A stretch of 64,000 nucleotides of DNA. It comes from Gammaproteobacteria bacterium. Lineage in GTDB: Bacteria; Pseudomonadota; Gammaproteobacteria; JAABTG01. The notes under the pieces were generated by a model. That model was not told the DNA's origin. It made no database searches and was given only the letters and a program-made list of their open reading frames with translations. Both the position numbers and the translations under genes were made by a program. Positions 1 through 64,000 of the stretch are shown piece after piece (the stretch's first letter is position 1; the number at the start of each line of letters is the position of its first letter). The stretch covers positions 514,549 to 578,548 of the forward strand of contig JAGNLM010000001.1 in assembly GCA_017999615.1 (NCBI GenBank), given 5' to 3'.

Positions 1-425
1 ACCTGCTGGACCCCGAGCCGGGAGACGTGGTCCTCGAGGTCGGCACGGGCTCCGGATACCAGGCGGCGGTTCTCTCCCGCGTGGTGTCGCGGGTGTATTC
101 GCTCGAGATCATCGAGGCCCTGGCGGTGCGGGCCTCCGAGCGGCTGGCGGCGCTCGGTTACCTCAATGTCGAGACGCGGGTCGGCGACGGGTATCACGGC
201 TGGGTGGAGCACTCGCCCTACGACGGGATCCTGGTGACCGCGGCCGCGCGGGCCGTTCCTCCCGCCCTGGTGGAGCAGTTGAAGCCCGGGGCGCGCCTCG
301 TGATCCCGGTGGGCGAGCCCTATCTGCCCCAGCGTCTCCTCCTGCTCCAGAAGGGGGAGGGGGGGCTGGTGTCGGAGACCGAGGTGCTTCCGGTGGCGTT
401 CGTGCCCCTCACCGGGGGCCACTGA
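1..425 (+). CDS. pcm: Protein-L-isoaspartate O-methyltransferase, C-terminal part (5' end outside window)
   Basis: The open frame runs into the left window edge and reads from base 3 to a TGA at 423-425, so only about 140 C-terminal residues are present; the usual length is about 210-220. The SAM-binding motif I is visible as VLEVGTGSGYQAAVL. Further on come the post-motif NVETRVGDGYHGW, the motif II-like YDGILVTAAA and the GARLVIPVG strand, in the order expected of PCMT. The family methylates isoaspartyl residues in damaged proteins, using SAM. In many proteobacteria pcm lies near surE and nlpD; that side is not visible here. The next gene is convergent, 7 nt away. Confidence 0.93.
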   Translation, partial: LLDPEPGDVVLEVGTGSGYQAAVLSRVVSRVYSLEIIEALAVRASERLAALGYLNVETRVGDGYHGWVEHSPYDGILVTAAARAVPPALVEQLKPGARLVIPVGEPYLPQRLLLLQKGEGGLVSETEVLPVAFVPLTGGH

Positions 426-432
426 GTCGGCC

Positions 433-1275
433 TCAGCGGGCGATGACGACCGGGCACCCGACGCGCTCGAGCAGCGCGGCGAACGCGGTTGCCTCGCAGA
501 GCGGGTGACCGGCTGGCAGAACCAGCAGGTGGCCGCCCGCGGCACGGACCTCCGCGGCGAGGGCCCCGGGGCTCTCCGAGGGGACCTCGTGGACCTTCGC
601 CTCCAGCCCCTGGGCGCGCAGGCGTGCCTCGACCTCGGAAGTGAGGCTCGGCGCTCGCCCCTGGGCCCGGGAGGGCACCAGGGCGACGAGATTCCGCCCG
701 TCCTCGCGCGCGAGCCGGCCGGCCACCGCCAGGGCCCGCAGGGCGGCCCCGGAGCCGTCGCAGAGGACGGCAACGGGTCGGCCCGGAACGGCGCCGGGTC
801 TGAGGAACGCCACGCTGCTCGGTGAGAGCTGCGCCACGGCACGGGCCGTGGACCCGAGGCTGCCGCCGATCGCGGGGTTGCCTCCCGCCGAGCCCATGAC
901 CACCAGGTCGACGCGCTCCGCGGCCTCGACGAGCTCCCGCGCGACGGCGCCGCGCGCCACCCGGAACGACCACCTCAGGTGCAGGCGCTCGGCCTCCCGG
1001 GCGAGAAGGTCGCGCAGCCGTGCCGCCTCCGCGCGCAGGGCCCGCGCCATCGTTTCCTCGTCGCGGGTCTCCGCGGCCGCAGGCCCCCACGCGCTCCGGG
1101 CGCCGAGCGGGAGCGAGGCGAGCCGCAGGAGGTTGGCGTCCTCGACGAAGAGGCCGAGCAGCTCGGCCTGAAGCTCGGCCGCCAGTGCAGCGGCAGCCGC
1201 CAGGGCCGCGCGGCCGCTGGCCGAGGCGTCCAGTGCCACCAGGATCCGTTCGAGGCCCCGCTCAGTCGGGCTCAT
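433..1275 (-). CDS. Universal stress protein UspA-family protein
   Basis: 280 residues. The N-terminus (about residues 8-150) has a UspA beginning, RILVALDASASGRAAL, and an ATP-type loop with VVMGSAGGNPAIGGSLGSTA, the G-2x-G-9x-G(S/T) region that closes a Usp domain. The second half (about 165-280) is a weaker Usp-like repeat ending LLERVGCPVVIAR, the normal Usp C-terminal strand, so this looks like a tandem-Usp protein with a degenerate second domain. The 5' end overlaps the stop of the upstream Lon-like protease gene by 14 nt, so the two are probably co-transcribed and both serve stress survival. The specific stress cannot be read from sequence. Confidence 0.85.
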   Translation of the reverse strand: MSPTERGLERILVALDASASGRAALAAAAALAAELQAELLGLFVEDANLLRLASLPLGARSAWGPAAAETRDEETMARALRAEAARLRDLLAREAERLHLRWSFRVARGAVARELVEAAERVDLVVMGSAGGNPAIGGSLGSTARAVAQLSPSSVAFLRPGAVPGRPVAVLCDGSGAALRALAVAGRLAREDGRNLVALVPSRAQGRAPSLTSEVEARLRAQGLEAKVHEVPSESPGALAAEVRAAGGHLLVLPAGHPLCEATAFAALLERVGCPVVIAR

Positions 1276-3685
1276 CTTCCTCGGAAACGCCCCTCAGCGC
1301 CGTGGCGTAGGTCTGGGCGAGCACCGTCAGCTCCGCCAGCCTCGCTTGCACCCGTCCGTTCACCGTGTCCGGCGGGTAGAGGCCATCCCCGTCGGGCTCG
1401 CCCGCGGGCAGGCCGGTCAGCAGCTCCACCGCCTCGTCCACGGTGCTCACGGGGTACACGGCGAAGCTCCCGGCCTCCGCCGCCTCCACGACGTCCCGCC
1501 GCAGCATCAGGTGTTTGACGTTGGCGGCCGGGAGCAGGACCCCCTGCCGGGAGTCGAGGCCCTGCAGGCGGCAGACCTCGTAGAAGCCCTCGATCTTCTC
1601 GTTGACGCCGCCGACCGCCTGCACGTCCCCGCGCTGATTCACCGACCCCGTCACCGCGAGCGACTGGCGGACCGGGAGGTCCGCGAGCGCGGAGAGAAGG
1701 GCGCACGCCTCGGCGAGTGAGGCGCTGTCGCCCTCCACCATGGCGTAGGACTGCTCGAAGGCGAGGCTCGCGGAAAAGGACAGCGGCTGGTTGCGCCCGA
1801 AGCGGCGAGCGAGGAAGTGGGAGAGGATGAGCACCCCTTTTGAGTGGATGGCCCCGCCCAGCTCGACCTCGCGTTCGATGTCGACGACCTTCCCGTCGCC
1901 GAGCCGGGCGGTCGCCGTGATCCGGGAGGGCTGGCCAAAGGCGTAGTCGCCGAGTTGGATGACTGAGAGGCCGTTCACCTGGGCAACGGCGCTGCCCCGG
2001 GTGTCGATGACGAGAGTCCCCCGCCGAATGTCGTCCTGGACCCTTTCGCGCACCCTGCTCGAGCGGTGCTCCCGGGCATCCACGGCGCGCTGCACGTCGT
2101 CGGCGCGGACCTGGCCGCGCCCGGCCTCCCCGGCCCAGTAGTCCGCCTCCCGTAGCAGATCGGCCACCCGTTGCAGGGCGGTGGAGAACCTCTCGGTGTC
2201 CGCCGCCAGCCGCCCGCTCTCCTCGAGGACCCGGGCCACGGCGTCCCGCTCGAGAGGCCGCAGGCCCTCGTGCCGGGCCACCGAGGCGAGGAGTCGCGCA
2301 TATTCGAGTTGCGTGTCGTCCGTGCGCTCGATCTCCTCGTCGAAGTCGGCGAGGACCTTGAAGAGCTCGGAGAACTCGGGGTCGAGGTATTGCAGCGCGT
2401 AGAAGAGCGCGCGGTCCCCCACCAGCACCACCTTCGCATCGAGGGGTATGGGCTCGGGCTCGATCGACACCGTGCTGATGAGGCTCAATATCTCGCCGAG
2501 GGACTCGATCCGGATGCTGCGCGCGGACAGGGCGCGCTTCAGCCCCTCCCATGCGTAGGGGGCCATCAGCACCTTGCGTGCATCCAGCACCAGATACCCG
2601 CCGTTGGCCCAGTGCAGCGCCCCGGGCTTGACCAGCGTGAAGTCCGTGGCCAGGGTTCCCATCTGCGCGACGTGCTCGGCGCGGCCGATGAGGTTCTGGT
2701 AGATGGGATTGTCCTCCACGACCACGGGAGCCCCGGGGCTGCGGCCGTGGTCCACGAGGAGATTCACGCGGTAGCGCCGGAAGGAGGGGCCCCCGCCACC
2801 CCCGAAGACGAGAAACGCCGGGCGCTCTTCGTCCGACTTGCGAAAATCGTCCACGTTCTCGACGACGTCCTGCCCCACGGCGTCGAGATAGGCGAGGACC
2901 TGGGGAAGCTCCGCGTAGGCCTTGCGCAACTCGTCGATGAGGTGGCCGACGGCGAAGCGGGCCACTTCCCGGTTGAGCTCCTTCAGCTTGGCGCGGGTCT
3001 CCTTCTGCCAACCGGGTACCCGCGCGAGCAGGCGCTTGAGCTTCTCCTGAAGCGCCGCCACCGCCTGCTCGACCCGGGCCTGTTCATCCTTCGGCAGCTT
3101 CTCGAACTCGGCGGGTGAGAGCACCTCCCCGTCCCTCACGGGACCGAAGGCGAAGCCCGTCGGGGTGTGGATGAGGGCGATGCCCTGTTGGTTCGCCTCG
3201 TGACCGAGCTCGCCGAAGGCCTGGCTCTGCCGCTCCTTGAACTCCTCCTCGATCTCCTGCACCCGCGTCCTGTAGGGGTCGCTCTCGAAGGCGGAGGGGA
3301 CCGCGCTGCGCAGGTCCTCGAGCAGCTGCACCATGTCCTGGCGCAGGGCTGCCCCCCGTCCCGGGGGCAGGCGCAGGGCGACGGGCCGGTGGTGCTGCGC
3401 GAAGTTGTGCACGTAGCACCAGTCGGACGGCACCGGCGCCGTGCGGGCGCGCTCTTCGAGGACCCGGCGGACGACCTCGTGCTTGCCCAGGCCGGGCGGC
3501 CCCAGCACGAACAGGTTGAAGCCGGGCTGACGGATCCCGGTGCCGAAGCGCAGGGCGTCCATGGCGCGCTTCTGGCCCACGACGGTCTCCGGGTCCGGTA
3601 GCTCGTCGGTGGATGCGAACGGCAGGGATTCGGGGTCGCAGCGGCGATGGAGCCGCTCGGGAGGGAGAGGACCTGGGGCGGTCAT
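1262..3685 (-). CDS. Lon-like ATP-dependent protease (AAA_32/Lon_C family)
   Basis: 807 residues from an ATG at 3685. The frame stays open further upstream, but that stretch is antisense to the next gene and is low-complexity. The Walker A-like loop FVLGPPGLGKHEVV lies near residue 65. A long insertion and coiled-coil-like segment follows (about 130-300), then the AAA sensor region. The C-terminal Lon-type serine protease has the catalytic Ser in VEGDSASLAEACALL and the Lys in GGVNEKIEGFYEVC. This domain order and length match the gammaproteobacterial Lon-related YcbZ-type proteins rather than classical Lon, as there is no LON substrate-binding N-domain. It probably degrades misfolded or regulatory proteins in the cytoplasm. 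The downstream Usp gene overlaps it by 14 nt. Confidence 0.9.
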   Translation of the reverse strand: MTAPGPLPPERLHRRCDPESLPFASTDELPDPETVVGQKRAMDALRFGTGIRQPGFNLFVLGPPGLGKHEVVRRVLEERARTAPVPSDWCYVHNFAQHHRPVALRLPPGRGAALRQDMVQLLEDLRSAVPSAFESDPYRTRVQEIEEEFKERQSQAFGELGHEANQQGIALIHTPTGFAFGPVRDGEVLSPAEFEKLPKDEQARVEQAVAALQEKLKRLLARVPGWQKETRAKLKELNREVARFAVGHLIDELRKAYAELPQVLAYLDAVGQDVVENVDDFRKSDEERPAFLVFGGGGGPSFRRYRVNLLVDHGRSPGAPVVVEDNPIYQNLIGRAEHVAQMGTLATDFTLVKPGALHWANGGYLVLDARKVLMAPYAWEGLKRALSARSIRIESLGEILSLISTVSIEPEPIPLDAKVVLVGDRALFYALQYLDPEFSELFKVLADFDEEIERTDDTQLEYARLLASVARHEGLRPLERDAVARVLEESGRLAADTERFSTALQRVADLLREADYWAGEAGRGQVRADDVQRAVDAREHRSSRVRERVQDDIRRGTLVIDTRGSAVAQVNGLSVIQLGDYAFGQPSRITATARLGDGKVVDIEREVELGGAIHSKGVLILSHFLARRFGRNQPLSFSASLAFEQSYAMVEGDSASLAEACALLSALADLPVRQSLAVTGSVNQRGDVQAVGGVNEKIEGFYEVCRLQGLDSRQGVLLPAANVKHLMLRRDVVEAAEAGSFAVYPVSTVDEAVELLTGLPAGEPDGDGLYPPDTVNGRVQARLAELTVLAQTYATALRGVSEEDEPD

Positions 3686-3795
3686 GGTCTCATCTGCCGC
3701 AATCGCGTCGCCTTCAATGTACCACGGGGCCCGGAGTCCGGCGCCGGCCCGGGGCAGAGGGTGGCGGGGCGGCGGGTGGCTGGGCGTTCGGGGGG

Positions 3796-4944
3796 TCAGC
3801 GGGGCCGGGCGTAGTGCCGGCGGAGGACCTCCCGCGTGAAGGCGGTCCGCAGGTAGAAGCCGCGCGGGTTCGTCCAGACAGGGGCTCCGTCCTCGCCGAC
3901 CCCTCGACAGAGGGTCCGCGAGCTCGCGGCCTTGGGACGCGCCTGCAGGAACGTACCGGCTCGCGCAGAGAGCTCCCCGAGACGGCCGAGACAGACCATC
4001 TCCATCAGCTCCTCCCAGTCCGCCCGCAGCGTTTCCTCCAGGTCCGGCTCCAGGGACCAGAGGAGAGGGCTGCCGATTCGGCGTGCCCCCACGGGGATCC
4101 CCCGGTCGGCCTCGATGGGCACCCAGAGCACCCGGGCGAGCTTGCGCCGGACCCAGCTGGCCTCCCACGTCTCGGCGCACGCACCCTCGAGGGGGACGGT
4201 GCACACGTAGGTGGACTCGAGCGGCGCACCGTCCCTTCCGACGGGCAGTGTCTTCAGCTCGATCCCCAGCGCCCGGAAATCGGGCTCGGCGAGCGACCCC
4301 GCGTCCGCGCCAAGCCACGCCTCGACGAGCTGTCCCGCCCAGCCCTTGGCCCGACGAAGGTCGGGGGGGGCCGCCAGCCCGAACGCCCGGCCGAGCTCCT
4401 CGAGCCGCCGGCCGGCCAGCCCCTCCGCCCGCTTCAGGAGCTCCCCCTCGGTGCGCGGCGCGGGTGTTGGCGACCGGGGGCAGCCCTCTGCCGCGCGTGG
4501 GGGGCGCTCGCGGGGATCGGGGTGTTCCTTCGCGACCCAGCCCTGGACGTGTAGCGTGACGGACGCGGGTCCGGCGGTGGTGTCTCCACCCACCAACTCG
4601 AGTCCGGCCCGTGCCGCGAGCTCGAGGAGGGTCCCGCTGAAGGCCTCGACCCACTCCACGTCCGGGGTTGGCAGGGTGATCGCGAGCGTGAGCCACGCCG
4701 GTGTCCCACCGGCTGCCGCGAGCCTCGCGAGGGCCTCCTCGAGCACGCCGTGGGCCCACTCGGCCGGGGGCGGTAGCCCGGAGTCCGGAGTCTCGACCGA
4801 CCGGCTCGCCCCCGCGACCACCGCCTCGGTGTCGGGAGGAAGCATCAGGACTGCGGCATCGTCCCCGATCCCCACGCGGACGTCCGCCCGCCGCCGGGAC
4901 CGGTCGAAATACCGCTCGATCAGGGCGAACTCGCTCAGGGACAC
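3796..4944 (-). CDS. mutH: Fusion: ThiL-like N-terminal domain + MutH mismatch-repair endonuclease
   Basis: 382 residues. Residues about 1-137 align end to end with the ThiL N-terminal (AIRS) domain: EFALIERYFDR (5-15), GIGDDAAVL (25-33), TPAWLTLAITLP (81-92), LVGGDTTAGP (117-126). The ThiL motifs DTLVAG(V/N)HF and NLSDLAAMG are missing; the equivalent stretches read AGASRSVETPDSG and EEALARLAAAGG. Residues about 164-382 are MutH. The catalytic set known from E. coli MutH (E56, D70, E77, K79, K116) is present at the same spacings as E208, D222, E229, K231 and K268. The family nicks unmethylated GATC when activated by MutL. E. coli MutH is about 230 residues with no such domain. The stop is 110 nt from the Lon-like gene's start. 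The ThiL-like part should be catalytically dead alone; its role is unknown. Confidence 0.88.
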   Translation of the reverse strand: MSLSEFALIERYFDRSRRRADVRVGIGDDAAVLMLPPDTEAVVAGASRSVETPDSGLPPPAEWAHGVLEEALARLAAAGGTPAWLTLAITLPTPDVEWVEAFSGTLLELAARAGLELVGGDTTAGPASVTLHVQGWVAKEHPDPRERPPRAAEGCPRSPTPAPRTEGELLKRAEGLAGRRLEELGRAFGLAAPPDLRRAKGWAGQLVEAWLGADAGSLAEPDFRALGIELKTLPVGRDGAPLESTYVCTVPLEGACAETWEASWVRRKLARVLWVPIEADRGIPVGARRIGSPLLWSLEPDLEETLRADWEELMEMVCLGRLGELSARAGTFLQARPKAASSRTLCRGVGEDGAPVWTNPRGFYLRTAFTREVLRRHYARPR

Positions 4945-4987
4945 GCGGGGACGCGCGCCCGGTGCCGGCGCGGGCGGGGGGGGAGCC

Positions 4988-5350
4988 TCAGTGGCTCTCG
5001 TGACAGAAGACCGAGCGCATCGCGACCATCAACGACAGGACGCGCTGATCGCGGATGCGGTACAGGACCTGGTTTCCCCGTTTGCGGTTTCCGAGCACTC
5101 CGCGCTCCAGCATGTGCGCCAGATGCTGGGAGACGTTGCTCTGGGACGTCTGCTCCACCCGGTTCGTGAGCTCCTGCACCGAGACCTCGCCCCCGCCGAT
5201 GAGGCAGAGCAGCCGCAGGCGCAGGGGGTGCGCCATCGCCTTGACGGCGTGCGCCGTGCGATGGAGCTCCCACTCCTCCATGTCGAGGCCTCTGCCGGCG
5301 TCCAGGGCCGGCAATGGCAAGGACTGCGCTTCGGACTCCTGCGTCCCCAT
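4988..5350 (-). CDS. ArsR-family winged-helix transcriptional regulator
   Basis: 120 residues. The ArsR/SmtB core begins at about residue 30 with AVKAMAHPLRLRLLCLI. The helix-turn-helix follows with VSVQELTNRVEQTSQSNVSQHLAHMLERGVL, and the wing with GNRKRGNQVLYRI. There is a single Cys in the alpha-3 region (LLCLIG, about 49) and one near the C-terminus (FCHESH). Classical arsenic/metal-sensing CxC or DxH patterns are not evident, so the signal is unclear; a redox signal such as sulfide sensing is possible but unproven. The start ATG at 5350 lies just downstream of an AT-rich palindrome that could be its own operator. It is transcribed towards, but 43 nt before, the ThiL-MutH gene, so it could also control that gene. 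Confidence 0.88.
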   Translation of the reverse strand: MGTQESEAQSLPLPALDAGRGLDMEEWELHRTAHAVKAMAHPLRLRLLCLIGGGEVSVQELTNRVEQTSQSNVSQHLAHMLERGVLGNRKRGNQVLYRIRDQRVLSLMVAMRSVFCHESH

Positions 5351-5399
5351 GGTCTACGCCCCCGTGGATTCGGGTTGGGCCGCCCGGGCCCGAATTAAC

Positions 5400-5428
5400 C
5401 TTTAATAAAGATCCAGTAGGCTGTGTAA
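5400..5428 (-). promoter_or_regulatory. Candidate promoter/operator of the arsR-type gene
   Basis: On the minus strand TTACAC (5428-5423) is followed after 17 nt by TTAAAG (5405-5400), a weak -35/-10 pair. The -10 lies inside a perfect 11-bp palindrome, CTTTAATAAAG (5400-5410), in an otherwise very GC-rich region. A palindrome over the -10 is what an autorepressing ArsR protein would need. The match to consensus is modest. Confidence 0.35.
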
Positions 5429-5540
5429 GGGAATGCCTGTACGCTGTCAAGGGCGCGGCGCATCGCGCTCCGGCCTCGCGCCGGACGTGGCACCCGGGGC
5501 AGGGAACTGGGATGGGCGCGGATGCCGCGCCGGCGGGGCG

Positions 5541-6197
5541 TCAGCCGTCCCGATCGAGATTGCGGAAGAAGAGCCCCATGACGCGCTGCACGTAGGTCTG
5601 GGTCTCCCCGTACGGAGGGACCTGGTTTCCGTGCTGTTCCACCGCACCCTCCCCGGCGTTGTAGGCGGCCAGGGCGAGCTTCAGGTTCTGGAAACGGTCC
5701 AGCAGCTCGCGCAGGTAGCGCACGCCGCCGTGGACGTTCTGTTCCGGGTCCCAGGGGTCTGCGACCCCGAAGCGTCGCGCAGTCCCGGGCATGAGCTGCA
5801 TGAGGCCCATGGCTCCAGCCCGGGACAGGGCCTCCGGGTCGTAGTTGGACTCGGCGGTGATCACGGCGTGGACCAGTGCGGGGCTCACGCCCCAGCGCTG
5901 CGAGGCCTCGTGCACGAGGGGCGAGAACTCCTTCGAACCGGACGAGCGTTTACTCGCCGGGCGGGCCCGCAGGGCCGCGCGCGCCTCCGCCAGCCCCGTC
6001 GGCACGGCGGGCTTCGCCTCCGAGCGCATGAAGAGCTTGTATCCCGGGTGCGAGGGCTTGTCCGTGAAGTGGACCGTGCCGCGCGGGTCCACGTAGCGGT
6101 AGATGTCGGCACGAGCCTGGGACGAAAAGAGGAAAAGGGCTGCGGCGCAACCGAGCCCGGTCAGCGCAGCGGTGCGGAGAATCCGGTTATCCACCAT
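5541..6197 (-). CDS. Lytic murein transglycosylase with DUF4124 domain (SLT family)
   Basis: 218 residues with an N-terminal signal peptide (about residues 1-30: hydrophobic TALTGLGCAAALFLF, cleavage near SQARA). A DUF4124-like segment follows (DIYRYVDPRGTVHFTDKPS, about 31-50), then a linker, then the SLT domain from about 92. The catalytic Glu is in ITAESNYDPEALSRAGAMGLMQLMP, and the typical AAYNAGEGAV lies near 185. The family cleaves peptidoglycan between MurNAc and GlcNAc in the periplasm, forming 1,6-anhydroMurNAc. The SLT plus DUF4124 arrangement is common in gammaproteobacteria. It lies upstream of the arsR gene with about 190 nt between them, so probably a separate transcription unit. 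Confidence 0.92.
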   Translation of the reverse strand: MVDNRILRTAALTGLGCAAALFLFSSQARADIYRYVDPRGTVHFTDKPSHPGYKLFMRSEAKPAVPTGLAEARAALRARPASKRSSGSKEFSPLVHEASQRWGVSPALVHAVITAESNYDPEALSRAGAMGLMQLMPGTARRFGVADPWDPEQNVHGGVRYLRELLDRFQNLKLALAAYNAGEGAVEQHGNQVPPYGETQTYVQRVMGLFFRNLDRDG

Positions 6198-6370
6198 GCG
6201 TGATCCACCCCCCGATGGCTCACGGAGACCTCAGCCAGCGCGCGGAAGAGTGTAGTACGAAAGCGCCCCGGTTTCTCGCCGCGCTTCCCGTGGGGGCGCG
6301 AGCCGTGGTCCCCATGGTTCCTGGTCTATGCAGCTGTAGCGGCCGGTGGGTCGAAAGCTCGATATGCCAA

Positions 6371-7342
6371 TCACGCCGGTACGGGTGGCGCGGCCGCCAG
6401 GTTGAAGTGCTCGTAACCGTGGGGCAAGGCCAGGGGTGCGCCGCCCGGGCCGTGACAGGCGAGGCCGGGTGTGGCGACGATACGGCCGATCCGGGTCACC
6501 AAGACGCCGGCCTTGCGTGCCGCCCGGGAGACCTCGTCCTGGCGCCCCGCGGGTGCCGTGAAGAGCAGTTCGTAGTCGTCCCCGCCCCCCAGCGCCAACC
6601 GCCAACCGCTCACCGGATCCAGCGCCGCGCGCAGGGTCTCGGAGAGCGGCAGGCGGGCGGCCTCTACCTCGGCGCCCACGCGGCTCGCGGCCAGCACGTG
6701 CCGCAGGTCCGGGACCAGCCCGTCGGACACGTCGATCGCCGCACTCGCCAGCCCACGAAGCGCGAGGCCCAGTGCGACGCGGGGCTCGGGCCGGTCCAGC
6801 CGGTCCCGCACCCGCGCGAGGACTGCGGGGGCCAGCGGGTGTCGGCCCCGGAGGATCTCGAGAGCAAAGGCCGCGTCGCCCAGGGTGCCGGACACGTACA
6901 CCTCGTCGCCCGGCTGCGCACCCCGGCGCAGGATGGTTGCGTCCTCCGGCACGTGGCCGTAGACCTCCACGGTGGCCCGGAGAGGGCCCAAGACGTGGTG
7001 TTCGGCGACCCGCCGCACCCCGTAGCGGCCCGCCAGCGTTTGCAGCCCCCGATGGAACTCCTCGAGCCAAGGGGCCGACGCCGGCAGGCTCAGAGCGACG
7101 CTGCAGGCCAGGGGGCTCGCGCCCATCGCGGCCAGGTCGCTCAGGTTCACGGCGAGCGCCTTGTGGCCGACGGCGGCCGCGGGGGTTTCGAGGGGAAAGT
7201 GGACCCCTGCCACCAGCGTGTCCACGGCGACGACCAGCGCGGCACCCGGGGGCACGCCGACCGCGCCCCAGGGGCGGGGCGCCTCCTGGCCGACTCCCGC
7301 CTGCGTTGCCCTTCGCGCGCCGGGTCCCGGGGGCAGGGTCAC
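6371..7342 (-). CDS. thiL: Thiamine-monophosphate kinase homologue lacking two active-site motifs
   Basis: 323 residues from a GTG at 7342 whose bases overlap the nusB stop as GTGA, so translation is coupled to nusB. Conserved ThiL elements are VDTLVAGVHF (D41), KALAVNLSDLAAMGA (66-69), the C-terminal YVSGTLGDAA, IDVSDGLVPDL (about 203-213), GGGDDYELLF (about 253) and the final HGYEHF. Two elements are absent. The first 30 residues are a Gly/Pro/Arg-rich stretch with no EFxLIxRYF or GIGDDA motif, and the expected GGDTTRGP reads AEHHVLGP (113-120). The other frames between the nusB stop and D41 do not encode the missing segment. ThiL phosphorylates TMP to TPP with ATP, using the lost Asp residues for Mg/ATP. 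The missing motifs are present in the ThiL-like domain at 3796-4944. Confidence 0.85.
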   Translation of the reverse strand: MTLPPGPGARRATQAGVGQEAPRPWGAVGVPPGAALVVAVDTLVAGVHFPLETPAAAVGHKALAVNLSDLAAMGASPLACSVALSLPASAPWLEEFHRGLQTLAGRYGVRRVAEHHVLGPLRATVEVYGHVPEDATILRRGAQPGDEVYVSGTLGDAAFALEILRGRHPLAPAVLARVRDRLDRPEPRVALGLALRGLASAAIDVSDGLVPDLRHVLAASRVGAEVEAARLPLSETLRAALDPVSGWRLALGGGDDYELLFTAPAGRQDEVSRAARKAGVLVTRIGRIVATPGLACHGPGGAPLALPHGYEHFNLAAAPPVPA

Positions 7343-7794
7343 TCCGGCTGGGAACCCCCGGTCTCGAGGGGGCGGAGCTGGCGCGCCAGCCGGTCGAGGG
7401 TCGCGTTCACGTAGCGGTGGCCCTGCTCGGCGCCGAAGAGGCGTGCGATGTCCACCGCCTCGTTGAGGACCACGCGGTAGGGGACCTCGGGGCGTTGCGC
7501 CAGCTCGTAGGCCGCGAGTCGCAGGATGGCCCGTTCCACCGGATCGACCTGGGCGAGCGGACGGTCGAGGAGGGGGGCGAGGAAGGCGTCCAGCTCGGCG
7601 ACGCGGGTGGGCACGCCGTGAACGAGCTCGTGAAAGTACTCGGTGTCCACCCGCCCCATGTCCTGCTCTTCCCGGAACTGGCGCTCGATGTCGGCCGGCT
7701 CCTGGGCCGTCATCTGCCACTGGTACACCGCCTGGAGCGCCGCGCGCCGGGCGTGTCGGCGGGCCTGGTGGCCGCGCCCGGCGGGAGGGCTCAT
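7339..7794 (-). CDS. nusB: Transcription antitermination factor NusB
   Basis: 151 residues, beginning at the ATG that overlaps the ribH stop as ATGA. Family features are [14 protein letters not shown] near residue 16, [46 protein letters not shown] and the C-terminal [16 protein letters not shown]. NusB with S10 (NusE) binds boxA in rRNA leaders and prevents premature termination. Its place between ribH and thiL is the standard proteobacterial order. Confidence 0.97.
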
Positions 7795-8267
7795 GGGGAG
7801 ATCTTGCGCAGGAGGCTGACCATCTCCATGGCGGAGAGCGCGGCCTCGGCGCCCTTGTTGCCGGCCTTCGTGCCCGCGCGCTCGATCGCCTGCTCGATGC
7901 TGTCGACCGTGAGCACACCGAACCCGATGGGGACGCTGTGCGCCAGGGTGACCTGGGCGAGGCCCTTGACCGTCTCCCCCGCCACGTACTCGAAGTGCGG
8001 CGTGCCCCCGCGGATGACCGCGCCGACGGCCACGATGGCGTCGAAGCGCCCGCTCGCCGCCAGGCGCTGGGCCGTGAGGGGGATCTCCCACGCGCCCGGC
8101 ACGCGCACGATGGTGACGTCGGAGCGGGCGACCCCGTGGCGGGTGAGGGCGTCCATGGCGCCGGTGAGCAGGTTCTCCACCACGAAGCTGTTGAAACGGC
8201 TCACGACGATCGCGAAGCGCGCACCCTCCGCGCGGAATTCGCCCTCGAGCATGGTCACGTCTGTCAT
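7791..8267 (-). CDS. ribH: 6,7-dimethyl-8-ribityllumazine synthase
   Basis: 158 residues from the ATG at 8267, preceded by a strong GGGAGGGG ribosome-binding site; an in-frame ATG 18 nt further up lacks one. Conserved elements are [18 protein letters not shown] (N-terminal), [15 protein letters not shown], the loop [15 protein letters not shown] with the catalytic His, and [13 protein letters not shown] at the end. The family condenses 5-amino-6-ribitylaminouracil with dihydroxybutanone phosphate in icosahedral or pentameric assemblies. It follows ribBX and overlaps nusB by 4 nt. Confidence 0.97.
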
Positions 8268-8281
8268 CGTCCCCTCCCGCC

Positions 8282-9400
8282 TCACTCAGGCTGACCGGTC
8301 ACGTACCCCACCACCTCCAGACCGAAGCCCGAGATGGCGTGCATCTTCTTCGGGGCGGACAGAACCCGCATCTGCCGCACACCGAGGTCCAGCAGGATCT
8401 GGGCTCCGACGCCGTAGGTCCGGAGATTCTCTCCCGGCTCGCGGCGCGCGATCTCCTCGCCGTGGTCCCGGTCCCGGTAATGGAGCACCCGCTGCAGCAG
8501 GTCCTCGGAATCCTCGTGCTGGCGCAGGACCACCACGATGCCGGAGCCGGTCTCGGAGATGTGGTGCATCACGTCGCTCAGCGGCCAACCGCACTCTTCG
8601 CGCTGGCTGTCGAACAGGTCGCAGAGGCTGTCCTGGATGTGCACGCGCACCAGCGCAGGCTCCTTCGGCGAGACCTGTCCCATGGCGAGGGCGAAGTGCG
8701 CGACGCCGGTCCCCGTCTCGCGATAGGCGACCAGGCGGTAGCGGCCGAACTTTGTCGGCATGTCGCACTCGGCCACACGCTGGACGGTCTTCTCGTTCAT
8801 CATCCGGTAGCGGATCAGGTCGGCGATGGTCCCGATCTTGATCCCGTGCACTCGGGCGAATTCCTCCAGATCGGCACGGCGCGCCATCGTCCCGTCTTCC
8901 TTCATGACCTCGACGATCACCGCCGCCGGCTCGAGCCCGGCGAGTCGCGTCAGGTCGCAGCCGGCCTCGGTGTGGCCCGCGCGGGTCAGGACCCCGCCCG
9001 GCTGGGCCATGATGGGGAAGACGTGCCCGGGGTGGACCAGGTCGCTCGGGCGCGCGTCGGGGGCCACCGCCGCGCGAACGGTCGTGGCCCGGTCGGCCGC
9101 CGAGATGCCGGTGGTCACGCCGCGGGCGGCCTCGATGGTGACGGTAAAGTTCGTGCGGTGCGCGTCCGAGGTCTCGCGCACCATCAACGGGAGCCGCAGC
9201 TGCTCGCAGCGCTCGCGGGTGAGCGTGAGGCAGATGAGCCCCCGTCCGTGCCGGGCCATGAAGTTGATGTCCTCGGGCCGGACGAGGGAGGCCGCCATGA
9301 TCAGGTCGCCCTCATTCTCCCGGTCCTCGTCGTCCATGATGAGCACCATGCGGCCGGCGCGGATGTCTTCGATGATGTCTTCGATGGTGTTGAAATCCAT
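8282..9400 (-). CDS. ribB: RibBX: 3,4-dihydroxy-2-butanone-4-phosphate synthase with degenerate GTP cyclohydrolase II-like tail
   Basis: 372 residues. The N-terminal RibB domain (1-205) has the acidic metal-binding [13 protein letters not shown] (about 22-34), and later [10 protein letters not shown] and [11 protein letters not shown] with catalytic residues. The C-terminal half resembles RibA, with fragments [16 protein letters not shown] and [16 protein letters not shown], but lacks the zinc triad. Where active RibA has HSECLTGD...RCDCG, this protein reads [19 protein letters not shown], so GTP cyclohydrolase II activity is not expected. This matches the RibBX variant described in Proteobacteria. 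A true ribA must lie elsewhere. The gene sits 44 nt after ribE and 14 nt before ribH. There is no room for an FMN riboswitch upstream. Confidence 0.92.
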
Positions 9401-9444
9401 GGTTTCCGGATCCGTGCTCGGGTGTGCCGCCGGAGCCGCCGCGT

Positions 9445-10101
9445 CTACTTCACGAAGCCGTGGCGGGCCAGCAGTTCCAGGGTCACGCCGCCAGCGGGCT
9501 CCGCGGCGCGGTCGCCCAGGAGGAGGCGTTCCAGGTGGCGGGCGATCACGTCGACCTCCAGGTTCACCGGGCGCCCCGGCTGGTACTGGTCGATCGTGGT
9601 CCCCTGGATGGTGTGGGGGACGATGTTGAGATCGAAGCGGGCGCCTTCCACGCGGTTCACGGTCAGGCTGACCCCGTCGACCGCGATGGAGCCCTTTTCG
9701 GCGATGTAACGGGCGAGCTCCCGAGGGGCCTCGATCACGAAGCGCACCGACCGCGCCTCGGGGCGGCGCTCCAGGACCCGGCCGACGCCGTCCACGTGGC
9801 CCGCGACCAGGTGGCCCCCGAGCCGGCTGGTGGGTGTCAACGCCTTTTCCAGGTTGACCGGGTCGCCGGGCCGCAGCGCCCCGAGGGTCGTCCGGGACAG
9901 GGACTCCGCCGACACGTCCGCCCAGAACCCGTCGCCGGGAAGCTCGACCGCGGTGAGGCACACCCCGTTCACGGCGATGCTGTCACCGACCCGCACGTCG
10001 CCGAGGTCGAGGCCGCCCGCGGCCACCCGCAGACGCGCGTCGCCTCGCCGGTCCTCCCGCGCGAGCACCCTGCCGACGGCCTCGATGATGCCGGTGAACA
10101 T
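9445..10101 (-). CDS. ribE: Riboflavin synthase, alpha chain
   Basis: 218 residues starting MFTGIIEAVGRV, the invariant family N-terminus. Two lumazine-binding repeats are visible: SIAVNGVCLTAVEL with LGGHLVAGHVDGVG (first), and SIAVDGVSLTVNRVEGARFDLNIVPHTIQGTTI (second). The enzyme dismutates two 6,7-dimethyl-8-ribityllumazine molecules to riboflavin. It starts 8 nt after the ribD stop, in the rib operon. Confidence 0.97.
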   Translation of the reverse strand: MFTGIIEAVGRVLAREDRRGDARLRVAAGGLDLGDVRVGDSIAVNGVCLTAVELPGDGFWADVSAESLSRTTLGALRPGDPVNLEKALTPTSRLGGHLVAGHVDGVGRVLERRPEARSVRFVIEAPRELARYIAEKGSIAVDGVSLTVNRVEGARFDLNIVPHTIQGTTIDQYQPGRPVNLEVDVIARHLERLLLGDRAAEPAGGVTLELLARHGFVK

Positions 10102-10109
10102 GCCTTGGG

Positions 10110-11231
10110 CTACGGGACGGAGGGCCGGGCCGTGACGCGCCAGTCGTTGCCGATGGCGCGAACCTCCAGGATCTCCAGTCCGACGGCCTCCTCCATCCGC
10201 TCCAGCCCGGGCAAGCGGAACAGGCCGCGGGCGTCCGACCCCAGGATCTTCGGTGCCACATACAGGACCAGTTCGTCCACCAACCCGGCCCGCAGCATGG
10301 ACCCGCTCAGCGTTGCCCCCGCCTCCAGCAGCATCTCGTTGACCTCCTCTTCCTGCGCCAGGTAGTGGAGCAGGGGCAGCAGGTCGATGCCGTCGCTGTG
10401 CCCCGGGAATCGTATCACCTCGGCCGTGCCGTCGATAATCGCCTCGGGGACCTCCTCGTCCGGGCAGCAGGTCGCGATCAGGGTACGGCCCGGCACCGTG
10501 AGCATCCTTGCGCTCGGGGGCGTGCTGAGGCGGGGGTCGAGGACCACCCGCAAGGGTTGGCGCCAGCCCCCCGGGGGCGGAGGCTCCCCGAGGTCCGCGG
10601 CCCGTACGGTCAGGGACGGGTCGTCGGCGAGCACGGTGCCAATCCCGGTCAGGATCGCGGCGCTGCGCGCGCGCAGGCGCTGCACGTCCCGGCGGGCCTC
10701 GGGCCCCGTGATCCAGCGGCTCTCCCCCGAGGCCATGGCGGTGCGGGCGTCCAGGCTCATGCCGAGCTTGGCCCTTACGTACGGCCGGCCGTGCGTCATC
10801 CGCATCACGAAACCGGGGTTGAGGGCGCGGGTCTGCGCCTCGAGCAGACCGCACTCCACGGTGACCCCGGCGGACCGCAGCCGGGCGAGCCCCGCCCCCC
10901 GGACGAGGGGATTGGGGTCCTCCATGGCCACCACCACCCGTGTGACGCCTGCCGCGGCCAGCGCCTCGGTGCAGGGCGGCGTGCGGCCGTGGTGCGCGCA
11001 GGGCTCGAGCGTCACGTAGGCAGTGGCGCCTGCGGCCCGTGGGCCGGCGGCGCGCAGCGCCAGGACCTCCGCGTGGGGCTCGCCCGCGCGCTCGTGCCAG
11101 CCTTCACCCACGACCGCACCGTCCCGTACCAGCACGCAGCCGACGCGGGGGTTGGGCTCCGTCGTGTAGAGCCCGCGCTCCGCGAGGCGCAGGGCGCGAC
11201 CCATGTGGCCGTGGTCGTCGCCGGAGAACAT
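10110..11231 (-). CDS. ribD: Bifunctional diaminohydroxyphosphoribosylaminopyrimidine deaminase / 5-amino-6-(5-phosphoribosylamino)uracil reductase
   Basis: 373 residues. The N-terminal zinc deaminase has PHAEVLAL and LEPCAHHGRTPPCTEALAAAGV (His plus two Cys ligands and the catalytic Glu). The C-terminal reductase has RPYVRAKLGMSLDARTA, GIGTVLADDPSLTVR and a closing LEILEVRAIGNDWRVTA. It performs the second and third steps of riboflavin synthesis. It begins 10 nt after the nrdR stop. Confidence 0.97.
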   Translation of the reverse strand: MFSGDDHGHMGRALRLAERGLYTTEPNPRVGCVLVRDGAVVGEGWHERAGEPHAEVLALRAAGPRAAGATAYVTLEPCAHHGRTPPCTEALAAAGVTRVVVAMEDPNPLVRGAGLARLRSAGVTVECGLLEAQTRALNPGFVMRMTHGRPYVRAKLGMSLDARTAMASGESRWITGPEARRDVQRLRARSAAILTGIGTVLADDPSLTVRAADLGEPPPPGGWRQPLRVVLDPRLSTPPSARMLTVPGRTLIATCCPDEEVPEAIIDGTAEVIRFPGHSDGIDLLPLLHYLAQEEEVNEMLLEAGATLSGSMLRAGLVDELVLYVAPKILGSDARGLFRLPGLERMEEAVGLEILEVRAIGNDWRVTARPSVP

Positions 11232-11241
11232 GGGTGCGGGG

Positions 11242-11745
11242 CTAACGCTCCTCCGGCAGCAGGGGCAGCTGTTGCTTCCTCTGCTCGGGGGAGAGGGTGT
11301 GCTGGAGGCGCTCGACCTCGTCCCGGAAATCCTGCAGGTCCTGGAACTTGCGGTAGACCGAGGCGAAGCGCACGTACGCCACCTGGTCGAGCCCGCGCAG
11401 CTCGTCCATGACCCACTCGCCGATGGTGCGGCTCGCGATCTCCCGCTCCGGGTGGGCGATCAGGCGCTTCTTGATGCGGCTCACCGCCCGCTCCAGGTCG
11501 TCGGCCCCCACCGGCCGCTTCTCCAGGGCCCGCGCCATGCCGGCCCGCAGCTTCTCCTCGAGGAAGGGCTGGCGGCTGCCGTCCGATTTCACGACCCGCG
11601 GCAGGCTCAGCTCGACGGTCTCATAGGTGGTGAAGCGCTCCTTGCACTCCAGACACTCGCGCCGGCGCCGCACCGAGTCGCCCTCGCCCCCGAGGCGCGA
11701 ATCCACCACGCGGGTATCGGGCGCTCCGCAGAAGGGGCAGCGCAC
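11242..11745 (-). CDS. nrdR: Transcriptional repressor NrdR
   Basis: 167 residues, slightly longer than the usual 150 or so. The N-terminal zinc ribbon is [17 protein letters not shown] with [12 protein letters not shown]. The ATP-cone follows: [19 protein letters not shown], then [17 protein letters not shown] and a final [18 protein letters not shown]. NrdR senses (d)ATP and represses ribonucleotide reductase genes at NrdR boxes. The glyA-nrdR-ribD order is classical. Confidence 0.97.
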
Positions 11746-11751
11746 CGCGCC

Positions 11752-13011
11752 TTACGCCGGGGAGTAGACGGGGAATCTCTCGCAGAGGGAGAGCGCCTGC
11801 TGCCGGACCCGGGCGATGACCGCCTCGTCGCGGACGTCGTCCAGGATGTCGCACATCCAGCCGGCCAGCTCCCGACACTCTGCCTCGCAGAACCCCCGGG
11901 TCGTCACGGCGGGTGTGCCCGCGCGGATCCCGCTCGTCACCATCGGCGGCTGCGGGTCCCCGGGAATGGCATTCTTGTTGACCGTGATGTTGGCCCGCCC
12001 CAGGGCGGCGTCGGCCTCCTTCCCGGTGACTCCCCGGGCCACCAGGTCGAGCAGGAACAGGTGGTTGTCCGTACCTCCCGAGACCACCTTGAACCCGCGT
12101 TCCAGGAACGCCCCCGCCATGGCCCGGGCGTTGCTCACCACCTGCCGCGAATACTCGCGGAAGCCCGGCTGGAGCGCCTCCTGGAGGGCCACCGCCTTGG
12201 CGGCGATCACGTGCATCAGGGGCCCACCCTGGGTCCCGGGGAAGACCAGTGAGTTGAACTTCTTCTCCAGTTCCGGGTTGGAGCGGGCGAGGATCAGTCC
12301 CCCGCGGGGTCCCCGCAGGGTCTTGTGGGTGGTGGTGGTCACCACGTCCGCCACCGGTACCGGGCTCGGGTAGAGGCCGCTCGCCACGAGGCCCGCCACG
12401 TGGGCCATGTCGACGAAGAGGTACGCGCCGACCGCGTCGGCGATCGCCCGGAAGCGCTCCCAGTCCACGATACGGGAGTAGGCCGAGAACCCGGCCACGA
12501 TCATCTTCGGCCGGTGCTCGAGCGCGAGGCGCTCCACCTCGGCGTAGTCGATGAGCCCGGTGTCCCGCTCCACCCCGTACTGGACGGCGCGGTAGATCTT
12601 GCCGGAGAAATTCGGCTTGGCCCCATGGGTGAGGTGGCCGCCTGCGTCGAGGCTCATTCCCAGGATGGTGTCGCCGGGGCTGAGCAGCGCCATGTAGACG
12701 GCGGCGTTGGCCTGCGAGCCGGAGTGGGGTTGGACGTTGGCGTAGGCCGCGCCGAAGAGGGTCTTGGCCCGCTCGATGGCGAGCCGCTCCGCGACGTCGA
12801 CGAACTCGCAGCCGCCGTAGTAACGCTTCCCGGGGTAGCCTTCCGCGTACTTGTTGGTCAGCACCGAGCCCTGGGCTTCGAGCACCCGGGGGCTGGCGTA
12901 ATTCTCGGAGGCGATGAGCTCGATGTGCTCCTCCTGGCGCCGGCGCTCGGCTCTGATGGCGGCGGCGAGCTCGTCATCGAAGCCCGCGATGGTCATGTCG
13001 CTCGAAAACAT
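11752..13011 (-). CDS. glyA: Serine hydroxymethyltransferase
   Basis: 419 residues from the ATG at 13011, which has GAGGG about 7 nt upstream; an upstream in-frame ATG at 13035 has no comparable site. Conserved features are [13 protein letters not shown] (about 35), [47 protein letters not shown] and the PLP lysine in [16 protein letters not shown]. It interconverts serine and glycine with transfer of a one-carbon unit to tetrahydrofolate. It heads the rib cluster and is divergent from ettA, across 152 nt in which no clear promoter was recognised. Confidence 0.98.
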
Positions 13012-13163
13012 GGTTTTCCCTCGATTGCCAGGCACCAGGACGGCCAGATCGTGAGCCTGGAAGTCTACCAGAGGGGCGCCCCACCCTGCAGCGGCGGTCT
13101 AGGGACAGGCCTGGCGGTCTGTGCGATCATGGCGCCCGAATTCGGCGAGACTCGGCGGTCCCA

Positions 13164-14831
13164 ATGGCGCAATTCATCTACACCATGAACCGGGTGGGCA
13201 AGGTCGTGCCCCCCAAGCGGGAAATCCTGAAGGACATCTCGCTCTCCTTCTTCCCCGGGGCGAAGATCGGGGTGCTCGGTCTGAACGGATCCGGCAAGTC
13301 GACCTTGCTCCGGATCATGGCGGGGGTCGACACCGAGATCCTCGGCGAGGCCCGGCCCCAGCCGGGGATCCGGATCGGGTACCTGCCCCAGGAGCCGCAG
13401 CTCGACCCCGCGAAGGACGTTCGCGGAAACGTGGAGGAGGCGCTCGCGGCGCTCAAGCAGGCACAGGAGCGGCTGGACGCGGTGTACGCCGCGTATGCCG
13501 AGCCGGACGCCGACTTCGAGGCCCTGGCTGCCGAGCAGGCCCAGCTCGAGAACCTGATCCACGCGGCCGACGCGCACGACCTGGACCGCCGCCTCGAGGT
13601 GGCCGCCGACGCCCTGCGCCTGCCGCCCTGGGACGCCGACGTCACCCGACTCTCCGGCGGCGAGCGGCGGCGCGTGGCGCTCTGCCGGCTGCTCCTCTCC
13701 ACTCCGGACATGCTCCTGTTGGACGAGCCCACGAACCATCTGGACGCCGAATCGGTCGCCTGGCTCGAGCGGTTTCTCCAGGAGTACCCGGGAACCGTGG
13801 TGGCGGTCACCCACGACCGGTATTTCCTCGACAACGTGGCCGGCTGGATCCTGGAGCTCGACCGCGGCCGCGGGATCCCCTGGGAGGGCAACTACTCCTC
13901 CTGGCTCGAGCAGAAGGAGCGCCGGCTCGAGGTGGAGGAGAAGCAGGAGAGCGCCCGCCAGAAGGCGATGCTGTCCGAGCTCGAGTGGGTGCGCGCGAAC
14001 CCCAAGGGCCGGCACGCCAAGAGCCGGGCCCGGATCGCGCGGTTCGAGGAGCTGTCCTCCCAGGAGTACCAGGCGCGAAGCGAGACGAAGGAGATCTACA
14101 TTCCGCCGGGGCCGCGACTGGGCGACCTGGTGGTGGAGGCGGTCGACCTGAAGAAGGGCTTCGGCGACCGGCTTCTCATCGACGGGCTCTCGTTCAACCT
14201 CCCGCGCGGGGGCATCGTCGGGGTCATCGGTCCGAACGGGGCCGGCAAGACCACGCTGTTCCGGATGATCACCGGGCGCGAGGCGCCCGACGGCGGCGAG
14301 CTGCGGGTGGGACCCACCGTACAGATCGCCTACGTGGACCAGAGCCGTGACTCCCTGGAGGGGAGCAAGACGGTGTGGGAGGAGATCTCCGACGGCCAGG
14401 ACATCATCGTGGTCGGCAAGTACGAGGTGCCGTCCCGCGCCTACGTGGGGCGCTTCAACTTCAAGGGCCCCGACCAGCAGAAGCGGGTGGGCGACCTCTC
14501 GGGGGGTGAGCGCAACCGCGTCCACCTCGCGAAGCTGCTGAAGAGCGGCGGCAACGTCCTGCTGCTGGACGAGCCCACCAACGACCTCGACGTGGAGACC
14601 CTGCGGGCGCTCGAGGAGGCACTGCTGGCGTTTCCGGGCTGCGCCGTGGTCATCTCCCACGACCGCTGGTTCCTCGACCGCATCGCGACCCACATCCTGG
14701 CCTTCGAGGGTGAGAGCCAGGTCGTGTGGTTCGAGGGCAACTACGCCGACTACCACGCCGAGCTCAGGCGGCGCAAAGGCGAGGACGCCGACCAGCCGCA
14801 CCGGATCAAGTACCGGCGCCTGGTCCCGTGA
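13164..14831 (+). CDS. ettA: Energy-dependent translational throttle ATPase EttA (ABC-F)
   Basis: 555 residues, the normal EttA length. There are two ABC cassettes: Walker [10 protein letters not shown] (39-47) and GPNGAGKTT (about 354), signatures [16 protein letters not shown] and [15 protein letters not shown], and Walker [12 protein letters not shown] and [11 protein letters not shown]. The N-terminus [15 protein letters not shown] and the arm/linker with [18 protein letters not shown] are EttA-like. The family binds the ribosomal E site and gates entry into elongation according to ATP/ADP. The stop overlaps the GTG start of the next gene (GTGA). Confidence 0.97.
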
Positions 14832-15733
14832 GCGAGCCCGATTGGGCGGGAGTCCTGGCGGCCCTGGACGGGCTCGTGGCGAGGCTCGAGCACCTGGTGC
14901 CCGGCCCGCCGCCTCCCGTGGACTGGGACCTGTACCGCGCGTTCCGCTGGCGGCGCGAGAGGGGGCGCGGGTTCCTCGAGGCGGTTCGCCACCCCCACCG
15001 CGTGCGGCTCGAGGACCTGCGGGGCGTGGACGCCCAGAAGGCGGCGCTGCTCCGCAACACCCGCCAGTTCCTCGCCGGGTTGCCCGCCAACAACGCGCTG
15101 CTCTGGGGCGCCCGGGGCACGGGCAAGTCGTCGCTCGTCAAGGCGCTGCTCGAAGAGCTCTGGGGCGAGGGGCTGAGGCTCGTCGAGGTGGACGCCCACG
15201 CGCTCGTCGACCTGCCGGACGTCGTAGCGGCGCTGGACGCCCGGGCCGAGCGCTTCATCCTGTTCAGCGACGACCTCTCGTTCGAGGCGGGTGACCCGAG
15301 CTACAAGGCGCTCAAGGCCGCCCTCGACGGCTCGGTCGCGGGGCTGCCGGAGAACGTGTTGATCTACGCGACCTCCAACCGCCGGCACCTGATGCCGGAG
15401 TACTTCCAGGACAACCTGGAGGCCCGCACGGTGGACGGCGAGATCCACCCCGGCGAGGGGGTGGAGGAGAAGATCTCGCTCTCCGAGCGCTTCGGTCTCT
15501 GGCTCTCCTTCTACCCCTTCGGTCAGGAGGACTACCTGGAGATCGCGGGGGCCTGGGTGGCCCGTCTGGGCGCAGGGGAGGAGGACCCGGAGGACCTGCG
15601 CCGGGAGGCCCTGCGGTGGGCGCTGGCGCACGGGTCGCGCAGCGGGCGCTCCGCCTGGCAGTTCGCCCGGGACCGCGTGGGGCGCCGCGCTCTTGCCGCC
15701 CCCGCCGGCGGCCGGGCCGAAGAGGAGCGGTGA
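14828..15733 (+). CDS. DUF815-family P-loop ATPase
   Basis: 301 residues from a GTG at 14828, overlapping the ettA stop by 4 nt (translational coupling). The P-loop is [18 protein letters not shown] (about 95-112), Walker B-like [11 protein letters not shown] (about 143), and a sensor-like [18 protein letters not shown] (about 175). The end contains [22 protein letters not shown], typical of the family. The AAA-like DUF815 (PF05673) proteins are widespread in proteobacteria but of unknown function. Coupling to ettA and the phosphoribosyltransferase gene is the only clue to its role. Confidence 0.88.
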
Positions 15734-15736
15734 GCC

Positions 15737-16300
15737 ATGGTGAGCGCCGTGCCCACCCCCGAGGAGGTCCGCCGGGTCCAGCAGGAGGCGGACCTCCTGC
15801 ACTCGGAACGGGACGTGGAGGCGGCCCTCGACGGGATGGCCGCCGCGATGACCGAGCGTCTGGCCAAGCTCGACCCCCTGCTACTCGGGGTGATGGTGGG
15901 CGGCATGGCGCCGCTCGGCTGCCTGCTCCGGCGGCTCCCCTTCCCGCTGCAGGTGGATTACCTGCACGCGACGCGCTATCGCGGCGGGGTCCGGGGCGGG
16001 GGGCTCGAGTGGCGGGCAAGACCGGCGACGCCCCTCTCGGGCCGGGTGGTCGTGGTGGTGGACGACATCCTGGACGAAGGGCTGACCCTCACGGAGATCC
16101 TCGACTGGTGCCGGGGGGCCGGTGCCGCCCGGGTCCACAGCGCGGTCCTGGTGCACAAGCGGCACGACAGAAAGCCCGGGTTGCGCCGGGCCGACTTCAC
16201 GGGGCTCGAGGTGCCCGACCGCTACGTCTTCGGGTACGGAATGGACTACCGCGGCTACCTGCGCAACGCCCCCGGCATCTTCGCCGTCCGGGGGCTGTGA
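15737..16300 (+). CDS. Hypoxanthine-guanine phosphoribosyltransferase-like protein
   Basis: 187 residues. The PRPP-binding motif is VVVVVDDILDEGLTLTEIL (about 112), with upstream LLGVMVGGMAPLGCLLRRL (the flexible-loop side) and downstream VLVHKRHDRK and VFGYGMDYRGYLRNAPGIFAV, the base-recognition end typical of HPRTs. It should convert hypoxanthine or guanine with PRPP into IMP or GMP. It begins 3 nt after the DUF815 gene and is followed 22 nt later by a thioinosine phosphorylase that would yield hypoxanthine, so the pair forms a salvage route. Confidence 0.9.
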   Translation: MVSAVPTPEEVRRVQQEADLLHSERDVEAALDGMAAAMTERLAKLDPLLLGVMVGGMAPLGCLLRRLPFPLQVDYLHATRYRGGVRGGGLEWRARPATPLSGRVVVVVDDILDEGLTLTEILDWCRGAGAARVHSAVLVHKRHDRKPGLRRADFTGLEVPDRYVFGYGMDYRGYLRNAPGIFAVRGL

Positions 16301-16322
16301 CCGGTCGGGGGGAGGAGGGCGC

Positions 16323-17066
16323 GTGAGGACCGTGGCACTCATCGGCGGCACTGGGCTCACCGCCCTGGAGGGGCTCGAGGTCCTGCGCCGGGATACGGTG
16401 ACCACCCCCTGGGGAGCGCCTTCGGCGCCGCTGGTGCACGGGCTCTTCCACGGCTGCCCGGTGGTGTTCCTGGCCCGTCACGGGCCGGGCGGAACCATCC
16501 CCCCGCACCGGGTGAACTATCGGGCGAATCTCTGGGCGCTGCGGGAGGCAGGGGCCTGCCAGGTGATTGCGGTGAACGCGGTCGGCGGCATCCGCCCGGG
16601 GCTCGACCTGCCCGGGCGACTGGTGGTTCCCCACCAGATCGTCGACTACACCTACGGGCGGGCGCACACGTTCTTCGAGGACGAGCTCGATCACGTGGTC
16701 CACGTGGATTTCACCGAGCCCTACTGCGAGCCCCTGCGCGAGACCCTGATCGAGGCCGGGCAACGCGCCGGGCTCGAGGTCGCGGTTCGCGGCGTCTACG
16801 GCGCGACGCAGGGACCGCGCCTGGAGACCGCGGCGGAGGTGGACCGTCTGGAGCAGGACGGCTGCGACATCGTGGGGATGACCGGGATGCCCGAGGCCTC
16901 CCTCGCGCGCGAGCTGGGTCTGTGCTACGCGGCCATCGCCGTCGTCGCCAACGCGGCGGCCGGGCGGGGGCCGGGTGTCCTCTCGATGGAGGAGATCGAG
17001 CTCAACCTGAAAGAGGGGATGCGGTCCGTGCGTTCCCTGCTGGAGCAGGCGATCCCGCTGGCCTGA
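16323..17066 (+). CDS. S-methyl-5'-thioinosine phosphorylase (PNP/MTAP family)
   Basis: 247 residues from a GTG at 16323. The family start LIGGTGL is followed by the phosphate/His motif VFLARHGPGGTIPPHRVNYRANLWAL, the VNAVGGI segment, the substrate-loop YGATQGPRLETAAEVDRLEQDGCDIVGMTGMPEASLARELGL, and a C-terminal segment NAAAGRG. The length and the TGMPE active site fit the short gammaproteobacterial MTIP group rather than 280-residue MTA phosphorylases. It would release hypoxanthine and methylthioribose-1-phosphate from methylthioinosine, feeding the upstream phosphoribosyltransferase and methionine salvage. MTA specificity is not excluded. Confidence 0.87.
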   Translation: MRTVALIGGTGLTALEGLEVLRRDTVTTPWGAPSAPLVHGLFHGCPVVFLARHGPGGTIPPHRVNYRANLWALREAGACQVIAVNAVGGIRPGLDLPGRLVVPHQIVDYTYGRAHTFFEDELDHVVHVDFTEPYCEPLRETLIEAGQRAGLEVAVRGVYGATQGPRLETAAEVDRLEQDGCDIVGMTGMPEASLARELGLCYAAIAVVANAAAGRGPGVLSMEEIELNLKEGMRSVRSLLEQAIPLA

Positions 17067-17087
17067 ATGGCGGCAGAGCCGCCTCGG

Positions 17088-18626
17088 TCAGCGCCGGGGT
17101 GGGCCGGCCTCTACGGTGGGGCGGGTGATGCGCCCGTCCAGGGTCACCGAGACTTCGCCCCGTTCCCGGAAGGCCTCCATCACCAGGTCCGAGATGAGGC
17201 GCCCGGTGGCCACCCGGTCCTCCATCTCCTTCAGCACGAGGTAGTTGTCGCCCCCCTCGGCGAGGAAGTCCGGCAGCACCACGCGATAGCGGGCCGCGGG
17301 GGCGAGCGGCTCGCCGGCCGCGGTGACGGCCCCGGCCCTGCCGTTCGTGATGGCGTAGCGCAGGCCCGAGACCTGCAGGAAACCTCCCGGGTTGTCCTGG
17401 GGGTCCAGGGAGGCCGAGCGGTCGAGCGCCGCCTGGACCTGGGCGCCGGTCAGGGTGCCCGTGACGAGCTCGTTGCCGAAGGGAAACGCCTGGTAGACGT
17501 CCTTCACCCGGACCTCGCCCGCCGGGATCGAGGCCCGGAAGCCGCCGCCGTTGAACAGGGCCATGTCGGCGGCGGTGAGCTCGCGCGCGAGGTCGGCCAG
17601 AAAGTTCCCGAAGTTGCTCTCCCCGCGCCGGATCCGCTCCCGGCTGGCGTCCAGCTCCACGGCGTTGCGCCCCACCACCACCGCGACCTCCTGCTCCAGC
17701 CGGTCGGCGAGGGCCCGCACTTCCGCGGCGAGCCTCGCGTCCTCCGGAACGCCCTCGTCCATCGGCAGGACCCGGTAGGCGACGACCTCGGCGCGGCCGT
17801 CACGCACCCGGAGGTCCAGGCGCCCCAGGTGGGTACCGCGGTCGCCTGCCTGGAGGACGGGAACGCCGTTCTCGATGAGGGGCTCCGGGAAGAGGTGGTG
17901 GTTGTGGCCGCCCACCACCAGGTCCACCCCCGGGACCTCCCGAGCCAGGCGGCGGTCCTCCGCCACGCCCAGATGGGAGAGCACGACCACCAGGTCGGCT
18001 TCCCGCTCCAGTCGGGGCACGAGTCGGCGAGCCGCCGCCACGGGGTCCTCGACGCGGATCCCGGCGATGTTCCGGGGGTGCGTGGTGGCGGTCAGCTCGT
18101 CGGTGACGAGCCCGAGCACCGCCACCCGAGGCCCGCCGGGCGGGGCCAGGACGACGGAGTCCCGCACCGGGAAGGGGCTCGGCTCGGCCCGCAGGTTGGC
18201 GGCCAGGATGGGGAAGCGGGCCTCTGCCAGGAGGTCGCGGAAGTGCGTCTGCCCATAGTCGAGCTCGTGGTTGCCCACGACCGCGGCGTCGACCCCCACG
18301 TCGCCGAGGAATCCCAGGTCGGGCAGACCGAGGAACACGGTGGAGGTCACCGTGCCCTGCAGGAGGTCCCCGGCGAAGAGCAGCAGCACGGGGCGCTCGG
18401 GATCCTCGGCGCGGACCGCGCGCGCCGCCGAGGCGAGCCGGGCGATGCCACCGAGGGTCCGGCCCGTCGCCGGGTCGGCGACCGGCTCGAGCTGCCCGTG
18501 GAGGTCGTTGAAGTGGAGAATCGTGAGGGCCTGTCCCTCCTCGGCGTGGCCGGGCGCCGCCGCTCCGAAGAGCAGGGTGAGCGTCAGCAGGCTGCGCGCC
18601 GGCAGGCTTCGCAACACCGCGCCCAT
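17088..18626 (-). CDS. Periplasmic 5'-nucleotidase/metallophosphatase (UshA-type)
   Basis: 512 residues. A signal peptide covers about residues 1-28 (LLTLTLLFGAAAPGHA). The metallophosphatase domain has ILHFNDLHGQLEP (about 36), LLFAGDLLQGT, VVGNHELDYG and GGHNHHLFPE, which are the di-metal ligands. The C-terminal 5'-nucleotidase domain (about 310-500) has ESNFGNFLADLARE, FNGGGFRASIPAGEV, FPFGNELVTGTLTG and a GGDNYLVLKEM near the end. The family hydrolyses extracytoplasmic nucleotides or UDP-sugars for salvage. Two lipoprotein-type features are absent. The start is 6 nt from the purB stop, so it is in the purB transcript. Confidence 0.93.
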   Translation of the reverse strand: MGAVLRSLPARSLLTLTLLFGAAAPGHAEEGQALTILHFNDLHGQLEPVADPATGRTLGGIARLASAARAVRAEDPERPVLLLFAGDLLQGTVTSTVFLGLPDLGFLGDVGVDAAVVGNHELDYGQTHFRDLLAEARFPILAANLRAEPSPFPVRDSVVLAPPGGPRVAVLGLVTDELTATTHPRNIAGIRVEDPVAAARRLVPRLEREADLVVVLSHLGVAEDRRLAREVPGVDLVVGGHNHHLFPEPLIENGVPVLQAGDRGTHLGRLDLRVRDGRAEVVAYRVLPMDEGVPEDARLAAEVRALADRLEQEVAVVVGRNAVELDASRERIRRGESNFGNFLADLARELTAADMALFNGGGFRASIPAGEVRVKDVYQAFPFGNELVTGTLTGAQVQAALDRSASLDPQDNPGGFLQVSGLRYAITNGRAGAVTAAGEPLAPAARYRVVLPDFLAEGGDNYLVLKEMEDRVATGRLISDLVMEAFRERGEVSVTLDGRITRPTVEAGPPRR

Positions 18627-18632
18627 GACGCC

Positions 18633-20916
<2,284 letters not shown>

Positions 20917-20961
20917 CGGGTGCCTCGCAAAAGGGAACGGTGGCAGGTTGGTTCGGGCGGG

Positions 20962-20967
20962 AGTATA
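20962..20967 (-). promoter_or_regulatory. uppP: Candidate -10 element upstream of uppP
   Basis: TATACT on the minus strand, 46 nt upstream of the uppP ATG. No convincing -35 hexamer is seen at standard spacing, so this is a low-confidence call. Confidence 0.25.
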
Positions 20968-20989
20968 CCTGCACACTGGATCCCGTACC

Positions 20990-21005
20990 GGCCGGTGGAC
21001 CGGCC
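20990..21005. repeat. Perfect inverted repeat in the uppP/trpB2 divergent intergenic region
   Basis: GGCCGGT-GG-ACCGGCC, with 7-bp arms and a 2-nt centre, lies roughly midway in the 179-nt region between the two divergent genes. It may be an operator or just GC-rich self-complementarity. The spacing to either start does not decide. Confidence 0.4.
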
Positions 21006-21095
21006 GCGGCCTGTTGTGGCCCGGACATGGCACTCGACGGTGGTGCGGCAAAGCTTCTTGACCCCGTAGACCATCGGCTCCGAGGAGGTTCAGCC

Positions 21096-22460
21096 GTGCA
21101 CACGAAGATCCTGCTGGACGAGAACGAGATCCCGACCCACTGGTACAACGTGGTGGCCGACATGCCGAACCCGCCGTACCCGTCGTTCGGGTCCGACGGC
21201 AAGCCGCTGAAGCCGGAGATGATGCTGGCGATCTTCCCCGGCAACCTCCTGGAGCAGGAGGTGTCCCGGGAGCGCTGGGTCCCCATCCCCGAAGCGGTGC
21301 GGGAGATCTACCGGATCTGGCGCCCCTCGCCCCTGGTGCGGGCGCACCGCCTGGAGCAGATGCTCGGCACCCCCGCCAGGATCTACTTCAAGAACGAGTC
21401 GGTCTCACCGGCCGGGTCCCACAAGCCCAACTCGGCGGTGGCCCAGGCCTATTTCAACAAGATGGCGGGTTTCAATCGCCTCACCACCGAGACCGGCGCC
21501 GGCCAGTGGGGCAGCGCGCTCTCCATGGCGGCCGAGATGCTCGGGATGCAGGCGCGGGTCTTCATGGTGAAGGTGAGCTACGAGCAGAAGCCCTTCCGCC
21601 GCTCCATGATGAAGACCTGGGGTGCGGAGGTCTTCGCGAGCCCCTCGGAGCTCACGCAGGCGGGGCGCTCGGTGCTCGCGAAGGACCCGAACAGCCCGGG
21701 CAGCCTGGGCATCGCGATCTCGGAAGCGGTGGAGGAGGCGGCCTCGCGCAAGGACACCAACTACACGCTCGGCTCGGTGCTGAACCACGTGCTGCTGCAC
21801 CAGACCGTGATCGGCCTGGAGGCCAAGAAACAATTCGACAAGGTCGGGGACTACCCGGACGTGATCTTCGCCCCCTGCGGCGGCGGCTGCAACCTGGCCG
21901 GCCTGAGCTTCCCGTTCCTCGCCGACAAGGCGGCCGGCGACAAGAGGGCGCGAAATCTCCGCATCGTCGCGGTCGAGCCCTCCTCCTGCCCGACCCTGAC
22001 CAAGGGGGTGTTCGCCTATGACTTCGGCGACGCCTCTGGCTACACGCCCCTGATGAAGATGTACACCCTGGGCCACGACTTCATGCCCCCCGGGATCCAC
22101 GCGGGAGGGTTGCGCTATCACGGCGCCGCGCCGCTCGTCTCCCAGTTGGTCCACGAGAAGCTGCTGGAGGCGGTGGCGGTGCCCCAACTGGCGACCTTCG
22201 AGGCGGGCGTGATGTTCGCGCGCGCCGAGGGCATCATCCCGGCCCCCGAGTCCTCACACGCGATCCGCGCCTGCGTCGAGGAGGCGCTGCGCTGCAAGGA
22301 GACGGGCGAGCCGAAGACGCTCCTGTTCAACCTGTCCGGGCACGGCCATTTCGACATGGCCTCCTACGACAAGTACTTCGCCGGGGACCTCGAGGACTAC
22401 GAGTACCCGGAGAGCGCCATCCACGAGGCGCTCCAGCGGTTACCCAAGGTCGCGGAGTAG
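21096..22460 (+). CDS. trpB: Tryptophan synthase beta-like enzyme, TrpB2 type
   Basis: 454 residues from a GTG at 21096 with GGAGG 9 nt upstream. The length and features are those of TrpB2: an N-terminal extension [35 protein letters not shown], the PLP lysine in [19 protein letters not shown] (about 111), [19 protein letters not shown], and the phosphate loop CGGGCNLAG (about 265). No trpA lies nearby, which is usual for TrpB2. The enzyme makes tryptophan from indole and serine, or salvages indole. Its 3' end overlaps the convergent S9 peptidase gene by 21 nt. Confidence 0.93.
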
Positions 22461-24353
22461 GGAGAGACCGAGGCCGAGCGCGCGGCGGTAGAACGCGAGC
22501 TCGGCCTCCAGGCAGCGGCGGATGGTCTCGGCCTGGTGGAAGCCGTGCTGCTCCCCCGGGAAGGCGAGGTACTCCGCCGCGATGCCTCGCTCGCGCAGGG
22601 CGCCCACCATGCGCTCGGTCTGGTCGGGGGGAACGACGCGGTCCTCGAGCCCCTGGAAGAAGATCACCGGCGCCCTGATCCGGTCGGCGTGGTGCAGGGG
22701 AGAGCGCGCCCGGTAGGTCTCGGCGGCCTCGGGATAGGGGCCCACCAGGCGGTCCAGGTAGTGCGACTCGAATTTGTGGGTGTCGCGCGCGAGGGTCTCC
22801 AGGTCACTCACCCCGTAGTAGACCGCTCCTGCCCGGAACGTCTGCCCGGAGGCGAGCGCCGCCAGGACGGTGAAGCCGCCCGCGCTCGAGCCTCGTATGG
22901 CGATTCGCCGGGGGTCGACCTCCCCGACCTCCGCGAGGTGGCGCGCCGCCGCCACGCAGTCCGCTACGTCCACCAGCCCCCAGCGGCCCTCCAGGCGCTG
23001 GCGGTACGCCCGCCCGTAGCCGCTGCTGCCACCGTAATTGACGTCGGCGAAGGCGAAGCCGCGGGTCGTCCAGAACTGCACGACCGCGTCGAAGGCCGGG
23101 GTCGCGGCACCCGTCGGCCCGCCGTGGCACCGGACCAGCAGGGGCGGACGCTCGCCGGCAGGGGCGGTCGCCTCGGGATTGCGGGGGCGGTAGAAGAGGG
23201 CGTGGGCGTGGGCGCCGCCCGCGGCGGGGAAGGTGACCGCCCGGGGCCGGGAGAGCCAGTCGGGCGCGAGGGGGACTGAGCCCCCCTCGCGCAGGACGTC
23301 GAGTTGCCCCGTGGCGGGGTCCAGGCGGAGCACGGCGGTGTCGGTGTCCGGGCTCGCCCCGGTGAAGACGACGCCGTCGCCGTCCGGCCAGAGGTCCGCG
23401 ACGAGGGTGAAGGGGGTGGGGAGGGTCTCCAGGGCGGACCCGGGGGCCGCGATGCGGCCGAGATGCCAGCTGCCGTCGCGGGCAAAGGCGCAGACGACGG
23501 ACCCGTCGCCGAGGACTGCATAGGTACTCATGCCGAACAGCCACTGGGGCAGCCCGAACTCCGCCTCGGCCGCCGCCAGTGCCTCCAGCCGGCCCCGCGT
23601 CCAGCGGTACAGGTTCCACCACCCGCTGCGGTCGGAGACGAAGCACAGGCTGCCGTCCGCACCCCACTCGGGCTGGAACACCGACTCCCCGGGGCCGCCG
23701 GCCACCGTCACGGTCCGTTCCGGTACGCCGTCCGCTCCGAGCTCCGCCACCCGCAACCGGGTGCCGTCCCAGGGCATGTCCGGGTGGTCCCACTCGAGCC
23801 AGGCGAGGCTTGCGCCGTCGGGAGAGGCGCGGGGCGAGGCGAGAAAGTCGGGTCCGGCGACGAGCGTCCGCGCCGGGCTGCCCCGCCCCGCAGCAAGTCC
23901 GAAGGCCACCAGCGAGGAGCGCGGCTCGGCCCCGGACGCGAGCTCCTCGCGCACACAGAGCAGGCGTCCCCGCGCCGGGTCCAGCGCCAGGTCCGCGTGC
24001 CGCCAGGGGCCGGACTGGCCGAGTAGTTCCGGGTCGGCCCCGGACGCCTGCCGGTAGACCTGCTGGTCGTGGAGATTGACGAAGTACACCGTGCCCGCGC
24101 GGACTGCGTAAGCGCCCCCGCCGTACTCGTGGACCCGGCTGCGCACGCTGTAGGCGGGCGGCGTCAGGTCGCTCGCGACGCCGCCCGCAGGGCGCCGCAC
24201 CAGTACCGTGCGACCGCCTTCGAAGGGGCGGGTCTCGGTCCAGTAGCTGACGCCCTCGTCCACCCGGGGTGACCCGAGGCGGACGGAGGCCGCGGCCACG
24301 TCCGCCGGTCCCAGGGGTGAGGCCCAGCTCCCGTACGGAACCTCTCGCGTCAT
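22440..24353 (-). CDS. Prolyl oligopeptidase-family (S9) peptidase
   Basis: 637 residues. The N-terminal two-thirds (about 1-390) is a beta-propeller-like region, rich in strands ending in D/E-G turns. The C-terminal alpha/beta-hydrolase (about 400-637) has the nucleophile in [18 protein letters not shown] (Ser about 489), the Asp in [18 protein letters not shown] (about 572) and the His in [14 protein letters not shown] (about 605). No signal peptide is present, so it is cytoplasmic. The family cleaves small peptides; DPP4/acylaminoacyl-peptidase-type specificity cannot be told apart here. It overlaps trpB2 by 21 nt at the 3' end. Confidence 0.92.
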
Positions 24354-24414
24354 CGGTCTCGCACCGCCGTCCGCCCGCGCCGGGGCACCTCCGGGGGACC
24401 GCCGCCTGCGCCGG

Positions 24415-27075
24415 CTATCGGGCCGCGATCTGCAGGAGCACGTAGGGCAGGATGCCGCCTTGCAGGTAGTACTCCCACTCCTTGGGCGTGTCGATCCGGA
24501 CCCGGACCTTGAAGCGGGTCACGTCCCCGGCGGGCGAGGTGGCCAGGACGGCGATCTGCCGCACGCCACCCTCCAACCCCTCCAGGTCGAAGGTCTCGCG
24601 CCCCGTGAGGCCCAGGGTGCCCGCGTCCTGGTCGTCGAGGAACTGCAGCGGCAGCACCCCCATCCCCACCAAGTTGGAGCGGTGGATGCGCTCGTAGCTG
24701 CTGGCGATGACGGCGCGCACACCGAGCAGGCGCGGCCCCTTGCCCGCCCAGTCCCGGGACGAGCCGCTGCCGTACTCCTTCCCGGCAAGGATGACGAGCG
24801 GCACCCCCTCGGACTGGTAGCGCATCGCCGCGTCGTAGATGCTGAGCGTCTCGCCCGAGGGCTGATGCACCGTCCAGCCGCCCTCGGTGCCCGGTGCCAT
24901 CAGGTTGCGCAGGCGGATGTTGGCGAAGGTCCCGCGCACCATCACCTCGTGATTGCCACGCCGGGCCCCGTAGGAATTGAAGTCCTTCGGCGCCACGCCG
25001 TGGGCGACGAGGTAGTGCCCGGCGGGGCTGTCCGCCTTGATGGAACCGGCGGGAGAGATGTGGTCGGTGGTGATGCTGTCACCGAGGATGGCGAGGGCCC
25101 GCGCGCCCCGGATCTCCTGGATCCCCGGGGGGCCGATCCCCTCGAAGTAGGGCGGGTGGCGGACGTAGGTTGACTCGGGGTCCCAGGGGAAGCGGTCCGT
25201 CGCCGGGACGTCGAGCGCGTTCCAGCGGGCGTCTCCGGCGAAGACGTCGCGGTAGACGCGCCGATACATGTCCGCGTCGATCGCCTCCGCGAGCACGTCC
25301 TGCACCTCGCGCTGGGTCGGCCAGACGTCGCGCAGGAACACCGGCAGGCCGTCGGAGCCCGTGCCGAGGGGCTCGGTCGTGAGGTCCACGTCCAGGGTGC
25401 CCACCAGGGCGTAGGCCACCACCAGCGGGGGCGAGGCGAGGTAGTTCATCTTCACCTCGGCGTGCACCCGCCCCTCGAAGTTGCGGTTTCCCGAGAGCAC
25501 CGAGCAGGCGGTGATGTCCCCCTCGCGCAGGGCGTGGCTCACCGCCTCGGGGAGCGGGCCGGAGTTTCCGATGCAGGTGGTGCACCCGTACCCCACGACC
25601 GCGAAGCCCTGCTGCTCCAGGGGCGCGAGGAGCCCGGACCGGCGCAGGTATTCCGTCACCACCTGGGAGCCGGGTGCCAGGCTGGTCTTCACCCACGGCC
25701 TCACCTTGAGGCCGCGCTCGCCCGCCCTCTTCGCGACCAGTCCCGCGGCGACCATGGCCGCGGGGTTGGAGGTATTGGTGCAACTGGTGATCGCCGCGAT
25801 CACCACCGCGCCGTCCCGGAGCTCCACCTGGCCCTCACCGATCCAGACCCGGGCGCTGCCGCTACCGACACGGTCCCGCGTGGCGGAGGCCAGGGCCTCC
25901 CGGAAGGAGGCCTGGGCGGATGCCAGGGGGACCCGGTCCTGGGGCCGTTTGGGACCGGCGAGGCACGGCTGCACGGTGGACAGGTCGAGCTCGAGCCGGT
26001 CGCTGTATTGGGGCACGGGTGTGCCCGGCTCGCGGAACAGGCCCTGGTGCCGGGCATAGGCCTCGACCAGTGCCACCTGCTCGGGTGGGCGCCCGGTGAG
26101 CTCCAGGAACCTCAAGGTCTCCGCGTCGATGGGGAAGACGCCGCAGGTCGCCCCGTACTCGGGGGCCATGTTGGCCAGCGTGGCCCGGTCCGCGAGCGGC
26201 AGCGCGTCGAGCCCGTCCCCGCAGAACTCGACGAATTTCCCCACGACCCCCTTGCGGCGCAGCATCTGGGTGACGGTGAGGACCAGGTCGGTCGCCGTCG
26301 CGCCCTCCGGAAGGCGCCCGGTCAGGCGAAATCCGACCACCGGGGGGATCAACATGCTGATCGGCTGGCCCAGCATCGCCGCCTCGGCCTCGATCCCGCC
26401 CACTCCCCAGCCGAGGACGCCGAGGCCGTTGACCATGGTAGTGTGCGAGTCGGTGCCGACGACCGTGTCGGGATAGGCGCGCCACAGACCGTCTCTCTCG
26501 ACCGAGAACACCACCCGGGCGAGGTGCTCCAGGTTGACCTGGTGGACGATGCCCGTGTCCGGCGGGACCACACGGAAATTGGCGAAGGCCTGCTGGCCCC
26601 AGCGCAGGAATGCGTAGCGTTCGCGGTTGCGCTCGAGCTCGAGGCGCGCGTTCTGCTCGAAGGCCTCGGGTGTCCCGTAGTAGTCCACCATCACCGAGTG
26701 GTCCACCACGAGCTCGGCCGGTGTCAGGGGACTGATGCGCCGGGGGTCCCCGCCGAGGGCGGCCATGGCATCGCGCAGGGCCGCCAGGTCGACGATCGCC
26801 GGGACCCCCGTGAAGTCCTGAAGCAGCACGCGCGCCGGGGCGAAGGCCGTCTCGCGCTCGGCGTTGTCGCCGGGGCTCCACTCGGCGAGCGCCCGGATGT
26901 CCTCGGCGCCGACGTTGACCCCGTCCTCGTGGCGCAGCAGGTTCTCGAGGAGGACCTTGAGGGAGAACGGCAGCCGCGTCAGGTCAAAGTGCTGGCCGAG
27001 GCGGGCGAGGCTGAAGACCTCGTAGTCGCGTCCGCCGACCGTCAGGGTCGTGCGGGTCTGAAAGCTGTTGCTCAT
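24415..27075 (-). CDS. acnA: Aconitate hydratase A
   Basis: 886 residues, the AcnA/IRP type length. The 4Fe-4S cysteines are in [15 protein letters not shown] (about 430) and [17 protein letters not shown] (about 497-500). Other landmarks are [32 protein letters not shown] (about 210), [22 protein letters not shown] and [24 protein letters not shown] in the swivel domain. It isomerises citrate and isocitrate. Its direction matches the nearby korDABC operon, which also serves 2-oxoglutarate metabolism. A tRNA-Ser and a lipocalin gene on the other strand lie between them. Confidence 0.98.
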
Positions 27076-27115
27076 CGGGGGGGGGCGGCTCCGGTCCTGG
27101 AGGCAATGAGGCCGG

Positions 27116-27121
27116 ATTATA
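27116..27121 (-). promoter_or_regulatory. acnA: Candidate -10 element of acnA
   Basis: A perfect TATAAT on the minus strand, 41 nt upstream of the acnA ATG, in a GC-rich stretch. The -35 position at 16-18 nt is GC-rich and unlike consensus, so an activator may be needed if this is real. Confidence 0.4.
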
Positions 27122-27265
27122 CGGCCAGGGCCTCGAATCCCGGGCAGTATACGTTGCCAGGGTCGCCGGCCGTGGTTTACCCTTCCGCCCCTGCCTGTGC
27201 CCTGACGGGCGCGTCGGCCTGCACGACTCCAGGAAGGGGACCCGCAGGCGAGATGGGCAGCCGCC

Positions 27266-27356
27266 GGAGAGGTGGCCGAGTGGTTGAAGGCGCACGCCTG
27301 GAAAGCGTGTATACGCTAAAACCGTATCGTGGGTTCGAATCCCACCCTCTCCGCCA
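27266..27356 (+). tRNA. tRNA-Ser(GGA)
   Basis: 91 nt including an encoded CCA. The acceptor stem GGAGAGG (27266-27272) pairs with CCTCTCC (27346-27352). The D-arm reads GGCCGAGTGGTTGAAGGC. The anticodon GGA is at 27300-27302 within CCTGGAAAG. A long class II variable arm (TATACGCTAAAACCGTAT region) and the T-arm GGGTTCGAATCCC follow. The variable arm and D-arm are those of bacterial tRNA-Ser reading UCC/UCU. Confidence 0.97.
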
Positions 27357-27387
27357 ACCCCACTGCCCCCCCGACAGGTGCGTGACC

Positions 27388-27963
27388 ATGCCCGACCCCA
27401 CCGGCGCGAGCCGTTCCCTCAGGCTGGCCGTGCACTTCGCGGCCGTCCTCCTGACCGCACTGCTCGGGACGAGCGGGTGTTCCACCGCGCCCCCCGAGGG
27501 GGTCTCCGCCGTCACGCCCTTCGACATCGAGCGCTACCTCGGCAAGTGGTACGAGATCGCGCGTCTCGACCACTCCTTCGAGCGGGGTCTCACCGACGTC
27601 AGCGCCACCTATCGCCTGCGGGCGGACGGTAGCGTCGAGGTGGTGAACCGGGGCTACGACCCGAAGCGGGGGGGCTGGCGGGAGGCGGTCGGGCGGGCAC
27701 TCTTCACCGGTGACCGCGGCCGCGGTTCGCTGAAGGTCTCCTTCTTCGGGCCCTTCTACGGTGGCTACCACGTGGTGGCGCTCGACCAGAAGGAGTACGC
27801 GTGGTCCCTGGTGATGGGCCCCGACCGGGACTACCTCTGGATCCTGGCCCGCGAGAAGCGGCTGCCCGAGGACGTCCGGGCGCGGCTCCTGGAGCAGGCC
27901 CGGGGTTACGGCATCGACGTCGGCGGGCTGATCTGGGTCGAGCAGTCGCGCGGCGATGGTTGA
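27388..27963 (+). CDS. blc: Blc-like outer-membrane lipocalin
   Basis: 191 residues. The N-terminal hydrophobic segment (about 11-30) ends LLGTSGC, an approximate lipobox, so it is probably a lipoprotein; the -3 residue is not Leu. The lipocalin signature is ERYLGKWYEIARLDHSFERGL (about 46-66, with the invariant G-x-W), then SATYRLRADGSVEVVNRGYD and a closing YLWILAREKRLP. Blc-type lipocalins bind lysophospholipids or fatty acids at the envelope. It starts 31 nt after the tRNA-Ser and may be read through from it. Confidence 0.9.
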   Translation: MPDPTGASRSLRLAVHFAAVLLTALLGTSGCSTAPPEGVSAVTPFDIERYLGKWYEIARLDHSFERGLTDVSATYRLRADGSVEVVNRGYDPKRGGWREAVGRALFTGDRGRGSLKVSFFGPFYGGYHVVALDQKEYAWSLVMGPDRDYLWILAREKRLPEDVRARLLEQARGYGIDVGGLIWVEQSRGDG

Positions 27964-28025
27964 GCCGGCGCGGGGCGGCTGATCCCGTGGTGCGCTGTCC
28001 CGGACCACGCTGAGCACGCGCCGCG

Positions 28026-28052
28026 CAGGGCGCCCGTCTCCGGGGCTATTTT
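28026..28052 (+). terminator. Possible terminator after the lipocalin gene
   Basis: A short GC hairpin (GCCC...GGGC around CCGTCTCCGGGG) is followed by TATTTTT. The stem is only 4-5 bp, so this is weak. Confidence 0.3.
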
Positions 28053-28083
28053 TCGACGGATTTCTCGGGACGCACGGTGGTGG

Positions 28084-28623
28084 TCAGGCGCCCCGGACGT
28101 ACTCCAGGCCTTTGCGGAAGGCCGTCAGATTCAACTCCCGGGTGGTCTTCGGCACGGATTCGCCCACCGCCTTCTCCAGCGCCTCCGGCGAGACGACCGA
28201 CGTGAGGCCCGCGAACACCCCGACCATCACGGCGTTGAGGATGATGCGCCGCCCCAGCTCTTCGGCAAACCGCGAAGCAGGGACCCCGAACGCCCGCGCG
28301 CCCTCGGGCAGGGGCCGGTCGAGCGTGATGAGCTCGCTCTCGTAGATGAGGAGCCCCCCCGGCTTGAGCGTCGCCCCGAATTGCCGGTAGGCGTCGGGGG
28401 ACATCAGGATCAGGATGTCCGCGTGCTTGACGTAGGGGTAGCCGATGGGGGCGTCGGAGACGGTGACCTGGGCGCTCGACGCGCTCCCCCGGGCCTCGGG
28501 TCCGAAGGACTGGAGCACGGTCGCGTGCTTCCCATCGTAGATGGACGCGCCCATCCCGATGATCATCCCGCAGCGGATGACACCCTGACCGCCGAGGCCG
28601 CTGACCCGGATCTCCGTTTTCAT
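28084..28623 (-). CDS. korC: 2-oxoacid:ferredoxin oxidoreductase, gamma subunit
   Basis: 179 residues. The N-terminus EIRVSGLGGQGVIRCGMIIG is the family glycine-rich start, followed by ATVLQSFGPEARGSASSAQVTVSD and YPYVKHADILILMSPDAYRQF. This is the gamma domain of PFOR/KGOR-type enzymes, thought to bind CoA. It is last in a four-gene operon, overlapping korB by 4 nt. Confidence 0.93.
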   Translation of the reverse strand: MKTEIRVSGLGGQGVIRCGMIIGMGASIYDGKHATVLQSFGPEARGSASSAQVTVSDAPIGYPYVKHADILILMSPDAYRQFGATLKPGGLLIYESELITLDRPLPEGARAFGVPASRFAEELGRRIILNAVMVGVFAGLTSVVSPEALEKAVGESVPKTTRELNLTAFRKGLEYVRGA

Positions 28624-29507
28624 CGCGCACCCCAGGGCCGATACTGCTCGCCGATGACCTTCGCGTGGTGGCCGTTCATCGCATCGAGCCAGGTTGGCCG
28701 ATCCCGGTCGACGAACTTGCCCACCGCGATCTCCCCCTGGTACCCGATGTCCAGCTCCGCCGTGGGGGCACCGTGCTTGAGGACACTGTTTTCCTTGTAG
28801 TACTTCAGCTGCTCCACACCGTTGCCCAGACGGTTCCTCCGGGAGTAGAGGGTAGGGCAGGGCGCCAGGACCTCGACGAAGGAAAACCCTTTCTTATTCA
28901 TGGCCTCCTTCATGGCCCGGGTCAGCTGCTTCACGTGGTACACGGTCCAGCGGGCCACGTACACCGCGCCGCAGGCGTCGGCCAGGTGAGGGAGGTTGAA
29001 GGACGGCTCGTAATTGCCGAAGGGCATCGTGGTCTGGATGGCCCCCGGAGGCGTGGTGGGGGCCACCTGGCCTCCCGTCATGCCGTAGGTGAAGTTGTTC
29101 ACGCAGATGACGGTGAGGTCCATGTTGCGGCGCGCGGCGTGGATGAAGTGGTTCCCGCCGATCGCGAAGAGATCCCCGTCCCCCGAGAAGACCACGACCT
29201 TGAGCTCGGGATTCGCGAGCTTCATGCCCGTGGCGAAGGGGATCGCCCGGCCGTGGGTGGTGTGGAAGGAGTCGAGATTCACGTAACCGGCTACGCGGCC
29301 GGTGCAGCCGATTCCGCTCACGAGCGTCGTCTTGTCGAGGTCCAGGCCCGACTCGGCCAGCGCGCGGCCGAAGCAGTTGACGGCGGTCCCGATGCCGCAA
29401 CCCGGACACCACATGTGGGGCATGCGGTCCTTGCGCAGGAAGGGAAGGACCGCGTGCTCCGGCGTTTCCTCGACCCCGCAGACGGCTTGTTCTTCGCAGG
29501 CGCTCAT
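28620..29507 (-). CDS. korB: 2-oxoacid:ferredoxin oxidoreductase, beta subunit (TPP-binding)
   Basis: 295 residues from the ATG at 29507; the frame is open upstream only inside korA. The cluster ligands are in MPHMWCPGCGIGTAV (about 31-38) and SGIGCTGRVAGY. The TPP motif is VVFSGDGDLFAIGGNHFIHAARRN through VNNFTYGMTGGQ. It catalyses the TPP-dependent decarboxylation half of the reaction. Ligand spacing and the partner genes favour 2-oxoglutarate over pyruvate, but specificity is not proved. It overlaps korA and korC by 4 nt each. Confidence 0.94.
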   Translation of the reverse strand: MSACEEQAVCGVEETPEHAVLPFLRKDRMPHMWCPGCGIGTAVNCFGRALAESGLDLDKTTLVSGIGCTGRVAGYVNLDSFHTTHGRAIPFATGMKLANPELKVVVFSGDGDLFAIGGNHFIHAARRNMDLTVICVNNFTYGMTGGQVAPTTPPGAIQTTMPFGNYEPSFNLPHLADACGAVYVARWTVYHVKQLTRAMKEAMNKKGFSFVEVLAPCPTLYSRRNRLGNGVEQLKYYKENSVLKHGAPTAELDIGYQGEIAVGKFVDRDRPTWLDAMNGHHAKVIGEQYRPWGAR

Positions 29508-30661
29508 CGGGCGGCCTCCAGGATCTTCGCAACGATCGCCTCGGGCTCGTGCACCGAGCCACCGGGGCGCGGCATGGAGACGACCTTCGCCTGCCCGGCG
29601 ACCGCCCGCTCGACCTCCTGCACGATCTGGCCCATGTTGATCTCGGGGACGACGAAGGCCTTCGCGTGGCCAGCGAGGGCGGCGACGCGCTCGGCCGGGA
29701 AGGGCCACACGATGACCAGGCGCAGGTGCCCCACCTTGACGCCCCGGTGCCGGGCCTCTTCGACGGCCGCGGCAGCCACGCGCGAGGTGATCCCGAAGGA
29801 CACGACCACGACGTCGGCCTCCTCGACGCCATCCTCGCGCACGTCGAGGAGTTTGTCGCGGTTCTGTCGGACCTTGCCGACCAGACGCTCGATGAGCTTC
29901 TTCTGGGCCGCGGGGTTCATGACGGGATAACCCCGGTCGTCGTGGGTGAGGCCCGTCACGTGGATCCGGTAGCCGTCCCCGGTCTTCGCCATGTCCGGCA
30001 CGAGGTCCTCACCGGCCTCGAAGACCCGGTACTCCCCGGGCTTCTTCTTCGTCCAACGCCGCTCGACGACGTCGATCTCCGAGGCCTGCGGGATGGTCAC
30101 CCGCTCCGTCATGTGGCCCACCACCTCGTCCATCATGAAGAACACCGGCACGCGGTAGGTCTCGGCCAGGTTGAAGGCCTGGATCATCAGGTCGAAGCAC
30201 TCCTGGGGCGACTGGGGGGAGAGCGCGATCACCTCGTAGTCCCCATGGGAGCCCCACTTCACCTGCATCATGTCGGCCTGGGCCGGCAGGGTGGGAAGCC
30301 CCGTCGAAGGGCCACCGCGCTGCACGTCGACGATGACCAGGGGGGTCTCGGTGATCGCCGCGTATCCCACGTGCTCCATCATGAGGGAGAGGCCGGGCCC
30401 CGAGGTGACGGTCATCGCCTTGAGTCCCGCCCACACCGCTCCCTGGATCGCGATGGAGGAGGCCAACTCGTCTTCGAGCTGGATGAAGACCCCACCGACG
30501 AGGGGGATGCGGCTCGCGAAGCGCTCCACGACCTCCGTGGAGGGGGTGATGGGGTAACCGGCCACGAAACGGCAACCGGCGGCCAGCGCGCCTTCGCAGG
30601 CCGCGTGGTCTCCGTCGATGAAGTGGTCGCCGGTCAGAACGCCACGGGGGTCGGCTTTCAA
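29504..30661 (-). CDS. korA: 2-oxoacid:ferredoxin oxidoreductase, alpha subunit
   Basis: 385 residues from a TTG at 30661 that overlaps the stop of the ferredoxin gene as TTGA. No ATG or GTG exists before the conserved core, so this rare start is likely and coupled. The core begins GDHFIDGDHAACEGALAAGCRFVAGYPITPSTEVVE. Then come FIQLEDELASSIAIQGAVWAG, TVTSGPGLSLMMEHVGYA and the domain II strand DVVVVSFGITSRVAAAA. It has the alpha-chain layout of 2-oxoglutarate:ferredoxin oxidoreductases. Confidence 0.93.
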   Translation of the reverse strand: MKADPRGVLTGDHFIDGDHAACEGALAAGCRFVAGYPITPSTEVVERFASRIPLVGGVFIQLEDELASSIAIQGAVWAGLKAMTVTSGPGLSLMMEHVGYAAITETPLVIVDVQRGGPSTGLPTLPAQADMMQVKWGSHGDYEVIALSPQSPQECFDLMIQAFNLAETYRVPVFFMMDEVVGHMTERVTIPQASEIDVVERRWTKKKPGEYRVFEAGEDLVPDMAKTGDGYRIHVTGLTHDDRGYPVMNPAAQKKLIERLVGKVRQNRDKLLDVREDGVEEADVVVVSFGITSRVAAAAVEEARHRGVKVGHLRLVIVWPFPAERVAALAGHAKAFVVPEINMGQIVQEVERAVAGQAKVVSMPRPGGSVHEPEAIVAKILEAAR

Positions 30662-30969
30662 GGCTTCACCTCCCCTGCGCTGTCGGGAGAGGCTTCGGCC
30701 GCCGGCGCCGCGCCGCGCCGCTTCTCGAGGTCCTTGTAGCGCACGCCGAAGATGGCGAAGTCGGGGCAGTACAGCCCGCAGAGGTCGCACCCCGTGCACT
30801 CGTCGGGGCGGGCCAGGACGGGGAAGAAATACCCCTTCGCGTTGAATTCCTTGGAGAGCTCGAGGCAGTGTGGGGGACAGAAGTCCACGCAATACGAGCA
30901 GCCCTTGCAGACCTCCCGCAAGACGAAAACAGTCCCCTTGCCCCGCTTGCCGGCGTGGCCCTCGCTCAT
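30658..30969 (-). CDS. korD: Dicluster 4Fe-4S ferredoxin subunit of the 2-oxoacid oxidoreductase
   Basis: 103 residues from the ATG at 30969; an in-frame ATG at 30999 lies too close to the promoter. Two 4Fe-4S motifs are CKGCSYCVDFCPPHCLELS and CTGCDLCGLYCPDFAIFG. It supplies or accepts electrons for the alpha/beta catalytic core. As first gene of korDABC it sits directly behind a recognisable promoter. Its C-terminal 20 residues are Ala/Glu-rich. Confidence 0.93.
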   Translation of the reverse strand: MSEGHAGKRGKGTVFVLREVCKGCSYCVDFCPPHCLELSKEFNAKGYFFPVLARPDECTGCDLCGLYCPDFAIFGVRYKDLEKRRGAAPAAEASPDSAGEVKP

Positions 30970-30999
30970 TCCTGACTCTCCCCAGAGACGAAACCGCAA

Positions 31000-31027
31000 A
31001 CTGTAAGGCCCTCATCGGCAGAGTCAA
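31000..31027 (-). promoter_or_regulatory. Promoter of the korDABC operon
   Basis: On the minus strand TTGACT (31027-31022) and TACAGT (31005-31000) are separated by 16 nt, matching the sigma-70 consensus at 5/6 and 4/6. The transcript would start about 25 nt before the korD ATG. Confidence 0.6.
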
Positions 31028-31181
31028 CCCATTGACCGGAGGAGCTTTCCGTGCTCTGGCTCCCCTTCCGGCCGCGCTTCCTGGCATTCTGAAGGTTCGC
31101 CGAGGAGCTCGCCGAGGACCGCCCGCGCGGTCCCAGCGCCTCGCCGCACGGCGGCCCGGCCCACCCGAGGTGTCATCGTCC

Positions 31182-32546
31182 ATGCTGCCCGAAGTCCTTC
31201 TTCTCCTGCTCCTCATCTCCCTGAACGGGCTCTTCGCCATGTCCGAGCTCGCGATCGTCTCCTCGCGCCGCGTGCGTCTGCAGCACATGGCGGAGGACGG
31301 CCGGCCGGGGGCCGCCCGCGCGCTCGAGCTGGCCGCCGAGCCGACGCGCTTCCTGTCGACCGTCCAGGTGGGAATCACCGGTATCGGGGTCCTGCTGGGC
31401 GCCATCGGCGAGGCGAGCCTCGCGGAGTCCTTCCAGCGTTGGCTGGAGCGCTGGCCGCTCACCGCGCCGCACGCCGAGGGGATCGCTCTCGCGCTGATGG
31501 TGGCGCTCATCACCTATGCCTCCCTGATCGTGGGCGAGCTGGTCCCGAAGCGCATCGCGATGCTGCACCCCGAGACGATCGCGGTCCGGGTCGCCCGACC
31601 GATGCACCGGCTCTCGCTGCTCTCGCGGCCCCTGGTGCGTTTGCTGAGCCTGTCCACGGAAGGGGTCCTGCGGCTTCTCGGGGTCCGGCGCCCGAGCGAG
31701 CCGTCGGTGACGGAGGAGGAGATCCAGATCCTGATGGAGCAGGGAACGCAGGAGGGGGTGTTCGAGCGGACGGAGCTGGAGCTCGTGGAGAACATCCTGC
31801 GGCTCGACATCCGACGGGTGGGGGCGGTGATGACGCCCCGCATGGACATCGTCTACGTGGACACGGCCGAGCCCTTCGCCGTCAACCGCACTCGGCTCCT
31901 GGAGGACACCTACTCGGAGGTCCCGGTGTGCGTGGGGGGGCTCGAGAACGTGGTCGGCTTCGTCACCGCCAAGGCCCTGCTCCGCAGCCTGCTGACGGGG
32001 AAAGAGCTGGACTTCGCTGCGGTCGCCGCCCCACCCCTATTCGTGCCGACGACGGTGACGCTCATCCAGCTGCTCGCGCACTTCAAGCGCAGCCAACTGC
32101 ACACGGCCCTCGTGGTCGATGAGTACGGTGAGGTGGCGGGCCTGGTGTCGCTCACGGACGTCCTCGAGGCGATCGTCGGCGCGCTGCCCTCCGGAGCCGC
32201 CGAGGAGACCCCGGAGGCGGTCGAGCGCGAGGACGGCAGCTGGCTCGTCGACGGGATGATGGACCTGCACGACCTGAAGCAGCGCTTCGACCTGGATGCA
32301 CTGCCCGGGGAGGACTCCCTCAAGGTCCACACCGTCGGCGGCTACGTCATGCTGAGTCTCGGCCGTGTCCCGGCCCCGGCGGAGGTGTTCGAGGCGGCGG
32401 GGCTGCGGTTCGAGGTGCTGGACATGGACGGGCGCCGGGTGGACAAGGTCCTGGTGAGGCGCATGGCGTATACTGACGGCGCGGTTGCCGAGGCGGCCGC
32501 GCCCCATGGCGGCTCGCCCGGGTCCCCCCGCAACGATAGGCTGTGA
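31182..32546 (+). CDS. CNNM/HlyC-CorC-type membrane protein with CBS pair
   Basis: 454 residues from the ATG at 31182. The N-terminal DUF21 membrane domain (about 1-190) begins LLLLLLISLNGLFAMSELAIVSSRR and contains VGITGIGVLLGAIGEASLAE and IVGELVPKRIAM. A CBS pair follows (about 210-340; VMTPRMDIVYVD and DYGE-like ALVVDEYGEVAGLVSLTDVLEAIVG). The C-terminal CorC_HlyC domain has the EDGSWLVDGMMDLHDL start. The family is implicated in Mg2+/Co2+ transport; the haemolysin label is historical. The last 13 codons lie inside the 4.5S RNA sequence, so the protein tail is dictated by RNA structure. Confidence 0.93.
   Translation: MLPEVLLLLLLISLNGLFAMSELAIVSSRRVRLQHMAEDGRPGAARALELAAEPTRFLSTVQVGITGIGVLLGAIGEASLAESFQRWLERWPLTAPHAEGIALALMVALITYASLIVGELVPKRIAMLHPETIAVRVARPMHRLSLLSRPLVRLLSLSTEGVLRLLGVRRPSEPSVTEEEIQILMEQGTQEGVFERTELELVENILRLDIRRVGAVMTPRMDIVYVDTAEPFAVNRTRLLEDTYSEVPVCVGGLENVVGFVTAKALLRSLLTGKELDFAAVAAPPLFVPTTVTLIQLLAHFKRSQLHTALVVDEYGEVAGLVSLTDVLEAIVGALPSGAAEETPEAVEREDGSWLVDGMMDLHDLKQRFDLDALPGEDSLKVHTVGGYVMLSLGRVPAPAEVFEAAGLRFEVLDMDGRRVDKVLVRRMAYTDGAVAEAAAPHGGSPGSPRNDRL
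32469..32474 (+). promoter_or_regulatory. ffs: Candidate -10 element of the 4.5S RNA gene, inside the upstream coding region
   Basis: TATACT lies 39 nt before the inferred 5' end of the mature RNA, within the coding region of the CBS membrane protein. The nearest -35-like hexamer, TGGACA at 32440, is too far away (23 nt), so the -10 stands alone. A 25-30 nt 5' leader would have to be trimmed. Confidence 0.4.
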
Positions 32547-32619
32547 ACCCCGTCAGGCCCGGAAGGGAGCAGCGGCAGCAGCGGATGCGTGTGCCGGGGT
32601 GTGGCCGGGGTGAGCCGCC
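32508..32619 (+). ncRNA. ffs: Signal recognition particle 4.5S RNA (small bacterial SRP RNA)
   Basis: The conserved apical domain is present: GTCAGGCCCGGAAGGGAGCAG on the 5' side and GCGTGTGCCGGGGTGTGGCC on the 3' side, close to E. coli ffs. The ends GGCGGCTC (32508-32515) and GAGCCGCC (32612-32619) pair perfectly, giving a hairpin of about 112 nt. It binds Ffh for co-translational targeting. The first 39 nt overlap the 3' end of the preceding coding gene. dnaX follows 24 nt later, the usual gammaproteobacterial neighbour. Confidence 0.93.
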
Positions 32620-32643
32620 TCTCCTTCGCGTCGGCCCGGAGAG

Positions 32644-34296
32644 ATGAGTTACCAGGCACTGGCCCGCAAGTGGCGCCCGCGCGTCTTCGAGGACGTGGTC
32701 GGTCAGGCTCACGTGGTGACCGCGCTCGCGAACGCGCTCGAGAGCCAGCGCCTGCACCACGCCTTCCTGTTCAGCGGCACGCGGGGCGTCGGCAAGACGA
32801 CCATCGCCCGGATCCTGGCCAAGTGCCTGAACTGCGAGCGGGGGGTGACCGCACACCCGTGCGGCGAGTGTGCGGCGTGCCGCGAGATCGACGAGGGCCG
32901 GTTCGTGGACCTCATCGAGGTGGACGCCGCGTCCAAGACCAAGGTCGAGGACACCCGTGACCTGCTCGAGAACGTCCCGTACGCCCCGACCCGGGGCCGC
33001 TACAAGGTGTACCTCATCGACGAGGTGCACATGCTCTCGGCCCACAGCTTCAACGCGCTGCTGAAGACCCTCGAGGAGCCACCGCCCCACGTCAAGTTCC
33101 TGCTCGCGACCACCGATCCCCAGCGCCTGCCTGCGACGGTCCTCTCTCGCTGCCTGCAGTTCAGCCTGAAGCGCCTCGGGGCGGGCCGGATCGCGGCTCA
33201 TCTGGGGCGGGTGGCGGCTGCGGAGGGGGTGTCCGCCGAGCCTGCCGCGCTCGAGGCCCTCGGGGCCGCGGCCGACGGCAGCGTGCGCGACGGCCTCAGC
33301 CTCCTCGACCAGGCCATCGCGTTCGGCGGCGGAACCGTGCGCGAGGCTGCGGTCCGGGAGATGCTGGGGACGCTCGACCGCGGGGCGCTCCTTGCCCTGG
33401 CGGAGGCGCTGGCGGCCGGAGACCCCGGGGAGGTCCTGAGAAGGGCGGGGGACCTCGCCGAAGGCGCGCCCGACCTCGAGGAGGTCCTGGTGCGGCTGGC
33501 GGCGTTGCTGCACCAGGTGGCACTCACGCAGTTGCTCGGTGAGGCCCCGGCAGGAGGCGAGGACCCCGCTCGGGTGGCTGCCCTGGCGGGCGCGCTGGCT
33601 CCGGGCGATGTGCAGCTCTGGTATCAGTTCGCGCTGCTCGGGCGCCGGGACCTGCCCCTGGCACCGGACCCGAAGACCGCGCTCGAGATGACCGTCCTGC
33701 GGATGCTGGCCTTCCGGCCGGAGGGAGCGCCGCAGGCTGCGCCGGCGCCGCGGGAAGTTCCGGGTGCGGCACGGCCGCGGCCTGCCCCGGAGGGTCCCGC
33801 GGCCGCCGCGGCACGGACGGGAAAGGGCGCCGGGCCGGTCGCCGGGGCCCCGCAGGCCCCGCCCCCTGCCGCGAGAGGCGAGTCGAACGGCGAGGATCCC
33901 ATGGACTGGCCGGCGTTGGTCGCCGCGCTGCCCCTCCAGGGCATGGCCCGGGAGCTCGCCATGAACAGCGTCCTGCTGGGGCGGGAGGAGGACCGGCTGC
34001 GCCTGCGCGTGGACGCAGCCCACGCCCAGATGCGCGGGGCGGGGCGCGAGAGTCAGCTGGAGCGGGCGCTCTCCACGCATCTCGGGAGGGCCATGCGGCT
34101 GTCCATCGAAGTCGGCCCGCTCGACGGGGCGGAGAGCCCGACGCAGCGGGCGAGGCGGGAGCTCGCCGAGCGGCGCGGGGTGGCGGCCAGGGTCCTCGAC
34201 CGGGACCCCACGGTGAAGCACCTGCGCGACGCGTTCTCTGCGTCGGTGATCGAGGAATCGGTGCGGGCCGGCGGGGAGACCGACGGTGAAACGTGA
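32644..34296 (+). CDS. dnaX: DNA polymerase III subunit gamma/tau
   Basis: 550 residues. AAA+ clamp-loader features are FSGTRGVGKTTIARILAKCLNC (Walker A about 45-52), the zinc module CLNCERG..CGECAACREID, YKVYLIDEVHMLSAHSFNALLKTLEEPP (Walker B) and ATTDPQRLPATVLSRCLQF. A Pro/Ala-rich linker (about 365-420) leads to a C-terminal domain resembling the tau DnaE-binding region. No A-rich slippery heptamer is seen in the linker, so programmed frameshifting to gamma is not evident. Start of the dnaX-ybaB-recR set. Confidence 0.97.
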   Translation: MSYQALARKWRPRVFEDVVGQAHVVTALANALESQRLHHAFLFSGTRGVGKTTIARILAKCLNCERGVTAHPCGECAACREIDEGRFVDLIEVDAASKTKVEDTRDLLENVPYAPTRGRYKVYLIDEVHMLSAHSFNALLKTLEEPPPHVKFLLATTDPQRLPATVLSRCLQFSLKRLGAGRIAAHLGRVAAAEGVSAEPAALEALGAAADGSVRDGLSLLDQAIAFGGGTVREAAVREMLGTLDRGALLALAEALAAGDPGEVLRRAGDLAEGAPDLEEVLVRLAALLHQVALTQLLGEAPAGGEDPARVAALAGALAPGDVQLWYQFALLGRRDLPLAPDPKTALEMTVLRMLAFRPEGAPQAAPAPREVPGAARPRPAPEGPAAAAARTGKGAGPVAGAPQAPPPAARGESNGEDPMDWPALVAALPLQGMARELAMNSVLLGREEDRLRLRVDAAHAQMRGAGRESQLERALSTHLGRAMRLSIEVGPLDGAESPTQRARRELAERRGVAARVLDRDPTVKHLRDAFSASVIEESVRAGGETDGET

Positions 34297-34338
34297 GGCG
34301 CGGGCGGGCGACCGGCCGCAGCGACAGGAGCGGACGCG

Positions 34339-34662
34339 ATGAAGGGTGGCTTGGGCAACATCATGAAGCAGGCGCAGCAACTCCAGGCCAATCTGCAGAA
34401 GGCCCAGGAGGAGCTCGCCACCATCGAGGTGACCGGCGAGTCCGGTGCGGGGCTCGTGCGGGTGGTCATGAACGGGCGCCACGACGTGCGGCGCGTGACC
34501 ATCGACCCGAGCCTGCTCGGTGAGGACCGGGAGATGCTGGAGGACCTGGTGGCCGCGGCGGTGAACGACGCGGTCCGCAAGGTCGAGCGGACGACCCAGG
34601 AGCGGATGGCGGGGCTCACGAGCGGTCTCGGCCTGCCCGCGGGCATGAAGCTCCCCTTCTGA
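34339..34662 (+). CDS. ybaB: YbaB/EbfC-family nucleoid-associated protein
   Basis: 107 residues. It begins [26 protein letters not shown], then [30 protein letters not shown] and ends [12 protein letters not shown], all family hallmarks. It is a dimeric DNA-binding protein of the nucleoid. It sits between dnaX and recR, the universal arrangement. Confidence 0.97.
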
Positions 34663-34676
34663 GGGCTCGAGGCCCC

Positions 34677-35279
34677 ATGGCCGGCACCGGCAGCCGGTTG
34701 CTGGACCAGTTGATGGACGCCCTGCGCTGCCTGCCGGGCGTGGGTCCGCGGTCGGCGCAGCGCATCGCCTACCACCTCCTGCAGCGCGACCGGGCAGGGG
34801 GGAGGAGACTCGCCGGCGTCCTCGACGAGGCCATGGTCCGGATCGGCCACTGCAGCCGCTGCCGGACCTACACCGAGGGTGATCTCTGCGCGACCTGCGC
34901 GAGCTCGCACCGGGACGCGGGCCTGCTCTGCGTGGTCGAGAGCCCGGCCGACGTGGTCGCGCTGGAGCAGGCGACCGACTACCGCGGCCAGTACTTCGTC
35001 CTGCTCGGTCACCTGTCGCCCATCGATGGCGTGGGTCCCGTCGACCTGGGTCTCGACGCCCTGGATGCCCGCCTGGCGCAAGGCGGGGTGCGCGAGCTGG
35101 TCCTGGCCACCAACCCCACCGTCGAGGGCGAGGCAACCGCCCACTACATCGCGGAGTTGGCGCGCGAGCGCGGGGTGCGGGCGACGCGCATCGCTCACGG
35201 CGTGCCCGTCGGCGGGGAGCTCGAGTTCGTCGACAGCGGAACCCTCGCCCACGCCTTCCTGGGACGCCGGGAGGTCTGA
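34677..35279 (+). CDS. recR: Recombination protein RecR
   Basis: 200 residues. The N-terminal helix-hairpin-helix is [23 protein letters not shown]. The zinc finger is [16 protein letters not shown]. The Toprim domain follows with [39 protein letters not shown], and the C-terminal Walker-like end is [19 protein letters not shown]. With RecF/RecO it helps load RecA at gaps. It starts 14 nt after ybaB. Confidence 0.98.
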
Positions 35280-35399
35280 CCTCGGGACCGGCCCCTGCGG
35301 CCCGGGTGCGCGGGGGGAAGGCCCGAGCCCGGAGCTCGGACCGGCCTGCGGAACATCTGCTAACATGCGGACTGTGAAGGCGTTTGCCGGGGAGGCACG

Positions 35400-35948
35400 A
35401 TGGCACGGGACGCGGGCAGCCTGATCTGGATCGACCTCGAGATGACCGGGCTCGACCCCGCGCGGGACCGGATCATCGAGGTGGCCACGGTGGTGACCGA
35501 CGCTGCGCTGCGCGTCATCGGCGAGGGCCCCGTGCTGGCCGTGCACCAGCCGGAAGGCGTGCTTGCGGAGATGGACGAGTGGAACGTCCAGCAGCACGGG
35601 CGGTCGGGTCTGCTGGACCGCGTCCGGCGGAGCTCCCTGCGCGAGGCCGACGCCGAGCGCCTGACGGTCGACTTCCTCACGGCCCACGTGCCCCCCGGCC
35701 GCTCGCCCATGTGTGGCAACAGCGTGTGTCAGGACCGCCGGTTCCTCGCCCGGTGGATGCCGGCGCTCGAGCGCCACTTCCACTATCGGGCGGTGGACGT
35801 CAGCACGCTCAAGGAGCTGGCCCTGCGCTGGCGCCCGGAGCTCGCCGCCGCCCTGACGAAGCAATCGAGCCACCGGGCCGCCGACGATATCCGCGAGTCG
35901 ATCCGGGAGCTCGCCTTCTACCGGGACCACTTCCTGCGCCTGAGCTGA
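35400..35948 (+). CDS. orn: Oligoribonuclease
   Basis: 182 residues, a DEDDh exonuclease. ExoI is [20 protein letters not shown] (about 10), Exo[18 protein letters not shown] (about 104) and Exo[21 protein letters not shown] (about 162). It degrades 2-5 nt RNAs, including pGpG from c-di-GMP turnover, and is essential in many gammaproteobacteria. Between recR and orn are 120 nt, with an AT-richer stretch around 35355-35375 but no clear promoter. Confidence 0.97.
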
Positions 35949-35951
35949 GCG

Positions 35952-37487
35952 ATGCGCGACGCGTTCTCCCCGGACCCGACTGCCCGCATGCCCTCGGGCC
36001 TGTACCGGGCGGCGCAGGTGCGGGGGTTCGACCGCGCGGCCATCGAGGGGCTCGGGATCCCGGGGGCCACCCTGATGGCGCGGGCCGGGGAGGCCGCCTT
36101 CCGCGCGCTGCGGGCCCGCTGGCCGGAGGCCCGCGCGGTGGCGGTCGTCTGCGGTGCGGGCAACAACGGGGGCGATGGGTACGTCGTGGCCCGGCTGGCC
36201 CGCGAGGCCGGCCTGGTGGCCCGCGCGGTGGCGGTCTCGGACCCCGCCAGGCTCCGGGGGGATGCCGCCGGGGCGGCTGAGGGGGCCCGCGCGGCCGGGG
36301 TCCCGCTGGAGCCCTTTCGGGCCGATGCGCTGCGCGGCGCCGACGTCCTGGTCGACGCCCTCCTGGGAACGGGGCTCGACCGTCCCCTGGAGGGGGAGTG
36401 GGCGGTCGCCGTGCAGGCGATCCGGTCGGCGGGCCGGCCGACGCTGGCCCTGGACATCCCCTCGGGGCTCCACGCGGACACGGGGCAAGTGCTCGGCGCG
36501 GCGGTGCGTGCCTCGGTCACGGTCACGTTCCTCGCGCTCAAGCCCGGGCTCTTCACCGGTGCGGGTCCGGCCTACTGCGGGCGGGTGGTGTTCCACGACC
36601 TCGGGGTTCCTCGCTCGGTGCTGGAAGGAGAGGAGCCCGCGGCCCTGCGCCTCGACGGCGAGGCCCTGAGGCGGGTCTGGCTGGCGCCCCGGCGCCGCGA
36701 TGCCCACAAGGGCCGTTTCGGCCACGTCCTCGTCGTCGGCGGCGATCACGGTTACGGTGGGGCCGCACGGTTGGCGGGCGAGGCGGCGGCGCGCTGCGGG
36801 GCCGGTCTCGTGACGGTCGCCACGCGCCCGGAGCACGTGGGGGCGATGATCGCCGCACGGCCCGAGTTGATGGCCCGAGGGGTCGAGCGGGCCTCGGACC
36901 TGGCACCGCTGCTCGCACGGGCGACGGTCGTGGCCCTGGGGCCGGGTCTCGGCCAGGGCAGCTGGGGCCGGGAGTTGGCAGCCGCCGCACTGGGGTGTGG
37001 ACTGCCTCAGGTGGTCGACGCCGACGCCCTCTCCATGGCGCCGCAGGGCACGACCCTTGCCTCCCCCCGCGTTCTGACGCCGCATCCGGGCGAGGCCGCC
37101 CGGATGCTCGGCATCTCGACCGCGCAGGTGCAGGACGACCGGCTCGTGGCGGCGGCGAGCCTGCGGGAGCGCTTCGGCGCGGTCGTGGTACTGAAGGGCA
37201 ACGGGACCGTCGTCGACGACGGGCAGGGTCCGCCGGCGATCTGCACGCAGGGAAACCCCGGCATGGCGACCGGGGGCATGGGAGACCTCCTGACCGGTGT
37301 CGTGGCCGGGCTCCTGGCACAGGGTGTCCCAGCGGGGGCAGCCGCGCGCCTCGGGGCGTGGCTGCACGCCGAGGCCGCGGACGCCGCGGCGCGCGGGGGT
37401 GAGCGCGGTCTTCTCCCGAGCGACCTCTTCGGCCATCTGACGAGTCTCGTGAATCCGCACCGCCCGGGGTCCGACGGTGGGCCCTGA
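35952..37487 (+). CDS. nnr: Bifunctional NAD(P)HX epimerase / ADP-dependent NAD(P)HX dehydratase
   Basis: 511 residues. The N-terminal YjeF_N epimerase (about 1-220) has VCGAGNNGGDGYVVARLA and VDALLGTGLDRPLEG. The C-terminal dehydratase/carbohydrate-kinase domain (about 235-505) has HKGRFGHVLVVGGDHGYGGAARLAGEAAARCGAGLVTVAT, TPHPGEAARMLG, VVLKGNGTVV and the ATP-binding GNPGMATGGMGDLLTGVVAGLLAQG. It repairs hydrated NAD(P)H. It starts 3 nt after orn and overlaps tsaE by 11 nt. Confidence 0.97.
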   Translation: MRDAFSPDPTARMPSGLYRAAQVRGFDRAAIEGLGIPGATLMARAGEAAFRALRARWPEARAVAVVCGAGNNGGDGYVVARLAREAGLVARAVAVSDPARLRGDAAGAAEGARAAGVPLEPFRADALRGADVLVDALLGTGLDRPLEGEWAVAVQAIRSAGRPTLALDIPSGLHADTGQVLGAAVRASVTVTFLALKPGLFTGAGPAYCGRVVFHDLGVPRSVLEGEEPAALRLDGEALRRVWLAPRRRDAHKGRFGHVLVVGGDHGYGGAARLAGEAAARCGAGLVTVATRPEHVGAMIAARPELMARGVERASDLAPLLARATVVALGPGLGQGSWGRELAAAALGCGLPQVVDADALSMAPQGTTLASPRVLTPHPGEAARMLGISTAQVQDDRLVAAASLRERFGAVVVLKGNGTVVDDGQGPPAICTQGNPGMATGGMGDLLTGVVAGLLAQGVPAGAAARLGAWLHAEAADAAARGGERGLLPSDLFGHLTSLVNPHRPGSDGGP

Positions 37488-37992
37488 AGAGGTCTCCCGC
37501 CCACCGGGACTGGCCGAAGCGGTCGCGCGAAGGGCCGTGGGTGCGCGGGTCGAGCACGCTCCCGACGAGCAGGCGATGACGGCGCTCGGGGAACGGCTGG
37601 GGCGGGCCTGTTCGGGCGGGGCGATCGTCTACCTGACCGGCGACCTCGGGACCGGCAAGACCACCCTGGTGCGAGGGGTGTTGCGGGGGCTCGGGCACCG
37701 GGGGCCGGTGCGCAGCCCCACCTTCACGCTGGTGGAGCCCTACGCGGTCGGCCCCCTCCCCGTGTACCACCTGGACCTCTACCGGCTCGGTGACCCGGAG
37801 GAACTGGAATACCTCGGGCTGCGCGACTACCTGGAGCCGGGGGTGCTCTGGCTGGTGGAGTGGCCCGAGCGCGGGGCGGGGCACCTTCCCCGTCCGGACG
37901 TGTGGGTCAGCATCGAGTACCGCGGCACGGGGCGCCGCCTGGAGCTGACGGCAGAGACCGACCACGGCCGGCGGGTCCTTGATCAAATGTAG
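37477..37992 (+). CDS. tsaE: tRNA threonylcarbamoyladenosine biosynthesis ATPase TsaE
   Basis: 171 residues from the ATG inside nnr. Homologues begin near residue 25 (DEQAMTALGERLGRAC), so a start further in (e.g. GTG around 37537) is possible. The P-loop is TGDLGTGKTTLVRGVLRGLGH. RSPTFTLVEPYAVGPLPVYHLDLYRLGDPEELEYLGL and the WPERG motif are family features. It assists TsaB/TsaD in t6A37 synthesis. It is followed by the amidase gene, as in E. coli. Confidence 0.95.
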   Translation: MGPEEVSRPPGLAEAVARRAVGARVEHAPDEQAMTALGERLGRACSGGAIVYLTGDLGTGKTTLVRGVLRGLGHRGPVRSPTFTLVEPYAVGPLPVYHLDLYRLGDPEELEYLGLRDYLEPGVLWLVEWPERGAGHLPRPDVWVSIEYRGTGRRLELTAETDHGRRVLDQM

Positions 37993-38000
37993 ATACGGGC

Positions 38001-38029
38001 TTAGATTTAACAGGCATCCTTCTAATAAT
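38001..38029 (+). promoter_or_regulatory. Candidate promoter of the amidase gene
   Basis: The 56-nt gap between tsaE and the amidase is AT-rich. AATAAT at 38024-38029 is a 5/6 -10 match, with TTAGAT 17 nt upstream as a poor -35. An independent promoter within the operon is plausible. Confidence 0.35.
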
Positions 38030-38048
38030 TGAGCGGAAAGTTTCGGGG

Positions 38049-39377
38049 ATGGCTCTGCAGGAACGGATTCGGCGGCTGGGCTGGGCGGTGGGACTCCTGG
38101 TCCTCGCGGCGGCCGCAGGGGTCGCTCGGGGCGCCCCGGCGGACGTGCGGGTGGCCGCGGTCCGCGCCCAGGAGCTGGCCGAGCGGGTCCGGGTCACCGT
38201 GGATCTGTCGGGGCCGGCGGAGCACCAGGTCTTCAGCCTGAGCTCTCCGGACCGGGTGGTGGTGGACCTGCGCAACGCCCGCCCCTCGCGACGCCTGGAC
38301 TCCCCGCCGGAGGGCCGCATCCTCTCCGGCATCCGTTCCTCCGAGCGGGGCAACGGAGACCTGCGTCTGGTGCTCGACCTCAAGGAGCCGGCGCGGGCCC
38401 GCACCTTCCTGCTGCGCCCCGAGGGGGCGGCCGGTCATCGCCTTGCCGTGGAGCTCGAGCCCCTGCGGGGCCCCGCCCGGGCTTCCTCTCCCCCTGCCCG
38501 GGCCGCCGAGCCGCCGCCGCGCGACGTGGTGGTCGCCATCGACGCGGGGCACGGTGGTGTGGACCCCGGTGCCATCGGACCGACGGGCGTCCAGGAGAAA
38601 CGGGTCGTCCTCGGGATCGCCCGGGAGCTGCAGCAACTGGTGCGCCAGGAACGCGGGATGCGGGCGGTCATGACGCGGGCCCGGGACGTGTTTCTGCCCC
38701 TGCGGACCCGGGTGGCAACGGCCCGCAAGCACAAGGCCGACCTGCTCGTGTCGATCCACGCCGATGCCTACGAAGACCGCAAGGTGAGCGGGTCCTCGGT
38801 CTACGCCCTGTCCCCGCGCGGGGCGACCAACGAGGCGGCGCGATGGCTCGCGGAGCGCGAGAATGCCGCAGACCTGGTCGGTGGGGTGAAGCTCGACGAC
38901 AAGGACGACCTGCTGGCGTCGGTGCTGCTCGACCTGTCCCAGACCGGCACCATCGAGGCGAGCCTGAACGTCGGCGACCGGATCCTCAGGGAGCTCCGCG
39001 GGGTCGGAGAGCTGCACCGCAATTCGGTCCTGCAGGCGGGCTTCATGGTCCTGAAGTCGCCGGACGTCCCCTCGATCCTGGTGGAGACCGCCTTCATCTC
39101 GAACCCCGACGACGAGCGGCGCCTGACCGATGCCCGTTACCAGAAGTCCGTCGCCCGCGCGATCCTCGCGGGGATGCGGCGTTACTTCGACGAGTATGCG
39201 CCCCCGGGCACCTTGCTCGCGGCGCGTCGGCACGTGATCGGGCAGGGCGACAGCCTGGCCGCCGTGGCCGCGCGCTATCAGGTGACGCCGGATGCCCTGC
39301 GTGCCGCGAACGGACTGCTCAGCGAGTCCCTGCCGGTGGGAAAGGTGCTCAGGATCCCGGCCGACCGCGGCTCCTGA
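38049..39377 (+). CDS. amiB: N-acetylmuramoyl-L-alanine amidase (AMIN + Amidase_3 + LysM; AmiB/AmiC type)
   Basis: 442 residues with a signal peptide (about 1-30: LLVLAAAAGVARGAPA). The AMIN domain covers about 32-135 (VRVTVDLSGPAEHQVFSLSSPDRVVVDL). Amidase_3 runs from about 160 with VVVAIDAGHGGVDPGAIG (Zn His), the Glu in VQEKRVVLGIA, LVSIHADAYED, and VPSILVETAFISNPDDERRL (catalytic Glu). The LysM repeat HVIGQGDSLAAVAARYQVTPDALRAANGL is at the end. The family splits septal peptidoglycan. A LysM tail and tsaE neighbour match AmiB. Its stop directly abuts the convergent hflD stop. Confidence 0.94.
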   Translation: MALQERIRRLGWAVGLLVLAAAAGVARGAPADVRVAAVRAQELAERVRVTVDLSGPAEHQVFSLSSPDRVVVDLRNARPSRRLDSPPEGRILSGIRSSERGNGDLRLVLDLKEPARARTFLLRPEGAAGHRLAVELEPLRGPARASSPPARAAEPPPRDVVVAIDAGHGGVDPGAIGPTGVQEKRVVLGIARELQQLVRQERGMRAVMTRARDVFLPLRTRVATARKHKADLLVSIHADAYEDRKVSGSSVYALSPRGATNEAARWLAERENAADLVGGVKLDDKDDLLASVLLDLSQTGTIEASLNVGDRILRELRGVGELHRNSVLQAGFMVLKSPDVPSILVETAFISNPDDERRLTDARYQKSVARAILAGMRRYFDEYAPPGTLLAARRHVIGQGDSLAAVAARYQVTPDALRAANGLLSESLPVGKVLRIPADRGS

Positions 39378-40004
39378 TCAGAGCAGTTCCCTCGCCGCCC
39401 TCAGGATCCGTTGTCGTCCGAGGAGCAAGCCGAGGCGCGACCCTCCGCACTGCCTCCAGAGGACCGCGGCCCGCACCCCGGCAAGCAGCAGTGCACGGAT
39501 CCGGCTCGCATTCTCCGGGCGCGCGAGAAGGGTCGGTTCCCCGTGGACCATGATCCTCGGGCCGAGCGTGGCGACCGTCGCCAGGTAGATCTGGGCCAGC
39601 CGCTCGACCGTCTCGGCCGCTCCCGGGGCGGGGGTGCCGGGACCGGCGAGCAGGGTCTCCAGTCCTTCTCGAATCCGCTGCAGCAGGTCCTGGCGGCGGG
39701 ACAGCTTGCGTTCCAGGTGCAGGATCCCGATGACGTAGCGGGTGACCTCCAGGTTGCGGGCGCCAGTACCCGGGGACAACTGCTGGAGCATCGTCGTGAG
39801 CCCCTCGGCGATTCCCGCCGCACTGCCGAAGACGGCTTCCACGGATTCGGCGTCGAGCTGCAGGACGCTCGCGAGGCTTGCCTCGAGGGCGCCCGTGGGT
39901 GCGTCCCCGTGACGCGCGACGCGGGTCACCAGACGGGCGGCCTGGAAGACGCCGGCGAGGGCGGCTGCGCGCTCCCGGTCGGTGTGGGCGCGCGCGGGGC
40001 TCAC
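39378..40004 (-). CDS. hflD: High-frequency lysogenisation protein HflD homologue
   Basis: 208 residues from a GTG overlapping the mnmA stop as GTGA. The family N-terminus is ALAGVFQAARLVTRVARHG, followed by NLEVTRYVIGILHLERKLSRR and YLATVATLGPRIMVHGEP, ending IRALLLAGVRAAVLWRQCGG. HflD is a membrane-associated protein that affects lambda CII; its native role is poorly understood. The mnmA-hflD pair is conserved, but purB, usually next, is elsewhere in this window. Confidence 0.92.
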   Translation of the reverse strand: MSPARAHTDRERAAALAGVFQAARLVTRVARHGDAPTGALEASLASVLQLDAESVEAVFGSAAGIAEGLTTMLQQLSPGTGARNLEVTRYVIGILHLERKLSRRQDLLQRIREGLETLLAGPGTPAPGAAETVERLAQIYLATVATLGPRIMVHGEPTLLARPENASRIRALLLAGVRAAVLWRQCGGSRLGLLLGRQRILRAARELL

Positions 40005-41131
40005 GGGGACCCCCCGGCCCCGGCGCCGGGGTCGGCCTGCTCGATGACTCCGCCGCCGAGACACTCGTCGCCGTCGTAGAAGACGACGGACTGGCCAGGT
40101 GTAGCGGCCCACTGGGGGCGGGCGAATTCCACTCGGCAGCGGTCTCCGGGAAGGGGAGTCGCGCGGCAAGGCTGCTCCGCCTGCCGGTACCGGATGCGTG
40201 CGGTGCACTCGAGGTGAGCCGCCGGTGCGCTCCCTGCCACCCAGTGAAGCTCCCGCAGGGTGAGGAGCGAGCTCAGCAGGGCCGGGTGATCGTGGTCCTG
40301 GGCGACCACGAGGACGTTGCGGTCCAGGTCTTTGGCGAGCACGAACCAGGGTGCCGCCCGGGCGCCCTGGCGGCCACCGATGCCCAACCCGCGCCGCTGC
40401 CCGAGGGTGTAGAAGGCGAGCCCCTCGTGGTGCCCGACGACTTCTCCCGCCACGTTGTGGATCTCACCGGGGCTGCGCGGGAGGAACCGCGCCAGGAAGG
40501 GCCGGAAGCGGCGCTCGCCGATGAAGCAGATCCCGGTGCTGCCCTTGCGCGCGTGGTTGGGCAGCCCAGCCTCGGCCGCGAGCCGGCGCACCTCGGGCTT
40601 GGTCAGGTGCCCCACGGGGAACTCGACCCGTGCCAGCGCGTCCTGCCCGAGGGTGTAGAGGAAGTACGTCTGGTCCTTCTCCCGGTCTGCGCCCCGCAGC
40701 AGGCGAAAGCGCCCCCCCACGCGCGCGACCCGGGCGTAGTGGCCGGTCGCGATGCGGTCGGCACCGCGGCCCAGGGAGTGCTCGAGGAAGGCGTGGAATT
40801 TGATCTCCTGGTTGCAGAGCACGTCCGGATTCGGCGTCAGGCCGGCCTGGTGGTCCGCGAGGAAGCGCTCGAACACCCGGTCCCAGTAGGCGCTCGAGAA
40901 ATTGACGGCGTCGAGCGGCACACCGAGACGCTCGGACACGGCCCGCGCGTCCGCCAGGTCCTCGGCCGCGGCGCAGTACCCGTCGCGGTCGTCCGCCTCC
41001 CAGTTCTTCATGAACACGGCAGAGACCCGGGCGCCCCGGCGCTGGAGGAGGAGGGCGGAGACGGCGGAGTCGACCCCGCCGGACAGGCCGACGGTGACCG
41101 CAGGCTCGGTGGGTCGGGGGGAGGGGCTCAT
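40001..41131 (-). CDS. mnmA: tRNA-specific 2-thiouridylase MnmA
   Basis: 376 residues. The PP-loop is VTVGLSGGVDSAVSALLLQ (about 12-30). VFMKNWEADDRDGYC lies near 45, NPDVLCNQEIKFHAF contains the first catalytic Cys (about 108), and STGICFIGERRFRPFLARFL contains the second (about 205). It makes s2U34 in tRNA Lys/Glu/Gln with sulfur from the Tus relay. Its ATG overlaps the yhdP stop by 4 nt. Confidence 0.97.
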   Translation of the reverse strand: MSPSPRPTEPAVTVGLSGGVDSAVSALLLQRRGARVSAVFMKNWEADDRDGYCAAAEDLADARAVSERLGVPLDAVNFSSAYWDRVFERFLADHQAGLTPNPDVLCNQEIKFHAFLEHSLGRGADRIATGHYARVARVGGRFRLLRGADREKDQTYFLYTLGQDALARVEFPVGHLTKPEVRRLAAEAGLPNHARKGSTGICFIGERRFRPFLARFLPRSPGEIHNVAGEVVGHHEGLAFYTLGQRRGLGIGGRQGARAAPWFVLAKDLDRNVLVVAQDHDHPALLSSLLTLRELHWVAGSAPAAHLECTARIRYRQAEQPCRATPLPGDRCRVEFARPQWAATPGQSVVFYDGDECLGGGVIEQADPGAGAGGSP

Positions 41132-44100
41132 TGGTGGGGAGGACCTGCCGCGGCGCCGACCCGTTCCACCACGGGGTCTGTCCAGGGGCCCTTCACCGTG
41201 TACTCGACCTGGGCCACGCGGTCAATCTGGTCTTTGAAGACCTGTCCCGCGACGAGGCCGGCGACGGCGCCAATCGGTCCTCCGGCCAGCACCCCGGCGA
41301 TGGGGAGGGTGGTGGAGAGCCGGGGCAGGACCGTCACACGCTGGTCGTAGTCCTCGGCGGCGAGCCCCACCCGACCGCGGATGTCGATGCGCGCGGCGTT
41401 CCCCTCGACCACCAGGTCCTCGGTGTGGGCGTTGCCTCCCTCGAGCCGGAACGTCCCGTCGATGCTGCGGTAGCGGAAGCCCTTTCCGAAGAGGTCACGA
41501 AAGTCGAGCGTCAACCGGCGGGGGAGCGCCTGGACGCTCAGCAGGCCGAAGACCCGTCCGGCCCCAGGGCTGACGTCCATGAGGGCGCCGTCGCGAACCT
41601 TCAGGGTCACCTCCCCCCGGACGGCCGAGAGCGCGAAGGCCGCGGGACTCCCCGGCCAACGGGCCTGCACCTGCAGGCGCGTCCGGCCACCCTCGATCCC
41701 GGACTCGTCGTAGCCGAGCGTGCGCAGGAAACGGCCGAGGTCGGGACTCTTGAGACTCGCGTCCAGGCGCGAGCCCTGCCGGTTGCCTGCGCCGGTCCAG
41801 TCCCCCGTGGCCTCGGCAACGAGCTCCGGTCCCTCCAGCCGCAGCGTACGCAGGGCGATGCCCCCGGGGGTGGGCCCGGTGGTGAGCACCAGGGATCCGA
41901 GGGCTCGCGCGTCGACATGGAGGTCTTTGCAGCTGGCGTCGATGGCGGGGAGGCCCTGGGGGTCCGGGAGCTGCACCGGTGTACCCTTGACGCTCGAGGT
42001 CTGGAGGGCCAGGCGCTCGAAGGAAGCTGCGATGGGCGCGTCGTCCCCCCCTGGCGGGACCGTCACGGTGCCGGCGGCTCCCTTGCCCTCCAGGCTGACC
42101 TGCAGACCCCCCCGGGGCTGCGCCTGGACGCCGAGCCGCGTCTTCTCCACCTCGAATTCGCCGAGTACCAGCCGCCCCACGTTCAGGTCGATGCGCTCGA
42201 GGGCGAGGCCGTCGACGGCACTGCGGGTGCCTTTGCGCTGTACCCTGGGCGTCTCGAAGGCCTCGGCCAACTCGAGCCAGGGCGCGACCGCCAGCTCGGG
42301 GAGGCTTCCGGAGACCCGCAGACCGGGGGCGGCGGGGTCCGCGGGTGTGCCGGCGCCGGGGCCCACGCGGACGTCGACGCCCTGGACGGCGGGCTGCGCT
42401 GCCGACGGGCCGAAGGCGAGGCCAGCGCTCAGCTGGTCGCCGAGCCGTACCCGCACGGTCTGGATCGTCGTCGGGCCGAGGGTCGACTCGACGCGCAGGG
42501 CGCGGCGTTCCTGAGCACCCTTCTTCAACGGTGCCGGAAGCGACACCTCGAGTCCGCGGAGGTCGCTCTCGACCACGAGGCGCACCGCACCGGGTCCGCT
42601 GCCGGCCGCCGCGGCGACATCGGCTGTGGCCTCCCACTTGGCCGTGCCCCGCAACCGGGGGCGGACGACGGGCCAGAGGCCTTCGGCGGTGGCCTGCGCC
42701 GAGAGGCTCCGGGCGAGCTGCTCCACGCTGACCGAGCCGGCCACGCGCAGGCGCGTCGTGGGCTGGCCGTTGGACGCCCCCGGCTCCACGGAGAGGGTCA
42801 CCGGGACCTCTCCCATCTGGGCGCGCAGCCCCCGTGCGGCGAACTGTTCCCGGTCGAACGTGAGGTCTCCGGACGCACCGGTGAAAATCGCGCGGCGCAG
42901 CACGGCCCGGTTGCCCCGGAACGTGACGGTGCCTGCGAACCGGGTGTCCTGGGGGTCGTCGTGGGCGAGGGGTACGTCGAGCGTCAGCTTCAGTCCCAGG
43001 GTCCCGTCGACCGTCACGTCCCCGAAGCGGTTCTTGGCCGCGGGGTCCAGGGGGCTCTCGCGGATGAAGCGCGACGCGTCGGCCCCGCTCGGCTCCCCCC
43101 GCGCCTCCACGTGCAGCCAGGGGAACTCGCTCGAGAGGTCGTCGATCTCGCCCCAGGCCGAAGTCACCGGCGCGTCGTATACCCTGGCCCGGGCCAGATC
43201 GATCCGGACCCGCGGTCCGTCGAAGCCGACCAGGCCATGGCACTGGGTGAGCACCGGCCAGCGTGGCTCGTAGCGCAGCGCGACGTCATCGACGTCCACC
43301 CTCACCTCGAACCGCCCCTCGCCCTTGCCGTAGGGGAACCGGGAAAGCGGTCCGTGGAGGAGAAGGTCCACCCGGCGCGCGTCCCCCTGCTCGAAGGCAT
43401 GGGAGAGCCACTGGACGGTCCGGGCCTTCATCACCCGGTCCGGTAGATAGGCCGCAAGTCTCGGGAGCGGCAGTCCGTCGGACGAAGCGACGAGACTCAG
43501 GTACGCCCGACCGGCCTCGGCCCCCGCACCCCGGGCGGAGCCGGCCAGCGCGAGCCGGAAGTCCGCGGTGCTCAGGGTGAGGCCCGGGGTGCTCACGCGC
43601 CACCCGGGCGCTCCGGCCACGTCCCACTCCACCGGCCCCGCGACGCTCTCGAGGACCACGGGCTCGGTGTACCCCGCAGGCCATTCGAGGACCACCGGTC
43701 CGGCTGTGAGCTGCACCTCTCCGCGTGCGTCCCAGAGGCGTGCGAGCCCCGCGAGCCCGCGCACGCCCGGCAGGCGGTCGCTCGGCTGCAGGCTGGCGCC
43801 TTCGAACTGCCACGCGGCGCTCCAGGCGACCCCGCCCGGGCGTGCGGGGTCGCGACGGACCCACAGGTCGCGCAGCCCCGCGCGCGGCGAGGCCGACAGC
43901 AGCCACTGGAGGCCCCTCGCGACGCCCGGGCCGGGGGCATCCTCACCCGGCGGTGCTCCGGCGGAAAGGTGCGCTGCGGGCACCGACCCGACCGCGGGAA
44001 TGTCCGGGCGCGCCGCGCGGATCGCGGCCGACGGTGCGTGCACCAGGACCTGCCACTCCGGCCATCGTCCGGCGACACGGGCCTCGATGGCGCCTCCCGT

Positions 44101-45087
44101 CAGGGTGAGGCGATCGGTCTGCAGGGAATAGTCCGCGAGCGCCGCGTGCCAACCGTCTTCCACGCGCTCCAACCGCACACGCCCACGGGCCTCCTGGAGA
44201 TAGAGGGATTGTCCGGCCCACTCCAGCGCGGTGCTGTGCACGGCGAACGAGCCCGACGCGCCCTGGGGACGCGCGTCTCTCCACTGCGTCCAGAGCTCGA
44301 GCTGGGCGGACCCGCCGTGGGTGGTCAGGGGCGCGAGGGACCTCCCGACCCAACGGGCGAGATAGAGACCCTGTGCCTCCACGTAGGAGTGACCCTGCCA
44401 CTGGCTCCCCAGGAGATCCCCGTCGGCGTCCAGTGCCAGACGGGCGCGGCCGCTGGGGAGATCGGCGCTCGCCCGGATGCTGTGGTGGTCGCCGTCGTTC
44501 TGGACCCTGAGCTGGACACCGGTCAGGAGCACCGGCGCGAGACCGCGGCCCTCGTCCACCCAGGTGACCTCGCTGTCGCGGAGCTCCACCACGGCCTCGG
44601 ACCGGAGGAGGATGGCGGCAAGCCCTGCGTCTTCACCCCCGCCTCCGAGGCCGCGAAGGACCAGCGCGCCGTCCGCGTCGCGCACGATGGTGAGACCGAG
44701 CCCGTCGACCGCGGCGGAGCCGAGCCGGGGGGCCCACTCGCGCAGACTGCGGAGCAGGTCGAGCCGCAGCCCCACCCGCGCGAGTCCCAGGGCCTTCTCG
44801 CCCGAGGCGCCGAATACCGTGAGCCCGTCGAGACAGAGCTCCGGGTTCCAGCCAGACCAGCCGAACCGTATCCGGTCCACGGTGAGGCGATGGCCGACCT
44901 GCTTGCTTGCCCAGGCCTCGAGCCGGGCGTGCTGGGCCGGCAACATGCCCACCAGCCCGCGGACCGCCCCCAGGCCAACGGCGAACAGCACGATGCCGAC
45001 CGCAACATAGGGCGCCGCGGCTCGGGACGCCGCGAGAGCCCACCTTGCGGCCAGGCGGGGATGGTGCAGCAGGCGCCGGAGGTTCAT
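41128..45087 (-). CDS. yhdP: YhdP-family AsmA-like envelope protein
   Basis: 1319 residues, the usual YhdP size. There is one N-terminal membrane segment (about 27-50, VGIVLFAVGLGAVRG) and a very long extracytoplasmic region with repetitive beta-strands (DUF3971/AsmA-like). Late landmarks are VFGLLSVQALPRRLTLDFRDLFGKGFRYRSIDGTFRLEGGNA and VLAGGPIGAVAGLVAGQVF. AsmA-like proteins of this group are thought to bridge inner and outer membranes for phospholipid transport. Its start is 31 nt from the rng stop; rng-yhdP adjacency is standard in gammaproteobacteria. Confidence 0.93.
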   Translation of the reverse strand: MNLRRLLHHPRLAARWALAASRAAAPYVAVGIVLFAVGLGAVRGLVGMLPAQHARLEAWASKQVGHRLTVDRIRFGWSGWNPELCLDGLTVFGASGEKALGLARVGLRLDLLRSLREWAPRLGSAAVDGLGLTIVRDADGALVLRGLGGGGEDAGLAAILLRSEAVVELRDSEVTWVDEGRGLAPVLLTGVQLRVQNDGDHHSIRASADLPSGRARLALDADGDLLGSQWQGHSYVEAQGLYLARWVGRSLAPLTTHGGSAQLELWTQWRDARPQGASGSFAVHSTALEWAGQSLYLQEARGRVRLERVEDGWHAALADYSLQTDRLTLTGGAIEARVAGRWPEWQVLVHAPSAAIRAARPDIPAVGSVPAAHLSAGAPPGEDAPGPGVARGLQWLLSASPRAGLRDLWVRRDPARPGGVAWSAAWQFEGASLQPSDRLPGVRGLAGLARLWDARGEVQLTAGPVVLEWPAGYTEPVVLESVAGPVEWDVAGAPGWRVSTPGLTLSTADFRLALAGSARGAGAEAGRAYLSLVASSDGLPLPRLAAYLPDRVMKARTVQWLSHAFEQGDARRVDLLLHGPLSRFPYGKGEGRFEVRVDVDDVALRYEPRWPVLTQCHGLVGFDGPRVRIDLARARVYDAPVTSAWGEIDDLSSEFPWLHVEARGEPSGADASRFIRESPLDPAAKNRFGDVTVDGTLGLKLTLDVPLAHDDPQDTRFAGTVTFRGNRAVLRRAIFTGASGDLTFDREQFAARGLRAQMGEVPVTLSVEPGASNGQPTTRLRVAGSVSVEQLARSLSAQATAEGLWPVVRPRLRGTAKWEATADVAAAAGSGPGAVRLVVESDLRGLEVSLPAPLKKGAQERRALRVESTLGPTTIQTVRVRLGDQLSAGLAFGPSAAQPAVQGVDVRVGPGAGTPADPAAPGLRVSGSLPELAVAPWLELAEAFETPRVQRKGTRSAVDGLALERIDLNVGRLVLGEFEVEKTRLGVQAQPRGGLQVSLEGKGAAGTVTVPPGGDDAPIAASFERLALQTSSVKGTPVQLPDPQGLPAIDASCKDLHVDARALGSLVLTTGPTPGGIALRTLRLEGPELVAEATGDWTGAGNRQGSRLDASLKSPDLGRFLRTLGYDESGIEGGRTRLQVQARWPGSPAAFALSAVRGEVTLKVRDGALMDVSPGAGRVFGLLSVQALPRRLTLDFRDLFGKGFRYRSIDGTFRLEGGNAHTEDLVVEGNAARIDIRGRVGLAAEDYDQRVTVLPRLSTTLPIAGVLAGGPIGAVAGLVAGQVFKDQIDRVAQVEYTVKGPWTDPVVERVGAAAGPPHQ

Positions 45088-45118
45088 GGGCGGGGGCTCG
45101 CGCCGGCGAGGGGGAGGC

Positions 45119-46693
45119 TCACATCAGGACGACGTCGTACTGCTCCTGGGAGTAGAGCGGCTCGACCTGGATCTCGATGGGCTTGCGGATCAGGGACTCG
45201 AGCTCGGCGACCGTGGACGACTCCTCCTCGAGCAGGCGGTCGGAGACCTCCCGCGACACCAGGACCAGCAGCTTTTCCGCCTCGAACTGCCGTGCCTGAC
45301 GGATGATCTCGCGGAAGATCTCGTAGGAGACGGTCTCCGCGGTCTTCACCGACGCGCGGCCTCCGCACAAGGGGCAGGGCTCGCAGAGCAGGTGCTGCAG
45401 GCTCTCCCGGGTCCGTTTGCGGGTCATCTGCACCAGGCCGAGCGGGGAGACCTCGCTCACGTGGGTGCGGGTGTGGTCGCGCTCGAGGCTCTTCTCCAGC
45501 GCCCGGAGCACCTGCCGCTTGTGCTCCTCGCTGCACATGTCGATGAAGTCGATGATGATGATGCCGCCCAGGTTGCGCAGGCGCAGCTGGCGTGCGATCG
45601 CCTGGGCGGCCTCCAGGTTCGTGCGGAAGATCGTCTCCTCCAGATTGCGGTGGCCGACGAAGGCGCCTGTGTTGACGTCGATGGTCGTCATCGCCTCGGT
45701 CTGGTCGATCACCACGTGACCTCCCGACTTGAGCGGCACCTTGCGCTCGAGGGCCCGCTGGATCTCGTCCTCCACGCCGTAGATGTCGAAGATCGGGCGA
45801 TCGCCCGCGTAGGGCTCGATGCGTGCCAGCATGTCCGGCATGAACTGGCCGGCGAACGCCACCAGGCGGTCGTACGCCTCCTGGGAGTCGATGCGCACAC
45901 GCTCCACCTCCTTGGCGGCGATCTCCCTCAGCGCCCGCATGAGGAGTGGGATGTCCTCGTGCACGATGCCGGGTGCGGCGACCCTCTCGGCCCGGTGCTG
46001 CAGCGAGCGCCACAGCTTCTGCACGAACTCCATGTCGGCAAGCAGGGTCTCGGCGGGCAGTCCCTCGGCCGCGGTGCGGATGATGTACCCGCCCGGACCG
46101 GGCGACTCGGCACTCCCGTGCTCGGCGCCCGCCAGGGCCGTGCGGGCGATCTCGCGCAGTCGGCTGCGCTCGGCGTCGTCTTCGATCCTCTGCGAGACCC
46201 CCACGGTCGGTGTGTCCGGCATGTACACGACGTAACGGGAGGGCAGGGAGATCTGCGTCGTGAGGCGCGCGCCCTTCGTGCCGAGGGGGTCCTTGATCAC
46301 CTGGACCAGCAGTTCCTGGCCCTCCTGCACGAGCATCGTGATGTCCTCCACGACCGGGACCTCGCCCTCGATCAGCGTCGTGGAGGACTCCGCTGGCTCG
46401 GTACGGTCCGGGCACTCCAGGCGGCGGTCCTCCGCGCCCGGCTCGGTGTGGGGGATGACGGGGCGCTGGCCGCCGATGTCCGATGCGTGCAGGAAGGCGG
46501 CCCGCTCCAGGCCGATGTCGACGAATGCGGCCTGCATGCCGGGCAGCACCCGGGACGCCCGGCCGCGATAGACGTTCCCGACCAGGCCGCGGCAGCTCGC
46601 GCGGTCGATGAAGACCTCCTGCAGCACCCCGTTCTCGACGAGGGCTACCCGGGTCTCGCGGGGTGTGACGTTGATGAGAAGCTCGGTGCTCAT
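45119..46693 (-). CDS. rng: Ribonuclease G
   Basis: 524 residues, slightly longer than E. coli RNase G (489). It starts MSTELLINVTPRETRVALVENGVLQEVFIDR. The S1-like insertion carries NVYRGRASRVLPGMQAAFVDIGLERAAFLHASDI, and the catalytic core VIDQTEAMTTIDVNTGAFVG. The zinc-link has CEPCPLCGGRASVKT. It matures 16S rRNA 5' ends and degrades some mRNAs. It lacks the RNase E C-terminal scaffold. It is divergent from relA with 145 nt between. Confidence 0.96.
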   Translation of the reverse strand: MSTELLINVTPRETRVALVENGVLQEVFIDRASCRGLVGNVYRGRASRVLPGMQAAFVDIGLERAAFLHASDIGGQRPVIPHTEPGAEDRRLECPDRTEPAESSTTLIEGEVPVVEDITMLVQEGQELLVQVIKDPLGTKGARLTTQISLPSRYVVYMPDTPTVGVSQRIEDDAERSRLREIARTALAGAEHGSAESPGPGGYIIRTAAEGLPAETLLADMEFVQKLWRSLQHRAERVAAPGIVHEDIPLLMRALREIAAKEVERVRIDSQEAYDRLVAFAGQFMPDMLARIEPYAGDRPIFDIYGVEDEIQRALERKVPLKSGGHVVIDQTEAMTTIDVNTGAFVGHRNLEETIFRTNLEAAQAIARQLRLRNLGGIIIIDFIDMCSEEHKRQVLRALEKSLERDHTRTHVSEVSPLGLVQMTRKRTRESLQHLLCEPCPLCGGRASVKTAETVSYEIFREIIRQARQFEAEKLLVLVSREVSDRLLEEESSTVAELESLIRKPIEIQVEPLYSQEQYDVVLM

Positions 46694-46838
46694 GGTCTCG
46701 GGACGGTACTCGGCGCAAGTGGGTCACGCAAGACCGGCGCGGGTTGCGGCAGCGGTGGGACCTCCGGAACCGGGTGCGCAGGGGAGGGCGGGGGGACCGG
46801 GGGAGCGGACCGCTGGGACGTGTGGGACAATCGGCCCC

Positions 46839-49028
46839 ATGGGGGAGGCCACGAAAAGAGAGGTGGGTGCAACCACGTCCCCGGGTGGTGCCGTGCCGGC
46901 CCCGGTGCCGCCCGATCTTCTCGAGCGCCGTGCGCCGGAACAGGCCCGGCTCATCGACCGCGCCTGGACCGAGGGCTGCGGCACCCTGCCGGCAGCCGTT
47001 CGCGAGGAGGGTCTCGGGGCGGCCCGCGTGCTTCTCGGCCTGAACCTGGACCACGAGAGCATCGCCGCGGTCCTGCTCCACCCTGCGGTCACGGGCGGCA
47101 CCCTGGACCTCGAGGCGGTGCGCGAGCGCTTCGGAGAGTCGGTCGGTCGACTCGTCGAGGGTGCGAGCCGCATGGACGCCATTCGGGAATACCGGGCGCG
47201 GGCGCCGGAGGCGGAGCGCGGCGCGGAGCTCGCCCGCCTCGAGGGCCTGCGCAAGCTTCTCCTCGCCATGGCCGAGGACCTGCGCGCCATCCTCATCCGC
47301 CTGGCCGAGCAGGTGGTGCTGTTGCGAAGCGTTCGCGAGGCACCCGAGGAGGAACGTCAGGCGGTCGCGCGCGAGACGCTCGACATCTATGCCCCGCTCG
47401 CCAACCGCCTCGGCATCTGGCAGCTCAAATGGGAGCTGGAGGACCTTTCGTTCCGGCACCTGGAGCCGGCGCGCTACCAGGAGATCGCCCGGCGCCTGGA
47501 CGAGCGCCGGGTGGACCGCGAGCGGTACATCGGCGCGGTCGTGGACCGGCTGCGCGAGGCGCTGAGCGCGGAGGGGATCGGGGCCGAGGTGAGCGGCCGG
47601 CCCAAACACATCTTCAGCATCTGGCGCAAGATGCAGGCGAAGGGGCTCGATTTCGATCAGCTCTTCGACGTGCGCGCGGTGCGCGTCCTGGTGGACAGCG
47701 TGAAGGACTGCTACGCGGCCCTCGGCATCGTGCACGGACTCTGGCAGTACATCCCGAAGGAATTCGACGATTACATCGCGAACCCCAAGGGCAACCACTA
47801 CCAGTCGCTGCACACGGCGGTCGTGGGACCCGGGGGGCGGGCGCTCGAGGTCCAGATCCGCACCCACGCGATGCACCGCCACGCGGAGCTCGGGGTCGCG
47901 GCGCACTGGCAATACAAGGAAGGCACGCGGGCGGACGCGGCCTTCGCGGACAAGGTGGCCTGGGTCCGCCAGCTCCTGGAGCCGGGCGGCGAGGGGGCCG
48001 GGTCGGCAGACTTCCTGGAGCGCTTCCGCACGGAGGTCTTCCACGACCGGGTGTATGCGCTGACCCCAAAGGGTCAGGTCATCGACCTTCCGCGCGGGGC
48101 GACGCCGCTGGACTTTGCCTACGCCGTGCACACCGACGTCGGCCACCGGTGCCGCGGGGCCAAGGTGGGCGGGTCGATCGTGCCGCTCACCTACGAGTTG
48201 CGGAACGGCGATCAGGTGGAGGTCCTGACGACCCGCCAGGGCGCCCCGAGCCGGGACTGGCTGAATCAGAGCCTCGGCTTCCTGAAGACCTCGCGGGCGC
48301 GCGCCAAGGTCCGGCAGTGGTTCAAGCAGCAGGACTACGACAAGTGTGTGGCAGCCGGCCGGGACCAACTCGAACGCGAGCTGAGGCGCCTCGGGGTCAG
48401 CGAGGTCGGCCTGGAGAAGCTTGCCCAGCGCCTGAAGCTCGGCAAGACGGAAGACCTCTGCGCTGCCGTGGGGCGGGGCGAGGTCGGGCCCGCCCAGCTC
48501 GCGGGTGCCCTCCAGGAGGAGGTTCTGCCGCGCGTCAGCCCGCTCGAGCGCCCCTTGAAGCCCGCGCGGGCGACGGGCGGTGGGGACGTGACCATCGAAG
48601 GGGTGGGAAACCTGATGACCCACCTCGCCCGGTGCTGCAAGCCGGTGCCTCCGGACCCCATCACGGGCTACATCACCCACGGCCGCGGCGTCAGCATCCA
48701 TCGACAGGACTGTTCCAACGCGCTGCGGCTCGCGGCGGCGGACCCGAGCCGGGTGATCGACGTGAGTTGGAGCACCGGCTCGGTGAGCACCTATCCCGTC
48801 GACGTCCAGATCGAGGCCTACGACCGTCAGGGCCTGCTGCGGGACGTCTCCCAGGTGCTGGCCAACGAGAAGCTCAACGTGACCAGCGTGAACGTCTTCA
48901 CGGACCGGGACACGTCCGTGGCCCACATGCGGCTCACGGTCGAGGTCCCCGACGCCGGGCGGCTGGCCCAGTTGCTCGCCCGGCTGAACCAGCTGCACAA
49001 CGTGGTGGACGCGCGCCGCCGAAGCTGA
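46839..49028 (+). CDS. relA: GTP pyrophosphokinase RelA
   Basis: 729 residues from the ATG at 46839. The N-terminal HD domain has lost its HDxxED motif (the helix reads VLLHPAVTGGTLDLEAVRERFG), as in hydrolase-dead RelA. The synthetase has GRPKHIFSIWRKMQAKGLDFDQLFDVRAVRVLV and EFDDYIANPKGNHYQSLHTAVVG. The TGS domain is RVYALTPKGQVIDLPRGATPLDFAYAVHTDVGHRC, followed by the zinc-finger region HLARCCKPVPPDPITGYITHGRGVSIHRQDC and a C-terminal ACT domain. It makes (p)ppGpp on starved ribosomes. No bifunctional spoT is present in the window. Confidence 0.96.
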   Translation: MGEATKREVGATTSPGGAVPAPVPPDLLERRAPEQARLIDRAWTEGCGTLPAAVREEGLGAARVLLGLNLDHESIAAVLLHPAVTGGTLDLEAVRERFGESVGRLVEGASRMDAIREYRARAPEAERGAELARLEGLRKLLLAMAEDLRAILIRLAEQVVLLRSVREAPEEERQAVARETLDIYAPLANRLGIWQLKWELEDLSFRHLEPARYQEIARRLDERRVDRERYIGAVVDRLREALSAEGIGAEVSGRPKHIFSIWRKMQAKGLDFDQLFDVRAVRVLVDSVKDCYAALGIVHGLWQYIPKEFDDYIANPKGNHYQSLHTAVVGPGGRALEVQIRTHAMHRHAELGVAAHWQYKEGTRADAAFADKVAWVRQLLEPGGEGAGSADFLERFRTEVFHDRVYALTPKGQVIDLPRGATPLDFAYAVHTDVGHRCRGAKVGGSIVPLTYELRNGDQVEVLTTRQGAPSRDWLNQSLGFLKTSRARAKVRQWFKQQDYDKCVAAGRDQLERELRRLGVSEVGLEKLAQRLKLGKTEDLCAAVGRGEVGPAQLAGALQEEVLPRVSPLERPLKPARATGGGDVTIEGVGNLMTHLARCCKPVPPDPITGYITHGRGVSIHRQDCSNALRLAAADPSRVIDVSWSTGSVSTYPVDVQIEAYDRQGLLRDVSQVLANEKLNVTSVNVFTDRDTSVAHMRLTVEVPDAGRLAQLLARLNQLHNVVDARRRS

Positions 49029-49106
49029 CGGGGCCGGGGCGGGCCGATCCGTGCGGTGCCCGGTTTCCCCAGGGATCCCCGGAACGACCCCTCCGACGGG
49101 AGGTGC

Positions 49107-49133
49107 GGACCTCTCCCCGACGGGGGAGAGTCC
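49107..49133 (+). terminator. Hairpin terminator-like element after relA
   Basis: GGAC-CTCTCCCC pairs across a short GAC loop with GGGG-GAGAG-TCC, giving a strong stem with a small bulge. The tail is CCCGTTCTTGATC, poor in T, so termination strength is uncertain. Confidence 0.45.
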
Positions 49134-49140
49134 CCCGTTC

Positions 49141-49154
49141 TTGATCCCCGTCAT
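49141..49154 (+). promoter_or_regulatory. nifJ: Candidate FNR/CRP-type site upstream of nifJ
   Basis: TTGATCCCCGTCAT keeps the left FNR half-site TTGAT exactly; the right half has GTCAT against ATCAA. A -10-like GATAAG follows around 49180, so the site would be centred about 43 nt before the expected transcript start, near a class II activator position. This is inference from a single site. 49029-49272 is otherwise empty of genes. Confidence 0.3.
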
Positions 49155-49272
49155 AGGACTGGGAGGTGGTGGTCCAAATGATAAGCTTAGCGTTATGTGC
49201 CCATTAGGCTGATTTGGGGTCTCCTGCCTCTGCGTGCGAGAGGGGGGGCACCCGACACTGCGGGAGACGAGC

Positions 49273-52200
49273 ATGGCCGAACCACGTACCCTGACCCTGG
49301 ACGGCAACGAGGCGGCGGCGGCGATCGCGCACCTGACCAGCGAAGTCATCGCGATCTACCCCATCACCCCGTCCTCGCCCATGGGCGAGCTCGCCGAGCA
49401 GTGGACCGAAGAGGGCCGCGAGAATCTCTGGGGCGTGGTGCCCCAGGTGGTGGAGATGCAGAGCGAGGGGGGGGCGGCCGGCGCGGTCCACGGCGCACTC
49501 CAGGCAGGGACCCTGAGCACGACCTTCACGGCGTCCCAGGGCCTGCTCCTGATGATCCCCAACATGTACAAGATCGCCGGGGAGCTGACCCCCATGGTGA
49601 TGCACGTGGCCGCGCGCACGGTGGCGGCCCACGCCCTGTCGATCTTCGCCGACCACAGCGACGTGATGGCGGTGCGGCAGACCGGCTACGCCATGCTCGC
49701 CTCGAACTCGGTGCAGGAGGTCATGGACCTCGCGACCGTCGCTTCGGCCGCCACGCTCGAAGGCCGGGTGCCGGTGGTGCATTTCTTCGACGGCTTCCGC
49801 ACCTCGCACGAGGTGAGCAAGGTCCAAGCGGTGGAGCGCGAGACCGTGCGGGCGATGATCGACGACCAGTGGGTCGCCGCCCATCGGGCGCGGGCGCTCT
49901 CTCCGGACCGCCCGGTGATCCGCGGCACGGCCCAGAACCCGGACGTCTTCTTCCAGGGTCGGGAGGGCGTCAATCCCTTCTACGACGCCTTTCCCGGGGT
50001 CGTCCAGGGCGCCATGGACCGCTTTGCCGCGCTCACGGGGCGCCAGTACCGCCTGTTCGACTATGTCGGGGCGCCCGACGCGGAGCGGGTCCTGGTCGCC
50101 ATGGGCTCGGGCGCGGAGACCTGCCAGGAGGCCGTGGAATTCCTCGTGCGCCGGGGGGAGCGGGTGGGCCTCGTGAAGGTGCGCCTGTACCGTCCGTTCG
50201 TGGGCGAGAAGCTGGTCGAGGCCTTGCCGCGCACGGTGCGCCGGATTGCCGTCCTGGACCGGACCAAGGAGCCGGGTGCGGACGGGGAGCCCCTCTACAA
50301 GGACGTGGTGACGGCGATCGCCCAGCACCTCAGCAACGGTGGCACCTGGCTGCCGGCGATGCCGCGGGTGCTGGGGGGGCGCTACGGCCTTTCCTCCAAG
50401 GAGCTCACCCCCGGCATGGTCAAGGCCGTGCTCGACGAACTCTCGAAGGCCAAGCCGAAGAACGGCTTCACGGTGGGTATCTACGACGACGTCTCCCACA
50501 CCAGCCTCGCCTGGGACCCGGATTTCGCGACCGACGCCCACGCAGGGCAGGTGCAGGCGCTGTTCTATGGCCTGGGCAGCGACGGCACGGTGAGCGCCAA
50601 CAAGAACACCATCAAGATCATCGGCGAGGAGACCGACCTCAACGCCCAGGGCTACTTCGTCTACGACTCGAAGAAATCCGGTGCGATCACGGTCTCGCAC
50701 CTGCGGTTCGGGCCCAAGCCGACGGTGTCGCCCTATCTGATCGGGGACGGTGAGGCGAGCTTCATCGCTTGCCATCAGCCCATCTTCCTCGAGCGCTACG
50801 ACATGCTGGAGAAGGCGCGGGCGGGTGCGGTGTTCCTGCTGAACTCCCCGGTCCCCGCGGACCGCGTCTGGGAGAGCCTGCCGCGCAAGATGCAGCGCCA
50901 GTTCATCGACAAGAAGCTGCGCTTCTACGTCATCGACGCCTACCGGGTGGCCGGCGACACCGGCATGGGACGCAGGATCAACACGATCATGCAGACCTGC
51001 TTCTTCGCCATCTCCGACGTGCTGCCGCGCGAGGAGGCCATCGCCCGGATCAAGTACGCCGTGGAGAAGACCTACGGCAAAAAGGGTCCGGAGGTCGTGG
51101 CGAAGAACTTCCAGGCGATCGACACGACGCTCGCCAATCTCTTCGAGATCCCGGTTCCCGCCGAGGTCAGCAGTTCCTGGGACCGGCCACCGCCGGTCTC
51201 GGCGGCGGCCCCCGTCTTCGTGCGCGAGGTGATCGGCGAGATGATCGCCGGGCGCGGTGACCAGCTTCCGGTGAGCGTCTTCCCGACCGACGGCACCTGG
51301 CCGATCGGCTCGGCGAAGTGGGAGAAGCGCAATCTCGCGCTCGAGATCCCCGTGTGGGACGAGCAGCTCTGCACCCAGTGCGGCAAGTGCCCGCTCGTCT
51401 GCCCCCACGCCGCGATCCGCAGCAAGGTGATCACACCGGAGGCGCTGGCCCATGCGCCGGACACCTTCAAGCACGTCGCGGTGAAGGGCAAGGACTTCCC
51501 CGCAGGTCTGCACATCGCCTACCAGGTGTCCCCGGAGGACTGCACGGGCTGTCGGCTGTGCGTGGACATCTGCCCCATCCGGAACAAGGCGAGCCCCGAG
51601 CACAAGGCGCTCAACATGCGTCCCCAGCCGCCCCTGCGCGACCAGGAGCGTGTGAACTGGGAGTTCTTCTCGTCGCTGCCCGAGCTGGATCGCCGCGAGA
51701 TCAAGTGGACCACCATCAAGGGCTGCATGTTGAGCGAGCCGCTCTTCGAGTTCTCGGGCGCGTGCGTCGGCTGCGGGGAGACCCCCTACGTCAAGCTCGC
51801 GAGCCAGCTGTTCGGAGACCGGATGCTGGTGGCCAACGCGACGGGTTGCTCCTCCATCTATGGCGGCAACCTCCCTACGACGCCGTGGACCGCGAACGCC
51901 CAGGGACGTGGACCCGCGTGGGCGAACTCGCTCTTCGAGGACAACGCGGAGTTCGGCCTCGGCTTCCGCCTGGCGGTGGACCAACTGGGCGCCTACGCGG
52001 GGTCGCTGCTTCGCCGTTTGGGCGACGCCATCGGCGCCGAGCAGGTTCGCGCCATCCTCGAGGCCGACCAGAGCGACGAGGCGGGGATCTACGACCAGCG
52101 CGAGCGGGTCGCCGACCTGCGGCGCCGCCTTGCGGCGCTGGACTCGCCTTGGGCGCGCGAGCTGGAGCGGGTCGCGGAATATCTGGTGCGGCGCAGCGTC

Positions 52201-52887
52201 TGGATCATGGGTGGCGACGGCTGGGCCTACGACATCGGGTTCGGTGGCGTGGACCACGTGCTCGCCTCCGACAAGGACGTGAACCTGCTGGTCCTCGACA
52301 CCGAGGTGTACTCGAACACCGGCGGGCAGATGTCCAAGGCCACCCCCCGGGGGGCCATCGCGAAGTTCGCCGCGGGCGGCAAGGCGACGGGAAAGAAGGA
52401 CCTGGCCATGATGGCCATGACCTACGGGCACGCGTACGTCGCCCAGGTCGCTCTCGGGGCGAAGGACGTCCAGACGGTGCGTGCGTTCCTGGAGGCCGAG
52501 TCCTATCGGGGTCCCTCGCTCATCCTGGCCTACAGCCCGTGCATCGCCCAGGGGGTCGACCTGGAGCACGCGCTGCAGCAGGAGGAGCTCGCGGTACGCA
52601 GTGGGCACTGGCCGCTCTTCCGTTACGACCCGCGGCGGATCGCCGAGGGCAAGAGCCCTCTGCAGCTCGACTCGAAGCGTCCGGACATCCCCTACTCGGA
52701 GTTCACCCGTGCCGAGACGCGCTTCAGCGCGCTCTGGCGCAGGCACCCGGAGGCCGCCGAGCACTTCGCGAAGGCCGCGCAGGAGGAGGTGAACGAGCGC
52801 TTCCACCACTACGAGCAGCTGGCCGGGCTCTCCGTGGAGGACGCTGCCGCGCACCAGGCGCTGCACCCTTCAGGCGGCGGGCACTGA
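49273..52887 (+). CDS. nifJ: Pyruvate:ferredoxin (flavodoxin) oxidoreductase, single-chain
   Basis: 1204 residues from the ATG at 49273. The domains run alpha N-terminal (IAIYPITPSSPMGELAEQW; HFFDGFRTSHEV), alpha-II and gamma (KPKNGFTVGIYDDVSHTSL, about 395-640), a two-cluster ferredoxin domain (CTQCGKCPLVCPHAA about 701 and CTGCRLCVDICP about 757), then beta. The beta part has the proximal-cluster cysteines FSGACVGCGETPYVKL and TGCSSIYGGNLPTTPW, and the TPP motif GGDGWAYDIGFGGVDHVLAS with TEVYSNTGGQMSKATP. It converts pyruvate and CoA to acetyl-CoA and CO2, reducing ferredoxin or flavodoxin, or the reverse. It is a second 2-oxoacid oxidoreductase besides korDABC. Confidence 0.97.
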   Translation: MAEPRTLTLDGNEAAAAIAHLTSEVIAIYPITPSSPMGELAEQWTEEGRENLWGVVPQVVEMQSEGGAAGAVHGALQAGTLSTTFTASQGLLLMIPNMYKIAGELTPMVMHVAARTVAAHALSIFADHSDVMAVRQTGYAMLASNSVQEVMDLATVASAATLEGRVPVVHFFDGFRTSHEVSKVQAVERETVRAMIDDQWVAAHRARALSPDRPVIRGTAQNPDVFFQGREGVNPFYDAFPGVVQGAMDRFAALTGRQYRLFDYVGAPDAERVLVAMGSGAETCQEAVEFLVRRGERVGLVKVRLYRPFVGEKLVEALPRTVRRIAVLDRTKEPGADGEPLYKDVVTAIAQHLSNGGTWLPAMPRVLGGRYGLSSKELTPGMVKAVLDELSKAKPKNGFTVGIYDDVSHTSLAWDPDFATDAHAGQVQALFYGLGSDGTVSANKNTIKIIGEETDLNAQGYFVYDSKKSGAITVSHLRFGPKPTVSPYLIGDGEASFIACHQPIFLERYDMLEKARAGAVFLLNSPVPADRVWESLPRKMQRQFIDKKLRFYVIDAYRVAGDTGMGRRINTIMQTCFFAISDVLPREEAIARIKYAVEKTYGKKGPEVVAKNFQAIDTTLANLFEIPVPAEVSSSWDRPPPVSAAAPVFVREVIGEMIAGRGDQLPVSVFPTDGTWPIGSAKWEKRNLALEIPVWDEQLCTQCGKCPLVCPHAAIRSKVITPEALAHAPDTFKHVAVKGKDFPAGLHIAYQVSPEDCTGCRLCVDICPIRNKASPEHKALNMRPQPPLRDQERVNWEFFSSLPELDRREIKWTTIKGCMLSEPLFEFSGACVGCGETPYVKLASQLFGDRMLVANATGCSSIYGGNLPTTPWTANAQGRGPAWANSLFEDNAEFGLGFRLAVDQLGAYAGSLLRRLGDAIGAEQVRAILEADQSDEAGIYDQRERVADLRRRLAALDSPWARELERVAEYLVRRSVWIMGGDGWAYDIGFGGVDHVLASDKDVNLLVLDTEVYSNTGGQMSKATPRGAIAKFAAGGKATGKKDLAMMAMTYGHAYVAQVALGAKDVQTVRAFLEAESYRGPSLILAYSPCIAQGVDLEHALQQEELAVRSGHWPLFRYDPRRIAEGKSPLQLDSKRPDIPYSEFTRAETRFSALWRRHPEAAEHFAKAAQEEVNERFHHYEQLAGLSVEDAAAHQALHPSGGGH

Positions 52888-52950
52888 CGCCCTCCTGCCC
52901 GCCCTGCGGGGACCCCTCGGTGTCACTGGGCGAGGCGGTCGGCTTGCGGC

Positions 52951-52956
52951 TATAGT
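52951..52956 (+). promoter_or_regulatory. Candidate -10 element upstream of the cNMP-domain gene
   Basis: TATAGT (5/6 match to TATAAT) lies 31 nt before the ATG. No standard -35 is seen. Confidence 0.3.
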
Positions 52957-52986
52957 GGACGGTGGAGTGTCACGCGGGATGCGCTG

Positions 52987-53433
52987 ATGCAGAAGGTCTT
53001 TCCTTATCTCAGCGATGAGGAAGAGCGCGCGCTGCTCGAGAAGGGCGGTGTCTCACGGTTCAGCCCCGGGGCGCCCATCGTGCGCGAGGGCGACCACCAC
53101 AACGCGCTCTACGTGCTGCGGGAAGGGCATGTGCGGGTGGAGAAGAACAGCGCCGGGTTCCCTCTCGAGTTGGCCCGGCTCGGGCCCGGGGAGATCTTCG
53201 GGGAGATGTCCTTCATCGACGGCTCGCCGGCGAGCGCCGACATCATCGCCAACGACCCCGTGGAGGCCTACGTGGTCGACGGGCAGATCCTGGACCCGCT
53301 GCTCCGGAAGTACCCCAGCATCTACGGCCGGTTGTTCCGTTCGCTGGCGGCGATCCTGGCGCGGCGCCTGCGCGAGACGGCCTCGCTGGTGAACCTCATC
53401 GAAGCCTCCGCCCCCCAGTGGCAGCCCGAATGA
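52987..53433 (+). CDS. Stand-alone cyclic-nucleotide-binding-domain (Crp/Fnr-like) protein without HTH
   Basis: 148 residues, all one cNMP-binding domain ([27 protein letters not shown] ... [24 protein letters not shown]). There is no C-terminal winged helix, so it is not a conventional transcription factor. The phosphate-binding cassette lacks the Arg of the canonical GE(L/M)...RxA pattern (PASADI here), so binding of cAMP or c-di-GMP is doubtful. Its stop overlaps the nikR ATG (ATGA), so the two are co-translated. Function unknown; a protein-protein adaptor or redox sensor is possible. Confidence 0.82.
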
Positions 53434-53867
53434 GCAAGGGCAGCGGCTCGGTGGCCGACCAGACCATCCGTTTCACGGTGTCGCTGCCGGAAGAGTTGCT
53501 CGCGGCCCTCGACCGCCGTGTGCAGACCAGGGGCTACGAGTCACGCTCGGGGCTGGTGCGCGACCTGATCCGGGAGAAGCTCGTCGAGGACCGCTGGCAG
53601 GACGAGGGCAAGGACGTGGTCGGCGTGCTCACCATCAGCTACGACCACCACCACCGTGACCTGACACACAAGATCATGGAGATCCAGCACAACCAGTACG
53701 TGCACATCCTGTGCTCCACGCACGTGCACCTGGATCACCACAACTGCCTGGAGACCATCATCATCTCCGGGCACCCCCCGGAGATCGAGCGGATCAGCGA
53801 CGAGATCCGCACCCTGCGCGGGGTGCGCTTCGCCGAGCTGACCCGCGCGGCGAAAGTGGATCTCTAG
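53430..53867 (+). CDS. nikR: Nickel-responsive regulator NikR (ribbon-helix-helix)
   Basis: 145 residues. The N-terminal RHH is [40 protein letters not shown]. The C-terminal ACT-like metal domain has [23 protein letters not shown], supplying the family nickel ligands (His in QHN, His-x-His, Cys). An additional HHH run near residue 72 is unusual. NikR represses nickel uptake genes or regulates urease or hydrogenase; none of these is in the window. It is coupled to the cNMP-domain protein, which may be part of the same response. Confidence 0.92.
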
Positions 53868-53924
53868 GGCAGGGGACCCTGCCCGTCGAGGGAGGGTGGC
53901 CGGTCGCGATGGCAACCGGCCACC
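53867..53924. terminator. Two hairpins between convergent nikR and hemY
   Basis: The first is GGGCAGGG-GA-CCCTGCCC at 53867-53884 (8-bp stem). The second is GGTGGCCGGT-10 nt-ACCGGCCACC at 53895-53924 (10-bp perfect stem). No T-run follows either strand closely, but their position between convergent genes suggests bidirectional termination. Confidence 0.5.
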
Positions 53925-53934
53925 GGAACGGCAC

Positions 53935-55263
53935 TCAATCCGCCGTGGCGCGCTCCGCGCAAGCTCGGGCCTGGGATACGCAGTCGTTCAGGCCGATGCC
54001 GTAGTAGGCGTTCGCGGTCAGATGCAGCCCGGGGAGACCCCGCACGCGCTCGAAGATCGCGTCGACGTTCGCCAGGTGCCCCACGGGGTAGTTGGGGATG
54101 CCCCTGGACCAGCGCTGGACGAAGGTCGCCGAGGGTGTCTCCGTCACGCCCATCGTTTCCGCCACCCCCCGGCGGGCGAGGGCGAGCAGGGCCTCCTCGT
54201 TCCCCGCGCTGAGCTCGGCGTCGCGCTGGCCGCCGATCATGACGCGCAGTGACTTCTTCCCCGGAGGCGCGCGGTCCGGGAAGATCGAGCTGTCCCAGAG
54301 CACGCCGAGGATGGGCTTGCGGGCAGAGGTCGTGGTGAGCAGACCGAAGCCGTTCAAGGGGTGGGCGAGCCGCTCGTAGCCGAGGCCGATGACCGCGATG
54401 GGCGAGTACTCGATGCGGTCCAGGCGCTTGGATGCCTCCGCATCGAGGGGCGCGAGCAGGCGGGACGTGACGTAGGCCGGCGTGGTCAGGATCACCCGGT
54501 CTGCGGTCACCTCGAGGCCGGGGCCCCTGAGGCGCCAGGTGGCACCTTCGCGGGCGAGGCCGGTCACCTCGGCCCCGAGCCGCACGTCGGCCTGAATCGC
54601 CCGGCCCAGGTGCTCGGTGAAGGTGCTCACCCCGCGCACGAAGCTCATCAGCACGCCACCGGGCCCTGCCTCCTTCTTGCGCTTCTTCAGCATGCCCTTG
54701 AACAGGCCGCCGTATTCGCGCTCCAGGCGCACCACCAGGGGGAAGGCGGCGTTGACGGAGATGCGGTCGGGAGTCGAGGCGTAGATCCCGGCGACCATCG
54801 CATCGAGGAAGACGTCGGTGAACTCGCGCCCCACCCGGCGGTAGCCGAACTGCTGCAGGGTCTCTTCGCTGCCCTCGCGCCGAGCCGGCACCAGCACCTC
54901 GCCGAGCACGCGAAGCTTGCCCCCGAGGCTGAGCAGGGGCGTGCGCACGAAACTCATGGCGTCCTCGGGCAACCGGTGCAGGGCGTCGCTGTAGACGTAA
55001 CGCAGGCGCGCGGCGTCGTTGCTGCGCATGAGCAGAGGTTCGGCCCCGCTCTCGCGCACGAGCTCCAGCGTGTCGGGCTTGTTGCTGAGGAAACCGTTGC
55101 TCCCCGCCTCGAACCGGAAGCCGTCGACCTCCACGGTCTGCATCGTCCCGCCGAGCTTCGCGTCGCGCTCGAGCAACACCACCTCGGCCTCGGGCCGACG
55201 GCGTTTCACATAGAAGGCGGCCGAAAGACCGCTGATACCCCCACCGACGACCGCGATGCGCAC
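53935..55263 (-). CDS. hemY: Protoporphyrinogen oxidase (oxygen-dependent, HemY/PgoX type)
   Basis: About 442 residues from the GTG at 55263, which has AGGAG 8 nt upstream; an ATG at 55299 would add 12 residues. The FAD motif is VRIAVVGGGISGLSAAFYV with LLERDAKLGGTMQT. AGSNGFLSNKPDTLEL and the C-terminal FAD segment GLHLTANAYYGIGLNDCVSQA follow. It oxidises protoporphyrinogen IX to protoporphyrin IX in haem (or chlorophyll) synthesis. It uses O2, so it contrasts with the anaerobic-type enzymes korDABC and nifJ in the same window. Confidence 0.92.
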   Translation of the reverse strand: MRIAVVGGGISGLSAAFYVKRRRPEAEVVLLERDAKLGGTMQTVEVDGFRFEAGSNGFLSNKPDTLELVRESGAEPLLMRSNDAARLRYVYSDALHRLPEDAMSFVRTPLLSLGGKLRVLGEVLVPARREGSEETLQQFGYRRVGREFTDVFLDAMVAGIYASTPDRISVNAAFPLVVRLEREYGGLFKGMLKKRKKEAGPGGVLMSFVRGVSTFTEHLGRAIQADVRLGAEVTGLAREGATWRLRGPGLEVTADRVILTTPAYVTSRLLAPLDAEASKRLDRIEYSPIAVIGLGYERLAHPLNGFGLLTTTSARKPILGVLWDSSIFPDRAPPGKKSLRVMIGGQRDAELSAGNEEALLALARRGVAETMGVTETPSATFVQRWSRGIPNYPVGHLANVDAIFERVRGLPGLHLTANAYYGIGLNDCVSQARACAERATAD

Positions 55264-55329
55264 TGGCACTTCTCCTGAGGTGATCCCAGGGCGGATCATC
55301 GGGGAGTTTCGTGGGGCCCGTCAAACGCG

Positions 55330-55352
55330 AAGACCGGCCTGAGGCCGGTCTT
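55330..55352 (-). terminator. Perfect 10-bp hairpin after the small Cys-rich gene
   Basis: AAGACCGGCC-TGA-GGCCGGTCTT, a perfect stem with a 3-nt loop, followed on the minus strand by CGCGTTTGA. It lies 28 nt past the stop of the 55381-55632 gene and before hemY. Confidence 0.5.
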
Positions 55353-55380
55353 GCGGGAGGGGCGCAGGCCCGGCGGCGGG

Positions 55381-55632
55381 CTATGCGGAAGGCTTGCCGT
55401 CGCTCTCGGCGTGAAAGTCCGTGGGACAGGACAGGGACTTGCACGACGCGCCGAACGCGCCGGGCATGAGCTGGCAGAGGCGGCAGGGGAGCCGGCTGCA
55501 GCAGGCCAGCAGGATCCCACTCACGATGAGCCACCAGAGGATGAAATCGGCCTGAAGGAGTGCGCTGGGTCTGTCGTGGACGAAGAGCCAGAGGACCACC
55601 GTGAGGCCCAAGCCATAGACGAAGTAGACCAT
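55381..55632 (-). CDS. Small Cys-rich membrane protein, unknown
   Basis: 83 residues from the ATG at 55632; the frame stays open further upstream but no plausible start with homologous features was seen. Two hydrophobic segments (about 2-18, YFVYGLGLTVVLWLFV; about 29-46, FILWWLIVSGILLACC) are followed by a Cys-rich tail with CCSRLPCRLCQLMPGAFGASC and a final SLSCPTDF, seven Cys in all in the last third. This may bind a metal or Fe-S cluster or form disulfides, or may accept electrons. A strong hairpin follows. No function is proposed. It could be mis-called given high GC, but the spacing of hydrophobic and Cys runs looks real. Confidence 0.6.
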   Translation of the reverse strand: MVYFVYGLGLTVVLWLFVHDRPSALLQADFILWWLIVSGILLACCSRLPCRLCQLMPGAFGASCKSLSCPTDFHAESDGKPSA

Positions 55633-55793
55633 CGTTTTCGACCTCTCGAGCCCTGGTTCGTGGCTCGCGGCGGGGCGGTGCCTGAGGCACCGCTGGAGCG
55701 CAGCGAGCGTCCGGTACGTCTCCGTCCCGAGCAAACCGTGTGCCGGTCTGCGGATCACCGCCCGGGCGACGCCTCCGGCGCTGAGCGCGTTCC

Positions 55794-55820
55794 GTAGCCG
55801 CTGATTATATTAGCGGTTAC
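55794..55820. promoter_or_regulatory. 27-bp near-perfect palindrome, candidate operator
   Basis: Reads GTAGCCGCTGATT-A-TATTAGCGGTTAC (13+1+13). Ten of the 13 pairs match, with two G/T wobbles and one central T/T. It sits in the AT-rich part of the 320-nt divergent gap between the small Cys-rich gene and the sigma-54 activator. Confidence 0.55.
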
Positions 55821-55825
55821 GAATG

Positions 55826-55845
55826 GACTTGTCTTCAGTCAAGTC
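55826..55845. promoter_or_regulatory. Second inverted repeat, candidate operator
   Basis: GACTTG-TCTTCAGT-CAAGTC, with 6-bp arms 8 nt apart, lies 5 bp from the 27-bp palindrome. The rest of 55633-55952 holds no gene. TGACAGAAGTGACATAAT (55876-55893) may contain a -10 (CATAAT) for the activator gene. Confidence 0.4.
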
Positions 55846-55952
55846 TTGGGCCCGCCGGAAAACCCCGTGCGTGTGACAGAAGTGACATAATGCATCCCGC
55901 GAGGCTGCCGTTATTGTCGGTAGGCGCTGGGATTGCCCGGGGAGGTGGGGAG

Positions 55953-57299
55953 ATGGCGGTGACGAACGAGAGCCTGCTGGAATGCCTCGAGGGGCCCGCG
56001 GCGCTGCTCGACCCGGAGTACCGCATCGTCGCCGCCAACGAGGCCTACCGCCGGGATTACGCCCCGGGGGGGATTCAGCCCGGGGCGCGCTGCTACGAGG
56101 TGTCGCACGGCTACCGCGTCCCCTGCGACCTGGCGGGCGAGAGTTGCCCGCTGCAGCGGTCTTTCGAGGGCGGACAGCGCCAGCGTGTGCTGCACGTCCA
56201 CTCGACCCCCCGGGGCGACGAGCACGTGGACGTGGAGACGTTGCCGGTCCGCGACGAGTCGGGAAGAGTGGCGTGGGTGGTGGAGCACGTCCGGCGGCCG
56301 CAGGTCTCGACGGTGCGCGCGAACACCCACGCGATGGTGGGCCGCGCACCCGCGTTCAACCGGATGCTCGAGCGCATCAACCGGGTGGCGCCGAGCCGGA
56401 CGCCCGTGCTGCTGCAGGGCGAGTCGGGGACGGGCAAGGAGCTGGCGGCCTGGGCGATCCACGCGGCGAGCCTGTGCGCGCACGGCCCCTTCGTCCCGGT
56501 GGAGTGCTCGGGCCTCTCGGAAACGCTCTTCGAGAGCGAGCTCTTCGGCCACGAGCGGGGGGCCTTCACCGGTGCCGTGTCCCGCAAACAGGGGCTCATC
56601 GAGGCCGCGCGCGACGGGACCCTCTTCCTGGACGAGGTGGGCGACATCCCCCTCGCCCAGCAGGTCAAGCTGCTCAGGCTGCTCGAGACGGGCACCTACC
56701 GCCCGGTCGGCAGCGCCGTGTCCCTGCACGCGGATTTCCGCCTCGTCTGCGCCACGAACCGGGACCTGAAACGGATGATCGCGGAGGGCACGTTCCGCCA
56801 GGACCTGTACTACCGGATCAGCGCCTTTCCGGTGGACCTCCCGGCGCTGCGTGACCGGCCCGAGGACCTGCCCCTGCTCATCGAGTCGCTCCTGCAGCGG
56901 ACCGCGGGGGAGCGACGGCTGCGCCTGGACGAGGCGGCCATGGAAGCGCTGCGGCGCTACGCGTTCCCCGGCAACGTGCGGGAGCTGCGCAACATCCTGG
57001 AGCACGCGGCGCTGCTCGCCGACGGGGACACCATCTCCGTGGAGCACCTGCCCCGGGACTGCACCTGCACCGGGGGCAGCGGGGCGGGGGGGGGGCCGGA
57101 CGACTGCGGGATTGTGCCGCTCGAGGTGGCGGAGCGCCGGTACCTGCTGCAGACCCTGCGCAGTTTTCGCGGGGACCGCCGCGAGCTCGCGGCGCGCCTG
57201 GGCATCAGCGAGCGTACGCTGTACCGCAAGCTCGAGGCCATCCACTCGGCGGGAGAATGCGGCTGCGCCGAGAGGGCGCGGCCCGCCGGTCCGGACTGA
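55953..57299 (+). CDS. Sigma-54-dependent transcriptional activator with PAS sensor
   Basis: 448 residues from the ATG at 55953 with GGAGG-rich site upstream. An N-terminal PAS-like domain (about 1-125) begins [28 protein letters not shown]. It carries a Cys/His cluster C47-H52-C58-C65 ([12 protein letters not shown] and SCPLQRS). The AAA+ domain (about 135-375) has [30 protein letters not shown] (the sigma-54 contact loop), [10 protein letters not shown] and [15 protein letters not shown]. The C-terminal Fis-type HTH is [23 protein letters not shown] Cys-bearing linker (CTCTGGSG) precedes the HTH. It is not a classic response regulator, as there is no receiver domain. The target genes are unknown. 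Confidence 0.92.
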
Positions 57300-57370
57300 G
57301 CCGGCGGCCCTCTCCATCCTCCCTCCCATGCCGTACCATGGGCCCCTGGCACAGGGTGGAGGAGAAGAAC

Positions 57371-57622
57371 ATGCTCGGTGAGTCCCACGACCTGCTGCAC
57401 GAGTTCCCGCAGTTCGCCCGGGAGATCGCGGAACTGCAGGCGAGCGACGACGGCTTCTCCCGGACGTTGCGCGAGTACGAAGAGCTCGACGCGGACATCC
57501 GCCGCCTGGAGGAGCTGGGCCAGCCGGTCGCCGACGTGACGATCGAGGCCCTGAAGACCCACCGGGTGTTCCTGAAGGACCGCCTCTACACGCGCCTGAT
57601 GGCCTCGCTTGGGGGCGTCTAG
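57371..57622 (+). CDS. YdcH/DUF465-family small protein
   Basis: 83 residues. Features are HDLLHEFPQFAREIAELQASDDGFSRTLREYEELDADIRRLEE and the family end ALKTHRVFLKDRLYTRLM, giving a helical-hairpin protein. Function is unknown; such proteins are common in proteobacteria. It starts 71 nt after the sigma-54 activator. Its TAG stop shares a CTAG palindrome with the stop of convergent metA (4-nt overlap). Confidence 0.88.
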   Translation: MLGESHDLLHEFPQFAREIAELQASDDGFSRTLREYEELDADIRRLEELGQPVADVTIEALKTHRVFLKDRLYTRLMASLGGV

Positions 57623-58716
57623 CGGCCAGCTCTTCGCCCGCCCCGGGCCGCCAGCCAGCCGAGGGGGTCTGCCGGGTCGACGTCCGCCATGAAGGGCTGG
57701 CGCCGGCTGTGGTTGGTGACCTGGTACACGACGCCGATCCAGTTGCCCACCACCGCCTCCGCGGTGTCGTGCCAGGTGTTGTGCAGGCTCGCAGCAATCC
57801 GGTCTTCCGGCAGTTCCGGCGGGTCGTCACCCCTCTCCATGGCGGCGACGACGCGCTCGCGGTGCTCTTCCAGGATGGCGCGGGTCTGCAGGCCGAAGTA
57901 GTGGTCGGGGAAGGGGGGGTAGTCGGGCCGCTCGGACCGACCGAAAAGGGTCACCTCCCGTTTGTACTCCTTCAGCAAACTGATCGTGTCGTACTCGGGG
58001 TGGCCCTGGAAGTACACCACCCGCAGCCCGTCCGCGCTCACGGCGAGGTGCACGCCCGCCACGGGGCTCTCCGCCAGCACGTGCAGCCCGCTCGCCTCGA
58101 ACTGCTCCCGGCTGACCTCGTTGAATCGGGAGTGGGGGACGTCGAAGAGGGTGTTCACGTCGTTCACCAGGGGGTGAGTCCGGTCGACGACCTCGTGGGC
58201 GAAGACGCCCCAGCGCTTGAACCCGAGGGGGCGCCGCCTCTGCCCGTGCTGGAACTCCATCATGGCGTGGGTGGCCAGGCACGAGCACAGCACGGACGTG
58301 ACGTTCTCCAGCGCCCATTCGGTGACCCGACGCAGGGGCTCCCAGAAAGGTTCCTGGGACAGGTCGGGATGCGTGACGTTCGCGCCGGTGATGATGAGCG
58401 CGTCGAGCCCCTCTTCCTTCAGCTTCTCGAACGGCTCGTAGTACTTCTGCACGTGCTCGAGCCCCTGGGGGCTGCGCGGCAGCCCGCTCAGGGTGAAGGG
58501 GTGGAGGTAGAACTGGGCGATCGGGTTCGCCTCGCCCACCAGCCGGAAGAACTGGCGCTCGGTCGCCGCGAGTGCGGCGTCGGGCATCATGTTGAGGAGC
58601 CCGATGTGGAGCTCGCGGATGTCCTGGTGCACCGCCCAGTCGGCGGGGATGACGTGCATGCCCTCCGCGCGCAGGCGCTGGAAGGTCGGCAGTGCGGAGT
58701 GGGCAACCAGGGGCAT
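57619..58716 (-). CDS. metA: Homoserine O-succinyltransferase-type MetA
   Basis: 365 residues. The MetA fold is clear: RELHIGLLNMMPDAALAATERQFFRLVG, the catalytic Cys in SVLCSCLATHAMMEF (about 150), PHSRFNEVSREQF, and the His-Glu pair in FQGHPEYDTISLLKEYKRE (about 240). In place of the usual TGAP(I/V)E near the acyl pocket it has ITGANVTHPDLSQEPFW, the subtype found in Ectothiorhodospiraceae and betaproteobacteria, so acyl-CoA choice should be tested. It activates homoserine for methionine synthesis. It lies 28 nt downstream of an unknown ATPase gene, same strand. Confidence 0.92.
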   Translation of the reverse strand: MPLVAHSALPTFQRLRAEGMHVIPADWAVHQDIRELHIGLLNMMPDAALAATERQFFRLVGEANPIAQFYLHPFTLSGLPRSPQGLEHVQKYYEPFEKLKEEGLDALIITGANVTHPDLSQEPFWEPLRRVTEWALENVTSVLCSCLATHAMMEFQHGQRRRPLGFKRWGVFAHEVVDRTHPLVNDVNTLFDVPHSRFNEVSREQFEASGLHVLAESPVAGVHLAVSADGLRVVYFQGHPEYDTISLLKEYKREVTLFGRSERPDYPPFPDHYFGLQTRAILEEHRERVVAAMERGDDPPELPEDRIAASLHNTWHDTAEAVVGNWIGVVYQVTNHSRRQPFMADVDPADPLGWLAARGGRRAGR

Positions 58717-58744
58717 GGGGATCCTCCGTCGTTGACTGGGTGGC

Positions 58745-59590
58745 TCACCGGCCCCGGGAGATCGCCTCTTCCAGCAGGGCGAGGAAATGCGACTCGTCGG
58801 CCACGGCGGCGACCTCGTCGCTCGTCACGGTATACCCGCGCGTCCTCGCGATCGCCTCGTAGCGGGGGATGCGGGAGCGGAACAGCTTGGGGAAGACCCA
58901 ACGCGCGAACGCGTCGGGGTCGACCTCGGCCACGTACTGCAGGCCCTCGTCCCGCAGGTAGGCCGTGACCTCCTCGTCGAGAAAGGCCTCGCGGTAATAG
59001 AGCGGCTTCGGATCCGTGCGGGCGCGGAGCAGGAGCTGCTCCTCGTCGTGCTCGGTGGCCTGGATGTACAGGATCAGGGTGTGGCGGTCGAGGAGCTCGA
59101 TGACCGAGTCGTCCTCGAGGTCGCACAGGCTCCCCCCGGCGTCGTTCACGAAGTGCCGGTACCCGTAGATGTCGCGCGCCTTGCCGATGAACTCCGGGAC
59201 GTCGCTCATCGCCAGGATCTCCGCGCGCCGGTGCAGGGCCTGGCGGCGCTTGAACTCGTGCAGCGACAGGCCCCCCAGCTCCGGGTTGCCCAGCTTACCG
59301 ACGAAGCTCGAGACGGGCTGCAGGTTGTCGACCGTGATGTTGTTGCGTACGTAGATCGAGTCCGAGCGCAGCAGGTCCCGCAGGAAGGGGACCTGCATCG
59401 CCTGCTGCTTGATGTTGTCCAGGATGGGCTCGTCGAGGTACCGGGTTCCGATCCGGTAGTCGCCGGAGTAGTGGAACCAGTTCTGGCGGCGCAGGAGCGT
59501 GGCGAGGCGAGTTTTGCCGACGCCCGACATCCCGAGCAGCGTGACGCACTTGTTGTCCCAGGCCCGGAATTCCTGCAGCGTGAGTCTCAC
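58745..59590 (-). CDS. P-loop ATPase/kinase-like protein of unknown function
   Basis: 281 residues. The Walker A motif is VTLLGMSGVGKTRLATLL (about 16-33), followed by WFHYSGDYRIGTRYLDEPI. A Walker B-like hydrophobic-acidic strand is HTLILYIQATEHDEEQLLL. The central part carries FIGKARDIYGYRHFVNDAGGSLCDL, and the protein ends IARTRGYTVTSDEVAAVADESHFLALLEEAI. Size and layout resemble nucleoside- or shikimate-kinase-like folds but no specific family could be named. The gene directly precedes metA by 28 nt, so it may share a transcript with it. Confidence 0.82.
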   Translation of the reverse strand: MRLTLQEFRAWDNKCVTLLGMSGVGKTRLATLLRRQNWFHYSGDYRIGTRYLDEPILDNIKQQAMQVPFLRDLLRSDSIYVRNNITVDNLQPVSSFVGKLGNPELGGLSLHEFKRRQALHRRAEILAMSDVPEFIGKARDIYGYRHFVNDAGGSLCDLEDDSVIELLDRHTLILYIQATEHDEEQLLLRARTDPKPLYYREAFLDEEVTAYLRDEGLQYVAEVDPDAFARWVFPKLFRSRIPRYEAIARTRGYTVTSDEVAAVADESHFLALLEEAISRGR

Positions 59591-59710
59591 GGTGTGTCTC
59601 GCAAGGTGACCTCGAGCGCTGCCATTCTACGGCGAGCCCCTGTGGGACGCAGCCGCCCCCGCCCGAGACCCGGGGGGCCGGCCGGCGCGAGAGGGGTTTC
59701 AGGGAAGGAT

Positions 59711-59787
59711 TGGTCGGGGTGAGAGGATTTGAACCTCCGACCACACGGTCCCGAACCGTGTGCTCTACCAGGCTGAGCTACACCCCG
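59711..59787 (-). tRNA. tRNA-Pro(CGG)
   Basis: 77 nt, complement strand, with an encoded CCA at 59713-59711. The acceptor CGGGGTG (59787-59781) pairs with CACCCCG (59721-59715). The anticodon loop TTCGGGA (anticodon CGG at 59753-59751) is on a CACGG/CCGTG stem. The T-arm GAGGTTCAAATCCTC is intact. Confidence 0.97.
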
Positions 59788-59861
59788 AATTCACGTTCTC
59801 AAGCTCCGGCAGGGGAGACCTGCCGGGGCGCGCCCCCCGGCGTTCCGCGGGAACGCGCGGG

Positions 59862-60830
59862 TCAGTGCGTGCGTCGGACCGAGAACTCGGCCAACGCCCG
59901 CAGGGCCTCTTTGTAGGGAGAGTCTGGGACCCCCTCGAGGGCGGCGATCGCGCGATCCGCCTGCTCCCGCGCGACGCGCAGAGTGTACGCGAGGGCCCCT
60001 GTGGACTCAATCGCTTCCAGGATGGGCCCGATCTGATCGCGGCCTCCTTCCTCGATGGCCCTGCGTACGAGCGCGGCCTGCTCGGGCGTCCCGGCGCGCA
60101 TCGCGTGGATGAGCGGCAGGGTCGGCTTGCCCTCGGCCAGGTCGTCGCCGATGTTCTTGCCTCTCTCCTCCGGGGAGGAGCGGTAGTCGAGCATGTCGTC
60201 CACCAGCTGGAAGGCCGTGCCGAGACGCATGCCGTAGGCGGACATCGCCCGCTCGGCGGAGGGCGCGGCGCCGGCGAGCACCGGGCCGAGGCGGGAACCG
60301 GCCTCGAAGAGCTTCGCCGTCTTGGCCTCCACGACCTCCAGGTAGCGCGCCTCCGTGACCTCCGGGTCGTGGCAGTTCAGGAGCTGGCGGACTTCGCCCT
60401 CGGCGATGACGTTGGTGGTCTCGGCGAGGATGTCCATCACCGGCAGGCTCCCCACCTCGACCATCATCTGGAAGGCCCGGGTGTACAGGAAGTCCCCCAC
60501 CAGGACGCTCGCCTCGTTGCCCCAGACCGCGTTGGCGGTCTCCTGGCCCCGGCGCAGCTCCGATGCGTCCACGACGTCGTCGTGCAGCAGGGTAGCGGTG
60601 TGGATGAATTCGATCACCGCCGCCAGGTTGACGTGGAAGGGCCCCGCGTACCCGAACGCACGGGCGCTGAGCAGCACGAGCAGCGGGCGCAGCCGCTTGC
60701 CGCCGCTGTCGATGATGTAGTGGCCGAGCCGGTTGACGAGGGTGACCTGGGACCGCAGGCGCTCGAGGATCAGGTCGTTCACGACAGACATGTCGCGTGC
60801 GACCAGCGCGCGTACCTCGTCGATCTGCAT
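59862..60830 (-). CDS. ispB: Octaprenyl (polyprenyl) diphosphate synthase
   Basis: 322 residues. First aspartate-rich motif: ATLLHDDVVDASELRRG (DDxxD type); second: AFQLVDDMLDYRSS. GGKRLRPLLVLLSARAFG is the IPP-binding N-terminal part, and KTAKLFEAGSRLGPVLAG is the mid-region. It makes the side chain of ubiquinone or menaquinone. It is divergent from rplU, as in E. coli. Confidence 0.97.
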   Translation of the reverse strand: MQIDEVRALVARDMSVVNDLILERLRSQVTLVNRLGHYIIDSGGKRLRPLLVLLSARAFGYAGPFHVNLAAVIEFIHTATLLHDDVVDASELRRGQETANAVWGNEASVLVGDFLYTRAFQMMVEVGSLPVMDILAETTNVIAEGEVRQLLNCHDPEVTEARYLEVVEAKTAKLFEAGSRLGPVLAGAAPSAERAMSAYGMRLGTAFQLVDDMLDYRSSPEERGKNIGDDLAEGKPTLPLIHAMRAGTPEQAALVRRAIEEGGRDQIGPILEAIESTGALAYTLRVAREQADRAIAALEGVPDSPYKEALRALAEFSVRRTH

Positions 60831-60906
60831 GGTGGGAACCCGAGCGAAGCAGCCCCGGATGCTAGGAGCGGCGCTCTCCGGCTGTCAAGGCCGCGAAACG
60901 GGGCGC

Positions 60907-60935
60907 TTGAGCCGACTGGGGGAATCGCCTAAACT
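60907..60935 (+). promoter_or_regulatory. rplU: Promoter of rplU-rpmA
   Basis: TTGAGC (60907-60912, 4/6) and TAAACT (60930-60935, 4/6) separated by exactly 17 nt, in the ispB/rplU divergent region. A transcript start near 60942 would give a 65-nt leader before the L21 ATG. Confidence 0.65.
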
Positions 60936-61006
60936 TTCGGGCTTCGTGAAGGCGCGCCGTTTTGCGGGGGTCCCCGGCAATCGGCCTCGGCAGGGAGAAT
61001 GGTGGC

Positions 61007-61321
61007 ATGTACGCGGTGATCACGACGGGCGGCAAGCAATACCGGGTCGCGCAGGGGGATAAGTTGCGCGTCGAGCGGCTTGCCGCGGAACCGGGCGAGC
61101 AGGTCGACTTCGACCAGGTCCTGATGGTGGGTGAGGAAGGTGCGGTCCGGGTCGGCACGCCGTACGTGGAGGGCGGGCGCGTGACGGCGCAGGTGAAGGC
61201 CCACGGTCGGGCCGACAAGGTCCGCATCCTGAAGATGCGCCGGCGCAAGCACTACATGAAGCGCCAGGGTCACCGGCAGGACTACACCGAGATCGAGGTC
61301 ACCGGCATCACTGCCGGTTGA
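61007..61321 (+). CDS. rplU: 50S ribosomal protein L21
   Basis: 104 residues from the ATG at 61007. It starts [68 protein letters not shown] is the L21 core and end (quoted only as family-typical fragments: [16 protein letters not shown]). It binds 23S rRNA. First gene of the rplU-rpmA-obgE set. Confidence 0.98.
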
Positions 61322-61340
61322 ACCTGCGGGAGAAGGCGAG

Positions 61341-61598
61341 ATGGCTCATAAAAAGGCAGGCGGCAGCAGCCGCAACGGTCGCGACTCCCAATCGAAGCGG
61401 CTGGGGGTCAAGCGTTTCGGTGGCGAGCTCGTGACGGCGGGCAACATCATCGTCCGTCAGCGGGGCACCCACTTCCACCCCGGCACGAACGTCGGTTGCG
61501 GCCGTGACCACACCCTGTTCGCCACGGCCGACGGGCGCGTGGTGTTCGAGGAGAAGGGCCCGAAGAGCCGCAAGCACGTGCGCGTCGAGCCGGTCTGA
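61341..61598 (+). CDS. rpmA: 50S ribosomal protein L27
   Basis: 85 residues. It starts [20 protein letters not shown] and contains [23 protein letters not shown], the standard full-length gammaproteobacterial L27 with no N-terminal cleavage extension. Its N-terminus reaches the peptidyl transferase centre. It starts 19 nt after rplU. Confidence 0.98.
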
Positions 61599-61623
61599 GC
61601 GCCCCCACGGGGTGCCAGCCTGA

Positions 61624-63842
<2,219 letters not shown>

Positions 63843-64000
63843 GCGGACGGGCGAAGCCGGCTAGAGTGGGCAGGACCCTCGCCCGGAGACGTAACCCTCG
63901 CCAAAATACATAACCCGCGCAGAGGGCGATGCCTCCGCGCGGATCAGGGTTCGAGTCCGGCCGTCTGCCCCGGCGGGGATCAGGAAGCGGGTTGCATCGC
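63843..64000. other. 158-nt unassigned end of window
   Basis: No gene is called. Features seen: GGGCAG (63868) and CTGCCC (63965) could pair at long range, and a GGTTCGAGTCC stretch (63948-63958) resembles a tRNA T-arm but lacks a good stem. An ATG at 63929 opens a Gly/Arg-rich frame to the edge (MPPRGSGFESGRLPRRG) with no clear ribosome site. This could be the start of an RNA gene or of the next coding gene. Confidence 0.3.

Follow-up and report, generated by a model that had tools for sequence, protein, structure and literature searches.

A probable two-subunit TMP kinase in which the ATP half-site of ThiL is fused to MutH

The residues that form the active site of ThiL, the thiamine-phosphate (TMP) kinase that completes the synthesis of the vitamin B1 cofactor, are divided, in the window (the whole stretch of 64,000 nucleotides analysed here), between two genes. 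Neither chain holds both halves: the ATP half-site is absent in ThiL-A, and the TMP/metal half-site is absent in ThiL-B, a ThiL N-terminal domain (ThiL-N) fused to the mismatch-repair protein MutH. We consider it likely, with a probability of roughly 0.85, that TMP kinase is here an obligate heterodimer, in which ThiL-A pairs with ThiL-B to form a single composite site, and that MutH rides on the ATP subunit. As the full site is found in neither chain, the pair is classed – on residue content – as a two-subunit variant of ThiL, and the MutH part as an ordinary MutH.

The fusion gene (3796..4944; like all window features described below it lies on the minus strand) is an open reading frame of 382 aa that begins with GTG at 4944. 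Its product comprises a ThiL N-terminal domain (residues 1-138; 4531..4944), a free linker (residues 139-161; 4462..4530) and a complete MutH (residues 162-382; 3799..4461). Pfam places the N-terminal AIRS domain at residues 27-130 (E=5.8e-13) and MutH at 211-309 (E=2.2e-29), and PDB matches are to MutH (6e-72) and, over residues 1-147, to Stenotrophomonas ThiL (5.8e-22). The cut-offs of both NCBIfam MutH equivalogs (NF003458 and TIGR02248) are exceeded, with 294.3 bits against 243 for one and 258.7 against 229.9 for the other, whereas the match of residues 5-141 to thiL (TIGR01379) reaches 81.6 bits against a cut-off of 184.15, since the N domain alone is present. A sequence-only reading of this DNA had recognised a ThiL-like N-terminal domain fused to MutH, and these matches, together with the orthologue in a second genome, bear it out; the same reading took the first 137 residues for the ThiL N domain, correctly as to identity, although the domain ends near residue 138.

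Two ATP-site motifs are intact in the fusion: the GIGDD loop (residues 25-29; 4858..4872), which aligns with G28, D29 and D30 of Pseudomonas aeruginosa ThiL, and GGDTT (residues 119-123; 4576..4590), which aligns with G121, D122 and T123. The stretch TPAWLTLAITLP, also cited earlier as a ThiL signature, does resemble ThiL, yet the catalytic D75 that would precede it has been lost. The catalytic set claimed for the MutH part is complete: E208, D222, E229, K231 and K268 fall in invariant alignment columns and correspond to E56, D70, E77 and K79 (plus K116) of Escherichia coli MutH. An AlphaFold model shows two folded domains joined by a linker whose pLDDT falls below 50 at residues 142-155, and Foldseek matches the domains to MutH and ThiL structures.

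The fusion recurs end to end, at 92% identity, in a second species of the genus (G001). Codon-level comparison of this copy with that of the window's genome (G000) gives dN/dS values of 0.20 for ThiL-N, 1.3 for the linker (residues 139-161) and 0.035 for MutH: ThiL-N is under purifying selection, MutH strongly so, and the linker is not. No in-frame ATG, GTG or TTG lies between codons 118 and 247 of the fusion (118 and 230 in G001), and the whole of MutH therefore cannot start at the linker. Judged from the reading frame, MutH of this genus is made only within the whole fusion protein or together with part of the ThiL domain. Beyond G000 and G001 no other ThiL-N::MutH fusion was found in 370 genomes of the class or among the best 80 loci of a wider contig search, which may omit records of the window's own genome; within the genomes and best loci searched, the architecture is confined to one genus.

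A second, complementary ThiL, which the earlier reading had overlooked, lies 1.4 kb from the fusion. ThiL-A (6371..7342; 323 aa) occupies the usual place of thiL after nusB (7339..7794, start approximate), its GTG start overlapping the nusB stop (GTGA). Alignment shows the TMP half-site of ThiL-A to be intact: VDTLVAGVHF (D47, H54) at 7196..7225, NLSDLAAMGA (D75) at 7118..7147, IDVSDGLVPDLRH (D211, S213, D214, D219, H222) at 6698..6736, and also GGDDYELLF. The ATP half-site is lost: the N-terminal helix (helix 1) and the GDD loop are missing, and AEHHV (6992..7006) stands where GGDTT is expected. The fusion is the mirror image of this, having kept GIGDD and GGDTT and lost D47, H54, D75 and the entire C-terminal domain. 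Both genes are under purifying selection. The AlphaFold model of ThiL-A (pLDDT 85.7, residues 1-22 disordered; this model and that of the fusion are of single chains) superimposes on the structures 8yku and 5cm7 (PaThiL and AbThiL) with TM scores of 0.80-0.85. In ThiL-A of G001 (L026, 12210-13736) the loop that follows LSLPA is lengthened by 28 inserted residues, which ThiL-A of the window does not have.

ThiL-A scores 266.9 bits against TIGR01379, well over the cut-off of 184.15, the match beginning at profile position 30, and an annotator would therefore call it active by itself. This amounts to an annotation trap: the profile gives the name thiamine-phosphate kinase to a catalytically incomplete protein, and the ATP half may be labelled MutH only.

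The pattern of loss follows the geometry of published ThiL structures, from which the residue roles used here are taken (PMC13254938, PMC6416309). Active sites of ThiL span the dimer interface (PMC13254938). In P. aeruginosa ThiL the ATP side comprises helix 1, Gly28, Asp30, Gly121, Asp122 and Thr123, and the other protomer contributes Ser45', Asp47', His54', Asp75', Tyr189', Asp211', Asp214', Asp219' and His222' (PMC13254938); in Acinetobacter baumannii ThiL one molecule binds ATP/ADP and the other TMP/TPP (PMC6416309). Both enzymes are described as homodimers (PMC13254938, PMC6416309). The losses of ThiL-A are those of the ATP side of this published site, and the losses of the fusion are those of the TMP side.

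Complementary loss extends well beyond the window. The survey comprised 26 A copies and 26 B copies from four families (f1, that of the window, f100, f2 and f44), with 33 ordinary ThiL sequences for comparison. Positions are numbered as in P. aeruginosa ThiL; a profile of 12 ordinary relatives matches this numbering at the checked positions, which can thus be read directly. D29 and D30 are kept together in none of the A copies and in all 26 B copies, and D47 and D75 in all 26 A copies and no B copy, counts that are descriptive, the sorting into A and B having rested partly on these two pairs. The remaining positions are for that reason independent evidence: none of the 26 A copies has G121 together with D122, and none has helix 1, whereas all 26 B copies have both features, and H54, D211, S213, D214, D219 and H222 are each kept in 26/26 A. 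Each pair is retained by 30-33 of the 33 ordinary ThiL sequences. Position 122 is still D (or N) in eight of the 26 A copies, never together with G121. Along the N domain, positions that are kept alternate with positions that are lost (29/30 in B; 47, 54 and 75 in A; 121/122 in B), a pattern that simple truncation or domain decay does not explain.

A B copy was found in 25 of the 26 genomes with an A copy; none was found in G383, an f100 genome that is 81% complete. In the 25 genomes with both copies, G000 included, all checked catalytic positions of ThiL are present between the two proteins. The pair is shared by all f1 genomes that yielded a ThiL (G000, G001, G003 and G004) and by the 17 genomes of f100 save G383, and it occurs in f2 (G005, G150) and in f44 (G047, G174, G263). 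Most other families, checked on account of weak or partial matches, have an ordinary full-length ThiL. In f52, two loci (L253 in G055 and L254 in G266) encode a full-length ThiL homologue without nearly all of the catalytic positions (GDD, D47, D75, GGD, SDG). Another genome, G379 (L129, C1:3790000-3804000), has two copies of ThiL-N near ThiL-A (3001-3390 and 6958-7344, minus strand), and MutH is matched there in part only (5919-6245).

The reaction that we propose for the pair, TMP + ATP -> TPP + ADP, would be carried out jointly by the two diverged ThiL paralogues. ThiL-B (fusion residues 1-138) would supply the ATP half – helix 1, the GDD loop and GGDT – and ThiL-A the TMP/metal half, that is D47, H54, D75, D211, S213, D214, D219 and H222. 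A and B would pair by way of their N domains, as the protomers of a ThiL homodimer do; as the sites of the homodimer are already built across the interface, an A:B dimer would have one complete and one dead site. The C-terminal domain of ThiL-B, having served the TMP half only, would then have been free to decay, and in the window's genus loss of this domain and of the stop codon would have fused ThiL-N with mutH, its neighbour in the same orientation. MutH itself, tethered by a flexible linker, probably keeps its ordinary Dam/MutL-dependent nicking of GATC. Since half-ThiL stands alone elsewhere, always with an ATP-deficient ThiL-A, the primary job of ThiL-B is most likely that of a TMP kinase subunit, with MutH as its passenger.

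Gene order supplies a plausible history. The order nusB, thiL-A, lytic transglycosylase, thiL-B, mutH is common to the window and much of f100, the transglycosylase lying at 5541..6197 in the window, between thiL-A and the fusion. thiL-B is directly upstream of mutH in 15 of 17 f100 genomes and in both unfused f1 genomes. Several states of the B copy can be distinguished: an unfused B of full length, upstream of mutH, whose C domain has decayed (G003, G004, G376, G382 and G384); a bare ThiL-N, in most of f100, as a stand-alone gene of about 150 aa adjoining mutH; and the fusion (G000, G001). In G387 the stop of ThiL-N abuts the ATG of mutH (TGAATG). In f44 ThiL-N is away from mutH; the stand-alone copy of G047 (L142, 4844-5404), for example, lies by a DAHP-synthase-like gene on the opposite strand. 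Given these intermediate stages in relatives, the fusion can be read as the end of a series that would run from duplication through complementary loss and loss of the dead C domain to loss of the stop.

A tree of ThiL-A, full-length ThiL-B and ordinary ThiL, in which bootstrap support is not fully settled, unites the B copies of f1 and f100 in one clade (97/82) and the A copies of f1 with twelve A copies of f100 in another (96/98). An ordinary ThiL joins the A copies of f2 (95/85), and f44 is placed on its own. From these separate placements the split of ThiL probably arose more than once.

Composite sites of this kind have parallels. In PurL (FGAM synthase), a member of the same superfamily, an asymmetric AIRS pseudo-dimer has one catalytic site and one that is not; there the duplication is internal to one chain, whereas in the window two genes are involved and each subunit holds one of the two halves, ATP or TMP. 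Soluble guanylate cyclase, a heterodimeric class III cyclase, represents the passage from a homodimer with two trans sites to a heterodimer with one composite site and complementary losses, although its fold and reaction are unrelated and no subunit of it has been halved and fused to a DNA-repair nuclease. With ordinary ThiL (TIGR01379; 5dd7, 8yku, 3c9t) the pair shares fold, motifs and a trans-interface active site, and ThiL-A scores as ThiL; ordinary ThiL is, however, a homodimer with two equivalent sites, an arrangement against which the sequences of the pair speak, while in the window each half is encoded by a gene of its own and neither protein is complete. The MutH part resembles known MutH (NF003458, TIGR02248; 1azo, 2aor) in being full-length, in having all catalytic residues and in belonging to a genome with Dam, but differs in bearing an N-terminal half-ThiL and in having no start codon of its own. 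No relevant description of a MutH/ThiL fusion, or of a heterodimeric or split ThiL, was found in open-licence PMC papers.

ThiL, a proposed drug target, is regarded as a homodimeric enzyme encoded by a single gene. In the genomes described here the half-sites are on two genes, and the stages are preserved: a full-length, half-dead partner, a half-protein, and a half-protein fused to a DNA-repair enzyme. The passage from homodimer to obligate heterodimer becomes directly testable, and the A and B copies offer natural separation-of-function proteins for the mechanism of ThiL.

The metabolic context is consistent with the enzyme being required. All four f1 genomes with the pair have ThiC and ThiE, and no thiamine pyrophosphokinase match was found in the genomes searched, so that TPP salvage by that enzyme is rejected. 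The pathway thus needs a TMP kinase (ThiE is present and no alternative was found): without a working one the cell would make TMP, not TPP. Apart from the pair, the AIRS/ThiL superfamily is matched in the window's genome by SelD, HypE and PurM only, and a third ThiL is therefore rejected. A further f1 genome, G002 (85% complete), has ThiE and gave no match to ThiL, MutH or ThiC, which reflects either missing sequence or real loss.

The alternative closest to the heterodimer accepts the TMP kinase and adds a real coupling, in which the tether lets TPP/ATP status or the stoichiometry of the subunits affect mismatch repair. It is in keeping with an adjacency of thiL-B and mutH that is older than the fusion, and with the ArsR-type regulator common to f1 members. 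In the window this ArsR/SmtB-type gene lies directly upstream of the fusion (4988..5350), a position conserved upstream of thiL-B in G003 and G004; it is possible that it regulates the fusion operon, and shared regulation of thiamine and repair functions, which the sequence-only reading had offered as one option, is likewise possible. Adjacency alone, however, suffices for a fusion, ThiL-N of f44 is not near mutH, and the linker is not conserved; we regard coupling through the tether as unlikely. No TPP riboswitch or other Rfam element was found in window positions 1-20000. A more specific form would have ThiL-A bind the ThiL-N arm of MutH, so that occupancy of the site by ATP, TMP or TPP, or competition for the arm, alters the recruitment of MutH or its nicking. 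This we think quite unlikely; were it true, mismatch repair would respond to thiamine status, and cofactor synthesis and DNA repair would be physically linked.

The other option offered by the sequence-only reading – that a nucleotide-binding domain has been recruited to mismatch repair – is disfavoured. Under it ThiL-N would be an ATP/TPP-sensing or regulatory domain of MutH and kinase activity would reside in ThiL-A alone, as might be suggested by the physical fusion to an intact MutH, by ATP-site motifs that could bind nucleotide, and by a ThiL-A that passes the thiL equivalog cut-off. Yet ThiL-A is without helix 1, GDD and GGD in all 26 copies, the linker is unconstrained, and half-ThiL, always paired with such an ATP-deficient ThiL-A, is a separate gene in f100 and remote from mutH in f44; its conservation is therefore independent of MutH, and recruitment appears very unlikely.

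It is highly improbable that ThiL-B is a decaying pseudogene kept as the start of mutH while ThiL-A does the work. The C-terminal domain is indeed lost or degenerate, and with no internal mutH start translation through ThiL-N is forced in the window's genus; but ATP-site residues persist in 26/26 B copies, also where mutH is separate or elsewhere, and the dN/dS of ThiL-N is 0.20. That an assembly, frameshift or binning artefact has joined two genes, as draft assemblies of many contigs might allow and as the sequence-only reading had itself considered, has a negligible chance and is ruled out in practice by G001, the same fusion in two genomes being accompanied by continuous synteny and clean codon-level selection.

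Of the mismatch-repair partners of MutH, Dam is present in six of six genomes tested and MutL in G001, G003 and G004, which favours the proposed reading; G000 gave no MutL match, which speaks against it, although a contig gap there may be responsible. The window shows no depletion of GATC: base composition predicts 169 sites and 320 are seen. A large gene on the strand of the fusion (1262-3700), just downstream of it, has a translation that reads, from the open reading frame only, as a Lon-related AAA+ protease-like protein.
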